Shown here: positions 1-44,487 of the stretch, one piece after another
Layout of the letters: the number at the start of each line of letters is the position of its first letter
Numbering within the stretch: the stretch's first letter is position 1
Virus record (IMG/VR): IMGVR_UViG_3300037348_000018
Location: 1 to 44,487 of that record
Strand: one strand, 5' to 3'
DNA: 44,487 bases
From: a virus
Position numbers and translations under genes: made by a program
The notes under the pieces: model-generated
What the model was told of the DNA's origin: nothing
The model's input: the letters and a program-made list of their open reading frames with translations, nothing else
Databases searched by the model: none

Positions 1-59
1 GCCTCCGGGTGAGCGAGACAGAGCGTAACGTTTGCACGATACATTCTGGTGTTAGCCAT
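1..59 (-). CDS. Tail-tube-like protein, 5' fragment cut by window edge
   Basis: The first 19 codons, starting at the ATG complementary to 57-59, match the N-terminus of the complete gene at 40466-40978. The gene is truncated only because the window begins here. Its ATG overlaps the stop codon of the upstream gene (TAATG). Confidence 0.85.
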   Translation of the reverse strand, partial: MANTRMYRANVTLCLAHPE

Positions 60-307
60 TAGTTCTCTTCCTCAATATCGATATTGGATTCGGTTTCTTG
101 CTCTTCATCTGTTTTTTTCATGAAAGAGAAAATGCCAGAGCGTTGCTCCTGCTTCTCTTCCACCGTGCCAGGCTTGTACATCACCGGGTTATACGGCTTT
201 GTACCTTCCTCGACGGGGACAAGGATGTCCTTAAACTTGGGGTGCCGAAGAGTCTTTGGAGAAACGTCGGCAATTTGTCCGGACACAGTGTTTAGGGCAA
301 GTACCAT
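59..307 (-). CDS. Small acidic neck/connector-region protein (unknown function)
   Basis: This 82-residue protein has an acidic tail ending in repeated Glu. It has no recognisable enzymatic motif. It lies between the tail-terminator-like gene (328-786) and the tail-tube-like gene, so a structural or assembly role at the head-tail junction is inferred from position only. Its ATG is preceded by GGTAAACT and exactly 6 nt, with no Shine-Dalgarno sequence, which suggests a leaderless transcript. Its stop overlaps the next start by one base. Confidence 0.7.
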   Translation of the reverse strand: MVLALNTVSGQIADVSPKTLRHPKFKDILVPVEEGTKPYNPVMYKPGTVEEKQEQRSGIFSFMKKTDEEQETESNIDIEEEN

Positions 308-313
308 GTATCT

Positions 314-321
314 AGTTTACC
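314..321 (-). promoter_or_regulatory. Candidate leaderless -10 promoter (GGTAAACT) for gene 59-307
   Basis: On the - strand GGTAAACT is followed by 6 nt and then the ATG at 307. A -10 box at that distance puts the transcription start at or next to the A of ATG. The same geometry is seen at eight other genes of this genome. No Shine-Dalgarno sequence is visible. Confidence 0.55.
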
Positions 322-327
322 ACCGTT

Positions 328-786
328 TTATGGCGTGATATTGGCACTAGGGTTTGTGGAATTGAACCTAAAAGAAAGCGTTCCGATTGCCAAATAAAGG
401 TGTGGCACAGCGCTGTCTTCTCCGATAGGAATAACAGATTCTCCCAGCTCTGGGGTCAATGCTGCTCCATTGGATATTTTCCACCCAATAAGACCATCCA
501 TAAAGTAACCAAGAAGCCTTCTGGCAATTTTTCCCTTTGGAGCTATGGCCACAATGTCAAATTTAGAAAAATATTCATCGTGTCTAACGCCAGCAAAAGA
601 AGTATTCTGCTGATCACGGCTCAGCCCGCCCCACCTCAAGACAACAAAAGGCTTCACCTTATTGCTCACCCTCAAAAGGTACTCGTCATCAAGAACATCA
701 TCATCTTTTATTTCATATTCGGGAAAAGATGATTCTACGTGGGCAAGAATTTCGTCTTGCAAAGAAATTAGGTCTATGCCGTTCAT
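328..786 (-). CDS. Tail terminator/tail completion-like protein
   Basis: This 152-residue protein follows the HK97-gp10-like gene and precedes the tail tube genes, the usual place of the tail terminator in siphoviruses. Size and the mixed alpha/beta look fit that family, but there is no decisive motif, so the call rests mainly on synteny. Its start (ATG at 784-786) overlaps the end of the upstream gene by four bases (ATGA), which implies translational coupling. The gene is visibly more AT-rich than the capsid genes, as is its upstream partner. Confidence 0.55.
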   Translation of the reverse strand: MNGIDLISLQDEILAHVESSFPEYEIKDDDVLDDEYLLRVSNKVKPFVVLRWGGLSRDQQNTSFAGVRHDEYFSKFDIVAIAPKGKIARRLLGYFMDGLIGWKISNGAALTPELGESVIPIGEDSAVPHLYLAIGTLSFRFNSTNPSANITP

Positions 787-1334
787 AATCTTTTCAATTC
801 CCTAACGAGGTCTTTATTAAAATCGCTTACAAGCTTTGGAATAACTTTTTCAATGTCAAATCGAGCGTCTCTAATAGCAAACATACCTTTTGTCATTTTA
901 AACTCGCCATTTGGCATCATTCTTACGACCGGACTCTTTCCTTTGACCCTCAAGGCTCCGCCTCGGTCATATGCAGCCTTGAATCTGTTTTTAAAACCAA
1001 CTTCTTGATACCTGTAGTATTCGGGAACCTTTGGCTTTATCCAACCAATCAAAATGTTACTTTTTGTTTTAAAAGCTGTAACTTTATAGCTTACAGCGTT
1101 ATACATCCTACCGGTTCTTCTTCTTCCCGACCCAGAGTTCAATCCAGCAGATTGCGCGGCTTTGCTAAACGGAGTTGCGCTATCAGCAATGTATTTTTTA
1201 ACTTGCTTTTCCCCAAAACTACCAATTTCTCTTGTTAGTCTTTGGCTCTCCCTTTGAATAGCGTTTGGAGCCTCGTTAATAATGTCCAAAACACGCTGTT
1301 GGCTTCTTTGTTCCATTTTTAAAATAAAATTCAT
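783..1334 (-). CDS. HK97 gp10-like head-tail connector/neck protein
   Basis: This 183-residue basic protein has a long helical N-terminus, followed by a GRRRTGRMYNAVSYKV segment and a later hydrophobic strand with IGW. That arrangement recalls the HK97-gp10 family of neck proteins that join the tail tube to the connector. Position between the head-tail stopper-like gene (1334-1774) and the tail terminator-like gene supports it. Start and stop overlap both neighbours (TAATG upstream, ATGA downstream). AT-rich relative to the capsid genes. Family assignment is by pattern, not alignment. Confidence 0.6.
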   Translation of the reverse strand: MNFILKMEQRSQQRVLDIINEAPNAIQRESQRLTREIGSFGEKQVKKYIADSATPFSKAAQSAGLNSGSGRRRTGRMYNAVSYKVTAFKTKSNILIGWIKPKVPEYYRYQEVGFKNRFKAAYDRGGALRVKGKSPVVRMMPNGEFKMTKGMFAIRDARFDIEKVIPKLVSDFNKDLVRELKRL

Positions 1335-1774
1335 TATGCCACCGACTTGACATCAGCATCGCACTCAATTGTGCGATTCCAACCGTAAGAAGAGTTGACG
1401 GCGGAGCGTACAAGAAGTATTAAATCGTTTAATACGACATCTTGACCACCATCGGTAATTCTTACTTGCATTCCTTTTCTGATAAGAGAAAGATCGGCAT
1501 CGTAGGGAACCTGGACCCTAAAGCCCTGTATGGCTCCCTGCATAACGTTTAAGTCGGGCAAGCTTTCCCCCTTGATTGGTTGAATTCTTGCCTTACCGGA
1601 CCACAGAACGCTTTCCGTGGAATCTCCGTAAGAATTTGTCGCCATATCCCAAGTTTGTTCTCGCATATTCGGATCAACAATCTGAATTTCGGCGTTGTAC
1701 CAACGTGCAACAATGTCGCGCATCTCAAGCGCGATCTTGGCAAAGTCTATAGGTGTGCTCTTGGAGATAGCCAC
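1334..1774 (-). CDS. Head-tail stopper-like protein (DUF6093-like)
   Basis: This 146-residue protein starts with GTG at 1774. It has a central beta-rich part (WSGKARIQPIKG, then FRVQVPYDA, IRKGMQVRITDGG) and an ending that mentions a conserved W and Cys. The pattern of a small beta-barrel with RIQP and a G-M-x-V turn fits head-tail stopper proteins of actinophages, which close the connector after packaging. It lies directly downstream of the adaptor-like gene and overlaps the next start by one base. Functional call is moderate; its place in the connector block is secure. Confidence 0.6.
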   Translation of the reverse strand: MAISKSTPIDFAKIALEMRDIVARWYNAEIQIVDPNMREQTWDMATNSYGDSTESVLWSGKARIQPIKGESLPDLNVMQGAIQGFRVQVPYDADLSLIRKGMQVRITDGGQDVVLNDLILLVRSAVNSSYGWNRTIECDADVKSVA

Positions 1775-1775
1775 G

Positions 1776-2186
1776 TTAGTTCCACCATGGGTACTCGTCT
1801 GCTTGACCGTCGTTGTCGTCGTCGATAAACATCTTGATCATGTTGAAGTATTCGTTAGACTCGTCCTGGAGCGCCTCTTCGCGGAGCTGTGCGGCAATCT
1901 TGCGCAAGGACTCGGCAATCTTATCGCCGTTGACCGTGAGGTCGTCCGAGGACCAGGACTTGAGAAGAAGCGCCTGCGAGCCAGCGATGGTCTCCATAGC
2001 GCGTGCAGTAGCAAGCTTGACGTTATCACCGTACATCGTGAGGAACGCGGCAATTTCATCATCGCCAAAGTACATGTAGTTACCAACACCGGCAACCACA
2101 TCGGTAGCCTCCGTGTCGCCAAGGAGAACTCGAACCTTACCAGTGTCGGTAGTGAAGTCAGCGGGAGATGCACCAGAATTTGCCAT
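1776..2186 (-). CDS. Head-tail adaptor/connector protein
   Basis: This 136-residue, mainly helical acidic protein begins after the capsid terminators and is the first gene of the connector block. The sequence runs from a short extended N-terminus (DFTTDTGKVRVLLGDT) to a helical bundle, a layout seen in gp6/gp15-type adaptors bound to the portal. GGTAAACT with 6 nt spacing precedes its ATG, and the upstream hairpins separate it from capsid transcription, so this gene probably starts its own transcript. Role is inferred from length, position and general pattern. Confidence 0.6.
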   Translation of the reverse strand: MANSGASPADFTTDTGKVRVLLGDTEATDVVAGVGNYMYFGDDEIAAFLTMYGDNVKLATARAMETIAGSQALLLKSWSSDDLTVNGDKIAESLRKIAAQLREEALQDESNEYFNMIKMFIDDDNDGQADEYPWWN

Positions 2187-2192
2187 ACTAAT

Positions 2193-2200
2193 AGTTTACC
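2193..2200 (-). promoter_or_regulatory. Candidate leaderless -10 promoter (GGTAAACT) for gene 1776-2186
   Basis: GGTAAACT on the - strand, then 6 nt, then the ATG at 2186. Because two terminator-like hairpins lie just upstream, a promoter here would be needed to express the connector genes. Confidence 0.6.
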
Positions 2201-2202
2201 GC

Positions 2203-2258
2203 AAAAAAGAACCACGCACCGGAGCCCGGGGAAGGGGGATGGGCTCAACGGTGCGTGG
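2203..2258 (-). terminator. Second hairpin with T-run downstream of capsid gene
   Basis: The arms CCACGCACCG (2212-2221) and CGGTGCGTGG (2249-2258) pair perfectly. An inner GAGCCC/GGGCTC pair extends the stem past a 2-nt bulge. Read leftward, the stem is followed by a T-rich stretch (complement of 2203-2210). It can act as a terminator or as a 5' regulatory hairpin before gene 1776-2186. It sits about 40 bases after a first strong terminator. Confidence 0.65.
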
Positions 2259-2299
2259 CAAGCCAGCAGGAGGGGAAGCTGGTATTTATATACTAACAA

Positions 2300-2339
2300 A
2301 GAAAAACCCCCGAGCAATTTCTCGCCCGGGGGTTTTTCT
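2300..2339 (-). terminator. Rho-independent terminator after major capsid gene
   Basis: The arms AGAAAAACCCCCG and CGGGGGTTTTTCT form a near-perfect GC-rich stem with T-tracts on both sides, so it can work in either direction. It lies 10 bases past the capsid stop codon and would end or reduce the head-gene transcript. Confidence 0.85.
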
Positions 2340-2348
2340 GTTGGCTAC

Positions 2349-3470
2349 TTAGGAGCCTGCACCTGTCGAGGCGCGGAGTCCATCCTTGGTGACCGAGAAT
2401 GCGTCCACAACGTGGCGCACGCGGGTCTGGATGTCGTCGTCGTCAAAGCTTCCGTCACGAACAGGAACTTCTCCACCAGCGAGGCTGAAGTGTCCGTTGT
2501 CCTTGATGGAGATGAGCGGAGTACGTGCACCCGAGAGGAAGACCTCCCAGAAGTACGGACGGACGTTCAGGTCGGGAATGACGAACCAGAAGTTGTCAGT
2601 CTGTCCGCCAGAAACGGTGTCCAGTGCGTTGAACTCGATTGGGTTGAACGGGCTGGTGATGATGCTGGGGTTGAAGATTGTCTCTTCAGAACCAGACGTC
2701 TTGCGAATCTGCTGCAAAGCAAACAGTTCGCGAACGGTCATCGCAAGCGACGTTCCGTAGACCAGCTTGTAGTTCGAAGCAACCACGCGGTTTCCACCAA
2801 CGGTGTCGGTGCGTGAGTCAGCCATAGCGGTTTGCAACGAGTCAAGCGACAGAGCGGGGTTTCCGCTGAGGCCCTTGCCGGAGAAGCCGGTTCCCAATGC
2901 GCCAGCGGTGGTCACGAAGAGTTTCGCAAGAGCGATGTCTTCCTGACGTGCGGCGTACTGTGCGAACTTCGAGGTCATCTGACCAATCATGTCGAAGTTA
3001 CCGACACGACGGAGGGATTCCCAAGACATGCGGGCACGGATGCCGTGCTTGCCTTCGAATTCCTTGTCCAGCTGAGTGGTGGTGAAAGGAACGGCGGGGT
3101 ACTCTTCGTACTCTCCGACGGACGGAAGTCCACCATTGATGAATTCTTCACCAGTTCCGCTAACGAGAGCGCTAGGGTCAACCTGGAAGTCACCGAAACG
3201 AATGGTACCGAAGTTGTCGGTCGTGTACTCGTCAGCGATTTGGTTCCAGACAACCTGCTCCGCAGCATACTGTGCGAGGAAGATTACGTTGATAGCAGGT
3301 TCCAGAACGGTTGGAATGTCCGAGGAGGAGATTCCTTCCTGAAGAGCTACCCTTGCACGAAGGTCACCGGAAAGCGCGTTGGTGAGGAGTTTTGCTGCCT
3401 CAATCTGACGCTTGGTGGAACGCTCTTCAATTCTGGCGATTTCCTGTTCAACCATTTGCATGTTTGCCAT
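2349..3470 (-). CDS. Major capsid protein
   Basis: This 373-residue protein forms the icosahedral shell. An N-terminal helical region (about 1-45) precedes a beta-rich body with the run EYTTDNFGTIRFGDFQ, a long central helix region (about 140-180) and a late FWFVIPDLNVRPYFWEV strand, consistent with an HK97-fold major capsid protein. Context is decisive: it directly follows the protease/scaffold and decoration genes and is closed off by a strong terminator, as expected for the most abundant head protein. The ATG at 3470 has AGGTGA upstream. The exact subfamily is not assigned. Confidence 0.85.
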   Translation of the reverse strand: MANMQMVEQEIARIEERSTKRQIEAAKLLTNALSGDLRARVALQEGISSSDIPTVLEPAINVIFLAQYAAEQVVWNQIADEYTTDNFGTIRFGDFQVDPSALVSGTGEEFINGGLPSVGEYEEYPAVPFTTTQLDKEFEGKHGIRARMSWESLRRVGNFDMIGQMTSKFAQYAARQEDIALAKLFVTTAGALGTGFSGKGLSGNPALSLDSLQTAMADSRTDTVGGNRVVASNYKLVYGTSLAMTVRELFALQQIRKTSGSEETIFNPSIITSPFNPIEFNALDTVSGGQTDNFWFVIPDLNVRPYFWEVFLSGARTPLISIKDNGHFSLAGGEVPVRDGSFDDDDIQTRVRHVVDAFSVTKDGLRASTGAGS

Positions 3471-3488
3471 TAGTTAAATCACCTATTC

Positions 3489-3839
3489 TTAGTTGTTGAT
3501 CCGGACGAAGACATCTCCAGCAACAGCGCCCTTGGCCTTGATAGCGTAGCCAACAAGTTCGTTAGAACCAGTGTCGCTGTCAGTGGTAAGAGCGGTGCCG
3601 TAAGTTGCGCCTGCGGCCAGGTAGATTGCAGCACCAACAGTGACGGCAACAGCGGTTGTACCGCGGAAGACACCAATGTGACGCAGGGTTGCGTAGTAGC
3701 TGGAGTCAGCTCCCAAAGCGGCGCTGGTTTCAGCGACACCAACAAGTCCACCGAGAACAACAAAGTCGCCAGATTCGACGGCAGCGTTCACGACGTAGTT
3801 AAGGGATTCTCCATCCACGTAAACTTCGTTAAGAGCCAT
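3489..3839 (-). CDS. DUF2190 capsid decoration/stabilisation protein
   Basis: This 116-residue protein matches the DUF2190 pattern: an N-terminal strand with a G-D-F-V-V-L-G-G-L-V-G-V-A-E run, then Y-A-T-L-R-H-I-G-V-F, a hydrophobic GAAIYL, and the closing segment AVAGDVFVRIN. DUF2190 proteins are small trimeric or cementing head proteins made next to the capsid. The start overlaps the protease stop by one base (TAATG), so the two are coupled. The capsid gene follows after 18 bases. Confidence 0.8.
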   Translation of the reverse strand: MALNEVYVDGESLNYVVNAAVESGDFVVLGGLVGVAETSAALGADSSYYATLRHIGVFRGTTAVAVTVGAAIYLAAGATYGTALTTDSDTGSNELVGYAIKAKGAVAGDVFVRINN

Positions 3840-4216
3840 TAGGCACCAACCTTCACGTTGAGGATTTCAGAGAGGCGGGGTGCCCTCTCTTGTGTGTTTA
3901 CAATAACGGTCTCTTCGACAGCCTTGGCGGAAGCGTCAGCTTCCTCCTTGAAGTGCGACTTCACGGACTCCACGAAAGCCTTCTGGTTTTCGATAGATTC
4001 GGTCAAGTCTGCTCCGGCGCGAAGCGACTCATAGACGGCCTTACGGGAAACTTCGGGGAGGTTAGCAGCAACCAGCGCTTCAGCAACAGCTGCAACGTCA
4101 GTTTCTTGTTTTTCCTCTTCCTCTGGCTCCTCGTTAGGCGCAAGGGCTTCTACAACAGCTGCGGCCACCAAGTTTGGCAGCTCGGCCAGCATGTCGCTCA
4201 ATTCCTTGAGATCCAT
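3839..4216 (-). CDS. Possible in-frame internal scaffold protein (C-terminal 125 residues of protease gene)
   Basis: An ATG complementary to 4214-4216 (residue 372 of the protease) is preceded by a purine-rich AAGGAAGAAGGAAACT, about 6-9 nt away. It opens exactly at the border between the linker and the helical scaffold-like domain. Internal in-frame scaffold starts are known in other phages (lambda C/Nu3 type). The product would be a free 125-residue acidic scaffold. This is inference from the start site and domain border only. Confidence 0.35.
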   Translation of the reverse strand: MDLKELSDMLAELPNLVAAAVVEALAPNEEPEEEEKQETDVAAVAEALVAANLPEVSRKAVYESLRAGADLTESIENQKAFVESVKSHFKEEADASAKAVEETVIVNTQERAPRLSEILNVKVGA

Positions 4217-5329
4217 ATCTGAGTTTCCTTCTTCCTTGTATGATTTGGTATTTGCAACTGTTTTTGCAGCATTACCATTTTCTCTGGTCTTGGATTCTCC
4301 AAGCTCAGAAACTTTAGTGAGTTCAGAAATTGGGTGACCCATAAGCATCTGGGTTGGTTCCCACTCTCCGTCTTCCTGACGCCACACCCGAACAAGCGCA
4401 ACGGGCGCTTCTGGTGAGGCTGGGACCGCAAGCGGATCGCCCTCGAAGGGGAATACGCCATCGGTCATAATGTAGGCAACCTGGCCATAAACCATTTCGC
4501 CACCGTGGTCCATGCGGACCAAGTCTTCTTCCGCCAGCTCACCTGGTTCGGCTTCCTTCTTGCGCCGAGGCTTATCTTTATCGTAAGCTTCGTCAAGGTC
4601 GGAAATCTTTGTCAAGGTTGAAAACTTGTGACCCACAACCGTGTCAGTTCTTTCACCGTCACGGTAAAGACGGATCAAAGCTGCGGGGTCTTCAGAAGTA
4701 CCTGAAATAGTAAAATCGCTGTCGGGCACGCTAATGTTCCCGTTGCGAACAATTCTTTCAATGCGTCCACGAGCGGGACCGCCACTAGAGTTCCACGAAA
4801 CAGAATCGCCACGCTTTAGCTCATCAGCTCCAGCTTCGATCATTGCCCGTGCAGCCTCGTAAAGCTTGTCGGCTAGCTTGGACCCCGGACGACCCGGGTA
4901 GCTGACCAAATCAACAGAGTTTTGAGTATGAGCAACAAGAGTCTCAACAACCATTTCTCCATCGTCATCGTATTCGCCTTCGCCCATCGCGTAAATAGAA
5001 AGGCCCGTGTGGGGGGCGACAGACTCTACAAACTCTTTCCAGTGAGGCATGACCTGAAGCTCGGCAACGAGCCCAACGCCATCCTCGTAGTAAGCGTCTT
5101 CGGACAGAATGCCCATTAGGTTCTTGGGCGAGCGAACTTCATCTTCGCGGCTGGGGTGATCCACATAAGAGTGGGTTCCCTTGGGGAACGCCTTTGGGCC
5201 ATACTCGCGGAGCATGGCTTCTGGATAAACGCCAGAGGAGCCCTTGCCTGGAGTAATAAGAACGGCACGCCAACTATTGCCTACCTTGGTGGGCGCGTTT
5301 GCTTGTTCCTGAAAAATCGTAGACATCAT
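3839..5329 (-). CDS. Prohead protease fused to scaffold, with two inserted TUDOR-like repeats
   Basis: This 496-residue protein matures the capsid. Residues 1-160 look like a phage prohead protease: THSYVDHPS (51-60) supplies candidate His, and NSVDLVSYPG (137-146) holds the candidate Ser, in the usual order. Residues 370-496 are helical, acidic and Ala/Glu-rich, as expected for a scaffold (delta) domain. Between them lie two similar modules, about 172-243 and 266-343. Each starts with a polar strand and G-x-x-x-G turn, has a proline/acidic loop, then A-L-I/V-R-L/V-W/Y and ends G-H-x-x-S-x-L-T-K-x-S-x-L. Module 1 (GDSVSWNSSGGPARGRI) resembles the Hva1/TUDOR (DUF2945) type. The insert is unusual for a prohead protease. 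Start at 5329 or the adjacent ATG at 5326; no good RBS. Confidence 0.8.
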   Translation of the reverse strand: MMSTIFQEQANAPTKVGNSWRAVLITPGKGSSGVYPEAMLREYGPKAFPKGTHSYVDHPSREDEVRSPKNLMGILSEDAYYEDGVGLVAELQVMPHWKEFVESVAPHTGLSIYAMGEGEYDDDGEMVVETLVAHTQNSVDLVSYPGRPGSKLADKLYEAARAMIEAGADELKRGDSVSWNSSGGPARGRIERIVRNGNISVPDSDFTISGTSEDPAALIRLYRDGERTDTVVGHKFSTLTKISDLDEAYDKDKPRRKKEAEPGELAEEDLVRMDHGGEMVYGQVAYIMTDGVFPFEGDPLAVPASPEAPVALVRVWRQEDGEWEPTQMLMGHPISELTKVSELGESKTRENGNAAKTVANTKSYKEEGNSDMDLKELSDMLAELPNLVAAAVVEALAPNEEPEEEEKQETDVAAVAEALVAANLPEVSRKAVYESLRAGADLTESIENQKAFVESVKSHFKEEADASAKAVEETVIVNTQERAPRLSEILNVKVGA

Positions 5330-5350
5330 TTTAATGATACCACGCAGTAT

Positions 5351-5863
5351 CTACTTGGATAGATAAATAATAGCCAATTTTAGCTTATCTACATTATCAT
5401 CAAAATTTCCAATACCCAAATTACAAGAGCGGCAAAGCAGTCCCCTTACTTTTTGCGTAATGTGGTCGTGGTCAATAGACAGGTTTGTTGTCTCTTTCTT
5501 GCTGCATATCTTGCAAGAAAAGTTTTGCTCCACCAGTAACTTTTGGTAATCAACTAAAGATATTGAATACCTTCTCTCAACGGTGTAGTGGTAACGACAA
5601 AGTTTCTTTGCATAAAAAACATCAAGGCATCCCTCCATTGAGCATTGCTGATTGCTAAACTCTCCCGCGTTTCTTGCGGCTTGATAATGGGTAGAGCAAT
5701 AGCCCCTCTTCTTGAAAGCCAAATCGCAATCGGGGATAGAGCATCGTTTTTTTGCTTTACTTTTATCAACCAAAAACGCGCCAGATTTCCAAAGCTTATG
5801 ATAATGGGTAGAGCAATAGCCCCGACTTACTGATTTTCCGATGCAGTTTTCGTATAAGCACAT
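5351..5863 (-). CDS. Endonuclease VII-type HNH (homing) endonuclease with three zinc-finger repeats
   Basis: The 170-residue protein begins with three tandem C-x4-C-x(7-8)-C-x3-H modules (about 2-28, 41-66, 73-98). The first two share GYCSTHY, the third has KLCRYHY. The C-terminal half is an endonuclease VII-like HNH domain: CKICSKK, LSIDHDHITQKVRGLLC and CNLGIGNFDDN, giving the paired zinc cysteines and the catalytic D-H-D-H. The gene sits alone between portal and protease, is clearly AT-rich compared with them, and is not needed for head assembly, all typical of a free-standing homing endonuclease. On the - strand TATTAT lies 6 nt before its ATG, a possible own promoter. Confidence 0.85.
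   Translation of the reverse strand: MCLYENCIGKSVSRGYCSTHYHKLWKSGAFLVDKSKAKKRCSIPDCDLAFKKRGYCSTHYQAARNAGEFSNQQCSMEGCLDVFYAKKLCRYHYTVERRYSISLVDYQKLLVEQNFSCKICSKKETTNLSIDHDHITQKVRGLLCRSCNLGIGNFDDNVDKLKLAIIYLSK
5682..5823 (-). repeat. 25-bp direct repeat pair inside the HNH gene
   Basis: Bases 5682-5706 and 5799-5823 are identical over 25 bp, 117 bp apart. They encode the GYCSTHY cores of zinc-finger modules 1 and 2. The near-perfect identity at DNA level suggests a recent duplication or gene conversion of the finger module. Confidence 0.85.
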
Positions 5864-5882
5864 ATCGGAATAATATCACGAT

Positions 5883-7367
5883 TTATCTAGGGTTATTTTG
5901 CGTATCCCTATTTCCGTTGTCACCATCAGAAAGATCATCAACACCCGCACCGGAGTTACCCTGGCTGCTGGCAATGTTGTTAGGGTTACCCGCTCCTAGC
6001 GTGGAACCGGTGTTAGCAAAACCGCCTTCGTTGTTTGGCACAAGCACACCTCTGGGCACTTGGCCCGGAGCCTCGATGCCGAGTTGCTCGGCCATAGCGT
6101 CCTGCATAACATCGGCGCTAAAGAGTCCAGTCATCCAAGCCTGACCCAGTGACTGAATCGTGCGGTATGCGGGATCGACGATGATGTTGTTAAACGTAAC
6201 GCTAGGGTCTGGCACGCCCATCACGCGAAGCACCCGCAAGAAGAAGTCGGACCAGTTACCCTGCCGTGCGTAAGCAGCATTGAGTGTGGACTGGTCGAGA
6301 ACCTGCGAGCCACCGCCAGCGGTCTGCCCGGGTCCAGAGAGCAAGGCGTCCACCGATACCTCCATGGCAGTTGCTGCCATAGCGGCCAACGGTTGTCCGG
6401 TCGCCAGGTCCACGGAGTTGTTCCGAGGCATGGCGTTCATCTCGATGTCAGCACCGGTCACAGCAGTTGCTGCCACGTCCTTGTTGCTGATGAGCTTGGA
6501 GCTAATGTTTGCTGCACCCTTAGCGGTCTTGGACTTGACCTGCCACGCAATGCTGGAGAGAGCCTTCAGCATCTTCGAGCCATCCTTGAGATACTCGGAG
6601 TATGCCCATGACCATGGCAAAGCTGGTAGCGCGTCGGGGATTCCCCACAGAGAACCAGTCTCATCGTTAGACTTGGTGTCAATAATCACGAAGTTGCGAT
6701 CGACGGGGATGTCGTTGATGCGAGACACTGGTGTCTCAACATAATCTAGCGGGTACCAAACCTTGATGGTCTCCGCAGTGTAAGAGTTGTACGGATCGGT
6801 TACGGGTTGACGACGCTCATACTCACGCAAGTAGTAGCGGATGATTTCTGGGTCGTCGGGGTCAGTAGCCCAGCCAGCTATTTCGTCAAGTGGTACACGA
6901 CTAAAGCGACGATTCCGCTTGTCGTAACGTACAAAAAAGTTACCATCAGTAAATAGCGCTCTTTCATTCTTTTTACACGCAGCCTCTCCGAATAGTACCT
7001 GCTGGTTAATGGGGTCATCGACGATGGCCTGGAATCTTGGGGGAAGTGGGTTGTTCCGAGACGACATCTTGAAGCCGTGACCAAAGACATAGCTCGAACG
7101 AAGCATTGCACCGCGCTTGAGGATGGGGTTGGAGGCGGATTGCCTGCGAGCGTTACGCGATACAACCTTTACATCCTCTAAACGAATGCCTTCGTCGGTG
7201 AATTGGTTGATAGGAGACCAACCTTGCTCATCAAACTCTAGAGTTGCACGGGCAAGGGCGGAGTATGACTCGGCAAGGATTTCATTGTTCTGAGAAAGCG
7301 TTTGAATTTCCCGTAAAAGTTTATCGGATTCGTCCGAATTTGAATTAAATCTATCTAAAATTCCCAT
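5883..7367 (-). CDS. Portal protein
   Basis: This 494-residue protein forms the dodecameric channel at the packaging vertex. It lies immediately after the large terminase. Its sequence shows typical portal traits: an N-terminal region with RNPILKRGAMLRSSYVFGHG-like helix entry (about 75-100), a mid-protein W-S-W-A-Y-S-E-Y-L-K helix, a Q-V-L-D-Q-S-T-L-N-A-A helix before the stem, and a disordered Asn/Gly-rich C-terminus. The terminase stop TAA is embedded in GGTAAGCT, the candidate -10 box of this gene, with 6 nt to the ATG. Confidence 0.85.
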   Translation of the reverse strand: MGILDRFNSNSDESDKLLREIQTLSQNNEILAESYSALARATLEFDEQGWSPINQFTDEGIRLEDVKVVSRNARRQSASNPILKRGAMLRSSYVFGHGFKMSSRNNPLPPRFQAIVDDPINQQVLFGEAACKKNERALFTDGNFFVRYDKRNRRFSRVPLDEIAGWATDPDDPEIIRYYLREYERRQPVTDPYNSYTAETIKVWYPLDYVETPVSRINDIPVDRNFVIIDTKSNDETGSLWGIPDALPALPWSWAYSEYLKDGSKMLKALSSIAWQVKSKTAKGAANISSKLISNKDVAATAVTGADIEMNAMPRNNSVDLATGQPLAAMAATAMEVSVDALLSGPGQTAGGGSQVLDQSTLNAAYARQGNWSDFFLRVLRVMGVPDPSVTFNNIIVDPAYRTIQSLGQAWMTGLFSADVMQDAMAEQLGIEAPGQVPRGVLVPNNEGGFANTGSTLGAGNPNNIASSQGNSGAGVDDLSDGDNGNRDTQNNPR

Positions 7368-7373
7368 AGATTA

Positions 7374-7381
7374 AGCTTACC
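7374..7381 (-). promoter_or_regulatory. Candidate leaderless -10 promoter (GGTAAGCT) for portal gene
   Basis: GGTAAGCT, 6 nt, ATG at 7367. It overlaps the end of the large terminase gene, so the box also encodes its last Trp and stop. Confidence 0.45.
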
Positions 7382-8912
7382 AGTAACTTGAGGCGTAGAA
7401 CGAATGCTCTGCCATTACATCTTCTGGGTGAAAAACCTCTCCCAGCTGGGGACCCGATACATCGTGCGAGATGGTAGACAAGATGGCAGCGTCCAAAGAG
7501 TCGGGAGAAGAGATACCAGACTTGCGCATCTGGTCCTTGCTCGTCATCGTGATAGAACCCCTGGTGCTGAAGTGATAAGTCTGGCTTATCATTTCCTCAC
7601 GAAGCTGATTGTCTTCGTAGTCTATGTCCAGCTGCTTGTTTGCAAGGAGTTCTCGAAACGTGTCGTAGTGCCACGCCCTGGCGTTTGTCCACCTTGCCGA
7701 ATCTGGCGAACCGTGAGATCCATTAATAGCGCCAACACTATAAACGGCGTCATTAAAATCGTCCAGCCTAAGAAGAGCGTCAACAACACCACCACCCACA
7801 CCGTTAACGTCAACATTGATAACATCCGCCATAACCCTTTGAGCATGTCCGTGCACTCTCCTTGCCGTTTCTATGAGGTCAAGCTTAGACCACTTGTCTA
7901 CAAGACGTACTTTTCCGCCTCGGTTAATGTACAAAACATTCTCATCTGAACCAAAACGAGCAACGTCCAAACCAAGCGTTGGTCGCACGGCATCATCATC
8001 TTCAAAGACCGTGTCGAATCCGTTGTCAATTACAAGCTGCGAGAAGAAAGTATTGTCGGCTTCGTCCGGGAACTCTCCCAGCACCTTGGCCTTGTAGCGT
8101 GCGGAGTCCTCGCCCCAGGCACGCTTCTTGTGCTCGACCCACTCAACGCTGGTAAGGCCATTTAAAAAATTTTTCTGATCTTCCTCTTCGGGGTAAACAA
8201 GCTCCTGAGTAAATGTTGGTAAATCAAAAGCGCTAATCGTATGGAGGGACCAGTCCTGCGATAGTTGAGGGTCAGTAAAAATTCTATGAAACTCAGTTCC
8301 TCTTCTATCTGGGTTGCCAATCGCGAGAATGCGGGAACCCTGACCAGTGGCCACTGCCTCAGCGGCCGTGAACATGTCCGTAGGAAGTCCACCAGCTTCG
8401 TCAAGGAAAACAAAAGTATTTCGCTTTCGAGTACCCTGGAAAGACGAAACAATGTCCTGGTCGCTGGGTCGCTTTCCGAATACCAAGAATTCTGCACCAT
8501 TAGTACCATCCAATTTCCACGCTAGTGTTTCCGTAATCCTACCCGGAAGTGGCCTATTGTTTACTTCTGCCATACCTTTGTTTACTTTAAGGTACGCGAA
8601 GATAACCTTCTCAATCTGCGACAACGTCGGCGCAGAGACAATACACAACGTTTCACTCGGCACGCCAGTGGCCACAATCCAGGTTATCAAGTCAGCCACC
8701 ACCGCGGACTTACCACAACCGTTAGCGCTCTTCACCGCGGTGCGAGATGAATCCATAAACCCAGCGACAATCTCCGACTGCTTGGAATACCAGCGCTTGC
8801 CGAGGACATCCACTAGCCAAGCCTCCGGGTCTGACTGGTACAGCCTCAGCTTGCTCTTGGCACGCATCTCCCCGATAGCAGAGTCGAGAACATCATTCAA
8901 ATATGTTGGCAT
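7377..8912 (-). CDS. terL: Terminase large subunit
   Basis: This 511-residue DNA-packaging motor has an N-terminal ATPase and a C-terminal nuclease. SANGCGKS (62-69) is the Walker A loop and FVFLDEAGG (167-175) holds the Walker B Asp-Glu. The RNase H-like nuclease starts at TLGLDVARFGSD (Asp316), continues with a VINVDVNGVGGG strand and ends with the acidic DSLDAAI motif. It pumps DNA into proheads through the portal. The start overlaps the small terminase gene by 20 bases, so the two subunits are made together. Length is normal for the family. Confidence 0.93.
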   Translation of the reverse strand: MPTYLNDVLDSAIGEMRAKSKLRLYQSDPEAWLVDVLGKRWYSKQSEIVAGFMDSSRTAVKSANGCGKSAVVADLITWIVATGVPSETLCIVSAPTLSQIEKVIFAYLKVNKGMAEVNNRPLPGRITETLAWKLDGTNGAEFLVFGKRPSDQDIVSSFQGTRKRNTFVFLDEAGGLPTDMFTAAEAVATGQGSRILAIGNPDRRGTEFHRIFTDPQLSQDWSLHTISAFDLPTFTQELVYPEEEDQKNFLNGLTSVEWVEHKKRAWGEDSARYKAKVLGEFPDEADNTFFSQLVIDNGFDTVFEDDDAVRPTLGLDVARFGSDENVLYINRGGKVRLVDKWSKLDLIETARRVHGHAQRVMADVINVDVNGVGGGVVDALLRLDDFNDAVYSVGAINGSHGSPDSARWTNARAWHYDTFRELLANKQLDIDYEDNQLREEMISQTYHFSTRGSITMTSKDQMRKSGISSPDSLDAAILSTISHDVSGPQLGEVFHPEDVMAEHSFYASSYW

Positions 8913-9399
8913 CTAAAATACTCCCTGCCCGCTTGAGCCCCTGCTCCACGAGGTCATCGACATCTTCGTCTGATGGTACACCCTCGAATGCTTTAAACCC
9001 GGCGATGATGTATTGCAGCGCTGCGTCAAACGCCTGGGCAAATATCTTTGCGTGCGCGGCGGTAATCTTTTGGATGTCATCATCCACTAGCTTGCGCCTT
9101 GCGTCTAAGCGATCGGACACTAGGCGGAGCGACTTCAGCACGACGTTAGCAACGGAGGCGAAGTCCTTCATCTCTACTTCGTCCAGCATCCCGAAAGCTT
9201 TGTCCTTCAGAGACGCGGCCTCAATCAGAAGCAGTCTCTCCTCCTGGCGGTCGGTCAGCCAGTCCTTGCTGTCCAGGAGATATGCGATACGCTCTGCGAT
9301 GTAACCGGGCTCTAGTCCCGTGGCCTCGGCAATCTCGACAGGCGACTTCCGGGCGAGGCTCAACAGCTTCTCGTCCAGGTTAGTACGTTCCAACTCCAT
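8893..9399 (-). CDS. terS: Terminase small subunit
   Basis: The 168-residue protein has an N-terminal helix-turn-helix-like region (SPVEIAEATGLEPGYIAERIAYLL, about 17-41 in two helices) for binding the packaging site, followed by long helices for ring assembly. It lies directly upstream of and overlapping terL. The ATG at 9399 is chosen because TAGAAT ends exactly 6 nt before it, the leaderless geometry seen at many genes here; a GTG at 9405 would add two residues and lies too close to the box. It opens the leftward late operon. Confidence 0.78.
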   Translation of the reverse strand: MELERTNLDEKLLSLARKSPVEIAEATGLEPGYIAERIAYLLDSKDWLTDRQEERLLLIEAASLKDKAFGMLDEVEMKDFASVANVVLKSLRLVSDRLDARRKLVDDDIQKITAAHAKIFAQAFDAALQYIIAGFKAFEGVPSDEDVDDLVEQGLKRAGSILDANIFE

Positions 9400-9405
9400 G
9401 CCCAC

Positions 9406-9413
9406 ATTCTACC
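9406..9413 (-). promoter_or_regulatory. Candidate late promoter -10 (GGTAGAAT) before small terminase
   Basis: GGTAGAAT followed by 6 nt and ATG. No convincing -35 at 17 bp. No Shine-Dalgarno sequence, so the late transcript probably begins at the start codon. Confidence 0.6.
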
Positions 9414-9710
9414 GTACTTGTAATGTATCGCCCTAGCGGATACAAACCAAGCACTCGTGACAAAAGCGTACCTAAACCTCTACACGTTTGGCCCATGTGT
9501 AAACCTAAGTTGGTTTTCAACAGCCTCGCATCGGCACGAACACGCGGATGTGGCTTGCAAATAGTATGCGCGGGCATCCTCGAGGGTCGAATCTGTGCGT
9601 ACACACATCCATGTATATGTGTACAAAACGTTCCATGTATATACGGAAATCAGCATCCGTGTATATACGGAAATTAGGTGTCAAAACCCTATCCTTGGTT
9701 ACAGGATTTG
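9414..9710. promoter_or_regulatory. Gene-free regulatory region upstream of the late operon
   Basis: About 300 bases without a convincing gene. It holds the three 24-bp repeats (9608-9679), a possible hairpin at 9693-9720 and the -10 box of the small terminase just to its left. Rightward ORFs here have no RBS and no protein-like composition. A control region for late transcription, a packaging site beside terS, or both are possible. Confidence 0.5.
9608..9679. repeat. Three direct repeats with exact 24-bp period (operator/iteron-like)
   Basis: Units start at 9608, 9632 and 9656. Each begins TCC(A/G)TGTATAT. Units 2 and 3 share TGTATATACGGAAAT and contain a dyad of the form TCCGT...ACGGA. The regular spacing on one DNA face and the inner palindrome suggest co-operative protein binding sites. 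It could be an operator array for the late operon, a replication iteron or a terminase recognition site. Confidence 0.7.
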
Positions 9711-9720
9711 TTACCCAAGG
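9693..9720 (-). terminator. Weak hairpin at the end of gene 9711-10007
   Basis: CCTTGG (9693-9698) and CCAAGG (9715-9720) are inverted and enclose the stop codon region; leftward the stem is followed by a short GGGTTTT run. The stem is only 6 bp with mismatches inside, so function is doubtful. Confidence 0.25.
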
Positions 9721-10007
9721 CTATCTTCTTCGTGCTGCATGTCGGGCCACTGCACGGCGTTGCGTTTCTTCGCATCAATGGCATCAAAGTAAGTGCCCTC
9801 AAGGTTCGTCTCTAAATGCTCAATCACGCTCAAAGCGAAAGCCAACTCCTTCGACACCCTGCTTTCAGCGTCAACCACAAAATCGACATGCTCGTAATAG
9901 AATTCCCACACCGTCTGGAACGCCTCGCGCTTCACCCGCAGCTCCTGGGCCAGCAGGTCATAGCAGTGCGCCATCCCCGCAATAAAATGTTCGTTGTCGT
10001 CGATCAT
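9711..10007 (-). CDS. Unknown 98-residue acidic protein upstream of late operon
   Basis: Not recognised. The ATG at 10007 has an excellent AGGAGG about 7 nt upstream, which decides the start over a longer frame beginning at 10049. The protein is acidic and mostly helical, with a compact central part rich in aromatic residues (WEFYYEHVDFVV). It is the only leftward gene between the early promoter region and the 24-bp repeats, so it is well placed to be a regulator of the late operon, but no helix-turn-helix is obvious. Confidence 0.7.
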   Translation of the reverse strand: MIDDNEHFIAGMAHCYDLLAQELRVKREAFQTVWEFYYEHVDFVVDAESRVSKELAFALSVIEHLETNLEGTYFDAIDAKKRNAVQWPDMQHEEDSLG

Positions 10008-10169
10008 GACTTCATCTCCTCCTGAGTATTCGCCATCAGAATAACACATAATCGGGTGTTGGAAATTTAAATTTGAAATTGAAAAAAATTAAACGCGCGG
10101 GTGGTCCGTACCCCAAAGCCCGCCCCGCGCGCTCCCCGGAATTGTTTCACCGCCGCGCCGCGTGACAAC

Positions 10170-10198
10170 TTGACAACCGCCGCCGCCCGTGGTATTGC
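10170..10198 (+). promoter_or_regulatory. Upstream copy of early promoter core (TTGACA)
   Basis: TTGACA at 10170-10175 is followed by a CCGCCGCCCGTG spacer and TATTGC 17 bp later. The block is a near copy of the promoter at 10311, 141 bp downstream. Its -10 match is poor, so it may be a decayed or weak promoter. Confidence 0.4.
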
Positions 10199-10220
10199 GC
10201 GCGCCCGCGTTCCACTTATA

Positions 10221-10250
10221 GCCCCGGAAGCCGCCGCCCCGGAAGCCGCC
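10221..10250. repeat. Tandem 15-bp repeat (two units)
   Basis: GCCCCGGAAGCCGCC occurs at 10221-10235 and again at 10236-10250, between the two early promoter cores. Confidence 0.8.
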
Positions 10251-10310
10251 CGCCATTACCACGCCCCGGGAGCTGCGCGCGACACGCCCCGAAAGAATTA
10301 GCCTAGGGTC

Positions 10311-10339
10311 TTGACAATTGCCGCCGCCCGTGAGATTAT
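10311..10339 (+). promoter_or_regulatory. Early promoter of GC-rich operon
   Basis: TTGACA at 10311-10316, 17-bp spacer, then GATTAT (4 of 6 to TATAAT). It lies 53 bases before the first gene of the GC-rich operon and matches a sigma-70-type promoter that a host polymerase could use immediately after infection. Confidence 0.65.
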
Positions 10340-10391
10340 CGGGTGCTGCCGCAATTGCCGCTGCACCCACCACGAAAGAAAGAAGCACACC

Positions 10392-10541
10392 ATGACAATC
10401 ACGACAACAAGCCACGCGGGCGACACGTTCACGTATCGCTTCGACCCCGGAAGCCGCGCCGCGGTGATGGTCTTCTATTGGGAGATGATGAGGGACGGCA
10501 AACTAGCCAGTTTCTCCGTCGACGGTGTGGCCGTAGCATGA
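10392..10541 (+). CDS. Unknown 49-residue early protein
   Basis: First gene of the GC-rich operon. The ATG at 10392 follows a purine-rich GAAAGAAAGAAG; the longer frame from 10311 would start inside the promoter. The small protein has a DTFTYRFD strand, a central helix (YWEMMRDGK) and a final strand (ASFSVDGVAV), suggesting a compact alpha/beta fold. Its stop overlaps the next start (ATGA). Function unknown; small proteins made first from a strong early promoter often act on host machinery, but nothing here proves it. Confidence 0.65.
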   Translation: MTITTTSHAGDTFTYRFDPGSRAAVMVFYWEMMRDGKLASFSVDGVAVA

Positions 10542-10681
10542 GCGCCCGAGGAACAATTGCGCCCCGGTTCATAGATCCGGAGACTTTGGCCATCGCGCGC
10601 CTAGTTGCCAAGGCTACGGGCGCAACGCTAGAGGAAGCGCTAGCTGACCAAGCGGAACTATTCCAAGGCGGGGAAGCATGA
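10538..10681 (+). CDS. Unknown 47-residue early protein
   Basis: Second gene, overlapping both neighbours by ATGA. The 47 residues form one helical stretch (ETLAIARLVAKATGATLEEALADQAELF) that looks like a two-helix or short DNA/protein-binding bundle. No family recognised. Coding status is supported by the unbroken chain of overlaps and by composition shared with the other genes of the operon. Confidence 0.55.
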   Translation: MSARGTIAPRFIDPETLAIARLVAKATGATLEEALADQAELFQGGEA

Positions 10682-10893
10682 ACCGCGCAAGATGGGCAGA
10701 CGTCGAACCCGTCGCCCCTAACTATTGGGGCCCCGGTGTCGGGTACCGCATATTCTGCGCGGGCGGGTGTGAACGCTCCAAAGAATTGGGGCATATCTCC
10801 GTGTGGGGACACCGCTACATATTCCACACCAAGACCGAGGCCCTAGCCGCGTGGCGTGAAGCTCACCCCCGCGAGAATGGAGACAACAAGTGA
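10678..10893 (+). CDS. Unknown 71-residue early protein
   Basis: Third gene. It contains CAGGCERS near the middle and a strongly aromatic core (VWGHRYIFHTKTEALAAW). The two cysteines spaced C-x3-C and nearby His could bind a metal, but the motif is not a known ribbon. ATGA overlap upstream; its stop overlaps the GTG of the next gene. Function unknown. Confidence 0.6.
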   Translation: MNRARWADVEPVAPNYWGPGVGYRIFCAGGCERSKELGHISVWGHRYIFHTKTEALAAWREAHPRENGDNK

Positions 10894-11330
10894 ACACGAC
10901 CACGACCACGACCCCGCCACACTTTGACAGTGTGGCCGCCATCATAGAAGCAGATAAGGCCGCGGGCTTCTTCTTCTTCTCTCCGGGCGGAATGCGCTTC
11001 TTTCAGTGTCGCGTTAGTCGCGAACTTATCGGCGGGCGCTTCTTCGTCACAAGCGAACAAGCGCCCAATGCGGCAGTATGGGGCGGCGCGCGCCGCTACA
11101 CCGTGAGGGAAGCCACCGCCGCGGGAATAGACACTGTGGGAGAATTTCAACAACACGCCACCCGCGCCCAAGCTATCGCTGCGGCTAAGGCGACGGCTAA
11201 GGCGGGGGCACTCTCGCTAATAGAGTGCCCCGCCCACGCGGGCGCGTTTGACTGCACACCATTCTGCCGCTTGTGTGAAGGCGCTCAAGAATACAACCCG
11301 GAACCGCTAACAGAAAGTGACACACCATGA
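10890..11330 (+). CDS. Conserved-type 146-residue protein with RFF-x-x-RV...GGRFFVTSEQ core
   Basis: The largest gene of the GC-rich operon starts with GTG at 10890. Its core (MRFFQCRVSRELIGGRFFVTSEQ, then RRYTVRE and GEFQQHATRAQAIAAAK) resembles small proteins I know from high-GC actinobacterial phages and conjugative elements, but whose function is not known to me. The C-terminal part holds four Cys (IECPAHAGAFDC and FCRLC), a possible zinc site. Overlaps both neighbours by 4 bases. Confidence 0.7.
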   Translation: MNTTTTTTPPHFDSVAAIIEADKAAGFFFFSPGGMRFFQCRVSRELIGGRFFVTSEQAPNAAVWGGARRYTVREATAAGIDTVGEFQQHATRAQAIAAAKATAKAGALSLIECPAHAGAFDCTPFCRLCEGAQEYNPEPLTESDTP

Positions 11331-11557
11331 ACCGCCAAGACTACCAAGCCATAGCCGCCGCCCTTGCGGGCCATGAGCGCCGCCTAACCTCTAGCACTCT
11401 CGACGCCCGGGGAAGCTTCAAAGACCTAGTGAACGACCTAATGCTAGTGATGGAAGAAGATAACTCGCGCTTTGACCGTTCGCGCTTTATCGCCGCGGTG
11501 TGGGATAACGCGAACGACTACCACGACCTAGAAGAACTCTCCGGGCGGTGGGTGTGA
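11327..11557 (+). CDS. Unknown 76-residue protein (small actinophage early family)
   Basis: The N-terminus MNRQDYQAIAAALAGHERR and the later RFDRSRFIAAV segment follow a pattern common in small early proteins of actinophages and actinobacterial plasmids: a Tyr-led helix, an acidic middle, and an FDRxRF-led helix. Function is unknown. ATGA overlap with the upstream gene and a 1-base overlap with the ATG at 11557. Confidence 0.65.
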   Translation: MNRQDYQAIAAALAGHERRLTSSTLDARGSFKDLVNDLMLVMEEDNSRFDRSRFIAAVWDNANDYHDLEELSGRWV

Positions 11558-11775
11558 TGAGGGCGGCCATCGAAACTGACCGCTTACTAGGTGGCGGGGC
11601 GCTTGTCTTCATCGACGGGCGCCACACCGCCGCGCGTCAATGGGAAGGTGTCCGCGCTCACTTGGAAAAAGAAGCGGGCGGCAAAGACTGTGGCCTAATT
11701 GGCGTGATGGTGTTCACGGACGACCCCAACTACCGGCCACGCTTCTCTCCCGGCCAGAAAGTGGCGACACGGTGA
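11557..11775 (+). CDS. Unknown 72-residue early protein
   Basis: Starts at ATG 11557, inside the stop of the previous gene (TGATG); an in-frame GTG at 11548 is possible but less economical. The alternation of short strands and one helix (ALVFIDGR, WEGVRAHLEKEAG, CGLIGVMVFTDD) suggests a small alpha/beta fold. No family recognised. Stop overlaps the GTG of the membrane protein gene. Confidence 0.6.
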   Translation: MRAAIETDRLLGGGALVFIDGRHTAARQWEGVRAHLEKEAGGKDCGLIGVMVFTDDPNYRPRFSPGQKVATR

Positions 11776-11939
11776 GCGCCTACGGTGTCACGGTGTCCGC
11801 GCTTCTTGTGGCTTGCTTCTTGGCCGCCGCCATCGAACCGCCCATCGCTTACATGGTACCGCTTGTGGCGTACGCGTGGGTTGTCTTGGCGTGGTGCTAC
11901 AAGCGGGAGACCGCGCCCCGATACCGCCGCAAGCGCTAA
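11772..11939 (+). CDS. Small membrane protein, 55 residues
   Basis: Last gene of the GC-rich operon, starting with GTG at 11772 (GTGA overlap). Two hydrophobic segments, about 5-20 and 25-42, joined by IEPP, and a short basic tail (RYRRKR), predict a two-span inner-membrane protein with cytoplasmic ends. Function unknown; roles in superinfection exclusion or in host membrane change are possible for an early membrane protein, by analogy only. Confidence 0.6.
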   Translation: MSAYGVTVSALLVACFLAAAIEPPIAYMVPLVAYAWVVLAWCYKRETAPRYRRKR

Positions 11940-11950
11940 CCCCTACCCGC

Positions 11951-11990
11951 GCGCCCCGCTACCCCTCACCGGGTGGCGGGGCGCTTCTTT
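11951..11990 (+). terminator. Rho-independent terminator ending GC-rich operon
   Basis: The arms GCGCCCCGCTACCC (11951-11964) and GGGTGGCGGGGCGC (11971-11984) pair over 14 bp with one T-G pair, a 6-base loop, then TTCTTT. It closes the early operon 12 bases after its last stop codon. Confidence 0.88.
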
Positions 11991-12336
11991 GCGCTTGTTC
12001 CATTGATCTAAATTTACCGCCGCGACTCAGTATCGGAGAAGACCGCCACCGCTAACCCAAGCCCCTCAAAATTGCCACCCGGTGCTATTGCTCACCCGGT
12101 GGCCATTGGCGCGCCTACGGGGCGGCCACCGCTTGGCGCGGGGGAATTAGCCGCCCCGGTGGGTGTCTGCACAAGTAGCCGCGGGCGCGGGTTACCCCTC
12201 ACAAGCCATAGGCGCCCCGCTCAGACACTTTTAGGCACCGCGGGTAGTAAGTACCGCCCCGGATATTCCAAGCGCTTAGAATGGCGCACAGAGCCGCAGC
12301 TAGCGAATTCCGACTTTTTGGGCAGATTCGCAATTG

Positions 12337-12366
12337 CAATAGGCGAAGCTCGCAGAAAAACACGGG
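12337..12366 (+). repeat. Dispersed 30-bp repeat, copy 1
   Basis: CAATAGGCGAAGC, 4 variable bases, then AGAAAAACACGGG. The same 13+4+13 arrangement recurs at 16659-16688 (26 of 30 identical). This copy continues into GCATTTTTT, making the 20-bp A-tract/T-tract element at 12356-12375. Confidence 0.85.
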
Positions 12367-12434
12367 GCATTTTTTCACTCCAGGAAATCTCAAGCTATAG
12401 CGAATTTCGATCGAAAAAACACGGGGCATTTTTT
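12356..12434. repeat. Two copies of AAAAACACGGGGCATTTTTT
   Basis: Identical 20-bp elements at 12356-12375 and 12415-12434, start-to-start distance 59 bp. Each has an A-tract and a T-tract flanking a GC core and could bend DNA or form a weak hairpin. Confidence 0.85.
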
Positions 12435-12472
12435 AGCCGCGCCCCTTTAGAAACACATACACACTATGTCAC

Positions 12473-12500
12473 TATAATACTATTATTAGAATATAGTATT
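12473..12500. promoter_or_regulatory. AT-rich dyad with TATAAT
   Basis: AATACTAT (12476-12483) and ATAGTATT (12493-12500) form an inverted repeat with a 9-base spacer. A perfect TATAAT sits at 12473-12478 but has no good -35. Candidate operator, promoter or origin melting site. Confidence 0.5.
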
Positions 12501-12593
12501 CTATGTTAAGAACACGGTGTATCTCATTCCCACATCCCACTGGATTACTCAAAACTTTTCCCCAACTATTTTCGCGACACGCCGAATCACCAC

Positions 12594-12622
12594 TTGACAC
12601 CATCAAAACCCTATGGCATAGT
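12594..12622 (+). promoter_or_regulatory. Promoter of the second early operon
   Basis: TTGACA at 12594-12599, 17-bp spacer, CATAGT at 12617-12622 (4 of 6 to TATAAT). Expected start is near 12629, about 35 bases before the first gene of a long co-directional series reaching 25 kb. Confidence 0.65.
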
Positions 12623-12662
12623 CAATGTCATACTACCCACAACACAGGAATGGACATAGGAT

Positions 12663-12941
12663 ATGGAAATCAAAATCGCAACCATCGGAGAGCGCGGCAC
12701 CACCTGGCAGGACGTTACCCTCGATGAGGAGGAAGAGGAAACCATGCTCACGGAAGAGGAAGGCATGGAAAGATACGACGCCATGCTAGACGAATGCTAC
12801 GAGCCCTACAACATGGCTGGAATGGTACACATGCCCTCAGACATCCTCAAAGAATGTGACCCCATCGCCTACCGTGTCGGATTCAGCGACTACGCCGACT
12901 CATTAGCCGAAGATGGCACACCCGTAGAGGGCTGGGTTTGA
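12663..12941 (+). CDS. Unknown acidic 92-residue protein
   Basis: First gene after the promoter at 12594. The ATG at 12663 follows AGGAATGGACATAGGAT; spacing of a clear SD is uncertain. The protein is very acidic (EEEEE near residue 22) and ends in a region with DPIAYRVGFSDYADSL. No domain recognised. Acidic small early proteins sometimes mimic DNA or bind host proteins, but there is no direct evidence here. Confidence 0.65.
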   Translation: MEIKIATIGERGTTWQDVTLDEEEEETMLTEEEGMERYDAMLDECYEPYNMAGMVHMPSDILKECDPIAYRVGFSDYADSLAEDGTPVEGWV

Positions 12942-12988
12942 ATCGATCGAAACTAACAGGCAATAACCAAAACAACGAAGGGGAAATA

Positions 12989-13309
12989 ATGGGAAACAGA
13001 AACAGCGTCAAGGTAACCTACAGCACCGGAGACTCCATCTATCTTTATTCACACTGGGGAGGCTCCGAGCTGCCAGGACTCGTTGAGCGCGTAGCGCTTA
13101 CATCGAGCAGGCTCCATGACGAAAGCTATTTCACGCGGGTGCTATTCTGCGCCATGCTTGGAGACGACCTCCAGGACTGGCGGGGTGAGACGGGTTTCGG
13201 GATTGCGCCATACGTGGTGGACCACGACCACGATAACCGAATGGTTCACGTTGACTACACCCGCAGGACCGATAGCGGCGCTCCGCTGATATACCAGGGC
13301 AACGAATAG
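12989..13309 (+). CDS. Unknown 106-residue protein
   Basis: Start ATG 12989 is chosen because GAAGGGGAAATA lies directly before it; the frame opens earlier at 12938 without RBS. Beta-rich start (SVKVTYSTGDSIYLYSHWGG), then helical middle and DHDHDN loop near the C-terminus. The first part recalls small proteins annotated only as hypothetical in actinophages. No enzyme motif. Confidence 0.65.
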   Translation: MGNRNSVKVTYSTGDSIYLYSHWGGSELPGLVERVALTSSRLHDESYFTRVLFCAMLGDDLQDWRGETGFGIAPYVVDHDHDNRMVHVDYTRRTDSGAPLIYQGNE

Positions 13310-13383
13310 ATTTTCTCGTGGTGGGAAAACGTCCTGGGCACGACGCGAAACTACCCCACATAATCCAAACGAAGGGAAGCAGC

Positions 13384-13542
13384 GTGAGCGATAGGGAATG
13401 GAAAGACGGAGACGACTCCGAGATGTACGACGATGGTTACGACCAGGGAGTGAAGGACGCCTATGACTATGTCATCAAGGAGCTGGGTCTCAACATCAAG
13501 GACTCGGACCTGCTCAAGGCTCTAGGGGTTAGCGGGAAGTAA
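13384..13542 (+). CDS. Unknown acidic 52-residue protein
   Basis: GTG start at 13384 preceded by CGAAGGGAAGCAGC, part of a 27-bp block repeated before the next gene. The protein has a tyrosine/aspartate-rich N-terminal part (DDGYDQGVKDAYDYVIKELG) forming a probable helix. The frame extends upstream to 13318 but without RBS. Function unknown. Confidence 0.6.
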   Translation: MSDREWKDGDDSEMYDDGYDQGVKDAYDYVIKELGLNIKDSDLLKALGVSGK

Positions 13543-13587
13543 GTGGCGGCTAACCCAACCAAAACAATCCAACCGAAGGGAACCAGC

Positions 13588-13764
13588 GTGAGAATCACTA
13601 TCCACGAAACATACGAGTACGAGGTAGAGGCAGAAAGCGCGGAGCAGGCGCGGGAGCTCTTCGAGCAATACCGTGATGGCGGCGAAGATGCCGAACTCAT
13701 CACCGGTGTGAGATTCAATCAGAACTACCTGCACACCTACGACGAAAACATGGAGGAGCTATAG
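13588..13764 (+). CDS. Unknown 58-residue protein
   Basis: GTG start at 13588 preceded by CGAAGGGAACCAGC, almost the same leader as gene 13384-13542. The fold appears as beta (RITIHETYEYEVEA), helix (SAEQARELFEQY), beta (ITGVRF), which resembles a small domain often found in phage early proteins. A longer frame from 13543 would abut the upstream gene but ignore the RBS. Stop overlaps the next GTG. Confidence 0.6.
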   Translation: MRITIHETYEYEVEAESAEQARELFEQYRDGGEDAELITGVRFNQNYLHTYDENMEEL

Positions 13765-13970
13765 TGCCAAGTTTCATTGTTTCGGGTTACCAGATAACCC
13801 CGGTGTCCACGGAGGTGGATGTCGACACAGCCGACCAGGCACTGGATGAAGGCAGGGCGGCGATTGTGCAGGGCCTAGGAGTCTACGACACCGGGGCGCA
13901 ATGGTTCAGTGATAGCTACAGCGTTCACAGCGACGAAGGCGAATTCGATCGAAACGAAGAGGGAGAGTAA
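13764..13970 (+). CDS. Unknown 68-residue protein
   Basis: GTG start at 13764 overlapping the stop of the previous gene (TAGTG). It repeats the theme of its neighbour: beta (VSTEVDVDT), helix (ADQALDEGRAAIVQGL), beta (AQWFSDSYSV), acidic end. The two neighbours may be distant duplicates of one small fold. No function can be assigned. Confidence 0.6.
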   Translation: MPSFIVSGYQITPVSTEVDVDTADQALDEGRAAIVQGLGVYDTGAQWFSDSYSVHSDEGEFDRNEEGE

Positions 13971-13972
13971 TA

Positions 13973-14599
13973 ATGCCAAACTGGGTGTATAACACGGTAG
14001 AAGTGACGGGAGAAAACCAGAGACTGGACAAGTTCATGGTCAAGGCTGGAATGCCTTACGACACGAAGGGTACCGAATTCGAGGATGGTGAATTCATTAT
14101 GAAGGATGTCGTGCGAGATTCTGCGATGTCTTTCTGGAATTTCATCAAGCCAGAGGCTTCTGTGCTGGAGGAGTACCACGGACAAGCGCCGCGGTACCAC
14201 AGCCTGGAGGATTCAATGAAGCACAGCAGCGACCACTGGTACGACTGGAATAGCCGCAATTGGGGAACCAAGTGGGATGCGGTGGACGCTTCTGTCCAGG
14301 AGTCAGAGGGAGCGCTCACGTATGAATTCCGCACCGCCTGGGGGCAACCTGAAGAGGTCTTCGAGGTCATGGTCATGGAGTTCCCGGAGCTGATATTTCA
14401 CATCCGCAGCGTCGAGGAGCAAGGCTGGGGCGTCGAGTACGAGGGCGCCAGCGGAGTCTTGACAGAGCTCAGGAAGTGGGATTCTCCACGGACTCACGAA
14501 GAATCGATGGAGTATATGGGAATGTGCCACTGCCAGGAAAGCGGCAACGAAGAATATAATTATAGCGATTGCACAAGCCAAAACACGGAGGGAAAATAA
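13973..14599 (+). CDS. Api92/YubB-like ferredoxin-fold protein
   Basis: The 208-residue protein starts MPNWVYNTVEVTG, the hallmark of the Api92-like (DUF1281/YubB) ferredoxin-fold family found in phages and plasmids. The later family features are present too: WYDWNSRNWGTKWDA (about 89-103), EFRTAWGQP (about 119-127) and EVMVMEFPEL. The C-terminal 40 residues are an extra tail with C-x-C. Biochemical function of the family is not established. RBS GAGGGAGAG just upstream. Its last codons (TEGK-stop) double as the RBS of the next gene. Confidence 0.75.
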   Translation: MPNWVYNTVEVTGENQRLDKFMVKAGMPYDTKGTEFEDGEFIMKDVVRDSAMSFWNFIKPEASVLEEYHGQAPRYHSLEDSMKHSSDHWYDWNSRNWGTKWDAVDASVQESEGALTYEFRTAWGQPEEVFEVMVMEFPELIFHIRSVEEQGWGVEYEGASGVLTELRKWDSPRTHEESMEYMGMCHCQESGNEEYNYSDCTSQNTEGK

Positions 14600-14603
14600 T
14601 GAG
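14585..14603 (+). repeat. Start-associated repeat ACGGAGGGAAAATAATGAG, copy 1
   Basis: A 19-bp sequence containing stop codon, RBS and start of successive genes. Identical at 15217-15235. It serves as RBS for the clamp-like gene and encodes the terminal EGK of the upstream protein. Confidence 0.85.
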
Positions 14604-15231
14604 AGTAGTAATGAGTCGTGAAGTATTGATAAGCGCCCACAGCGTGGCCGTGGCAACGTCGAGGGATGACGTTGCGCCTGTTATCACCCAGCTAGCATTT
14701 GAGCGCCAGGGAGACCAGCTAGCGGTTCTGGCGACCGATCGATATTGGGCCGTGATGGCTCGGTACGATTCGATCGAATTCTTCGACTGGGATGACGGTG
14801 CCCAGGTGCTGGTGGACCCTAAGCTGATGAAGCCAGTCGTGGATATTCTCAAGAAGGATAGAAGCGGCGCGGTGGCAACGCTCGCACGCGACGGTGAGTC
14901 AGCGGTGTGGCTTGATGGCAATGGCACCAGCGCCAAGGTAAGCGTGGATACCATTCGCGCCAGCTTCCCGAGAGTCGCGACGCTCTTCCCGGATAGGGAT
15001 AGCTGCGGCGGCACTCCATCACTCGTGCTGAATGTTGAAATTCTAGCCAAGCTGTCAAAGATTATTAGCCCAGAGTCAGCCAAGAGAAAGATGGACGGTA
15101 ATCGCTGGAAGTTCTTCTTCCAGACCGAGGAGCGAATCAATAGACCAAAAGCAGTGCTCGCTGTTCGCTCGGAGGATTCGTGCGATATTCAGTGCATTAT
15201 TCAGCCAGTGATAATGACGGAGGGAAAATAA
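14599..15231 (+). CDS. DNA sliding clamp (DnaN)-like protein, short form
   Basis: The 210-residue protein resembles beta-clamp segments: early VITQLAFERQGDQLAVLATDRYWAVMA matches the clamp pattern of a strand pair ending in T-D-R-Y, followed by a LVDPKLMKPVVDILKK helix, two beta runs (AVATLARDG, SAVWLDG), then a F-P-x-V turn (SFPRVATLFPD) and a second helix (LNVEILAKLSKI). It is much shorter than bacterial DnaN (about 370-380), having roughly two of three domains, so it may assemble differently or only bind clamp partners. ATG 14599 preceded by ACGGAGGGAAAATA. Assignment is by pattern; moderate. Confidence 0.55.
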   Translation: MRVVMSREVLISAHSVAVATSRDDVAPVITQLAFERQGDQLAVLATDRYWAVMARYDSIEFFDWDDGAQVLVDPKLMKPVVDILKKDRSGAVATLARDGESAVWLDGNGTSAKVSVDTIRASFPRVATLFPDRDSCGGTPSLVLNVEILAKLSKIISPESAKRKMDGNRWKFFFQTEERINRPKAVLAVRSEDSCDIQCIIQPVIMTEGK

Positions 15232-15235
15232 TGAG
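15217..15235 (+). repeat. Start-associated repeat ACGGAGGGAAAATAATGAG, copy 2
   Basis: Exact copy of 14585-14603. RBS for gene 15231-15479; again encodes a terminal T-E-G-K in the upstream protein. Confidence 0.85.
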
Positions 15236-15479
15236 CAAAGCAGAAATGGATGAATGGGTGGCGAACTATGTCCGAGATAACGCGACGGGAGAGGAGATAG
15301 TCACGGGATGGGTTATCTCAATCTCGATGCGCCATCCTGGAATGAACAACGCTGATGGATACGTGGTGGAGCACAGTGATGGACTCCCCTACCATTCTCA
15401 GCTGGGTTTGCTGATGGCGGCACTGGACGAAAAAAAGAACACGGTACTAGCGCAGATAGTCAATGAGGAGGAATTGTGA
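15231..15479 (+). CDS. Unknown 82-residue protein
   Basis: ATG at 15231 inside the start-associated repeat. N-terminal helix (AEMDEWVANYVRDN), a hydrophobic strand (VTGWVISISMRHPG) with a following GYVVEHSDG, then a C-terminal helix. No family recognised. It is coupled to both neighbours: the start overlaps the previous stop and its own stop overlaps a GTG. Confidence 0.6.
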   Translation: MSKAEMDEWVANYVRDNATGEEIVTGWVISISMRHPGMNNADGYVVEHSDGLPYHSQLGLLMAALDEKKNTVLAQIVNEEEL

Positions 15480-15622
15480 AGAATGCAATCATCGGAGAAT
15501 GTGACCGGTGCGAGAAGATTCTTATGACCAATGACGATTGGCACCATGAGAACCAGGAGCTTTGGTGCGACCCATGCGCCGAGGCGGCTTTCGATCGATG
15601 GCAGGAGGACAGAATATCATGA
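15476..15622 (+). CDS. Small zinc-ribbon protein, 48 residues
   Basis: GTG at 15476 overlaps the previous stop (GTGA), with GAGGAG just upstream. Two C-x2-C knuckles (CDRC at 9-12 and CDPC at 31-34) with intervening His-His predict a single zinc ribbon filling the whole protein. Its stop overlaps the ATG of another ribbon protein. Such free ribbons may bind nucleic acid or act as adaptors; function unknown. Confidence 0.65.
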   Translation: MKNAIIGECDRCEKILMTNDDWHHENQELWCDPCAEAAFDRWQEDRIS

Positions 15623-15768
15623 ACCCTCGGATAACGGACTATGACGCTTGGCAGTATTGCGAGACATGTGCCAACATCATAATTAGCAAGCAATGGGATT
15701 ACGATTCACGGACGTGCAAGGCGTGCGCCGATGTTTTGGACGAAGCAAGAAGGGGTAAGAATGAATAA
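15619..15768 (+). CDS. Second small zinc-ribbon protein, 49 residues
   Basis: ATG at 15619 (ATGA overlap). CETC (14-17) and CKAC (33-36) form a second minimal zinc ribbon of the same size as its upstream neighbour, though the sequences between knuckles differ. The pair looks like an old duplication. Ends 8 bases inside the next gene. Confidence 0.65.
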   Translation: MNPRITDYDAWQYCETCANIIISKQWDYDSRTCKACADVLDEARRGKNE

Positions 15769-16000
15769 GGTGACAGAGGTAAGCGTGCAGTCTTTTGAGG
15801 TGCTGGAGAAGCTGCACGAGGTGTTCGATGAGCTCGGGCTAGCCAGGCAATACTCACTGGACAAGGGTGAGCTGGAAATCAAGTTCGAGGAAACATGGGT
15901 ACTGTTCTACATCGACAAGCGGTTGATGGAAGAGCAGGCACTACTAGACCAGGCATTCGAGGATGCACAGATGATTGCAGAAAGACATTGGAGAGAATAA
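15761..16000 (+). CDS. Unknown 79-residue protein
   Basis: ATG 15761 preceded by AAGAAGGGGTAAG. Helix (QSFEVLEKLHEVFDELGLA), two strands (YSLDKGELEIKFE, TWVLFYID), and a long acidic C-terminal helix. No recognised family. Overlaps the following ATG (TAATG). Confidence 0.6.
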   Translation: MNKVTEVSVQSFEVLEKLHEVFDELGLARQYSLDKGELEIKFEETWVLFYIDKRLMEEQALLDQAFEDAQMIAERHWRE

Positions 16001-16539
16001 TGAGCGCATACTTAGACGGAGTAACCAAAGCTAAGCAGAAGTACGTCGCGGCCAAAGTCACCCTGGAGCAAAGACTTAGGGAGTCTCTGAAGGATGAGCT
16101 TCACAGCATGAAGACTCAGGTTGATATTGCGGTGAGATACGCGGCAGACAATGGGCACAGCAAGGCGGAGATTCTCAGAGCCCTGGGGACCAAGGACTAT
16201 CATACGGTCTATGCCGCCCTGAAAAGGACTGAAGGCGTAGCGGAGATAATGGGAATCAATCCACTGGACAGCGTATATTCATACGACAGAGAGACCGAGA
16301 TGGTTCATGTCAAGTATCTCAATCATGGTCCGCAGCTTATCAATGGCAGCGCTACCTTCAAGTTTCGCAACTTTGATGACGGAATGAAACTATTCCTGTC
16401 AGAAGATAAGTTATGGAACGAGGATTACACAGTGCGCAACGAGGTAGTGGCGGTCCTAGACCAAGTTGAACAAGGCTTCTATTACGATGAGGCCATTGAG
16501 TGGATAGCTGGGCAGACTAATCGCGACGCTGGATTTTGA
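16000..16539 (+). CDS. Unknown 179-residue protein with possible helix-turn-helix
   Basis: ATG 16000 preceded by GGAGAGAA. Residues about 10-45 form a long basic/acidic helix (KAKQKYVAAKVTLEQRL), then a segment KAEILRALGTKDYHTVYAALKR whose spacing resembles a helix-turn-helix with recognition helix. The rest (80-179) is beta-rich with YDRETEMVHVKYLNHGP. A DNA-binding regulatory role is possible. No family name can be given with confidence. Confidence 0.6.
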   Translation: MSAYLDGVTKAKQKYVAAKVTLEQRLRESLKDELHSMKTQVDIAVRYAADNGHSKAEILRALGTKDYHTVYAALKRTEGVAEIMGINPLDSVYSYDRETEMVHVKYLNHGPQLINGSATFKFRNFDDGMKLFLSEDKLWNEDYTVRNEVVAVLDQVEQGFYYDEAIEWIAGQTNRDAGF

Positions 16540-16542
16540 TCG

Positions 16543-16851
16543 ATGACGGGAAGAACAATCTTCCAGATAATTTTCTTCATTGGATTCATGCCTGGGTTCT
16601 TGATATTCATAACCATGTTTATCTTCACCGTTCCAATTTTCACGAAAGAAATTGAAAACAATAGGCGAAGCAAGAAGAAAAACACGGGCGATTTTTCGAG
16701 GCGCGAATATAACGAAGACGACTACTGGGAAGAAGTTGATTATGACACTGGAGAAATTATTACCAACACCGGACCAACAATCCGCCATCCAAAGAATCGT
16801 GACCGAGCCTACTCGGGCAGCGTTGAACGCTTCCACGATGGGGTCGGGTAA
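16543..16851 (+). CDS. Putative membrane protein overlapping helicase start
   Basis: The 102-residue frame begins ATG 16543 and has one long hydrophobic stretch (about 5-33, rich in Phe/Ile), then a basic KEIENNRRSKKK segment and an acidic, tyrosine-rich tail with YWEEVDYDTGEI. That order fits a single-span inner-membrane protein with a cytoplasmic tail. Its last 110 bases overlap the helicase gene in another frame, an unusually long overlap; either the tail is shorter in practice or the overlap is real. No clear RBS. The dispersed 30-bp repeat copy 2 lies inside it. Confidence 0.5.
   Translation: MTGRTIFQIIFFIGFMPGFLIFITMFIFTVPIFTKEIENNRRSKKKNTGDFSRREYNEDDYWEEVDYDTGEIITNTGPTIRHPKNRDRAYSGSVERFHDGVG
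16659..16688 (+). repeat. Dispersed 30-bp repeat, copy 2
   Basis: Same 13+4+13 pattern as 12337-12366 with the 4 central bases changed, followed by a similar T-run. It lies in the coding part of the membrane protein gene, 80 bases before the helicase ATG. Confidence 0.85.
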
Positions 16852-18127
16852 AACTCTCAAGGCAGTCGAGGTGTCAAAGGCTATCGATGCGAAGGTAATC
16901 TTATTGATTGCCCCGCTCAACACCAGGCTTGGATGGCAGGTCACCTATCAGAGGCAAGGGGTTGACCTGCCATTCAAATGGATCAACTCAACCAAGGCTG
17001 GGCAACAGGCGAAGGATGACTGGGCATGGCAACAGCCCGGCATCTACTTCGTCGGAGTGGAGCTCTTCGTGCGCTTGGGTTGGGATGGCAGAGCTCGCAC
17101 GGATATGTGGTCCAAGGTGCCAGACCTGGTTCTGTTTGATGAGGTACATCGTGGGCAGAATCGCAAGAGCAAGACACACAAGACACTCAAGCAGGTCAAG
17201 GGTGGCTTCAAGCTGGCGATGTCTGGCACGCCTACGGGCAACAGCTTCAGCGGAGCGTGGGCAGTAACCAAGTGGCTATGGCCAAGCGAGGTGGACAATT
17301 CTTATTGGGCATGGGTAGACAAGTGGTGTGCCACTGAGTACGATCACTTCGCTCCTAACGGCAAGAAGATTACAGGTGAGCGCAGACCTGGCGCGTTCTT
17401 CAACTCGCTCCCCTGCTATGTCCGCATCGAGTCAGAGGTGGAGTCCGAGCTCCAAGAGGAGCAGGTCTACATCGAGCTGACACGTGAGCAGCGCAAGGCG
17501 TACAACGAGCTAGAAGAGAAGATGATTACTTGGCTAGGGGAAAGACCGCTGGTGGTCGAGTTCCCGATTAGCTTGCGTGCCAGGCTACGACAAGCCACGC
17601 TCGGGTTGTTCTCGATCGACGATGATGACAACGTGGTGTTTGATAATGATTGCAAGTCTCAGAAGATTGATGTGATGTTCGACGTTCTAGAAGATGACTT
17701 CGAGAATGAGACCGCACTTATCCTTACCGACTCGCGCAAGTTTGCTGACGTGGTAGTGAGCAGGCTTACTCGAGACGGGAAGACTGCTATGCCGTGGCAC
17801 GGAAACATCTCGGATGCCAAGCGACAAGAGACCAAGGAAGCCTTTGTCAGTGGTTCGTGCCAGTATGTAGTAGCGGTTATCGCAGCTATTGCCGAGGGGG
17901 TAGATGGATTGCAACACGCCACACGTAATGTCCTGTGGCTCAACCGCAGTGACAATAGAATTCTGAACGAGCAGGTGGCCAAGCGGGTGCACCGCAGGGG
18001 TCAGGAGAGAACGGTTCGATCGGTAGAGCTCGTGGCCATTGACACGTATGACTCCGGGGTACTAAGCTCCCAGATAAAGAAGGCAATAGATATGAACAAG
18101 ACCCTCAAGGAGAAGCATGGCAATTGA
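16742..18127 (+). CDS. SNF2/DEAD-type helicase
   Basis: This 461-residue superfamily 2 ATPase has motif I MGSGKT (33-38), motif II DEVH (133-136), motif III SGTPTGN (161-167) and motif VI RVHRRGQ (about 415-421), the order and spacing of compact phage SNF2-like helicases. It probably remodels replication or recombination intermediates. ATG 16742 is chosen because the conserved fold begins at once (LLPTPDQQSAIQ); an upstream in-frame ATG at 16652 would add 30 residues encoded by the dispersed repeat. The C-terminus overlaps the WhiB-domain gene by 11 bases. Confidence 0.88.
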   Translation: MTLEKLLPTPDQQSAIQRIVTEPTRAALNASTMGSGKTLKAVEVSKAIDAKVILLIAPLNTRLGWQVTYQRQGVDLPFKWINSTKAGQQAKDDWAWQQPGIYFVGVELFVRLGWDGRARTDMWSKVPDLVLFDEVHRGQNRKSKTHKTLKQVKGGFKLAMSGTPTGNSFSGAWAVTKWLWPSEVDNSYWAWVDKWCATEYDHFAPNGKKITGERRPGAFFNSLPCYVRIESEVESELQEEQVYIELTREQRKAYNELEEKMITWLGERPLVVEFPISLRARLRQATLGLFSIDDDDNVVFDNDCKSQKIDVMFDVLEDDFENETALILTDSRKFADVVVSRLTRDGKTAMPWHGNISDAKRQETKEAFVSGSCQYVVAVIAAIAEGVDGLQHATRNVLWLNRSDNRILNEQVAKRVHRRGQERTVRSVELVAIDTYDSGVLSSQIKKAIDMNKTLKEKHGN

Positions 18128-18779
18128 AGTGGGGGACACATGCAAGAAGGGTCACCTTATTGTTGGGGACAATATTCAGGTTTACACGAACCAAGGTCGG
18201 GAGCGAGTGCGTTGCTCAACATGCAACCAGCCGCCAAGGTCTAACCCTAAGAAGAAGCCGGGTGACCTGTGTAAGAACGGTCACGTTATCATAGGTGATA
18301 ATCTTCGGGAGAAGAAGATGCCTACTGGTATTGCCTACATCTGCGTCATCTGCTCAAGGGAAGCGGTGCGCAGGCAGAACTCTAAGTACATGACCGAAGA
18401 GGAAATGGAACGTAGGGATAAGGGTCAGAATAAGTCTGCGCTTCAGTCAGCTCGAAGGGCAGCGGAGAAAGCCGATCAAATGATTGGCGCTGGAAAAGAA
18501 GATAACGCTCTCAACTATCTCAAGCTGAACAAAAGATCCGAGAGGATGAGTGACGTTCTTCAGAAAGCAATGACACAGAACAAAGCCAAGTGCGCAGACA
18601 AGCCAGAAGTTTGGGTTGACTACGAGGAAGGCGAAGAGCCAACAAAGAATCAGGCTTATGTTATGTGTCACGACTGTCCCGTGTTGGTGGAGTGTGCTAG
18701 ATTCGCTAGCGCATACAGACCGGCCGTCGGTGTATGGGGCGGGGAAGTTTACAAAGACGGCAAGTTACTACACAAATAG
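18117..18779 (+). CDS. WhiB-domain protein with two N-terminal C-x3-H/C-x2-C zinc-ribbon modules
   Basis: The 220-residue protein ends in a WhiB-like iron-sulphur domain: C159, C184, C187 and C193 in the C...C-x2-C-x5-C order and the GVWGG turn (205-209). WhiB proteins are actinobacterial regulators that bind a 4Fe-4S cluster and the sigma factor region 4. The first 80 residues contain two similar modules, C9-x3-H13...C33-x2-C36 and C52-x3-H56...C76-x2-C79, each opening G-D-x-C-K-x-G-H and containing G-D-N. This module is seen in phage HNH and other DNA-binding proteins, but its tandem fusion to WhiB is unusual to me. A charged helical linker joins the halves. It may steer host RNA polymerase to phage promoters; this is inference. 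Starts inside the helicase end. Confidence 0.85.
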   Translation: MAIEVGDTCKKGHLIVGDNIQVYTNQGRERVRCSTCNQPPRSNPKKKPGDLCKNGHVIIGDNLREKKMPTGIAYICVICSREAVRRQNSKYMTEEEMERRDKGQNKSALQSARRAAEKADQMIGAGKEDNALNYLKLNKRSERMSDVLQKAMTQNKAKCADKPEVWVDYEEGEEPTKNQAYVMCHDCPVLVECARFASAYRPAVGVWGGEVYKDGKLLHK

Positions 18780-18790
18780 GAGGTAATACC

Positions 18791-19450
18791 ATGGCCGAAG
18801 TGCCAAAGATATACAAGGCGATTGCAGCCATTCAGGCTGGAGTCGGCAACATCCCAAAGAACGGGGTGGGTCCAGCATCACAAGGTAGCTACAAGTATGT
18901 GAAGAACGATGACATTCTTGACGCTATCTCTAAGTTGATGATCCAACACAAGGTCATCACTCGTCCCGAGATTCTCAGCTACGAACTGGTAACCAAAGAG
19001 ATTGGCGCTAACCGCGTCGTCCCTATGACCGTCGTTCAGCTGAGGATTACATACATCTCGGTCGAGGACGGCTCGGAGTTCCCCGTAGTGGTGGGCTCGG
19101 AGGGCGCTGACAACAGCGACAAGGGCGGTCGCAAGGCTGTCACGCAGGCGCAGAAGATTGCCAACCTGCTGACATTCAACATCGCTACCGGCGAGCCAGA
19201 CCCCGATGGCATGGAGGTCACGCCCAATGCGGCACCTTCAGCTACGGCACAGCGCATCGCCAAGGCCGCACCTAGCAGTGGAACGTACAACGAAATCAAA
19301 GCGTTCCTCGGCAAGGCTGGTCTTACTGGGTCGGTTGCCAACGCGGTCGGTGACCGTATCTCGGGTGGCAAGACTGCTACCGAGTGGACCAAAGATGAAG
19401 CCGTCCTGACGCAGGTACTTGCTGCACTCAAGGCTGGCGAGGTCGAGTAA
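18791..19450 (+). CDS. ERF-family single-strand annealing protein
   Basis: The 219-residue protein carries the ERF signature: an N-terminal helix IYKAIAAIQAGVG, GSYKYVKNDDILDAISKLMIQHKVI, a following beta sheet, and the GGRKAVTQAQKIANLLTFNI segment. ERF proteins anneal complementary single strands during phage recombination and genome circularisation. C-terminal residues 160-219 form a helical tail, possibly for partner contacts. A strong AGGAGG lies 6-7 nt before ATG 18791. It is followed by an exonuclease and SSB, the usual recombination triad. Confidence 0.9.
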   Translation: MAEVPKIYKAIAAIQAGVGNIPKNGVGPASQGSYKYVKNDDILDAISKLMIQHKVITRPEILSYELVTKEIGANRVVPMTVVQLRITYISVEDGSEFPVVVGSEGADNSDKGGRKAVTQAQKIANLLTFNIATGEPDPDGMEVTPNAAPSATAQRIAKAAPSSGTYNEIKAFLGKAGLTGSVANAVGDRISGGKTATEWTKDEAVLTQVLAALKAGEVE

Positions 19451-19620
19451 TGTCGGCTCACGCGGAGGTTGCTAAAGGTCTGGGTTCTTGGACCTCAGTG
19501 TGGCACTGCTCCGGTTGTGATGTATCCGCTAGATACGGTTACATCACTTCAGAGGAGCAGGCCATAGAAATGAGCAAGTTGTATTTCGGACTACACCAGA
19601 TTCAAATCCATGGAGCCTAA
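19450..19620 (+). CDS. Small zinc-knuckle protein, 56 residues
   Basis: ATG 19450 overlaps the ERF stop (TAATG). HCSGC (19-23) plus nearby residues and a C-terminal H-x-I-H-G could form a zinc site; the aromatic residues around it (SVWHCSGC, ARYGYITS) fit a minimal ribbon. The gene overlaps the exonuclease start by 11 bases. Unknown function, probably accessory to recombination by position. Confidence 0.6.
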   Translation: MSAHAEVAKGLGSWTSVWHCSGCDVSARYGYITSEEQAIEMSKLYFGLHQIQIHGA

Positions 19621-20458
19621 GCTAAGAGTCCGGTCCTCCGGGCACGGTGGTAGTGGGTATAAGCACCCGCGCACTGGGGATGTTGTCCCCGGTGTAACCA
19701 CCGTGCTCAAGAAACTAGAGAAGCCAGCCATCGCGCAGTGGGCAGTTGATAACACCGCTGCCTACGCGGTGGCAAACGTCGACAGACTCTTGACGCGCAC
19801 GGAGGAGCAGGGCTACGGCTTCCTGCGCTGGTACTGGAAGCGCGATCCATTACAGGGTGACCTGGAAGACATCCGCAACTATTCCAACGGCGTGCTCAAT
19901 GACGCGGCCAATCTGGGCACGATGCTCCACGATTGGATTGCGGCAGAGCATGACGACCTGCCATACCCCGACGTGAGCGAAGCACCTGCGCACTTCTGGG
20001 AAATGGTGGAGCAGTGGGAGTACTACAAGTCACAGCACACGATCGAGCCACTTCACACAGAGGTTACAATCTGGAACGAGGAGCTCGGCTACGCTGGCAC
20101 AGCTGACGGCATCTGGAAGATAGATGGCGTGATGACACTGGTTGACATCAAGACATCTCGCAACACGTGGGATGAGCACTGGATGCAGCTTGCGTCATTG
20201 TCAGAATGTACTACACTCATGACAGAGGTCGAAGGGGAATGGATAGAAAGTGCGATGCTGGCATGTGACCAGCTAGCCTTGCTACACATCCGACCAAGCG
20301 ACACTGACAAGAACGGCAACCCGATGTTCCCGTTCTCCGAACTGAAGGTCATGCCAAAGGATGAGCATGAGGTTATGTTCAACGCCTTCAAAGGATTGCT
20401 TAGCGTGACACATGCGCTCAGCAGTATCAAAACCCTACGCAACAGGAGGAACAAATGA
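19610..20458 (+). CDS. PD-(D/E)XK (RecB/Cas4-like) exonuclease
   Basis: The 282-residue protein carries the RecB-like nuclease core: G-x-x-L-H-D-W (about 103-110), then EVTIWNEELGYAGTADGIW with the catalytic Asp (about 162-166), and LVDIKTS (about 177-183) giving the D-x-K motif. A Q-L-A-S helix follows. These nucleases resect DNA ends to give the single strands that ERF anneals. No Cys cluster of canonical Cas4 is seen. Overlaps the SSB ATG by 4 bases (ATGA), consistent with joint expression. Confidence 0.88.
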   Translation: MEPKLRVRSSGHGGSGYKHPRTGDVVPGVTTVLKKLEKPAIAQWAVDNTAAYAVANVDRLLTRTEEQGYGFLRWYWKRDPLQGDLEDIRNYSNGVLNDAANLGTMLHDWIAAEHDDLPYPDVSEAPAHFWEMVEQWEYYKSQHTIEPLHTEVTIWNEELGYAGTADGIWKIDGVMTLVDIKTSRNTWDEHWMQLASLSECTTLMTEVEGEWIESAMLACDQLALLHIRPSDTDKNGNPMFPFSELKVMPKDEHEVMFNAFKGLLSVTHALSSIKTLRNRRNK

Positions 20459-20826
20459 GTAGAATCAATGCCGTGTTTACCGGCAACGTGGTGGCCGAGC
20501 CCACCAAGAAGGACATCAACGGGACCTCGCTTCTTGAGTTCCCGGTGTATGTCAACCACACCAAGAAGGACCGTGACTCGGGAGAGTACGTCAAGACTGG
20601 TGACACTAGCAAGATTCGCGTGACAGTGTGGCGTGAACTTGCAGACACGTTGGACGTCAAGCAGGGTGACCTCGTGGAAATCCACGGCTCCCTGATCGAG
20701 AAGGAGTTCGACAAGAAGGATGGAACGCCTGGTCGTTCTCTCCAGACTGACTACATCGAGTCCGTTGTGGTCAAGTACCGCAAGGATGGCGCAGCGGTGA
20801 CCGTCGATTCAGACGGCGCATTCTAG
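20455..20826 (+). CDS. ssb: Single-stranded DNA-binding protein
   Basis: The 123-residue OB-fold protein opens INAVFTGNVVAEP and contains FPVYVNHTKK, TSKIRVTVWRELADTL and GDLVEIHGSLI, the standard SSB strand order. The usual acidic C-terminal tip (DDDIPF-like) is absent; it ends VDSDGAF, so partner recruitment may differ from bacterial SSB. It follows the exonuclease directly and an AACAGGAGG RBS lies before the ATG. Confidence 0.88.
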   Translation: MSRINAVFTGNVVAEPTKKDINGTSLLEFPVYVNHTKKDRDSGEYVKTGDTSKIRVTVWRELADTLDVKQGDLVEIHGSLIEKEFDKKDGTPGRSLQTDYIESVVVKYRKDGAAVTVDSDGAF

Positions 20827-20838
20827 CCCGATAGGGTT

Positions 20839-20910
20839 TGGCCACTAGCTCAATGGCAGAGCAACCGCCTGTTAAGCGGTAGGTTCCTGGTTCGAGTCCA
20901 GGGTGGCCAG
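20839..20910 (+). tRNA. tRNA-Asn (anticodon GTT)
   Basis: A full cloverleaf can be drawn: 7-bp acceptor (TGGCCAC with GTGGCCA), D stem GCTC/GAGC, anticodon stem ACCGC/GCGGT with loop CTGTTAA (GTT at 20871-20873), 5-base variable loop, T stem CCTGG/CCAGG with loop TTCGAGT, discriminator G. No CCA is encoded, so it is added by the host. It lies between ssb and primase in the same direction and must be cut from the operon transcript. Confidence 0.95.
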
Positions 20911-20947
20911 CGTAGTGTATTGTTCTAACGAAATAGAGGAGGTGAGC

Positions 20948-23173
20948 ATGGAAGAATTCATTCGCACGGTCTTAGGGGATAAGGCCGGGTACGCATTCGT
21001 AAGCCGGGCAAGTGGCAAGACTGCAAATAACAAGCTGAACGTCAACATTCATAAAGCGTTTTTATATCCGCAGAACATTGACCAGATGGTTAAGTATGCA
21101 GAGGAGCACGCTAATGAGGACGTGTACCTATCTCCGTTGCTATACGGTGACAAGAAGAATGACAAGGGCAACATTGCTCGGACGCCAGAGAACGCGCTGA
21201 GCTCGCAGACTATCTATATGGACTCTGACTTGTGCACCCCAGACAAGTTTCGCGTCACCCCATCCATCCACGTGGTGACCAGCAGGGGGCGCGGTCACGA
21301 CTACTGGCTACTGGAGGAGGCGATCCCAGCTAAGGATGCTGCCGAGATTGCTCACAAGATTACGACAGCGCACAAGGACGATGGTTGCGACCCCAGCGGA
21401 TGGTCAGCCAACAAGGTTCTCCGTCTGCCTAACACCGTGAACACTAGCCACGGATTTCCAGAGTCTGTTGTTGCCGAATACAACGGATTGATTTACAGCG
21501 CACTAGATATTGAGGGAGCATACGATGATGTCGAGATTATTGAGAGGCCCATCATGGGTCGGCAGGAGGTTATTTCTACTTCGGAATCGCCTACTACGGA
21601 TTACGCTGAGGCGCTTGCGAAACTACCTCAGCATGCGCTCGACCTGGCGCTGGCGGAACCAAAAGTGGGTGACACTGGCAACCGTTCGGAAACAAGATAC
21701 AAACTATTGTGCGAACTGTTTCGGCTTGGCGATGTCCTCTCGCACGATGACGTATTGGCAATTGCATGGAAGGCACCAGCATCCCGCAAGTGGAGTCAAG
21801 AAGATTCACGAGGTTTTAGCGGACTCGTAGCCGAGGCAAACAAGGCTTACTCGGAGATAATGTGGGAGAAGGGTCAGGGGCTTGAGCCGCCTGAGCTGAA
21901 CACCACGGAGAGCGCCCTCGATCTCCTCAAGGGTGACGAGCGGGAATCCCTGGTACATCACACGACCTGGGTTGACCTTTACTTAAACTGGACCAACAAC
22001 AAGCACGCCAAACAGAACCCTCCATACGACAGAATCAATGCTTGGACCATCTTGTCTTGCGCGTTCTCGGACATGGCTTTCATCCCCCGTAAAAGCGGAC
22101 CGGAGGGACTGAACCTATACACGATGACTCTGGGTGAAACCACCACGGGTAAGTCACAGGCGCTGAAGCTTATGCGCACGGTGATGGACGAAGTATTTGC
22201 TGATGACCCTGGCTACAACCTGGGCGGTAACGCTAGCCCCAACGCTCTAGGCGAGAAGCTGATTGAGCGCGATGGCAGGGTGTCGCTGTTCAACAAGGAC
22301 GAAGCGCACGGGCTGTTCAAGCAGTGGGCTACGCAGGACTGGACCACCGGAATGATGGAAGACCTGGCTTTGCTATACGACGGCACGGTCCCGCCGATGC
22401 TGCGTGTTGGCAAGAAAGAAATGTCTAAGCCGGCTAAGACTCAGTTCGTCATGCACCTCATGGGGACGCCAGAGGAGATTGCTAAGTCCCTGAACCGAGA
22501 GATGTTTAAGTCTGGGTTCCTGGCTCGATTCATGTGGAGCATTGGGGAACCGCGTACGCTCAGTAAAGAGGCTGTGCTGGAGGAGGACTCTGACGGTACC
22601 GAAATCAAGCTTGGCTTTGAGCCCATGGCCAGGCAGTGGGGCGCAGAGTTTGCCGAGATTAAGCGTCAGCTCCGCAGTGACGTGAGCTCCAGCAAGGTTT
22701 CTGTTGGGATTACCAAACAGGCAGCCGATCGTATGACGCAGGTCAAGTGGGACCTGGCTAACCTGGTCAAGAAGTCTGATGCGAACTGGGACATTATCAA
22801 TCCGTCCCTCGTGCGTATGGGTGTAACCATTCGTAAATGCGCAACGCTGTTGGCAGTATCCGATGGTCGCAAGGTTACCGAGCTCATCGACGTGCTCAAG
22901 GCTATTGAGGCCGCAGAGGAGTGGGTAAAGAATCTTCTTATTGTTGCAAGGCAAATTAATGCCAGTGACTTTGAGCGGGCGTGTGACGAAGTGGAAGCAT
23001 TTGTTAGGACCAAGGACGACAAGGTCAAGCTTGAGTTCGTCAACCGCAGATTCAAAGCGTGGCGTGTCAGGGATTTACAAGAAGCTATAGGTGCGCTAGC
23101 ATCACAAGGTAGACTTAAAGAAGTGTCCGAAGCCGGCGGTAAGTGGCTAGTGATTAACAAGAAGGATAACTAA
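20948..23173 (+). CDS. Primase-helicase (AEP-type primase plus SF3/DUF3987-like ATPase)
   Basis: This 741-residue protein joins two activities. Residues about 1-190 look like an archaeo-eukaryotic primase core: YMDSDL (about 89-94) supplies the D-x-D metal pair, HVVTSRGRGHDYWLL the His/strand, and CDPSGWSANKVLRLPNT the last catalytic segment. Residues about 330-700 carry a ring-helicase ATPase with Walker A GETTTGKS (about 397-404) and a Walker B-like SLFNKDEAHG. It would unwind and prime phage DNA. ATG 20948 is chosen for GAGGAGGTGAG directly upstream; an earlier in-frame start at 20903 lies in the tRNA. No phage DNA polymerase is present, so the host enzyme is probably recruited. Confidence 0.85.
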   Translation: MEEFIRTVLGDKAGYAFVSRASGKTANNKLNVNIHKAFLYPQNIDQMVKYAEEHANEDVYLSPLLYGDKKNDKGNIARTPENALSSQTIYMDSDLCTPDKFRVTPSIHVVTSRGRGHDYWLLEEAIPAKDAAEIAHKITTAHKDDGCDPSGWSANKVLRLPNTVNTSHGFPESVVAEYNGLIYSALDIEGAYDDVEIIERPIMGRQEVISTSESPTTDYAEALAKLPQHALDLALAEPKVGDTGNRSETRYKLLCELFRLGDVLSHDDVLAIAWKAPASRKWSQEDSRGFSGLVAEANKAYSEIMWEKGQGLEPPELNTTESALDLLKGDERESLVHHTTWVDLYLNWTNNKHAKQNPPYDRINAWTILSCAFSDMAFIPRKSGPEGLNLYTMTLGETTTGKSQALKLMRTVMDEVFADDPGYNLGGNASPNALGEKLIERDGRVSLFNKDEAHGLFKQWATQDWTTGMMEDLALLYDGTVPPMLRVGKKEMSKPAKTQFVMHLMGTPEEIAKSLNREMFKSGFLARFMWSIGEPRTLSKEAVLEEDSDGTEIKLGFEPMARQWGAEFAEIKRQLRSDVSSSKVSVGITKQAADRMTQVKWDLANLVKKSDANWDIINPSLVRMGVTIRKCATLLAVSDGRKVTELIDVLKAIEAAEEWVKNLLIVARQINASDFERACDEVEAFVRTKDDKVKLEFVNRRFKAWRVRDLQEAIGALASQGRLKEVSEAGGKWLVINKKDN

Positions 23174-23174
23174 C

Positions 23175-23498
23175 ATGGCAGAAAAGTACACAATTCCTGC
23201 TGGCGCTAAGTCGGCAGCAAAGCGAGCCCTCGGTTGGATCGCAGACGGTAAAGCTGGCAGTGGGTTTACCGATGTTGGTAGGGCCAGAGCTGCGCAACTT
23301 GCACGCGGTGGGAGCGTATCGCGTGAGGTTGTCGGTAAGATGCGATCCTACTTTGCTCGGCACGAGGTGGACAAGAAGGCCAAGGGCTTCCGCGCTAGCC
23401 AGGAAGGTTACCCCTCGCCCGGTCGAGTTGCCTGGGACGCCTGGGGTGGAGACGCTGGCGCTTCGTGGGTCAACGGTTTGAGCTTTGACGATGACTAA
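23175..23498 (+). CDS. Conserved phage protein with GYPSPGRVAWDAWGGDAG motif
   Basis: The 107-residue protein begins YTIPAGAKSAAKRALGWIADGKAGSGF and ends with the GYPSPGRVAWDAWGGDAG stretch. I know this pattern from proteins and protein domains of many phages, mostly without assigned function. Two helical parts surround a basic MRSYFARHEVDKKAKGF region. Starts 2 bases after the primase stop and overlaps the next ATG by 8 bases. A DNA- or replisome-linked role is only suggested by position. Confidence 0.7.
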   Translation: MAEKYTIPAGAKSAAKRALGWIADGKAGSGFTDVGRARAAQLARGGSVSREVVGKMRSYFARHEVDKKAKGFRASQEGYPSPGRVAWDAWGGDAGASWVNGLSFDDD

Positions 23499-23811
23499 CG
23501 TACTGCCACTACCGGTATATCCGGCTAAGCCCACAGGAAACGACCTGGCGCTACTAAAAGAAGCAAAGGCTAAAGTGGGTACCGACATTCTGTTACAGCC
23601 TGTACGAGCCGTACAAGGCTCGCCAGGGCGTGTTATCGCATTGCGCGAAAAGCCTACCTGGATATGCGATTACGCATACATACCTGAGCCTAATGTTGAA
23701 TCGCTCAAGAATGCACTAGAGTGGGCGCTAGAACTCAAGGAAGATTCACGCGGCATCACCGTGATTAGGACCCTCAAGGAAATCTTTGGGGAGCAAACGA
23801 GGGAACTGTGA
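23491..23811 (+). CDS. Unknown 106-residue protein
   Basis: ATG at 23491 overlaps the upstream gene's end. Proline-rich start (LPLPVYPAKPTGND), a beta pair with SPGRVIALREKPTWICDYAYI, then two helices (SLKNALEWALELKED and IRTLKEIF). Resembles small conserved phage proteins but I cannot name a family. Its stop overlaps the GTG of the membrane protein gene. Confidence 0.65.
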   Translation: MTNVLPLPVYPAKPTGNDLALLKEAKAKVGTDILLQPVRAVQGSPGRVIALREKPTWICDYAYIPEPNVESLKNALEWALELKEDSRGITVIRTLKEIFGEQTREL

Positions 23812-24374
23812 GGAATAGATGCACCTGCGCGGTGTGTCTATCAAGAGAGGAAGTTGTTGTGCAAGAAGAAAACTTATTCGAAACCGATGCCGAGAAGGCC
23901 AAGCGGGTTCGATACGAAAAGCAAGAAGAGAAGCGGGCTCCAAAGATTCAGCCCGATCAAGTCATCACCCTCAACGCATGGCTGATTGGCGTGCTGGTTG
24001 CCTTTGTCGCGTCGGCTATCGTGTCGTTCAATGGCATTACTGCGGTGGCAGCGTTCGTGGGACTGTCCGCCGGCTGGATGGCATTCCTATTCTTCTTCTT
24101 TATCGAACTAATGTATCTACTTTTCCTGGTCGCATACCTGCTGCTAGAGTCACGCGAAAACGAAGACAGCCGTGGCGCGCTAACCGGCATGATATTCTTT
24201 GCTGCCATCGCGGTACTCGCAAACGCCTTCCACACTTTCGACTACTGGGGCTGGGCCTTCGCGGAACCTCGTGCGTGGGCTGGCGTGGTGCTGTCCGTGT
24301 CCGCACCGATCGCAATTATTTCGGCATCCAAGATGGCGAGCCGCGTAATATTTTCTAAGGCACTGGTAGGCTGA
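23808..24374 (+). CDS. DUF2637/SpdB-like membrane protein
   Basis: The 188-residue protein (GTG at 23808, or GTG at 23859 closer to GAGAGGAAG) has an N-terminal cytoplasmic part with C-T-C-A-V-C, a charged coil, and four hydrophobic spans at about 54-72, 76-90 continuing to 112, 126-143 and 155-172. The arrangement of an amphipathic helix and four spans ending in a basic SKMASRV resembles DUF2637/SpdB-like proteins of actinobacterial plasmids and phages. Function in phages is not known; it sits in the replication operon just before the resolvase. Confidence 0.65.
   Translation: MRNRCTCAVCLSREEVVVQEENLFETDAEKAKRVRYEKQEEKRAPKIQPDQVITLNAWLIGVLVAFVASAIVSFNGITAVAAFVGLSAGWMAFLFFFFIELMYLLFLVAYLLLESRENEDSRGALTGMIFFAAIAVLANAFHTFDYWGWAFAEPRAWAGVVLSVSAPIAIISASKMASRVIFSKALVG
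24365..24372 (+). promoter_or_regulatory. Candidate leaderless -10 promoter (GGTAGGCT) for resolvase
   Basis: GGTAGGCT, then exactly 6 nt, then ATG 24379. It shares geometry with the eight leftward examples and overlaps the stop of the upstream gene. The only such case found on the + strand. Confidence 0.4.
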
Positions 24375-24378
24375 CCGC

Positions 24379-24900
24379 ATGAGCATCAACTACGTTATGG
24401 CAATAGACCCAGGTAAGGCGACCGGAATTGCCATTGGTCGCTACTCGGACATGATGCCGATGGAGATTGTTTTTACTGGCATCGTCAGCGATGGCGTGCG
24501 CGGTGTTGCCTTGTGGTTACATCACACGCGAGACGGTAAAACAATTATGGAAAACGATTGCTCATACAATTACCCCGAAGACTACGACGATCTTGACTAC
24601 CATCTTGACGTTGTTTGCGAGAATTTTAACTTGCGCGGAGGAAACTTTACGCCAGACCTGGAGCCCGTGCGCATTGAGGGAGTTTTGATTGACCACTTCG
24701 GCAGCGTTCTGAGCTGGCAGTCACCGGCAGACAAGAAGATGGTTGGTGATGATTTCCTCAAGTCGCACGGCTTCTGGGTTACCGGTGCAGACGTCGATCA
24801 CGAGGACGGCAGGGACGCCAACGACGCGATGCTACACCTGTTTGCGCACGCAATGCGAACTCGGCACATGCCGACGTTGCGAACCTACTTCAAGGGATAA
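24379..24900 (+). CDS. RuvC-like Holliday junction resolvase
   Basis: The 173-residue protein has the RNase H-like RuvC fold: AIDPGKATGIAI with Asp10 as first metal ligand, a central E in RIEGVLIDHFG, and HEDGRDANDAMLHLFAHA supplying the last acidic residues. Between them is an insertion (about 50-90) rich in Asp/Tyr. It would cut branched recombination or concatemer intermediates before packaging. No RBS but a leaderless -10 geometry. Confidence 0.85.
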   Translation: MSINYVMAIDPGKATGIAIGRYSDMMPMEIVFTGIVSDGVRGVALWLHHTRDGKTIMENDCSYNYPEDYDDLDYHLDVVCENFNLRGGNFTPDLEPVRIEGVLIDHFGSVLSWQSPADKKMVGDDFLKSHGFWVTGADVDHEDGRDANDAMLHLFAHAMRTRHMPTLRTYFKG

Positions 24901-24904
24901 TTTG

Positions 24905-24912
24905 TGGTAGGT
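24905..24912 (+). promoter_or_regulatory. Possible -10 (GGTAGGTT) before gene 24957-25151
   Basis: TAGGTT fits TANNNT and lies just after the resolvase stop, about 44 bases before the next ATG, which has its own strong RBS. Weak evidence. Confidence 0.3.
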
Positions 24913-24956
24913 TATTTTACAAAGAGCCAACCTCGGCGGTTGGGGAGGAGATAAAA

Positions 24957-25151
24957 ATGATTGACAAAATCGAAGAAGCGTATACCGAGTACCAGTTCAA
25001 CAAGATGGTTGACCCAGCTACGCGCTATACGCATGACGATCGGGACGTATTCCGCGCCGGATGGTCCGCTTCCCAGAAACGTCCGTCCAATAAAGTAAAA
25101 GAATCCGTTTGGGTTCACGCACCGGTCGCGCCAGATGATGACCCCGAATAA
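24957..25151 (+). CDS. Unknown 64-residue early protein
   Basis: ATG 24957 follows GGGAGGAGATAAAA, one of the best RBS sequences in the window. Acidic N-terminal helix (KIEEAYTEYQFNKM), an aromatic-polar middle (FRAGWSASQ) and a proline-rich acidic end. Last gene before the bidirectional terminator. Function not recognised. Confidence 0.7.
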   Translation: MIDKIEEAYTEYQFNKMVDPATRYTHDDRDVFRAGWSASQKRPSNKVKESVWVHAPVAPDDDPE

Positions 25152-25162
25152 ATGAGTAACAC

Positions 25163-25195
25163 AAAAAGCCCCCGCCATAACGACGGGGGCTTTTT
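25163..25195. terminator. Bidirectional Rho-independent terminator between early and lysis genes
   Basis: AAAAAGCCCCCG (25163-25174) and CGGGGGCTTTTT (25184-25195) form a perfect 12-bp stem with a 9-base loop and T-runs on both strands. It ends rightward early transcription and leftward lysis transcription. Confidence 0.92.
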
Positions 25196-25228
25196 GCTTT
25201 TAGATTCTCGGATCACCAGCCTCTCTGT

Positions 25229-25438
25229 CTATTCGGACATAGGCTTTCTGTCGTACTGGAGTACGGACGTGAGCAGGGACATAAGAGTAGCGAGTGCCGA
25301 TACACCTAGCGCTTGAGCAAAGTCAATATCTACGATTGACATAGCCGCGCTTGCGGTGATGACGCCGAGCATTGTCTGTGCGAATGTTTTCACGGCACGC
25401 TCTGTGGCGTACGTGTGGAACTGCTTGAGCTTATCCAT
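25229..25438 (-). CDS. Holin, phage r1t type
   Basis: The 69-residue protein has a start helix (YATERAVKTFAQTMLGVITASAAMS) followed by VDIDFAQALGVSALATLMSLLTSVLQYDRKP, the two-span pattern of r1t-type holins of Gram-positive phages, which make lesions for endolysin release. ATG at 25438 is chosen for AGGAAAA upstream; the frame extends to 25489 without support. It overlaps the stop of the second membrane protein by 8 bases. Confidence 0.8.
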   Translation of the reverse strand: MDKLKQFHTYATERAVKTFAQTMLGVITASAAMSIVDIDFAQALGVSALATLMSLLTSVLQYDRKPMSE

Positions 25439-25718
25439 CAGGATTTTCCTCCTTGTTGTGTAATGACTTGTCTTCCCATACTGCACCAAAGATGTAGCTG
25501 GTGAGGATGAGTGTAATCAATGCTACACCACCAGTAATAAGGTCGCTGACGTCTGACATGGTTGCTGTCAGTACGGCAATGGTGCCACCGATAAGCATGA
25601 AAGCTCCGATGACGAAGGACGCGAAGATGTACCTTCTGCGGTTCTTCCAGGTTGGTTTACTCATAATATATTTAAGCCCCTTTAGGTAGACATTTAGCGC
25701 ATTGCGGATCGCAATCAC
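25431..25718 (-). CDS. Second small membrane protein of lysis cassette
   Basis: The 95-residue protein starts with GTG at 25718, five bases after AGGAGG; an internal ATG at 25664 would give 77 residues. After a basic N-terminal part (KNRRRYI) come two hydrophobic spans (about 33-53 and 61-81) with TATMSDVSD between them and a charged tail. The topology and its overlap with the holin gene suggest a holin partner or antiholin. No family name given. Confidence 0.65.
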   Translation of the reverse strand: MIAIRNALNVYLKGLKYIMSKPTWKNRRRYIFASFVIGAFMLIGGTIAVLTATMSDVSDLITGGVALITLILTSYIFGAVWEDKSLHNKEENPDG

Positions 25719-25727
25719 AGCAACCTC

Positions 25728-25808
25728 CTACTGACAGGAATCGCAATTTAACGCTTCCATTGGATCGATTGGACACTGTACCCCGTTGATAGTTTCAAAT
25801 TCATTCAT
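25728..25808 (-). CDS. 26-residue peptide with CPIDP...C-x2-C motif
   Basis: A short frame starting at ATG 25808 (preceded by GGTAAAAT and 6 nt) encodes 26 residues ending CPIDPMEALNCDSCQ, that is a Cys followed by a C-x2-C pair. Its TAG stop is embedded in the AGGAGG of the next gene, so it would be coupled to it. The motif and a leaderless promoter argue for a real gene despite its size. A mini metal-binding peptide is possible. Confidence 0.5.
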   Translation of the reverse strand: MNEFETINGVQCPIDPMEALNCDSCQ

Positions 25809-25814
25809 TAGACC

Positions 25815-25822
25815 ATTTTACC
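25815..25822 (-). promoter_or_regulatory. Leaderless -10 (GGTAAAAT) before 26-residue peptide and holin genes
   Basis: GGTAAAAT, 6 nt, ATG 25808. This would drive the peptide, the second membrane protein and the holin leftward. It is divergent from the + strand -10 at 25835. Confidence 0.6.
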
Positions 25823-25834
25823 ACCCCTGCGTGT

Positions 25835-25840
25835 TAGACT
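25835..25840 (+). promoter_or_regulatory. Candidate -10 (TAGACT) for exonuclease gene
   Basis: TAGACT fits TANNNT, 25 bases before a strong AGGAGG and GTG 25866. It lies back to back with the leftward promoter at 25815. Confidence 0.4.
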
Positions 25841-25865
25841 TGGGGCACCCAACAGGAGGAACACT

Positions 25866-26594
25866 GTGAAGATTTTATTTATTGACTTGGAAACAAGCCC
25901 CATTACGGCTCACACATGGGGTCTGTGGCAGCAGAACATTTCGATTAAACAAATAGTTGAGAGTACGCAAGTCATCTGCTTTGGCGCACGCTGGTACGGG
26001 CAGAAGAAAGTAACCTTCAAGTCGGTTCATCACGACGGGCAGAAAGAAATGCTCAAGGAACTGCACGCACTCATGGAGGAGGCTGACGCTATCGTCGGCT
26101 GGAACTCCAAGGGCTTTGACCACAAGCACATTCGGCGCGAGTTCCTGGAGGCTGGACTAGCACCGCCATCGCCAGCCAAAGACATCGACCTCATGCTGGA
26201 GGTCAAGCGCAACTTCCGCTTCCCTTCGAACAAGTTGGATTATGTGGCACAGCGTCTCGGTGTTGGTGCCAAGGTGGAGCACACCGGGTTCCAGTTGTGG
26301 CTCGACTGCATGGCCGGTAGCGACAAGGCGTGGCGCATGATGAAGAAGTACCAGATTCAGGACGTTGACCTGCTGGTTGATCTTTACGAAATCCTACTGC
26401 CATGGATGAGACACCCCAACATGGCTATTGGTGTCGAGGGCACTGCGTGCGTGAACTGTGGTAGCGAAAACATTCAGCGCCGTGGCTACGAGAACTTAAA
26501 CACCGGCAGGTATCAGAAGTATCAGTGCAACAGTTGCCACAAGTGGATGCGTGGTAAGAGCGCTGTTGCCACTGCGGAGATGCGGTCGTTGTGA
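25866..26594 (+). CDS. DnaQ-like (RNase H-fold) 3'-5' exonuclease with C-terminal zinc ribbon
   Basis: The 242-residue protein opens with LFIDLETSP, giving Asp7 and Glu9 of the DEDD exonuclease family. VGWNSKGFDHKHI (about 77-89) is the Exo II segment and YQIQDVDLLVDLY (about 162-174) the Exo III Tyr/Asp pair. Residues about 197-229 add a zinc ribbon (CVNCGS...CNSCHKW). It may proofread or process 3' ends in recombination. GTG start with AACAGGAGG 5 nt away. It is isolated from the early operon and placed in the lysis region. Confidence 0.82.
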   Translation: MKILFIDLETSPITAHTWGLWQQNISIKQIVESTQVICFGARWYGQKKVTFKSVHHDGQKEMLKELHALMEEADAIVGWNSKGFDHKHIRREFLEAGLAPPSPAKDIDLMLEVKRNFRFPSNKLDYVAQRLGVGAKVEHTGFQLWLDCMAGSDKAWRMMKKYQIQDVDLLVDLYEILLPWMRHPNMAIGVEGTACVNCGSENIQRRGYENLNTGRYQKYQCNSCHKWMRGKSAVATAEMRSL

Positions 26595-26833
26595 GCGCAG
26601 AAACATACGAAATCCTCCAGGAAGCCATCAGTATGCACGTGGGGGAGGAAATGGGCGACGAGGTATCCATGGTCAAGGACTGGGTTCTCGTGGCTTCTGT
26701 GGCCGATCTAGACGCTCGTGAAGGGCGTGAGCAGATAGTGTTGCACCGATCGCCAGGTACATCACTGTACGCCGTTAGCGGCCTGCTTCAATGGGGCGCG
26801 GCAACAATCAGCCCCGACGACTTTATGGAATAA
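26591..26833 (+). CDS. Unknown 80-residue protein
   Basis: GTG 26591 overlaps the exonuclease stop (GTGA), so it is coupled. A helical N-terminus (ETYEILQEAISMHVGEEMG) is followed by a beta core (WVLVASVADLD, SLYAVSGLLQWG). I do not recognise it. Its 3' end overlaps the convergent coiled-coil membrane protein gene by 11 bases with no terminator between. Confidence 0.65.
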   Translation: MSAETYEILQEAISMHVGEEMGDEVSMVKDWVLVASVADLDAREGREQIVLHRSPGTSLYAVSGLLQWGAATISPDDFME

Positions 26834-27062
26834 GGCGCGTCAAGAACGGGGCTAGTGCAGCGAGTAGCCCAAAGCTACCCACGGCCCAGCCAACGCGCAT
26901 CTCAAGTTTGCGCAGACGTATTTCGTGGTCGGTAAGTTTTTCTTCCGTGCCGGGAAGGTGGTTGGCGAGCTTCTCTAGCAAAGACTTCATCTCTTGCTGC
27001 TCGCGATAAACATCTCGCAAGGTAATCCTTAAGCCAATCGATTCCGTGTCTTCGCCGGACAT
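26823..27062 (-). CDS. Coiled-coil protein with C-terminal membrane span
   Basis: The 79-residue protein has a long helix with heptad-like spacing (about 15-58: REQQEMKSLLEKLANHL, EEKLTDHEIRLRKLEMRV) followed by one hydrophobic segment (about 59-76). This is the layout of XhlA/hemolysin-like or spanin-like lysis accessory proteins. It starts 2 bases after the endolysin stop. Probably works with the holins or in the cell envelope; inferred. Confidence 0.6.
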   Translation of the reverse strand: MSGEDTESIGLRITLRDVYREQQEMKSLLEKLANHLPGTEEKLTDHEIRLRKLEMRVGWAVGSFGLLAALAPFLTRLIP

Positions 27063-27063
27063 T

Positions 27064-27765
27064 CTATATCGAGCCTTTGTTGAGGCGACGCTGTAGTTCG
27101 CTGATTGTAAGCCTGCCCCACACGCCGTCAGGTTTCACGCCTAAGCGTTCTTGTACGGCGCGACGAGTTTGCGGTCCCACACGCCCGTCTACGGTCGCTC
27201 CGGCCCATCTCTGGATTGCGCTGTAAGTCATACGTCCTGGTCTGCCGTCAATCCGCCCAGGCTTATATCCACCCTCGTGCAAAGCCGTCTGCCACGCGGT
27301 CCACGTTGCACGGTTGAATCTTCCGGTTACCGGCAAAACGTTTGGTGTTGTGGCGGGTGCGCCGGTAAGGAAGGGGACAGGGTCGAGGGTGTTTCCCCAA
27401 CGGCCTCCGCGTTTGCGGACCTCGAAGTGGAGGTGGTTGCCTGTTGAAGCGCCCGTGGTGCCGGTCTGATAAATAAAGTCACCGGTTTGTACCCGTTGGC
27501 CCTTCTTGAGGGCTGTTGCGTGAGCGCCGTGGTAATACACGGTGACAATTTCTCCATGGTCAATGAGGACTGTGTGCCCTCCACCACGAGGGGACCAGCC
27601 AATCTTCTTCACAACACCGTCACCGGCAACCGTGACAGGGTAGGAACCGGCAACATCCACGCCATTGTGAAATTTCTTCTTTTTCGAGATGGGGTGAACG
27701 CGCCATCCGTATGGGCTGCGTGTGTTGATGCTACGGTCTGTAGGCCAAGGGTTAGAAAGTTTCAT
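27064..27765 (-). CDS. Endolysin: M23 peptidase with two peptidoglycan-binding domains
   Basis: The 233-residue protein cleaves peptidoglycan crosslinks at the end of infection. Residues about 15-132 form an M23/LytM domain with zinc ligands His33 and Asp37 (FHNGVDVAG) and H111-L-H113 (HLHFEVR). After a proline/threonine linker, residues about 145-190 and 191-230 carry two peptidoglycan-binding modules: GYKPGRIDGRPGRMTYSAIQRW, then GRVGPQTRRAVQERLGV and GVWGRLTISELQRRL. No signal peptide, so holin-dependent export is expected. A GGTAAAAT-6-ATG promoter precedes it. Confidence 0.93.
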   Translation of the reverse strand: MKLSNPWPTDRSINTRSPYGWRVHPISKKKKFHNGVDVAGSYPVTVAGDGVVKKIGWSPRGGGHTVLIDHGEIVTVYYHGAHATALKKGQRVQTGDFIYQTGTTGASTGNHLHFEVRKRGGRWGNTLDPVPFLTGAPATTPNVLPVTGRFNRATWTAWQTALHEGGYKPGRIDGRPGRMTYSAIQRWAGATVDGRVGPQTRRAVQERLGVKPDGVWGRLTISELQRRLNKGSI

Positions 27766-27771
27766 AGCTCT

Positions 27772-27779
27772 ATTTTACC
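27772..27779 (-). promoter_or_regulatory. Leaderless -10 (GGTAAAAT) for endolysin
   Basis: GGTAAAAT, 6 nt, ATG 27765. No Shine-Dalgarno sequence. Confidence 0.6.
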
Positions 27780-27791
27780 AGAAGGTTGCCA

Positions 27792-27890
27792 TTAGCCCAG
27801 TGTCACCATTGCTTCAATGGCGTCGGCTACAAGGTTTTCGGGTACTACGACAGAACCGCCACCGCCCGGTGCCGGGTAGATGGTAGCCAT
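27792..27890 (-). CDS. Small 32-residue structural-region peptide
   Basis: ATG 27890 overlaps the previous stop (TAATG) and has GGAGGAC upstream. The peptide has a Gly/Pro N-terminal part (PAPGGGGS) and a final short helix (PENLVADAIEAMVTLG). Its good RBS and coupling support translation. It may be a minor tail-fibre component; unknown. Confidence 0.6.
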   Translation of the reverse strand: MATIYPAPGGGGSVVVPENLVADAIEAMVTLG

Positions 27891-28171
27891 TAAATGTCCT
27901 CCAGGAAGATGCGGATGAGCGCCGCTTTGGACTCGTTGACGTCTGAGATGACGTACAGCCGGTCTTTGGGGTTCAGCTCGAACGAGATTCCAGCACCGGG
28001 AACCAGCTTGAAGCCGTAATCCGAAGCTGTCACAGTGGACGCTCCGACGAACACGTTAGCGGTGTCGTCAACGTTCTGCACGGTAACATCCAGCCCGGAG
28101 TGGTTTGCGCCAGGGCTTAGCTCGGTAGCGGTCGCGTTGCTAAGAGTAAGAAGATCGTGAAAAGTAGCCAT
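27890..28171 (-). CDS. Small beta-rich tail-associated protein
   Basis: The 93-residue protein is nearly all predicted strands (DVTVQNVDDTANVFVG, SDYGFKLVPGAGISFEL, DRLYVISDV). It resembles small appendage or knob-like proteins next to tail fibres. A GGTAGAAT-6-ATG promoter precedes it. It ends one base inside the next start. No precise function. Confidence 0.6.
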   Translation of the reverse strand: MATFHDLLTLSNATATELSPGANHSGLDVTVQNVDDTANVFVGASTVTASDYGFKLVPGAGISFELNPKDRLYVISDVNESKAALIRIFLEDI

Positions 28172-28175
28172 ACTT

Positions 28176-28520
28176 CTATTCTACCGCAGGTTCTGGTACC
28201 TCTACCCAGTCACCAGTTTCTTCATCCCAAACATGTACACCCTCAGCAGGGTAGGCGATAGGTGCAACCCAGAGGCAAGTGTCCTCATCGAGTACCCACG
28301 AAGCGTATGGTTGTGGCGGGATAAAAGCATCGCGGGTTTCATCGTAAGTAAAACCGATTCCCGCATAATGGGCGCGGAACTCGCCAGTCACACTCGTTTC
28401 TATCCAGTTGCCACCAACAACGTCAGCAAAGAATGATTCTCCCCTGTCCTCTAAATCGCTGTCGCCTACCAGCACTTGTAAAACGCGGTTGTTGTCGTCT
28501 ATTTTAGCCCAGTAGCTCAT
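28176..28520 (-). CDS. Tail fibre-region protein with W-V-L-D-E-x-T-C-L-W-V-A-P motif
   Basis: The 114-residue protein begins MSYWAKIDDNNRVLQVLVGD and later has YAGIGFTYD and SWVLDEDTCLWVAPI. I recognise this pattern from small structural or fibre-tip proteins widespread in aquatic phages, but function is uncertain. It overlaps the Gly-rich protein gene by 4 bases. The acidic C-terminus repeats short W-x-E and P-E units. Confidence 0.65.
   Translation of the reverse strand: MSYWAKIDDNNRVLQVLVGDSDLEDRGESFFADVVGGNWIETSVTGEFRAHYAGIGFTYDETRDAFIPPQPYASWVLDEDTCLWVAPIAYPAEGVHVWDEETGDWVEVPEPAVE
28178..28185 (-). promoter_or_regulatory. Leaderless -10 (GGTAGAAT) for gene 27890-28171
   Basis: GGTAGAAT, 6 nt (AGAAGT), ATG 28171. 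The box overlaps the last codons of the upstream gene. Confidence 0.6.
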
Positions 28521-29425
28521 GATGTTTTGTACCTTATTAGCATCACGCCTGAACCTCCATTGCCTCCACCTTCATCCTCAGCGCCACCCCCGCCCCCACC
28601 AGTGTTTGCCGTTCCAGCCCCGCCGGGTCCCCCATTCCCGTCTGTGCCGTTACCTCCACCGCCAACACCCCCTGCGATTGCGCCGTAGTTCAATCCGGGA
28701 GCGCCACCGCCCGAAAAGTAAACGTCAGAACCGGAAACTTCTCCCGCGCTACGACTTGTCGCTATGGTTGTAGTAATCAAAGTGGAAATTTTGCCATCGC
28801 CGGGAGAACCCTGACTTCCAGCAGTTTCTCCCCCGCCACCACCCCCGCCGAAAGAACCGCTGACAGAGCCGCCACCGTCTTGTCCCTGAGTGGTTATCGC
28901 GCTCCCGCCAGAACTCGAATCGCCACCGCCACCGCCACCGGAACCGCCTGTTGCGCCACTAACGCCTCTTCGGCCAGCCCCGCCACCACCAACGGCAACA
29001 AACCCGACACTCTCATCAGCGGTAAGGTAAAAAGCACTATTCCCACCATTCGAGCCACTACTAGACCAGTTCGCCCCAGCGCCCCCGCCCCCAATGGTAA
29101 TAGTGTAGGTTCCGGCAACCAAGAAAACTTTTTCTTGAGACAAAAACCCGCCAGCCCCGCCCCCACCACCCACATCAGCGTTAGTACCGTCACCCTCAGC
29201 GCCACCGCCACCACCCGCAACCAAAAGCAAGTCTACAAATCCGGCGCGGGTAACAGTTATCGTGGTTGAGGATAAAAAAGTGTGGAGAGTGTAGACACCT
29301 GTTGCGTCCGAGTAAGAGTCAACCAGACCGCCAGAAAAAAGCGGGAACTCTGGTACGGGCGAAGACAGCGTGTTGCTCTTTCGGAAGTCCCTTATGGAAC
29401 TGTTTGCCATACTTGTTACAGCCAC
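28517..29425 (-). CDS. Glycine-rich tail fibre/adhesin-like protein
   Basis: The 302-residue protein has an ordered N-terminus (about 1-75) followed by a long repetitive Gly/Ser region with runs of 4-6 glycines, interrupted by short hydrophobic motifs (GGVGGGG, GFLSQEKVF, FYLTADESVGFVAVGGGG). It ends VMLIRYKTS, common at the end of phage fibre domains. Polyglycine helix bundles of this type occur at phage receptor-binding tips. GTG start with TTAGGGGGGC upstream. Probable host-recognition part. Confidence 0.75.
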   Translation of the reverse strand: MAVTSMANSSIRDFRKSNTLSSPVPEFPLFSGGLVDSYSDATGVYTLHTFLSSTTITVTRAGFVDLLLVAGGGGGAEGDGTNADVGGGGGAGGFLSQEKVFLVAGTYTITIGGGGAGANWSSSGSNGGNSAFYLTADESVGFVAVGGGGAGRRGVSGATGGSGGGGGGDSSSGGSAITTQGQDGGGSVSGSFGGGGGGGETAGSQGSPGDGKISTLITTTIATSRSAGEVSGSDVYFSGGGAPGLNYGAIAGGVGGGGNGTDGNGGPGGAGTANTGGGGGGAEDEGGGNGGSGVMLIRYKTS

Positions 29426-29433
29426 AAGCCCCC

Positions 29434-29766
29434 CTAAGAGATTTCAGTACCGAAGATGTTCACGCTGATAGCGTTAGCGTCTCCAGCAGTAACCGAGATA
29501 ACATCCGCAGCGTTGACCGTAACACCAAGCGTCAACGTGGTGCTGTCATTAGCAGCCAGCGGAACGCTGTAAGCGATGTAGTGAGAGTTCGAAAGAGCCG
29601 CGCCGTCAGGCTTTACCGCGATACGGAAAGTCGTAGCGGAAGCAGTCCGGTTCGCGAGGATGATCGTCGAGATAACAGCCTCGGTCGCAGCGGGAACCGT
29701 GTACACAGCAGTGTCAGCGGTCGTGGTCAAATCAACCTGACCGAGAATCTTGTAAGCGTTAGCCAT
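29434..29766 (-). CDS. Beta-rich minor tail protein
   Basis: The 110-residue protein is a string of strands (AVYTVPAATEAVISTIILANRT, TTFRIAVKPDGAAL, HYIAYSVPLAANDSTTLTLGVTV) resembling small carbohydrate-binding or fibre head domains seen next to tail genes. ATG 29766, weak RBS, 3 bases after the previous stop. Probable tail tip component. Confidence 0.6.
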   Translation of the reverse strand: MANAYKILGQVDLTTTADTAVYTVPAATEAVISTIILANRTASATTFRIAVKPDGAALSNSHYIAYSVPLAANDSTTLTLGVTVNAADVISVTAGDANAISVNIFGTEIS

Positions 29767-29769
29767 TGG

Positions 29770-29943
29770 TTATGCACCCATCGTGAGAAAGTTTTGTTCG
29801 AAGCCCACTGAGGTTGCAATGGGCCGTGCGTCAAGAGCTGCTTGCACGGACTCAGCGAGGTCCTGGAACACCGTGTTTAGTGGTGCGACAGGATCGCTAG
29901 CGTCGGGATAGACAATGCTATCCGGGCTAGTCGTTGATGCCAT
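29770..29943 (-). CDS. 57-residue tail-region protein
   Basis: ATG 29943 has AAGGAG 7-8 nt upstream. The sequence has a Pro/Asp start (PDSIVYPDASDPVAPLNTVFQDLAES) with a short helix and ends in a Phe-rich segment. The PLNTVFQDLAESVQAALD part looks like the N-terminal anchor of tail fibre proteins. A TATACT box (29973-29978) about 7 nt before a 22-base leader may be its promoter. Confidence 0.6.
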   Translation of the reverse strand: MASTTSPDSIVYPDASDPVAPLNTVFQDLAESVQAALDARPIATSVGFEQNFLTMGA

Positions 29944-29972
29944 ACATAACTCCTTGTAGTGTTACTTGTTCT

Positions 29973-29978
29973 AGTATA
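29973..29978 (-). promoter_or_regulatory. Candidate -10 (TATACT) for gene 29770-29943
   Basis: TATACT on the - strand, with a possible start near 29966 and AAGGAG in the leader. Here, unlike the leaderless set, there is an RBS between the box and the ATG. Confidence 0.35.
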
Positions 29979-29986
29979 TCAAATGG

Positions 29987-30571
29987 TTATTGAATTGCGT
30001 GCGCCAAAAGCCTGTAGCGTTCAACCGTGAGGTCCGTAGTGCCATTGATACCAGAAACCCACATCGAAACCTCATCGTCGGGTTGCATTCGCAGCGTAAA
30101 TTGCGTGAAAGTCTTACCTACTTGACCGCCATCACCCGCAAAAGAGCGACACTCGGTAGCGTCAATAGGCACACCATTTAGCGCCAGCTTCAAACCAATC
30201 GCGTTGTTGTCGCCAGCCTTGCCGTCATAAGTTGCAATAAACACCAGCGTGCGAGCCTGGTTCGTGTTGTTCTTTAACCCCGAAGGGTTTACTGTCCCGG
30301 CAACCATATTAAAAGTACCGTCAGTATCCAACGTGCCCGCCAAACCAAGTGGCACATACACTCCGGCGGTGGCAATGGTCACCGTCGTGCCGGTCTGGTT
30401 CCACAACATACCCCGCATCGGTTGCGGAATAGCAATGTTTAGCTGGCGGATCGAGTTCTGCGTATCCAAGTCATACTGTGCGCGCTTAGCTAAGTAGTTG
30501 CGCAGGGTCTGCGTTACCCAGCGACCCCACGGTTGAGATGCCGGGGAAAGATACGGATCGGGGATGCTCAT
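29987..30571 (-). CDS. Minor tail/tail tip protein
   Basis: The 194-residue protein has an N-terminal helix (WGRWVTQTLRNYLAKRAQYD) followed by a jelly-roll-like set of strands (TVTIATAGVYVPLG, ARTLVFIATYDG, VSMWVSG, LTVERYRLLAHAIQ). This architecture is common in short fibre or base-plate-attached proteins with carbohydrate-binding heads. Overlaps the upstream 586-residue gene by 4 bases. Specific function not known. Confidence 0.65.
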   Translation of the reverse strand: MSIPDPYLSPASQPWGRWVTQTLRNYLAKRAQYDLDTQNSIRQLNIAIPQPMRGMLWNQTGTTVTIATAGVYVPLGLAGTLDTDGTFNMVAGTVNPSGLKNNTNQARTLVFIATYDGKAGDNNAIGLKLALNGVPIDATECRSFAGDGGQVGKTFTQFTLRMQPDDEVSMWVSGINGTTDLTVERYRLLAHAIQ

Positions 30572-32328
30572 GCGTACACCGCCTCTCGCCTTAGCGGGAT
30601 GAGTGAGTAGTCCTTGAAGTTGGTGCCACCAAAGGTTCCGTTAAAGTCAGAGAAGGTAAGCTGCGGATAGTCAAAGATAACTACGTCCGCCCAGGCATCA
30701 GTTAGCCCGGTCCAGGCAGCCGCGAGGTCTGACCACTTTGCGGCACCGTAAACATCATCCAGGTCGCTAAATAGTGTGTCGTACTCCGCCTCAATCGATA
30801 CCACATCGGGCGTGATGGTGCTGGAGCGCACGCGGTACATGGCGTCATCGAGCTGAATCTTGGAACCCGCAACCTCACCAAAGCCTTGTGGCACCTCGTT
30901 ACCAAGAGCAACCGTGAAGCCTTCAAAAGTTACACCGGCGTAGTCGGCGTTGAAGTTCGTAAAGCTGTAGCCGGAAGGAAGAGTGTCGTCAAAGCCGTCG
31001 AACGTGGGATAAAAGATAGAGGGGATGGACCCCGAAAGCCTTGCAAAAGCATTGCTGCTGGTGCTGTACGTTTGCGTCGGCAAAGAGTACAACCTGCGTG
31101 CATATAGGGCAAAACGCTTGGCGTCGGCTAGCGTATTGATAGCCGGGTTGTCAATCTCGGTACCCTTGACGGTCGGGGTATCGCCAGAAGTTAGTCCCGT
31201 CTTCTCTGTGTATAGCAATCGGTTATAGTCCATACCCGTACCCACCATGCGTAGCGTGGAGTAGCTGGTGGAACCGTCGCTGATCGAAATGCTATACGGT
31301 GACAGTGGCTCGTAGCTTGGTCCGGTGATCGTAATCTTTACCTTGCTACCGTCGCCCAGAATCTCAAACGACATATCTCCGCCGTAGTCGCTCCAGAACG
31401 CGGCGCTCACTGGCAGGTTGTCGTTACCGGAAACGGCGTACACCGAAGCGGTGCCGTAATCCTTAGCAACCGTGTCCTGCACCGTTGGTTGTTGCACGGA
31501 GGTAAGGAAGAACTCTAGGTCAACATCGAACTCCACCGTCTCGTTGAACGCGGCCTGATACACCTGCGCCTCTGCCGTCCAGCCACCTTCCGGGTACACC
31601 AGGTAGTCGGTGCGTGGAGTGTAGTTGTAGTAGGCCACGTCAAAGGTTTGCGCAAGCTCAATGTCTTGTACGTTCCAGCTCTTGTCAATCAGGTTCTTGT
31701 TGCTGATTGTGCGCTGGCGTGCGGGACGAATAATAAGGTAGTCGCGGATAATGGTTACTTCGGTCTCGTATGCGGAGCACAACTGCTTGACATACACCCA
31801 AGCGTCGCCCTCGTAGCCCGGAGCGTTCACTGTAGCCGTGCTGAGGGCCGTATCCTTAATGATGTTAGTGGTGATACCAAGGCTGTTGATAACGCCTTCT
31901 ATGACGTCCCCAATGGTCCCTGAGCGTGGCGCTATGATTGTCTCTACGTTAAGCAGCGCCAGTTTGCTACGACCACCCATTGTGACGGTATCGTTGTTGC
32001 CACTAACGGACTCAATTTCCCCGATAACCGATCCGTGGAAGTTGTCTTGTAGGTAAAACTCGTCCTTGTATAGCAATATAGAGGCGTCGTTCTCATTCAG
32101 CACCTCGATGCTGACATCACCAATCGCACCGGAGTCATCGCCGGGTACTAGCGGTGTGGAGCCTTCGGAATAGGAGTAGCTAATAACGTTTGATGCGTGC
32201 CCAGCAAAGCGCCCCGTACCGGACAGGCGCACGAAGATGTCGCCACCTGGGTCCTGCACGAGGTCATCGATAAGCGACCAGGTGCCACCAACAAAGCCCC
32301 ACTGGTCAGCGAGCTGATACCAGAGCAC
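30568..32328 (-). CDS. Large minor tail protein (tail hub/tip)
   Basis: The 586-residue protein lies three genes downstream of the Dit-like protein. It opens with strand-rich modules (TGRFAGHASNVISYSYSEGS, DVSIEVLNENDASILLYKDEF) and a section GTIGDVIEGVINSLGI that resembles hub domains with an inserted helix. A later CSAYETEVTIIRDYLIIRPAR segment and Tyr-rich repeats follow. This is the pattern of tail hub (Tal/gp27-like) proteins in actinophages. It may carry the tape measure's end and contact receptors. Assignment by size, order and pattern. Confidence 0.65.
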   Translation of the reverse strand: MLWYQLADQWGFVGGTWSLIDDLVQDPGGDIFVRLSGTGRFAGHASNVISYSYSEGSTPLVPGDDSGAIGDVSIEVLNENDASILLYKDEFYLQDNFHGSVIGEIESVSGNNDTVTMGGRSKLALLNVETIIAPRSGTIGDVIEGVINSLGITTNIIKDTALSTATVNAPGYEGDAWVYVKQLCSAYETEVTIIRDYLIIRPARQRTISNKNLIDKSWNVQDIELAQTFDVAYYNYTPRTDYLVYPEGGWTAEAQVYQAAFNETVEFDVDLEFFLTSVQQPTVQDTVAKDYGTASVYAVSGNDNLPVSAAFWSDYGGDMSFEILGDGSKVKITITGPSYEPLSPYSISISDGSTSYSTLRMVGTGMDYNRLLYTEKTGLTSGDTPTVKGTEIDNPAINTLADAKRFALYARRLYSLPTQTYSTSSNAFARLSGSIPSIFYPTFDGFDDTLPSGYSFTNFNADYAGVTFEGFTVALGNEVPQGFGEVAGSKIQLDDAMYRVRSSTITPDVVSIEAEYDTLFSDLDDVYGAAKWSDLAAAWTGLTDAWADVVIFDYPQLTFSDFNGTFGGTNFKDYSLIPLRREAVYA

Positions 32329-32329
32329 G

Positions 32330-32593
32330 TTACGCCTTCAGGCCGAATGCTACCTGCACCTCGTCGACGGTAAGCCCGAGCGCTTGCAGTTTGCCGATAG
32401 CTGAATCCTTCACGTCAATTTTAGCTTTCGCTTCAGCGGCAATCTCAGCCTGCACACTCGCCCACACTTTGCTCAATGCCGCCTCAGTAGGTTTTGCTGT
32501 ACCCGACAACCAGGTCAGGCCCGCATAATCGTCACCATTCAAAGTCCACTTAGCTCCCGCATAACGCCGTGTCAGTATCGTTGCAATATCCAT
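32330..32593 (-). CDS. Small tail protein (XkdW-like pattern)
   Basis: The 87-residue protein begins MDIATILTRRYAGAKWTLNGDDYAGLTWL, close to the pattern of small phage tail proteins in which I-x-x-x-Y/W-P/G-x-W-x-L-x-G-D-x-Y recurs. The rest is a helix (WASVQAEIAAEAKAKIDV) and a short C-terminal strand. Overlaps the previous gene by one base and ends 1 base before the hub gene start. Confidence 0.6.
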   Translation of the reverse strand: MDIATILTRRYAGAKWTLNGDDYAGLTWLSGTAKPTEAALSKVWASVQAEIAAEAKAKIDVKDSAIGKLQALGLTVDEVQVAFGLKA

Positions 32594-33324
32594 TAGCCTG
32601 CCACCTCCGTAAGAGTAATCGTCGAAACAGTCCGCGCCCGTCCACCGTCGTCGGTGTCACTAGAAGAGCGATTGACGTAGGCAGTCGCCGAAGTGGCGTC
32701 ACGGTTATATACACTTATCCCATACGTTAGTGCTGACGTAGAACTAGGGGAATCCACAAAGGTTAGTGAAATCATGGCCATGTCAGCGACACTGTTAAGA
32801 ACAGCGCCACCATAAGCCGAAACACTTGCCCGGTCCCCCGCAGTAGCTCCCACCCCAATAGCAGTCGAACCTCGACGGATAACAAACCCACCAGAACCAT
32901 TCTCGCCCGAATTAGATAAACCCGTAGATATATCCACACGAATCCTGCTCGACGTAGAAACCGGCGTAATTTCAGCCGTCAGTCCGGTAACAATGTTACT
33001 CGATATAGTTCGCCCTGCAATAGACTCGCTATAAGTATCCGTCTTAGTGGTAGACACAACCTGCAAGATACTCCCAGCAGGCACACCGTTAACCCAACTC
33101 GTGCCGTTATAGGTAAGCAAATCACCCTCGACTGGCGTAGTGATGCCAACACCGCTCAAAGAGTTGAGATCATGCGCTCCCACCGTGGCCTCAAGTGCAT
33201 CCAGGTCGGTGGCAACGCCCTCTAGGTCCGTAGCCGTGGCGTTCCAAATCGCAGGGAAAGTACGCGGGTCGGAACCATCAGCAGGAGTATTACCACCCGA
33301 AAGGTTCGTAATTGAAATTGCCAT
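32593..33324 (-). CDS. Tail fibre/minor tail protein
   Basis: The 243-residue protein has an N-terminal helix-rich anchor (about 1-55), then a repeat-like region with GDLLTYNGTSWVNGVPAG, a motif typical of fibre shaft/knob junctions in phages. The C-terminal 150 residues are strand-rich and threonine/serine-rich, similar to capsid-like jelly rolls. Likely part of the host-recognition apparatus. Starts within the stop of the Dit-like gene. Confidence 0.65.
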   Translation of the reverse strand: MAISITNLSGGNTPADGSDPRTFPAIWNATATDLEGVATDLDALEATVGAHDLNSLSGVGITTPVEGDLLTYNGTSWVNGVPAGSILQVVSTTKTDTYSESIAGRTISSNIVTGLTAEITPVSTSSRIRVDISTGLSNSGENGSGGFVIRRGSTAIGVGATAGDRASVSAYGGAVLNSVADMAMISLTFVDSPSSTSALTYGISVYNRDATSATAYVNRSSSDTDDGGRARTVSTITLTEVAG

Positions 33325-34169
33325 TAGCTAGTCCATCCGTAATTTTCTGCTAGTTCTGCCACTACGCCAACCTTGTTTAGTGCTGACGAATAAGGTGTGT
33401 AAGCGGGCTGTGAAACAAACTGCAAACCCGAGTTACCTTGACCGGAAATAAAGCCACCGGTTTCTGGGGTTACACCTGTTTCTAACACTTGTATCATTAT
33501 ACCGGATAGCGTCAAAGTTCCCTCCCCGCCCAACGTCAACTCGATTCCGTCAAACGAGGTGGACGCGAAAGATTGATTAAACCTGGTGTCATCGGTTACG
33601 GCTAGCAGCGTCAGCGTAACGGGAGTGCCATCAGTGGTTGCGCTTATTGTTGGCGTGGCAACAACCGTACCGCCAGTGCCGTCAGTGCCGTAAGCTCCAA
33701 CGTGAGCAGTGTGACCATCGGGAATGGGTATCCAGACGCGCCTGGTCTGACCAGCTAGCACGGTGTAGGTGATGGAGTCGTGCGGGAATCCGAGCGTATT
33801 TGATGGCGTTGTGGCAACCTCTCCACGAGTACCGTTGTTCAGGGGCAGGCCATCATAGAAGCCAATGAAAGGCGAAGCCCACCACTGTGGCAGTACGTTA
33901 CGATCGGCCGCAATCGGGTCGTGAATATATACTGGACCGGTGCCGTATATACCGTCCGCCAGGTCAAGGATCTTCCGCGCCTCATCCAGGTCAACAGAGT
34001 TCCACGTCATCGTATAGTTCTTGTGCGCAGCGGTAGACCGGCGAATAGCGGTGCCACCGTTGAGGAAATCAACTTTATTGAAGTAGCCTTGTTTTGACGA
34101 AGGCATGTTCACGGAGGGTGCACGAACCTCAATCATCTGATTGCGGGTCCCCATGTAGAAACAAGTCAT
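33324..34169 (-). CDS. Distal tail-like (Dit) minor tail protein
   Basis: The 281-residue protein follows directly after the tape measure gene, the usual place of Dit. Residues 1-90 contain beta strands ending in LADGIYGTGPVYIHDPIA and the segment YTMTWNSVD, typical of the N-terminal Dit ring; the rest is beta-rich with a GGEGTLTLSGIMIQV motif that could be a galectin-like C-terminal domain. It would cap the tail tube and hold fibres. Position carries most of the weight. Confidence 0.65.
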   Translation of the reverse strand: MTCFYMGTRNQMIEVRAPSVNMPSSKQGYFNKVDFLNGGTAIRRSTAAHKNYTMTWNSVDLDEARKILDLADGIYGTGPVYIHDPIAADRNVLPQWWASPFIGFYDGLPLNNGTRGEVATTPSNTLGFPHDSITYTVLAGQTRRVWIPIPDGHTAHVGAYGTDGTGGTVVATPTISATTDGTPVTLTLLAVTDDTRFNQSFASTSFDGIELTLGGEGTLTLSGIMIQVLETGVTPETGGFISGQGNSGLQFVSQPAYTPYSSALNKVGVVAELAENYGWTS

Positions 34170-37100
34170 TAGTTACTTCCTCGCCTGGCTTCGTTGAAGT
34201 TATTTGCGTTCGTAGCCTCAGCCACAACTTTACCATTCAGGCGCAATTGTACGTTCCCCGCATCAGACAGAAGCTTGCGATCGTAAGGGGACAGCTCCAC
34301 CATCATCGTACCGGAGTCATTACCGCTAGACGCACCGCCAACGAAGCCACCCATCTGGTAGCCACGCATACCGTTCTGTAGCTGTGCCAAGAAGTTAGCA
34401 TCCGGTAAACCCGTGGACTGGTTTACATATTTTTGCGGAACAACATACTCACCCTTGTGGACGATACCGGCTGGTTGCATTGCCCCACCGCGACCGGTGA
34501 AGCCGCCCTCGGAGAAGAATGCGGATAGTGGAAGTTTGCTAATCTCAGCAACCGTTAGGCCGCCACTTGCGGTTCTTTGCTTTGTAGAAAAGGCAGACAA
34601 TGGCATTGCGCTAATTTCGGCAACAGTAGGCTTTTTTGCGACCGGAGTACCATTGCCGCCGCCTCCGCTAACCGGCTGGTTCAACGCACGGTTCAGGTCA
34701 TTAGCCGCTTTAATCTGAGTTTGTAGCGAAGCGTTTAGTTCGTTCAGCGCCTGAAGCGCGGGGTTGACGTTTGCGTCCACCGTAATGTTGCGAGGAACGT
34801 TGTCGATCGCGGTGCGCACGTCATCAAATGCCTTGGCATACTCCAGCACCACGTCTTCTTGGTAGCCAAGCTCCAGTGCCTGCGCAATGAATTCCTTGCG
34901 TGCGCGTTCGGTAGCCTTGCGAAGCTCATCTTGACTGGCACCAGACTCTGCGAGGGTTCCGATGTAGCTTTGATATTCTCCAACAAGACCGAGAAGTGCC
35001 GCGCGGTTCTCCCGCTCCCCTTCGCCCTGTCCGCTAAGATCGCCACCGGCAAGTGCCCTAGCGCGGTCTAGTTCAATAGCGTTATCGGCCTGCTCCCTAT
35101 CAAGGTCGGCAATCTCTTTGCGCAACTGAGCTGCCCGAAGGGTGTCGCCGTATGCGTCAGCAACCGAAAGGAAGTACTCTTTGAGCGCACGGTCTGCGCC
35201 AAGGTCCTGCTGTGAGGCAATAAGGTCATCAACCTCGCGCCTGGCATCTTCTACGTTTTGACCAAGCTTGAACCAGGCTTCGGCAATGTTATCAATAGCA
35301 AAGGTGTTAGCAAACCTAATGTCAAAGGCGCGACCAAAGACGCTCTCCAAGTCGCTTGCGTAGTCAAGAAGTGTGCGTACTTCTTGTTGCGCGTTCTGTA
35401 TTCCACGATTGAAGTTATCAAAGTTGATGGTCGAGATACCGCCACCAGCGGTGTCAATGAACTGCTGGGCTTGAGCTTCCGAAATGCCGAACTGCGCAGC
35501 CACCTGGCTAATGGCTTGTCTAAGAATCTGCAATGCTGGAGCAGACTCCCCGCCTACCGTCTTCGCCAGGCCAGAGAACAGTGCCGCTAGATTAGCAACA
35601 CCTTCCTCGGCGCTACCGGACTGAGCAAGGATAGAGCCGATGGCGTCCTGCATCTCGGAGCTAGCGTAAAGCGCCTCGTCTCCGGTTTCTCCAAATGCTT
35701 CACCGAGCGCAAAGATTGCATTTTCTGTTTCTGTCCCCAAGTTGATTGCCTTGAACATAGAGTCAACAAGCTCGTCAAATTGCTCATTAAGGGTCTTGAC
35801 CTTTTCAGCGGCCCCGCCGGCAGAACTGCCAACTTTATTCATTCCTTCGGCAAGCGCCTCGGCGGCTCCTTCTAAAGTTCCGTCGGTTGCTCCGAGCGCC
35901 AAAAGTTGAGCAACCCTTGGCGCTGCAATTCCGGCACTCAAGGCCACGCCATCAATAGCTTCTTGAACGAGATCCATTGTCACTTGAGAAACAGCACCGG
36001 CTGATTGCATTATTAGCAAAGCCTGGGCAAGGTTAATAATTTGTTGCTCAGCGTCCGGGGTTCCTTCTAGCACGGAACCAATAACCCCCTGTATGGCACC
36101 TTGAGCAGTAAGGGAGTCTCCTTCTAGTCCAGCAAACTCTTCGCCAAGGGCGGTAAAAGCCCCAGCGGTTTTCTTATTAGCGTTTGCTAGCCCGAACAAG
36201 TCGTCTATCAGAAGTTTTACCGAAGCGTCCGTGAGGTCAATATAATCTTTGGCGTCCTGGTTTGCGTCGTTGGCAAACTCTGTGGCCTCCTTCATGTTTT
36301 TATCGGCTTCAACTTTTTCGTAAATTGTTCCTACGTGATCATTAAGAACCCTGTCGGTGTCTTCGATCTGTTGTTTTTGAGCCAAAATAGCCTGGGTAGC
36401 AGCAGCGTAAGCCGCACCGCTGTCGCCCTCTGTTTGCCTAATAGTATTCCGCTCTTGTTCGAGAACATCGAGAGCCAAGCGTTGTTCTGCAATAATGGCA
36501 TCAACTATTTCGCCACCACCGCCAGAGATTCCAGCAGCAATAAGTTGATCTATAGTGACACCAGCGGCAACCACTGCTTGCTGGAAGCCTTGATCCGCAA
36601 AAAGATCAACGACCTCTTCGTCTTTAAGCAGCTTGTTCCGGAAGTAAGCCGCGGTGTTTTCGTCTAAGGCGCGAGTTTGCTCTTCTACTACTCCGGTAGA
36701 CCCCTGAACCGCAGCGGTGACCTCTCCAGAAGAAGTTGCAAACTCCCCAGCGGCATCTGATGCCGAGGTTAATGATTCTTTAGTGATAACAACTTCGCGA
36801 CCGTAGCTCCTGATGGCTTCCGTGCCATCTTTCATTCTTCCGGTGTTTTCGTCAAAAGCCGCTGTGTCTTTGTCGATTGCCTCAGTAAGGGCATCCGTAT
36901 CGTTGTACAGGTCTTTCATCTTGTCACTGGCCTCTTCGGAATTTTTTCCTACCGCAGCAAAAATAAGAGAAAGACCAAGAAAAAGAGCACCGACAGCGGT
37001 GGCGGCAAGGAGACTTCTAAGCGCCGTGCCCAAGATAGCTGTTGCAATAGAAGCTCTTGCGGTTGAAGCTGTGAGCGCATCTATTGCGCTTTTTTGCGCA

Positions 37101-38503
37101 AGAGACGCAATTGCCGCCTTGGTTGAAGCGAAACCAAGTTTTTGAACAGCAAATCTAAAGGCAAGTACGGAAGCGGCTACGCCCGCAATAATAGCAAAAA
37201 GACCCGTAAATGCGGCTATTAGTAAAGAGACAACTATTACAAATCCGCTAATCGCCTGCCCAGGAACGCTTTGGGTGAAAGCGGTAAGACCCTGAACTAC
37301 TTGATTGAGGTACTGCACCAAACCGCTAAGTGGTCCTACGGAATCTCCAAACGCCGCACCGAGCGTTTTAATATTTTGACCCAGCCTGTCAATCTGAGCG
37401 CCAGTTGTTTGACTAATTACGCCGTACTGCTCGTTGATTTTTGATCCACGCAAAAACTCATCGCTACTCAATTTAATTAGCCTACGAACCTCATCGGAGC
37501 TTTGCGCCAAACGAAGAATTGCCGGAATATCTCGCACGGAGGTGATGCCCAATTCCCGAAGCGTTCTTTCCGCTCTTGGTCCCTCGTCGTTAATTCCTTC
37601 AAAGAAATCTTGCAAAACCCTACCGGGTTGAGTTGACCAATCGTTAATAAACTCATCAGCGGTTCTGTTAGTCAAGCGACCAAACTCTTCAACACCCCTG
37701 CCACCCTCTACGGCATTTTTACCAATGTTGCTAAAAAGGCGGGTGATGTTACCCCGTGCAAGTTCAGGCTTAATACCCACGGAAGCCATGGCACCAGACA
37801 GTCCCACGATCTCCGGAGCGCTAAGCCCGGCCAAGTTACCCATTGCGGCAATTTGAGTAGACACTGCAACAATTTGCGACTCCGTGGCAACCGAATCGAC
37901 ACCGACGGCAAGAATGGCGGAACCCAGACTCTCAAAGTCTCCGTCAACTCCAGAAATAAGTTGATTCAATCGACCAAATGCTGTTGCCGCAGCCTCTACG
38001 GTAAGGTCGGTTGTTGCCGAGAACTTTGCTACTGTTTCGGTAAAGTCGGAAATGTATTTTTCAGCAATTCCCAACTGCCCACCAAGTGCCGCAATGTTTG
38101 TAATGTCTTCCCAGGAGATTGGAGTTGCTTGAGCAATCTGCTGAAGTTCTTTACGAAGGGATGTAATAGAGTCGCCAGCCAGCTGGTTGGTGCGAATTAC
38201 GTTAGCAAAAGCGCGTTCATACTGAATTGATATTGCAATAGGCGCAATAGCGACCGCCGCAAAAGCGGCAGATATTCCAGCCAGGGTATTCCTGATGTCA
38301 TAAAGTGCATACCTTAATGCCGGAAGATTTTTTCCAGAGTTAGAAAACTCTTTAAACTTTTGACTGAGAGTTCCAAACATTCCAGAAGACGCTTGTGTCG
38401 CAACGCCAATGTTTTTAATTGCATTTTGAGCTTTTTTAGCCTGAGCCGCAAGCTTAGCAGTATTGATTGTAATTTCAATGTTGAGCTGGGGGTCTTTAGC
38501 CAT
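34169..38503 (-). CDS. Tail tape measure protein
   Basis: At 1444 residues the longest protein, it sets tail length. The N-terminal 600 residues have extended coiled helices and a PRAERTLRELGI region, with hydrophobic spans near residues 60-90, 415-460 and 490-530. The middle has two related repeats (GAFTALGEEFAGL near 780 and AIFALGEAFGETG near 935) each followed by a V-I/L-G-S-V/I-L helix. The C-terminus shows GGFTGRGGAMQPAGIVHKGEYVVP, the classic tape measure ending, and a doubled TVAEIS-x2-PLSAF. It follows the frameshifted chaperone genes. GGTAGAAT-6-ATG precedes the start. Confidence 0.92.
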   Translation of the reverse strand: MAKDPQLNIEITINTAKLAAQAKKAQNAIKNIGVATQASSGMFGTLSQKFKEFSNSGKNLPALRYALYDIRNTLAGISAAFAAVAIAPIAISIQYERAFANVIRTNQLAGDSITSLRKELQQIAQATPISWEDITNIAALGGQLGIAEKYISDFTETVAKFSATTDLTVEAAATAFGRLNQLISGVDGDFESLGSAILAVGVDSVATESQIVAVSTQIAAMGNLAGLSAPEIVGLSGAMASVGIKPELARGNITRLFSNIGKNAVEGGRGVEEFGRLTNRTADEFINDWSTQPGRVLQDFFEGINDEGPRAERTLRELGITSVRDIPAILRLAQSSDEVRRLIKLSSDEFLRGSKINEQYGVISQTTGAQIDRLGQNIKTLGAAFGDSVGPLSGLVQYLNQVVQGLTAFTQSVPGQAISGFVIVVSLLIAAFTGLFAIIAGVAASVLAFRFAVQKLGFASTKAAIASLAQKSAIDALTASTARASIATAILGTALRSLLAATAVGALFLGLSLIFAAVGKNSEEASDKMKDLYNDTDALTEAIDKDTAAFDENTGRMKDGTEAIRSYGREVVITKESLTSASDAAGEFATSSGEVTAAVQGSTGVVEEQTRALDENTAAYFRNKLLKDEEVVDLFADQGFQQAVVAAGVTIDQLIAAGISGGGGEIVDAIIAEQRLALDVLEQERNTIRQTEGDSGAAYAAATQAILAQKQQIEDTDRVLNDHVGTIYEKVEADKNMKEATEFANDANQDAKDYIDLTDASVKLLIDDLFGLANANKKTAGAFTALGEEFAGLEGDSLTAQGAIQGVIGSVLEGTPDAEQQIINLAQALLIMQSAGAVSQVTMDLVQEAIDGVALSAGIAAPRVAQLLALGATDGTLEGAAEALAEGMNKVGSSAGGAAEKVKTLNEQFDELVDSMFKAINLGTETENAIFALGEAFGETGDEALYASSEMQDAIGSILAQSGSAEEGVANLAALFSGLAKTVGGESAPALQILRQAISQVAAQFGISEAQAQQFIDTAGGGISTINFDNFNRGIQNAQQEVRTLLDYASDLESVFGRAFDIRFANTFAIDNIAEAWFKLGQNVEDARREVDDLIASQQDLGADRALKEYFLSVADAYGDTLRAAQLRKEIADLDREQADNAIELDRARALAGGDLSGQGEGERENRAALLGLVGEYQSYIGTLAESGASQDELRKATERARKEFIAQALELGYQEDVVLEYAKAFDDVRTAIDNVPRNITVDANVNPALQALNELNASLQTQIKAANDLNRALNQPVSGGGGNGTPVAKKPTVAEISAMPLSAFSTKQRTASGGLTVAEISKLPLSAFFSEGGFTGRGGAMQPAGIVHKGEYVVPQKYVNQSTGLPDANFLAQLQNGMRGYQMGGFVGGASSGNDSGTMMVELSPYDRKLLSDAGNVQLRLNGKVVAEATNANNFNEARRGSN

Positions 38504-38509
38504 ACATCT

Positions 38510-38517
38510 ATTCTACC
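38510..38517 (-). promoter_or_regulatory. Leaderless -10 (GGTAGAAT) for tape measure
   Basis: GGTAGAAT, 6 nt (AGATGT), ATG 38503. Lies directly after the end of the chaperone extension frame. Confidence 0.6.
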
Positions 38518-38523
38518 TTATTG

Positions 38524-39620
38524 CTATTTTTTCCCTTGCAAAATTGTGGGTTCCCTCTTATTGCTTCTTATCGCAGGGGAGCCCTTCTTTTTTTCTTGCT
38601 CCTCAAGCCACTCTTGTCTAGTTGGCATTTCATCGCCATCCATAAGCCTGGGCTCAGCAATAAAGTATCTACCGTGCGACTTTGACTTCTTTTTGCTATC
38701 CGCCTCTTGCGCTCGTTCAATGGCCGCTTTGGACTTAGAAATCCTTGCCTTGGCGTCGAATGTAACGCGATCCGATTCATCCCACCAAATTGGCACGCCG
38801 TCCCTGTACCAGTCTTCTAGCAAGTAGTGAGCCTTAATTAGCCTATAGTCCCAGAGAGTCCACTTCTCGTGAGACGGATTGCTAAATACTACTGCGGTTG
38901 GCGGATGCCCTATGCTGGCAGCTGCCTTTAGGTATGTTGCCAGAAACCTGTTTTGATCCCAGGTTAGGGCTTCGCTAAAAAATCCTCACCGGTTTCCATG
39001 GTAAAGACCGCAGTGGAGGTCCTAAGCTTTTCAATTGCCCCATTTATAGCAATAATAGCGTTCAAGGGAAAAGAATTTCGCATTTCTCTTACCGCGACAT
39101 AGCTAAATTCTGCCTGCTCGTTTTCGTCTTTGTCGATAATCTTTTGCAAGTGCTCTTGCCAAAGAAAATCAGTAAACAAGGCGTCACGTTCTGGGGATTC
39201 TTTTTCCTCTTTGCTAGAGTTTCCAGTAAGAATAGAAGACATGTTTTTTTCTGCCAGGTATTCAATAGGATACTTTTTTACCGCGCTCCTATAAAGCTCT
39301 TCGCGCTTACCCTCTGGAATTCCCATAAGTTCTACCGTGTAGCCAGAATCAATAATCTCTTGCATTGTCAATGCTTCTTGTGAAATTAATTCTTCGCGAA
39401 GGGCCTTGTCCTTTTCGGTTTCTTTTTTCGTAGATACTTTTTTATCAAGCGCTTCCAGCTCTTCCCTAATCTCTGAGATTTTGTAAATAGCGGTTTCGTT
39501 TAAGTAAACCTCTACTGATGTTTTAGGGTATCCCCTACCTTGAAGAACATCAATAATATTAAAAGTTCCGCGAGCCTTGGCGGCGTCTACCGCATCGCGA
39601 ATTTCTTGTTCGTCTGACAA
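38524..39620 (-). CDS. Tail assembly chaperone, -1 frameshift product (G-T type)
   Basis: Ribosomes reading gene 38964-39620 slip back one base at TTTTTTA (complement of 38976-38982) and continue in the -1 frame to 38524. The 0 frame gives 215 codons up to the TTA, then the -1 frame gives 150 residues from SEALTWDQNRFLATYL onward, total about 365. The extension frame has no start of its own, runs open from the slip site and is conserved in style with actinophage G-T chaperones: W-D-Y-R-L and a Lys-rich tail. Such products help assemble tail tube around the tape measure, encoded next. Confidence 0.85.
38964..39620 (-). CDS. Tail assembly chaperone (G form, unshifted)
   Basis: The 218-residue protein starts with TTG at 39620, preceded by AGGAGGAAAA. 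It is helical and Glu/Lys-rich. Its end (GEDFLAKP) includes the slippery run. It lies between tail-tube genes and tape measure, the universal place of the chaperone pair. Most ribosomes make this form; a minority make the longer product. No catalytic motif. Confidence 0.82.
   Translation of the reverse strand: MSDEQEIRDAVDAAKARGTFNIIDVLQGRGYPKTSVEVYLNETAIYKISEIREELEALDKKVSTKKETEKDKALREELISQEALTMQEIIDSGYTVELMGIPEGKREELYRSAVKKYPIEYLAEKNMSSILTGNSSKEEKESPERDALFTDFLWQEHLQKIIDKDENEQAEFSYVAVREMRNSFPLNAIIAINGAIEKLRTSTAVFTMETGEDFLAKP
38976..38982 (-). other. Programmed -1 frameshift site TTTTTTA
   Basis: In the 0 frame the codons are GAT TTT TTA GCG; the heptamer T-TTT-TTA is a canonical X-XXY-YYZ slip site. 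The 0 frame stops 12 bases later, the -1 frame stays open for 151 codons. A stimulatory structure downstream is not evident by eye. Confidence 0.85.
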
Positions 39621-39663
39621 TTTTCCTCCTAGAGTTTGTACAAACAGATACTATCACGGGCAA

Positions 39664-39694
39664 AGAAAAACCCCCTCCGTAGAGGGGGCTTTCT
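39664..39694 (-). terminator. Terminator after tail-tube gene
   Basis: CCCCCTC (39671-39677) and GAGGGGG (39682-39688) pair around a CGTA loop. Leftward the stem is followed by TTTTTCTTT. It lies between the Ig-domain tail protein and chaperone genes and would make tail-tube mRNA more abundant than downstream mRNA. Confidence 0.82.
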
Positions 39695-39707
39695 TGTCGG
39701 GTAGTTC

Positions 39708-40466
39708 CTAGGAAACGGTCACCGCGCAGGTGTCTGTTTCTCCGTTGGAAGCAGTAGCCGTGATTGTTGCACTACCGGTAGCAACCGAGGTGACAATACC
39801 AGCCGAAGAAACGGTGGCCTTGGTCTGGTCGCTAGAGGTGTAGGTCAAGCCGTTGGTGTAGTTACGACCGCCGAGTGTTACCGTCAGTTCGTCGTGGTCA
39901 CCAGCAGAGGTTGCCAGGGTTGCGGGGGAAACCACAACTGCGGCATTCGATGCGCCAGCAACAACCGTCCGAACAGCGAAGTCACCCTGGGGCAGCATCG
40001 TTACGGTGTAACGGAACGCTTCCTCGCCGGTGACGGACTCTGCGTAGCCGTCAGTCATTACCTTGAGTACGTGCACGAACTCACCAGCGGCAGCAGCAGC
40101 GGCAGCTTCTGCTCCGTCAATGCGCATGACAAGGAAACCCTTGGTGCGTGGCACATCGAGCAAATCGTAGACAGAGGAGTACGTGCTGGTTGCGTCGTCA
40201 AAGCTAGCTGGGTAGTAGAAAGAAATTCCTCCACCCCAGTTCGTGTAGCCACGGTCAACAACTTTACCAACAGCGGTAATCGCTGGGTCTTCAAGCTGGT
40301 TGGACGCTTCGAGGTTGAAGTCGAAGTCGTTCCATGAAACAGCTTCTGAGAGGTCAACGGATGCGTTGATCTCAGCAGCAGTGGGATTCTTGTAGTCCGC
40401 AAATGCGTTCTCCAAAGCCCACCATACGCGGATGTTACCGCTTGCGGGAACCTTTACGTCAGTCAT
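39708..40466 (-). CDS. Major tail-tube protein with C-terminal Ig-like (Big_2) domain
   Basis: The 252-residue protein has a tube domain (about 1-165) and an Ig-like domain (about 170-252) with VSPATLATSAGDHDELTVTLGGRNY, KATVSSAGIVTSVATGSATITATAS, typical of bacterial Big_2 folds on tail tubes that decorate the surface. The tube part resembles the neighbouring gene 40466-40978, including N-P-T-A-A-E-I-N near the start, so the two are paralogues. Start ATG follows GAGGTGG. A terminator lies just after the stop, as expected for abundant tube protein. Confidence 0.8.
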   Translation of the reverse strand: MTDVKVPASGNIRVWWALENAFADYKNPTAAEINASVDLSEAVSWNDFDFNLEASNQLEDPAITAVGKVVDRGYTNWGGGISFYYPASFDDATSTYSSVYDLLDVPRTKGFLVMRIDGAEAAAAAAAGEFVHVLKVMTDGYAESVTGEEAFRYTVTMLPQGDFAVRTVVAGASNAAVVVSPATLATSAGDHDELTVTLGGRNYTNGLTYTSSDQTKATVSSAGIVTSVATGSATITATASNGETDTCAVTVS

Positions 40467-40978
40467 TATGAAGCCACCTCATAGTTCCAGTTTACGAAGT
40501 CGTTGTTCAGGAACGACTGGCTGATGCGCTGGTTCTCACCGTTGCCGACCACGTCGATCCCGAAGTCAGTTTTGACTCCAACCATTTTGATGCGGTCGCC
40601 AGAAGCAAAGTTCGTGTCGCTGTCCTGACCAATCCGCTGAATTGCAATGTACTCAATGTCGGGGAATGCAATGAGGTCAAGTGCCTCGTTGAATACTCCG
40701 GTGGCAGCAGTGTCCGCGTCGCGGAATGCTTCAAATACAACCTCTGGGTTGTAGAAGGTCGGGGTGGACAGGTTGCCTTCATCGCAGAAAGTAAGCGAGT
40801 CGTCAGTGTCTGAATCCCCGAGGGTGAACGTCGTTCCGTCCTCGTTCAAAGCGCAGGTGATGTTTTTCACAAGAGCTGAGTTCAGCTCGGCTGCGGTGGG
40901 GGCTGCGCGGTTTGCAAAAGCCTCCGGGTGAGCGAGACAGAGCGTAACGTTTGCACGATACATTCTGGTGTTAGCCAT
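40466..40978 (-). CDS. Tail-tube-like protein (paralogue without Ig domain)
   Basis: The 170-residue protein shares with the next gene the N-terminal A-P-T-A-A-E-L-N motif, a following acidic beta segment and a VFNEALDLIAFPDIEYIAIQRIG stretch that aligns with VYDLLDVPRTKGFLVMRIDG there. It is shorter and lacks the Ig domain. It may be the second tube subunit or a tube initiator. Complete copy of the gene cut at window base 1; the ATG overlaps the stop of the upstream connector-like gene. Confidence 0.75.
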   Translation of the reverse strand: MANTRMYRANVTLCLAHPEAFANRAAPTAAELNSALVKNITCALNEDGTTFTLGDSDTDDSLTFCDEGNLSTPTFYNPEVVFEAFRDADTAATGVFNEALDLIAFPDIEYIAIQRIGQDSDTNFASGDRIKMVGVKTDFGIDVVGNGENQRISQSFLNNDFVNWNYEVAS

Positions 40979-41226
40979 TAGTTCTCTTCCTCAATATCGA
41001 TATTGGATTCGGTTTCTTGCTCTTCATCTGTTTTTTTCATGAAAGAGAAAATGCCAGAGCGTTGCTCCTGCTTCTCTTCCACCGTGCCAGGCTTGTACAT
41101 CACCGGGTTATACGGCTTTGTACCTTCCTCGACGGGGACAAGGATGTCCTTAAACTTGGGGTGCCGAAGAGTCTTTGGAGAAACGTCGGCAATTTGTCCG
41201 GACACAGTGTTTAGGGCAAGTACCAT
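40978..41226 (-). CDS. Small acidic neck/connector-region protein (duplicate copy)
   Basis: Same gene as 59-307 in the right-hand copy of the terminal duplication, with identical translation. Here it is joined to the complete downstream tail-tube-like gene, which shows the true gene order of the circle. Its leaderless -10 box is repeated at 41233-41240. Confidence 0.75.
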   Translation of the reverse strand: MVLALNTVSGQIADVSPKTLRHPKFKDILVPVEEGTKPYNPVMYKPGTVEEKQEQRSGIFSFMKKTDEEQETESNIDIEEEN

Positions 41227-41232
41227 GTATCT

Positions 41233-41240
41233 AGTTTACC
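41233..41240 (-). promoter_or_regulatory. Leaderless -10 (GGTAAACT), duplicate copy
   Basis: Right-hand copy of the box at 314-321, with the same 6-nt spacing to the ATG. Confidence 0.55.
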
Positions 41241-41246
41241 ACCGTT

Positions 41247-41705
41247 TTATGGCGTGATATTGGCACTAGGGTTTGTGGAATTGAACCTAAAAGAAAGCGT
41301 TCCGATTGCCAAATAAAGGTGTGGCACAGCGCTGTCTTCTCCGATAGGAATAACAGATTCTCCCAGCTCTGGGGTCAATGCTGCTCCATTGGATATTTTC
41401 CACCCAATAAGACCATCCATAAAGTAACCAAGAAGCCTTCTGGCAATTTTTCCCTTTGGAGCTATGGCCACAATGTCAAATTTAGAAAAATATTCATCGT
41501 GTCTAACGCCAGCAAAAGAAGTATTCTGCTGATCACGGCTCAGCCCGCCCCACCTCAAGACAACAAAAGGCTTCACCTTATTGCTCACCCTCAAAAGGTA
41601 CTCGTCATCAAGAACATCATCATCTTTTATTTCATATTCGGGAAAAGATGATTCTACGTGGGCAAGAATTTCGTCTTGCAAAGAAATTAGGTCTATGCCG
41701 TTCAT
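41247..41705 (-). CDS. Tail terminator-like protein (duplicate copy)
   Basis: Identical to 328-786; see that entry. Confidence 0.6.
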   Translation of the reverse strand: MNGIDLISLQDEILAHVESSFPEYEIKDDDVLDDEYLLRVSNKVKPFVVLRWGGLSRDQQNTSFAGVRHDEYFSKFDIVAIAPKGKIARRLLGYFMDGLIGWKISNGAALTPELGESVIPIGEDSAVPHLYLAIGTLSFRFNSTNPSANITP

Positions 41706-42253
41706 AATCTTTTCAATTCCCTAACGAGGTCTTTATTAAAATCGCTTACAAGCTTTGGAATAACTTTTTCAATGTCAAATCGAGCGTCTCTAATAGCAAA
41801 CATACCTTTTGTCATTTTAAACTCGCCATTTGGCATCATTCTTACGACCGGACTCTTTCCTTTGACCCTCAAGGCTCCGCCTCGGTCATATGCAGCCTTG
41901 AATCTGTTTTTAAAACCAACTTCTTGATACCTGTAGTATTCGGGAACCTTTGGCTTTATCCAACCAATCAAAATGTTACTTTTTGTTTTAAAAGCTGTAA
42001 CTTTATAGCTTACAGCGTTATACATCCTACCGGTTCTTCTTCTTCCCGACCCAGAGTTCAATCCAGCAGATTGCGCGGCTTTGCTAAACGGAGTTGCGCT
42101 ATCAGCAATGTATTTTTTAACTTGCTTTTCCCCAAAACTACCAATTTCTCTTGTTAGTCTTTGGCTCTCCCTTTGAATAGCGTTTGGAGCCTCGTTAATA
42201 ATGTCCAAAACACGCTGTTGGCTTCTTTGTTCCATTTTTAAAATAAAATTCAT
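41702..42253 (-). CDS. HK97 gp10-like neck protein (duplicate copy)
   Basis: Identical to 783-1334; see that entry. Confidence 0.6.
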   Translation of the reverse strand: MNFILKMEQRSQQRVLDIINEAPNAIQRESQRLTREIGSFGEKQVKKYIADSATPFSKAAQSAGLNSGSGRRRTGRMYNAVSYKVTAFKTKSNILIGWIKPKVPEYYRYQEVGFKNRFKAAYDRGGALRVKGKSPVVRMMPNGEFKMTKGMFAIRDARFDIEKVIPKLVSDFNKDLVRELKRL

Positions 42254-42693
42254 TATGCCACCGACTTGACATCAGCATCGCACTCAATTGTGCGATTCCA
42301 ACCGTAAGAAGAGTTGACGGCGGAGCGTACAAGAAGTATTAAATCGTTTAATACGACATCTTGACCACCATCGGTAATTCTTACTTGCATTCCTTTTCTG
42401 ATAAGAGAAAGATCGGCATCGTAGGGAACCTGGACCCTAAAGCCCTGTATGGCTCCCTGCATAACGTTTAAGTCGGGCAAGCTTTCCCCCTTGATTGGTT
42501 GAATTCTTGCCTTACCGGACCACAGAACGCTTTCCGTGGAATCTCCGTAAGAATTTGTCGCCATATCCCAAGTTTGTTCTCGCATATTCGGATCAACAAT
42601 CTGAATTTCGGCGTTGTACCAACGTGCAACAATGTCGCGCATCTCAAGCGCGATCTTGGCAAAGTCTATAGGTGTGCTCTTGGAGATAGCCAC
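42253..42693 (-). CDS. Head-tail stopper-like protein (duplicate copy)
   Basis: Identical to 1334-1774; see that entry. Confidence 0.6.
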   Translation of the reverse strand: MAISKSTPIDFAKIALEMRDIVARWYNAEIQIVDPNMREQTWDMATNSYGDSTESVLWSGKARIQPIKGESLPDLNVMQGAIQGFRVQVPYDADLSLIRKGMQVRITDGGQDVVLNDLILLVRSAVNSSYGWNRTIECDADVKSVA

Positions 42694-42694
42694 G

Positions 42695-43105
42695 TTAGTT
42701 CCACCATGGGTACTCGTCTGCTTGACCGTCGTTGTCGTCGTCGATAAACATCTTGATCATGTTGAAGTATTCGTTAGACTCGTCCTGGAGCGCCTCTTCG
42801 CGGAGCTGTGCGGCAATCTTGCGCAAGGACTCGGCAATCTTATCGCCGTTGACCGTGAGGTCGTCCGAGGACCAGGACTTGAGAAGAAGCGCCTGCGAGC
42901 CAGCGATGGTCTCCATAGCGCGTGCAGTAGCAAGCTTGACGTTATCACCGTACATCGTGAGGAACGCGGCAATTTCATCATCGCCAAAGTACATGTAGTT
43001 ACCAACACCGGCAACCACATCGGTAGCCTCCGTGTCGCCAAGGAGAACTCGAACCTTACCAGTGTCGGTAGTGAAGTCAGCGGGAGATGCACCAGAATTT
43101 GCCAT
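42695..43105 (-). CDS. Head-tail adaptor (duplicate copy)
   Basis: Identical to 1776-2186, including the upstream GGTAAACT box, here at 43112-43119. Confidence 0.6.
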   Translation of the reverse strand: MANSGASPADFTTDTGKVRVLLGDTEATDVVAGVGNYMYFGDDEIAAFLTMYGDNVKLATARAMETIAGSQALLLKSWSSDDLTVNGDKIAESLRKIAAQLREEALQDESNEYFNMIKMFIDDDNDGQADEYPWWN

Positions 43106-43111
43106 ACTAAT

Positions 43112-43119
43112 AGTTTACC
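43112..43119 (-). promoter_or_regulatory. Leaderless -10 (GGTAAACT), duplicate copy
   Basis: Right-hand copy of the box at 2193-2200. Confidence 0.6.
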
Positions 43120-43121
43120 GC

Positions 43122-43177
43122 AAAAAAGAACCACGCACCGGAGCCCGGGGAAGGGGGATGGGCTCAACGGTGCGTGG
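43122..43177 (-). terminator. Second capsid hairpin (duplicate copy)
   Basis: Right-hand copy of the hairpin at 2203-2258. Confidence 0.65.
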
Positions 43178-43218
43178 CAAGCCAGCAGGAGGGGAAGCTG
43201 GTATTTATATACTAACAA

Positions 43219-43258
43219 AGAAAAACCCCCGAGCAATTTCTCGCCCGGGGGTTTTTCT
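43219..43258 (-). terminator. Capsid terminator (duplicate copy)
   Basis: Right-hand copy of the terminator at 2300-2339. Confidence 0.85.
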
Positions 43259-43267
43259 GTTGGCTAC

Positions 43268-44389
43268 TTAGGAGCCTGCACCTGTCGAGGCGCGGAGTCC
43301 ATCCTTGGTGACCGAGAATGCGTCCACAACGTGGCGCACGCGGGTCTGGATGTCGTCGTCGTCAAAGCTTCCGTCACGAACAGGAACTTCTCCACCAGCG
43401 AGGCTGAAGTGTCCGTTGTCCTTGATGGAGATGAGCGGAGTACGTGCACCCGAGAGGAAGACCTCCCAGAAGTACGGACGGACGTTCAGGTCGGGAATGA
43501 CGAACCAGAAGTTGTCAGTCTGTCCGCCAGAAACGGTGTCCAGTGCGTTGAACTCGATTGGGTTGAACGGGCTGGTGATGATGCTGGGGTTGAAGATTGT
43601 CTCTTCAGAACCAGACGTCTTGCGAATCTGCTGCAAAGCAAACAGTTCGCGAACGGTCATCGCAAGCGACGTTCCGTAGACCAGCTTGTAGTTCGAAGCA
43701 ACCACGCGGTTTCCACCAACGGTGTCGGTGCGTGAGTCAGCCATAGCGGTTTGCAACGAGTCAAGCGACAGAGCGGGGTTTCCGCTGAGGCCCTTGCCGG
43801 AGAAGCCGGTTCCCAATGCGCCAGCGGTGGTCACGAAGAGTTTCGCAAGAGCGATGTCTTCCTGACGTGCGGCGTACTGTGCGAACTTCGAGGTCATCTG
43901 ACCAATCATGTCGAAGTTACCGACACGACGGAGGGATTCCCAAGACATGCGGGCACGGATGCCGTGCTTGCCTTCGAATTCCTTGTCCAGCTGAGTGGTG
44001 GTGAAAGGAACGGCGGGGTACTCTTCGTACTCTCCGACGGACGGAAGTCCACCATTGATGAATTCTTCACCAGTTCCGCTAACGAGAGCGCTAGGGTCAA
44101 CCTGGAAGTCACCGAAACGAATGGTACCGAAGTTGTCGGTCGTGTACTCGTCAGCGATTTGGTTCCAGACAACCTGCTCCGCAGCATACTGTGCGAGGAA
44201 GATTACGTTGATAGCAGGTTCCAGAACGGTTGGAATGTCCGAGGAGGAGATTCCTTCCTGAAGAGCTACCCTTGCACGAAGGTCACCGGAAAGCGCGTTG
44301 GTGAGGAGTTTTGCTGCCTCAATCTGACGCTTGGTGGAACGCTCTTCAATTCTGGCGATTTCCTGTTCAACCATTTGCATGTTTGCCAT
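43268..44389 (-). CDS. Major capsid protein (duplicate copy)
   Basis: Identical to 2349-3470; see that entry. Confidence 0.85.
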   Translation of the reverse strand: MANMQMVEQEIARIEERSTKRQIEAAKLLTNALSGDLRARVALQEGISSSDIPTVLEPAINVIFLAQYAAEQVVWNQIADEYTTDNFGTIRFGDFQVDPSALVSGTGEEFINGGLPSVGEYEEYPAVPFTTTQLDKEFEGKHGIRARMSWESLRRVGNFDMIGQMTSKFAQYAARQEDIALAKLFVTTAGALGTGFSGKGLSGNPALSLDSLQTAMADSRTDTVGGNRVVASNYKLVYGTSLAMTVRELFALQQIRKTSGSEETIFNPSIITSPFNPIEFNALDTVSGGQTDNFWFVIPDLNVRPYFWEVFLSGARTPLISIKDNGHFSLAGGEVPVRDGSFDDDDIQTRVRHVVDAFSVTKDGLRASTGAGS

Positions 44390-44407
44390 TAGTTAAATCA
44401 CCTATTC

Positions 44408-44487
44408 TTAGTTGTTGATCCGGACGAAGACATCTCCAGCAACAGCGCCCTTGGCCTTGATAGCGTAGCCAACAAGTTCGTTAGAAC
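44408..44487 (-). CDS. DUF2190 decoration protein, 3' fragment cut by window edge
   Basis: Last 26 codons or so and the stop codon of the gene complete at 3489-3839; truncated only by the window end. Confidence 0.8.
   Translation of the reverse strand, partial: SNELVGYAIKAKGAVAGDVFVRINN

Follow-up and report, generated by a model that had tools for sequence, protein, structure and literature searches.

In the Bacillus phage SPO1, a host-takeover module of 26 genes occupies a 12.4-kb terminal region, and several of its products are proven to attenuate growth; the genes are mostly small and early and are served by strong promoters (PMC6873191). Morons, described from lambdoid and Mu-like phages, likewise have their own promoter and terminator and a different base composition, and are usually single coding regions (PMC4378225). 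Here we describe a cassette of seven small genes in a single virus record, the whole of which (44,487 bases) was analyzed and is referred to as the window. Judged from alignments with related phages, the cassette occupies a fixed slot between two conserved non-coding elements.

The first 3,568 bases of the window (positions 1-3568) are identical to its last 3,568 (40920-44487), across capsid-region genes, and the unit genome is therefore ~40.9 kb; this terminal repeat probably arose when the assembly ran past its starting point on a circular or permuted genome. The large terminase gene (7377-8912, minus strand) is closest to those of the Clavibacter phages CN1A and CMP1 (47% and 44% identical, respectively), followed by those of Microbacterium and Arthrobacter phages, which makes an actinobacterial host likely. 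The rightward half of the genome encodes a helicase, an Erf-type annealing protein, an exonuclease, a single-strand binding protein, a primase and a polymerase exonuclease subunit, and neither an integrase nor a repressor was found among the proteins scanned, a subset of the open reading frames; the phage is probably lytic. A free-standing Endonuclease VII-type HNH gene (5351-5863, minus strand; 40% GC) is 85% identical to a copy at the same site in the related locus L015, where the flanking portal gene is 64% identical, and is not present at that site in most other relatives, a pattern suggestive of a homing-type endonuclease that moved recently. In the product of 18117-18779 (plus strand), an HNH endonuclease-like part (residues 45-124) is apparently joined to a WhiB-like part (residues 147-214). 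The CN1A terminase gene (NC_023549, 47000-49528) carries an intein in its annotation, whereas the terminase of the window is uninterrupted.

The seven overlapping reading frames were found where the original prediction had placed them. Designated c1 to c7, they span 10392-11939 on the plus strand, comprise 49, 47, 71, 146, 76, 72 and 55 codons, respectively, and each of the six junctions is an overlap of 1-4 nt (ATGA, ATGA, GTGA, ATGA, TGATG and GTGA). The TTGACA promoter predicted at 10311 was confirmed as a sigma-70-like site (TTGACA-N17-GATTAT; 10311-10339, plus strand) with an extended -10 in the form of a TG before the hexamer, and six promoter-like sites were counted in the region compared with 1.7 ± 1.5 in shuffles of it. 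The promoter sequence occurs a second time farther upstream (TTGACA-N17-TATTGC; 10170-10198, same strand), at a place where the relatives also have a TTGACA; the two copies belong to a 28-nt direct repeat (10169-10196 and 10310-10337; 86% identical) for which a search of viral contigs with two positions left free returned no match. At the other end of the operon, the predicted terminator (11951-11984, plus strand) held up as a 14-pair stem with a 6-nt loop followed by TTCTTT, a combination of 14-pair stem and T-rich tail that was absent from all 200 dinucleotide shuffles (longest stem, 12 pairs). In being a compact set of small genes behind a host-type promoter, this operon (hereafter op1) has a feature of host-takeover or immediate-early modules. 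In at least one relative, L022, promoters of host type characterize the early region: nine near-perfect sites (TTGACA-N18-TATAAT) upstream of the terminase gene precede many small early genes, as against 0.06 expected from shuffles.

The cassette also differs in composition from the rest of the genome. A sharp rise in GC content from about 10090 had been predicted and was observed, but the GC-rich stretch does not stop at 11990 as had been proposed; it continues for ~300 bp of non-coding DNA beyond the terminator and ends near 12300. The GC content of 10090-12300 is 62.4%, compared with 52.2% for the genome and 56.6% for the richest other, non-overlapping 2.2-kb window. Codon usage also sets the cassette apart: its distance from the remaining rightward genes is 0.49, whereas blocks of similar size among those genes gave 0.20-0.42. 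The leucine codon CTG is not used once among 31 positions in the cassette but at 89 of 308 elsewhere, and over the whole GC-rich stretch, coding and non-coding alike, CAG/CTG occurs at 0.36 of expectation (0.94-0.97 elsewhere), an avoidance that is not common to the corresponding cassette of L015. The content of the cassette resembles what a different gene pool would supply, although composition alone can have other causes too. The GC-rich non-coding tail (11985-12300) has no unusual RNA structure, and the possibility of a structured RNA was rejected (fold z-score of 0.60; no Rfam match).

To place the cassette in context, we compared it with relatives obtained from terminase matches in viral contigs (loci L004-L034), to which a search with c2 added L038; since these were found by pattern scans, the census of relatives is incomplete. 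Terminase identity to the window is 88% for L004, 85% for L038, 79% for L009 and 72% for L015. In blastn comparisons, DNA identity to L004 is 82% up to 9400 and 88% over 43 bp at 10069-10111, to the right of which there are only patches of similarity, beyond 12984; similarity to L009 and L013 resumes at 12463-12525. The interval 9600-12600 matched no DNA of annotated phages or plasmids. The left conserved non-coding element (LE; beginning GAAATTGAAAAAAATTAAACGCGCGGGTGGTCCGTAC...; 10061-10123, plus strand), within which the GC content jumps, was defined by an nhmmer profile seeded with the window, L004 and L038, so that only its unseeded matches are independent: L008 (4e-10), L009 (2e-7), L013 (6e-7) and, weakly, L007 and L011. 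In the relatives it always lies between the putative small terminase gene and the first rightward genes, and as a sequence pattern it was found among viral contigs only in that of L004 and in L008. Side-by-side alignment of the upstream sequences revealed a conserved word, GAATTGTTT (10139-10147, plus strand), present also in L015, and the relatives have LE, this word and TTGACA in the same order as the window.

On the right, an AT-rich conserved element (RE; 12459-12525, plus strand) was matched by nhmmer in L009, L013, L004, L022, L038 and L015; the model was partly seeded by its own matches, the last four of these loci being non-seed. The conserved right side begins with the promoter of the second rightward operon (P2; TTGACA-N17-CATAGT with an extended -10; 12594-12622, plus strand), which has near-identical counterparts in L009, L015, L038 and L004. 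Between LE and RE there is no detectable DNA similarity among the relatives, and the genes differ. Thus the slot, with divergent packaging genes to its left and the replication operon to its right, has a frame native to the phage group and a variable interior, as evidenced by the retention of LE, RE, the upstream sequence and P2 in relatives. Just inside RE, two identical 20-nt repeats, AAAAACACGGGGCATTTTTT, lie 59 nt apart (12356-12434, plus strand) and are operator- or iteron-like; repeats of different sequence occur in the same interval in L004, L009, L011, L013, L015, L027 and L038. The stretch 12340-12620, in which the repeats are followed by the AT-rich block, adjoins the cumulative GC-skew minimum (12.9 kb) and is a candidate replication origin.

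Small overlapping genes recur in the slots of relatives despite their different content. L004 has c1, a zinc-ribbon-like protein and a 35-residue membrane protein; L009 has c1, a 28-residue cysteine/histidine knuckle protein and a 30-residue membrane protein; L007 and L008 have other small genes with a membrane protein of 34-35 residues late in the set; L038 has c2 and one further gene, then a terminator; and L028 has unrelated small genes, the last of which encodes a 53-residue membrane protein. A membrane protein of 30-55 residues is accordingly last or late in the operon in L004, L007, L008, L009, L015, L028 and the window, with spans assigned by a simple hydropathy scan for the window, L015, L028 and L009 and by eye for L004, L007 and L008. 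L015 shares three genes with the window: a gene in the place of c1 is followed by counterparts of c2, c4 and c7, arranged as in the window, and by a terminator, and this cassette, too, is GC-rich (62.3%, compared with 51.2% for the rest of the locus). Similarity of c6 and c1 to the remaining L015 cassette genes was too weak for a claim of homology. L015 further differs in ~3 kb of extra DNA between the small terminase gene and the cassette, including, just before the cassette, a gene for a DNA methyltransferase, a usual anti-restriction gene. L004, L038 and L009 are without most of the cassette genes and have other small overlapping genes instead; L004 and L038 lack the c4-type (DUF7447) gene and c7 although they are nearer to the window by terminase than L015 is. 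Because distant L015 shares c4 and c7 while L004 and L038 lack them, exchange or repeated loss must account for the gene pattern.

None of the products matched a protein of established activity, and structure prediction yielded no usable fold; PADLOC and NCBIfam scans returned nothing relevant and no defense-related model. The product of c1 (49 aa; 10392-10541, plus strand, as are all seven) belongs to a small protein family of the phage group, its relatives in the first operons of L004 and L009 being 44% (E 5e-9) and 41% identical, respectively. For c2 (47 aa; 10538-10681), AlphaFold2 predicts two helices (residues 14-27 and 31-46), and relatives were found in L015 (55% identity), L007 (67% over 18 residues) and L038 (56%). 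The sequence pattern of c2 had raised the possibility of a VapB-like ribbon-helix-helix antitoxin, for which Pfam, a PDB profile search and Foldseek gave no support. For c3 (71 aa; 10678-10893), the match is to L038, where a gene in the second early operon is 36% identical (E 1.5e-5). The largest product, c4 (146 aa; 10890-11330), combines a DUF7447 domain (PF24239; residues 18-100, E 2.4e-15, 56.9 bits against a curated cut-off of 24.1) with a C-terminal cysteine/histidine knuckle, CPxHxGxFDCTPFCxxCEGxQEY, and also matches phrog_4655 (8e-14). DUF7447 occurs as well in unrelated phage contigs and in one Hymenobacter contig, and we found no mention of it in the literature searched; tblastn of c4 against phages and plasmids gave nothing at E 0.01. 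A fold assignment for c4 was dropped, the AlphaFold2 model having a pLDDT of 66 and no significant Foldseek match. The knuckle is the free-standing 28-aa gene of the L009 first operon and is fused to other partners in relatives. The product of c5 (76 aa; 11327-11557) belongs to a widespread small phage protein family (MTRKDYxxIA...DNPRFDxxRFxxAC) found in 40 viral contigs, with invariant columns M1, D5, Y6, A10, N46, F49 and A57; it has both the MxRxDYxxIA start and the DNxxFDxxxF end of the family (alignment A9, 20 sequences). No relative was found for c6 (72 aa; 11557-11775). The last gene, c7 (55 aa, GTG start; 11772-11939), had been predicted to encode a two-span membrane protein, and the hydropathy scan agreed, with two hydrophobic spans forming a predicted membrane hairpin with a conserved EPP turn and a basic tail; the gene that closes the L015 cassette is 36% identical to it (E 4e-5). 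Relatives of c1, c3 and c5 are also encoded by L038, in its second early operon, or by op1 of L004 and L009; these genes are therefore not specific to the immediate-early slot, and the cassette draws on the early-gene pool of the group. An anti-CRISPR operon with an aca regulator was considered and set aside, as searches of Pfam, PHROGs, NCBIfam and PADLOC matched no regulator family and hence no recognizable helix-turn-helix gene of aca type beside the small genes, c2 being a possible regulator.

Three other explanations of the operon were weighed. It could serve phage replication or its control, in which case the c2 product, a helical hairpin, might bind DNA at the repeats as a small regulator. 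Consistent with this, op1 lies between the packaging region and the origin-like stretch, repeats and an AT-rich block follow it in most relatives, the cumulative GC skew reaches its minimum at 12.9 kb, c2 is again found near the beginning of op1 in L007, L038 and L015, and the very weak fold matches of c2 include MazE-mt10 and AvtR, which we take to be ribbon-helix-helix proteins. However, a Pfam search with c2 was empty even at E = 10, and its fold matches have E > 1; in addition, the terminator and 370 bp separate op1 from the repeats, and the AT block is retained where the gene set is not. We therefore regard a replication-control role as unlikely, its small probability coming from the repeats, AT-rich block and GC-skew minimum just downstream.

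The promoter, the terminator and a composition unlike that of its neighbors would also be expected of a moron, a foreign unit with transcription signals of its own that has integrated between two genes of a phage. This is improbable for op1: insertion into an empty site was rejected, the slot being filled in the relatives (with other small genes in L004, L008, L009, L038 and L028), the sequence upstream of op1 belongs to the phage group itself, and seven genes contrast with the usually single coding region of a moron (PMC4378225). Passive drift, in which small dispensable early genes gather at an insertion-tolerant divergent junction and have no common role, agrees with the variation in contents between phages and with the fact that most of the genes are orphans or members of widespread small phage families. 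Yet the perfect overlaps, the single terminator, the late membrane gene in most relatives and the preserved order of c2, c4 and c7 in L015 point to selection as a unit, and we consider drift very unlikely.

We lean instead, with some reservation, toward the view that op1 is an accessory operon, transcribed first and exchangeable within its fixed slot, that acts on the host or its defenses. The module had originally been described as acquired; its composition and the presence of different genes in the same slot of relatives with terminases up to 88% identical favor that description, but the frame is native. It appears that genes were exchanged within a locus these phages already possessed, and not that a complete foreign cassette was introduced, because the left flank and the upstream sequence of the operon are conserved in relatives. 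Immediate-early expression would fit both the position of op1, as the first rightward operon and divergent from the packaging genes, and its host-type promoter; host RNA polymerase would transcribe it upon DNA entry without phage factors, translational coupling would yield several small proteins in fixed proportion, and the terminator would insulate op1 from the replication operon. The product of c7 might act as a small inner-membrane protein, for example in superinfection exclusion or envelope alteration, while c4 and the other soluble products could bind host proteins or nucleic acids and so block defense or redirect metabolism. A role in host takeover or counter-defense is plausible by analogy, and rapid swapping fits an arms-race role. 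It is conceivable, if doubtful, that LE (10061-10123) and RE (12459-12525) are exchange borders and that whole early operons are swapped by recombination in them. The slot would then represent a naturally occurring repertoire of interchangeable anti-host operons, in most of which a small membrane protein is encoded toward the end, and the two elements could serve as bookmarks for collecting such operons from an uncultured phage group with no need to recognize the genes; this would provide ready sets of small proteins, including the recurrent membrane protein and the mobile cysteine knuckle, for defense and growth-inhibition screens. Taken alone, the cassette offers the more modest lesson of a familiar kind of early accessory operon.

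Among known systems, the Clavibacter phages CN1A and CMP1 resemble this genome in having packaging genes and then many small genes near a boundary. Their long terminal repeats (952 and 791 bp, respectively) place their ends within some kilobases of the terminase gene, and the 3,568-bp redundancy of the window is located elsewhere than the cassette; their junction regions contained no relatives of the cassette genes and no RE, with only a non-significant match to LE (E 0.057). Compared with DUF7447 as otherwise found, c4 adds the cysteine/histidine knuckle, which elsewhere is a gene of its own. Unlike morons, the cassette has several genes and conserved non-coding flanks, and none of the relatives examined has an empty slot. 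It differs from the SPO1 module in comprising seven genes; what it shares with that module are clusters of predominantly small genes, arranged as short operons behind promoters of their own and believed in SPO1 to be directed at the host, and it is this analogy that supports our guess as to the role of the cassette.
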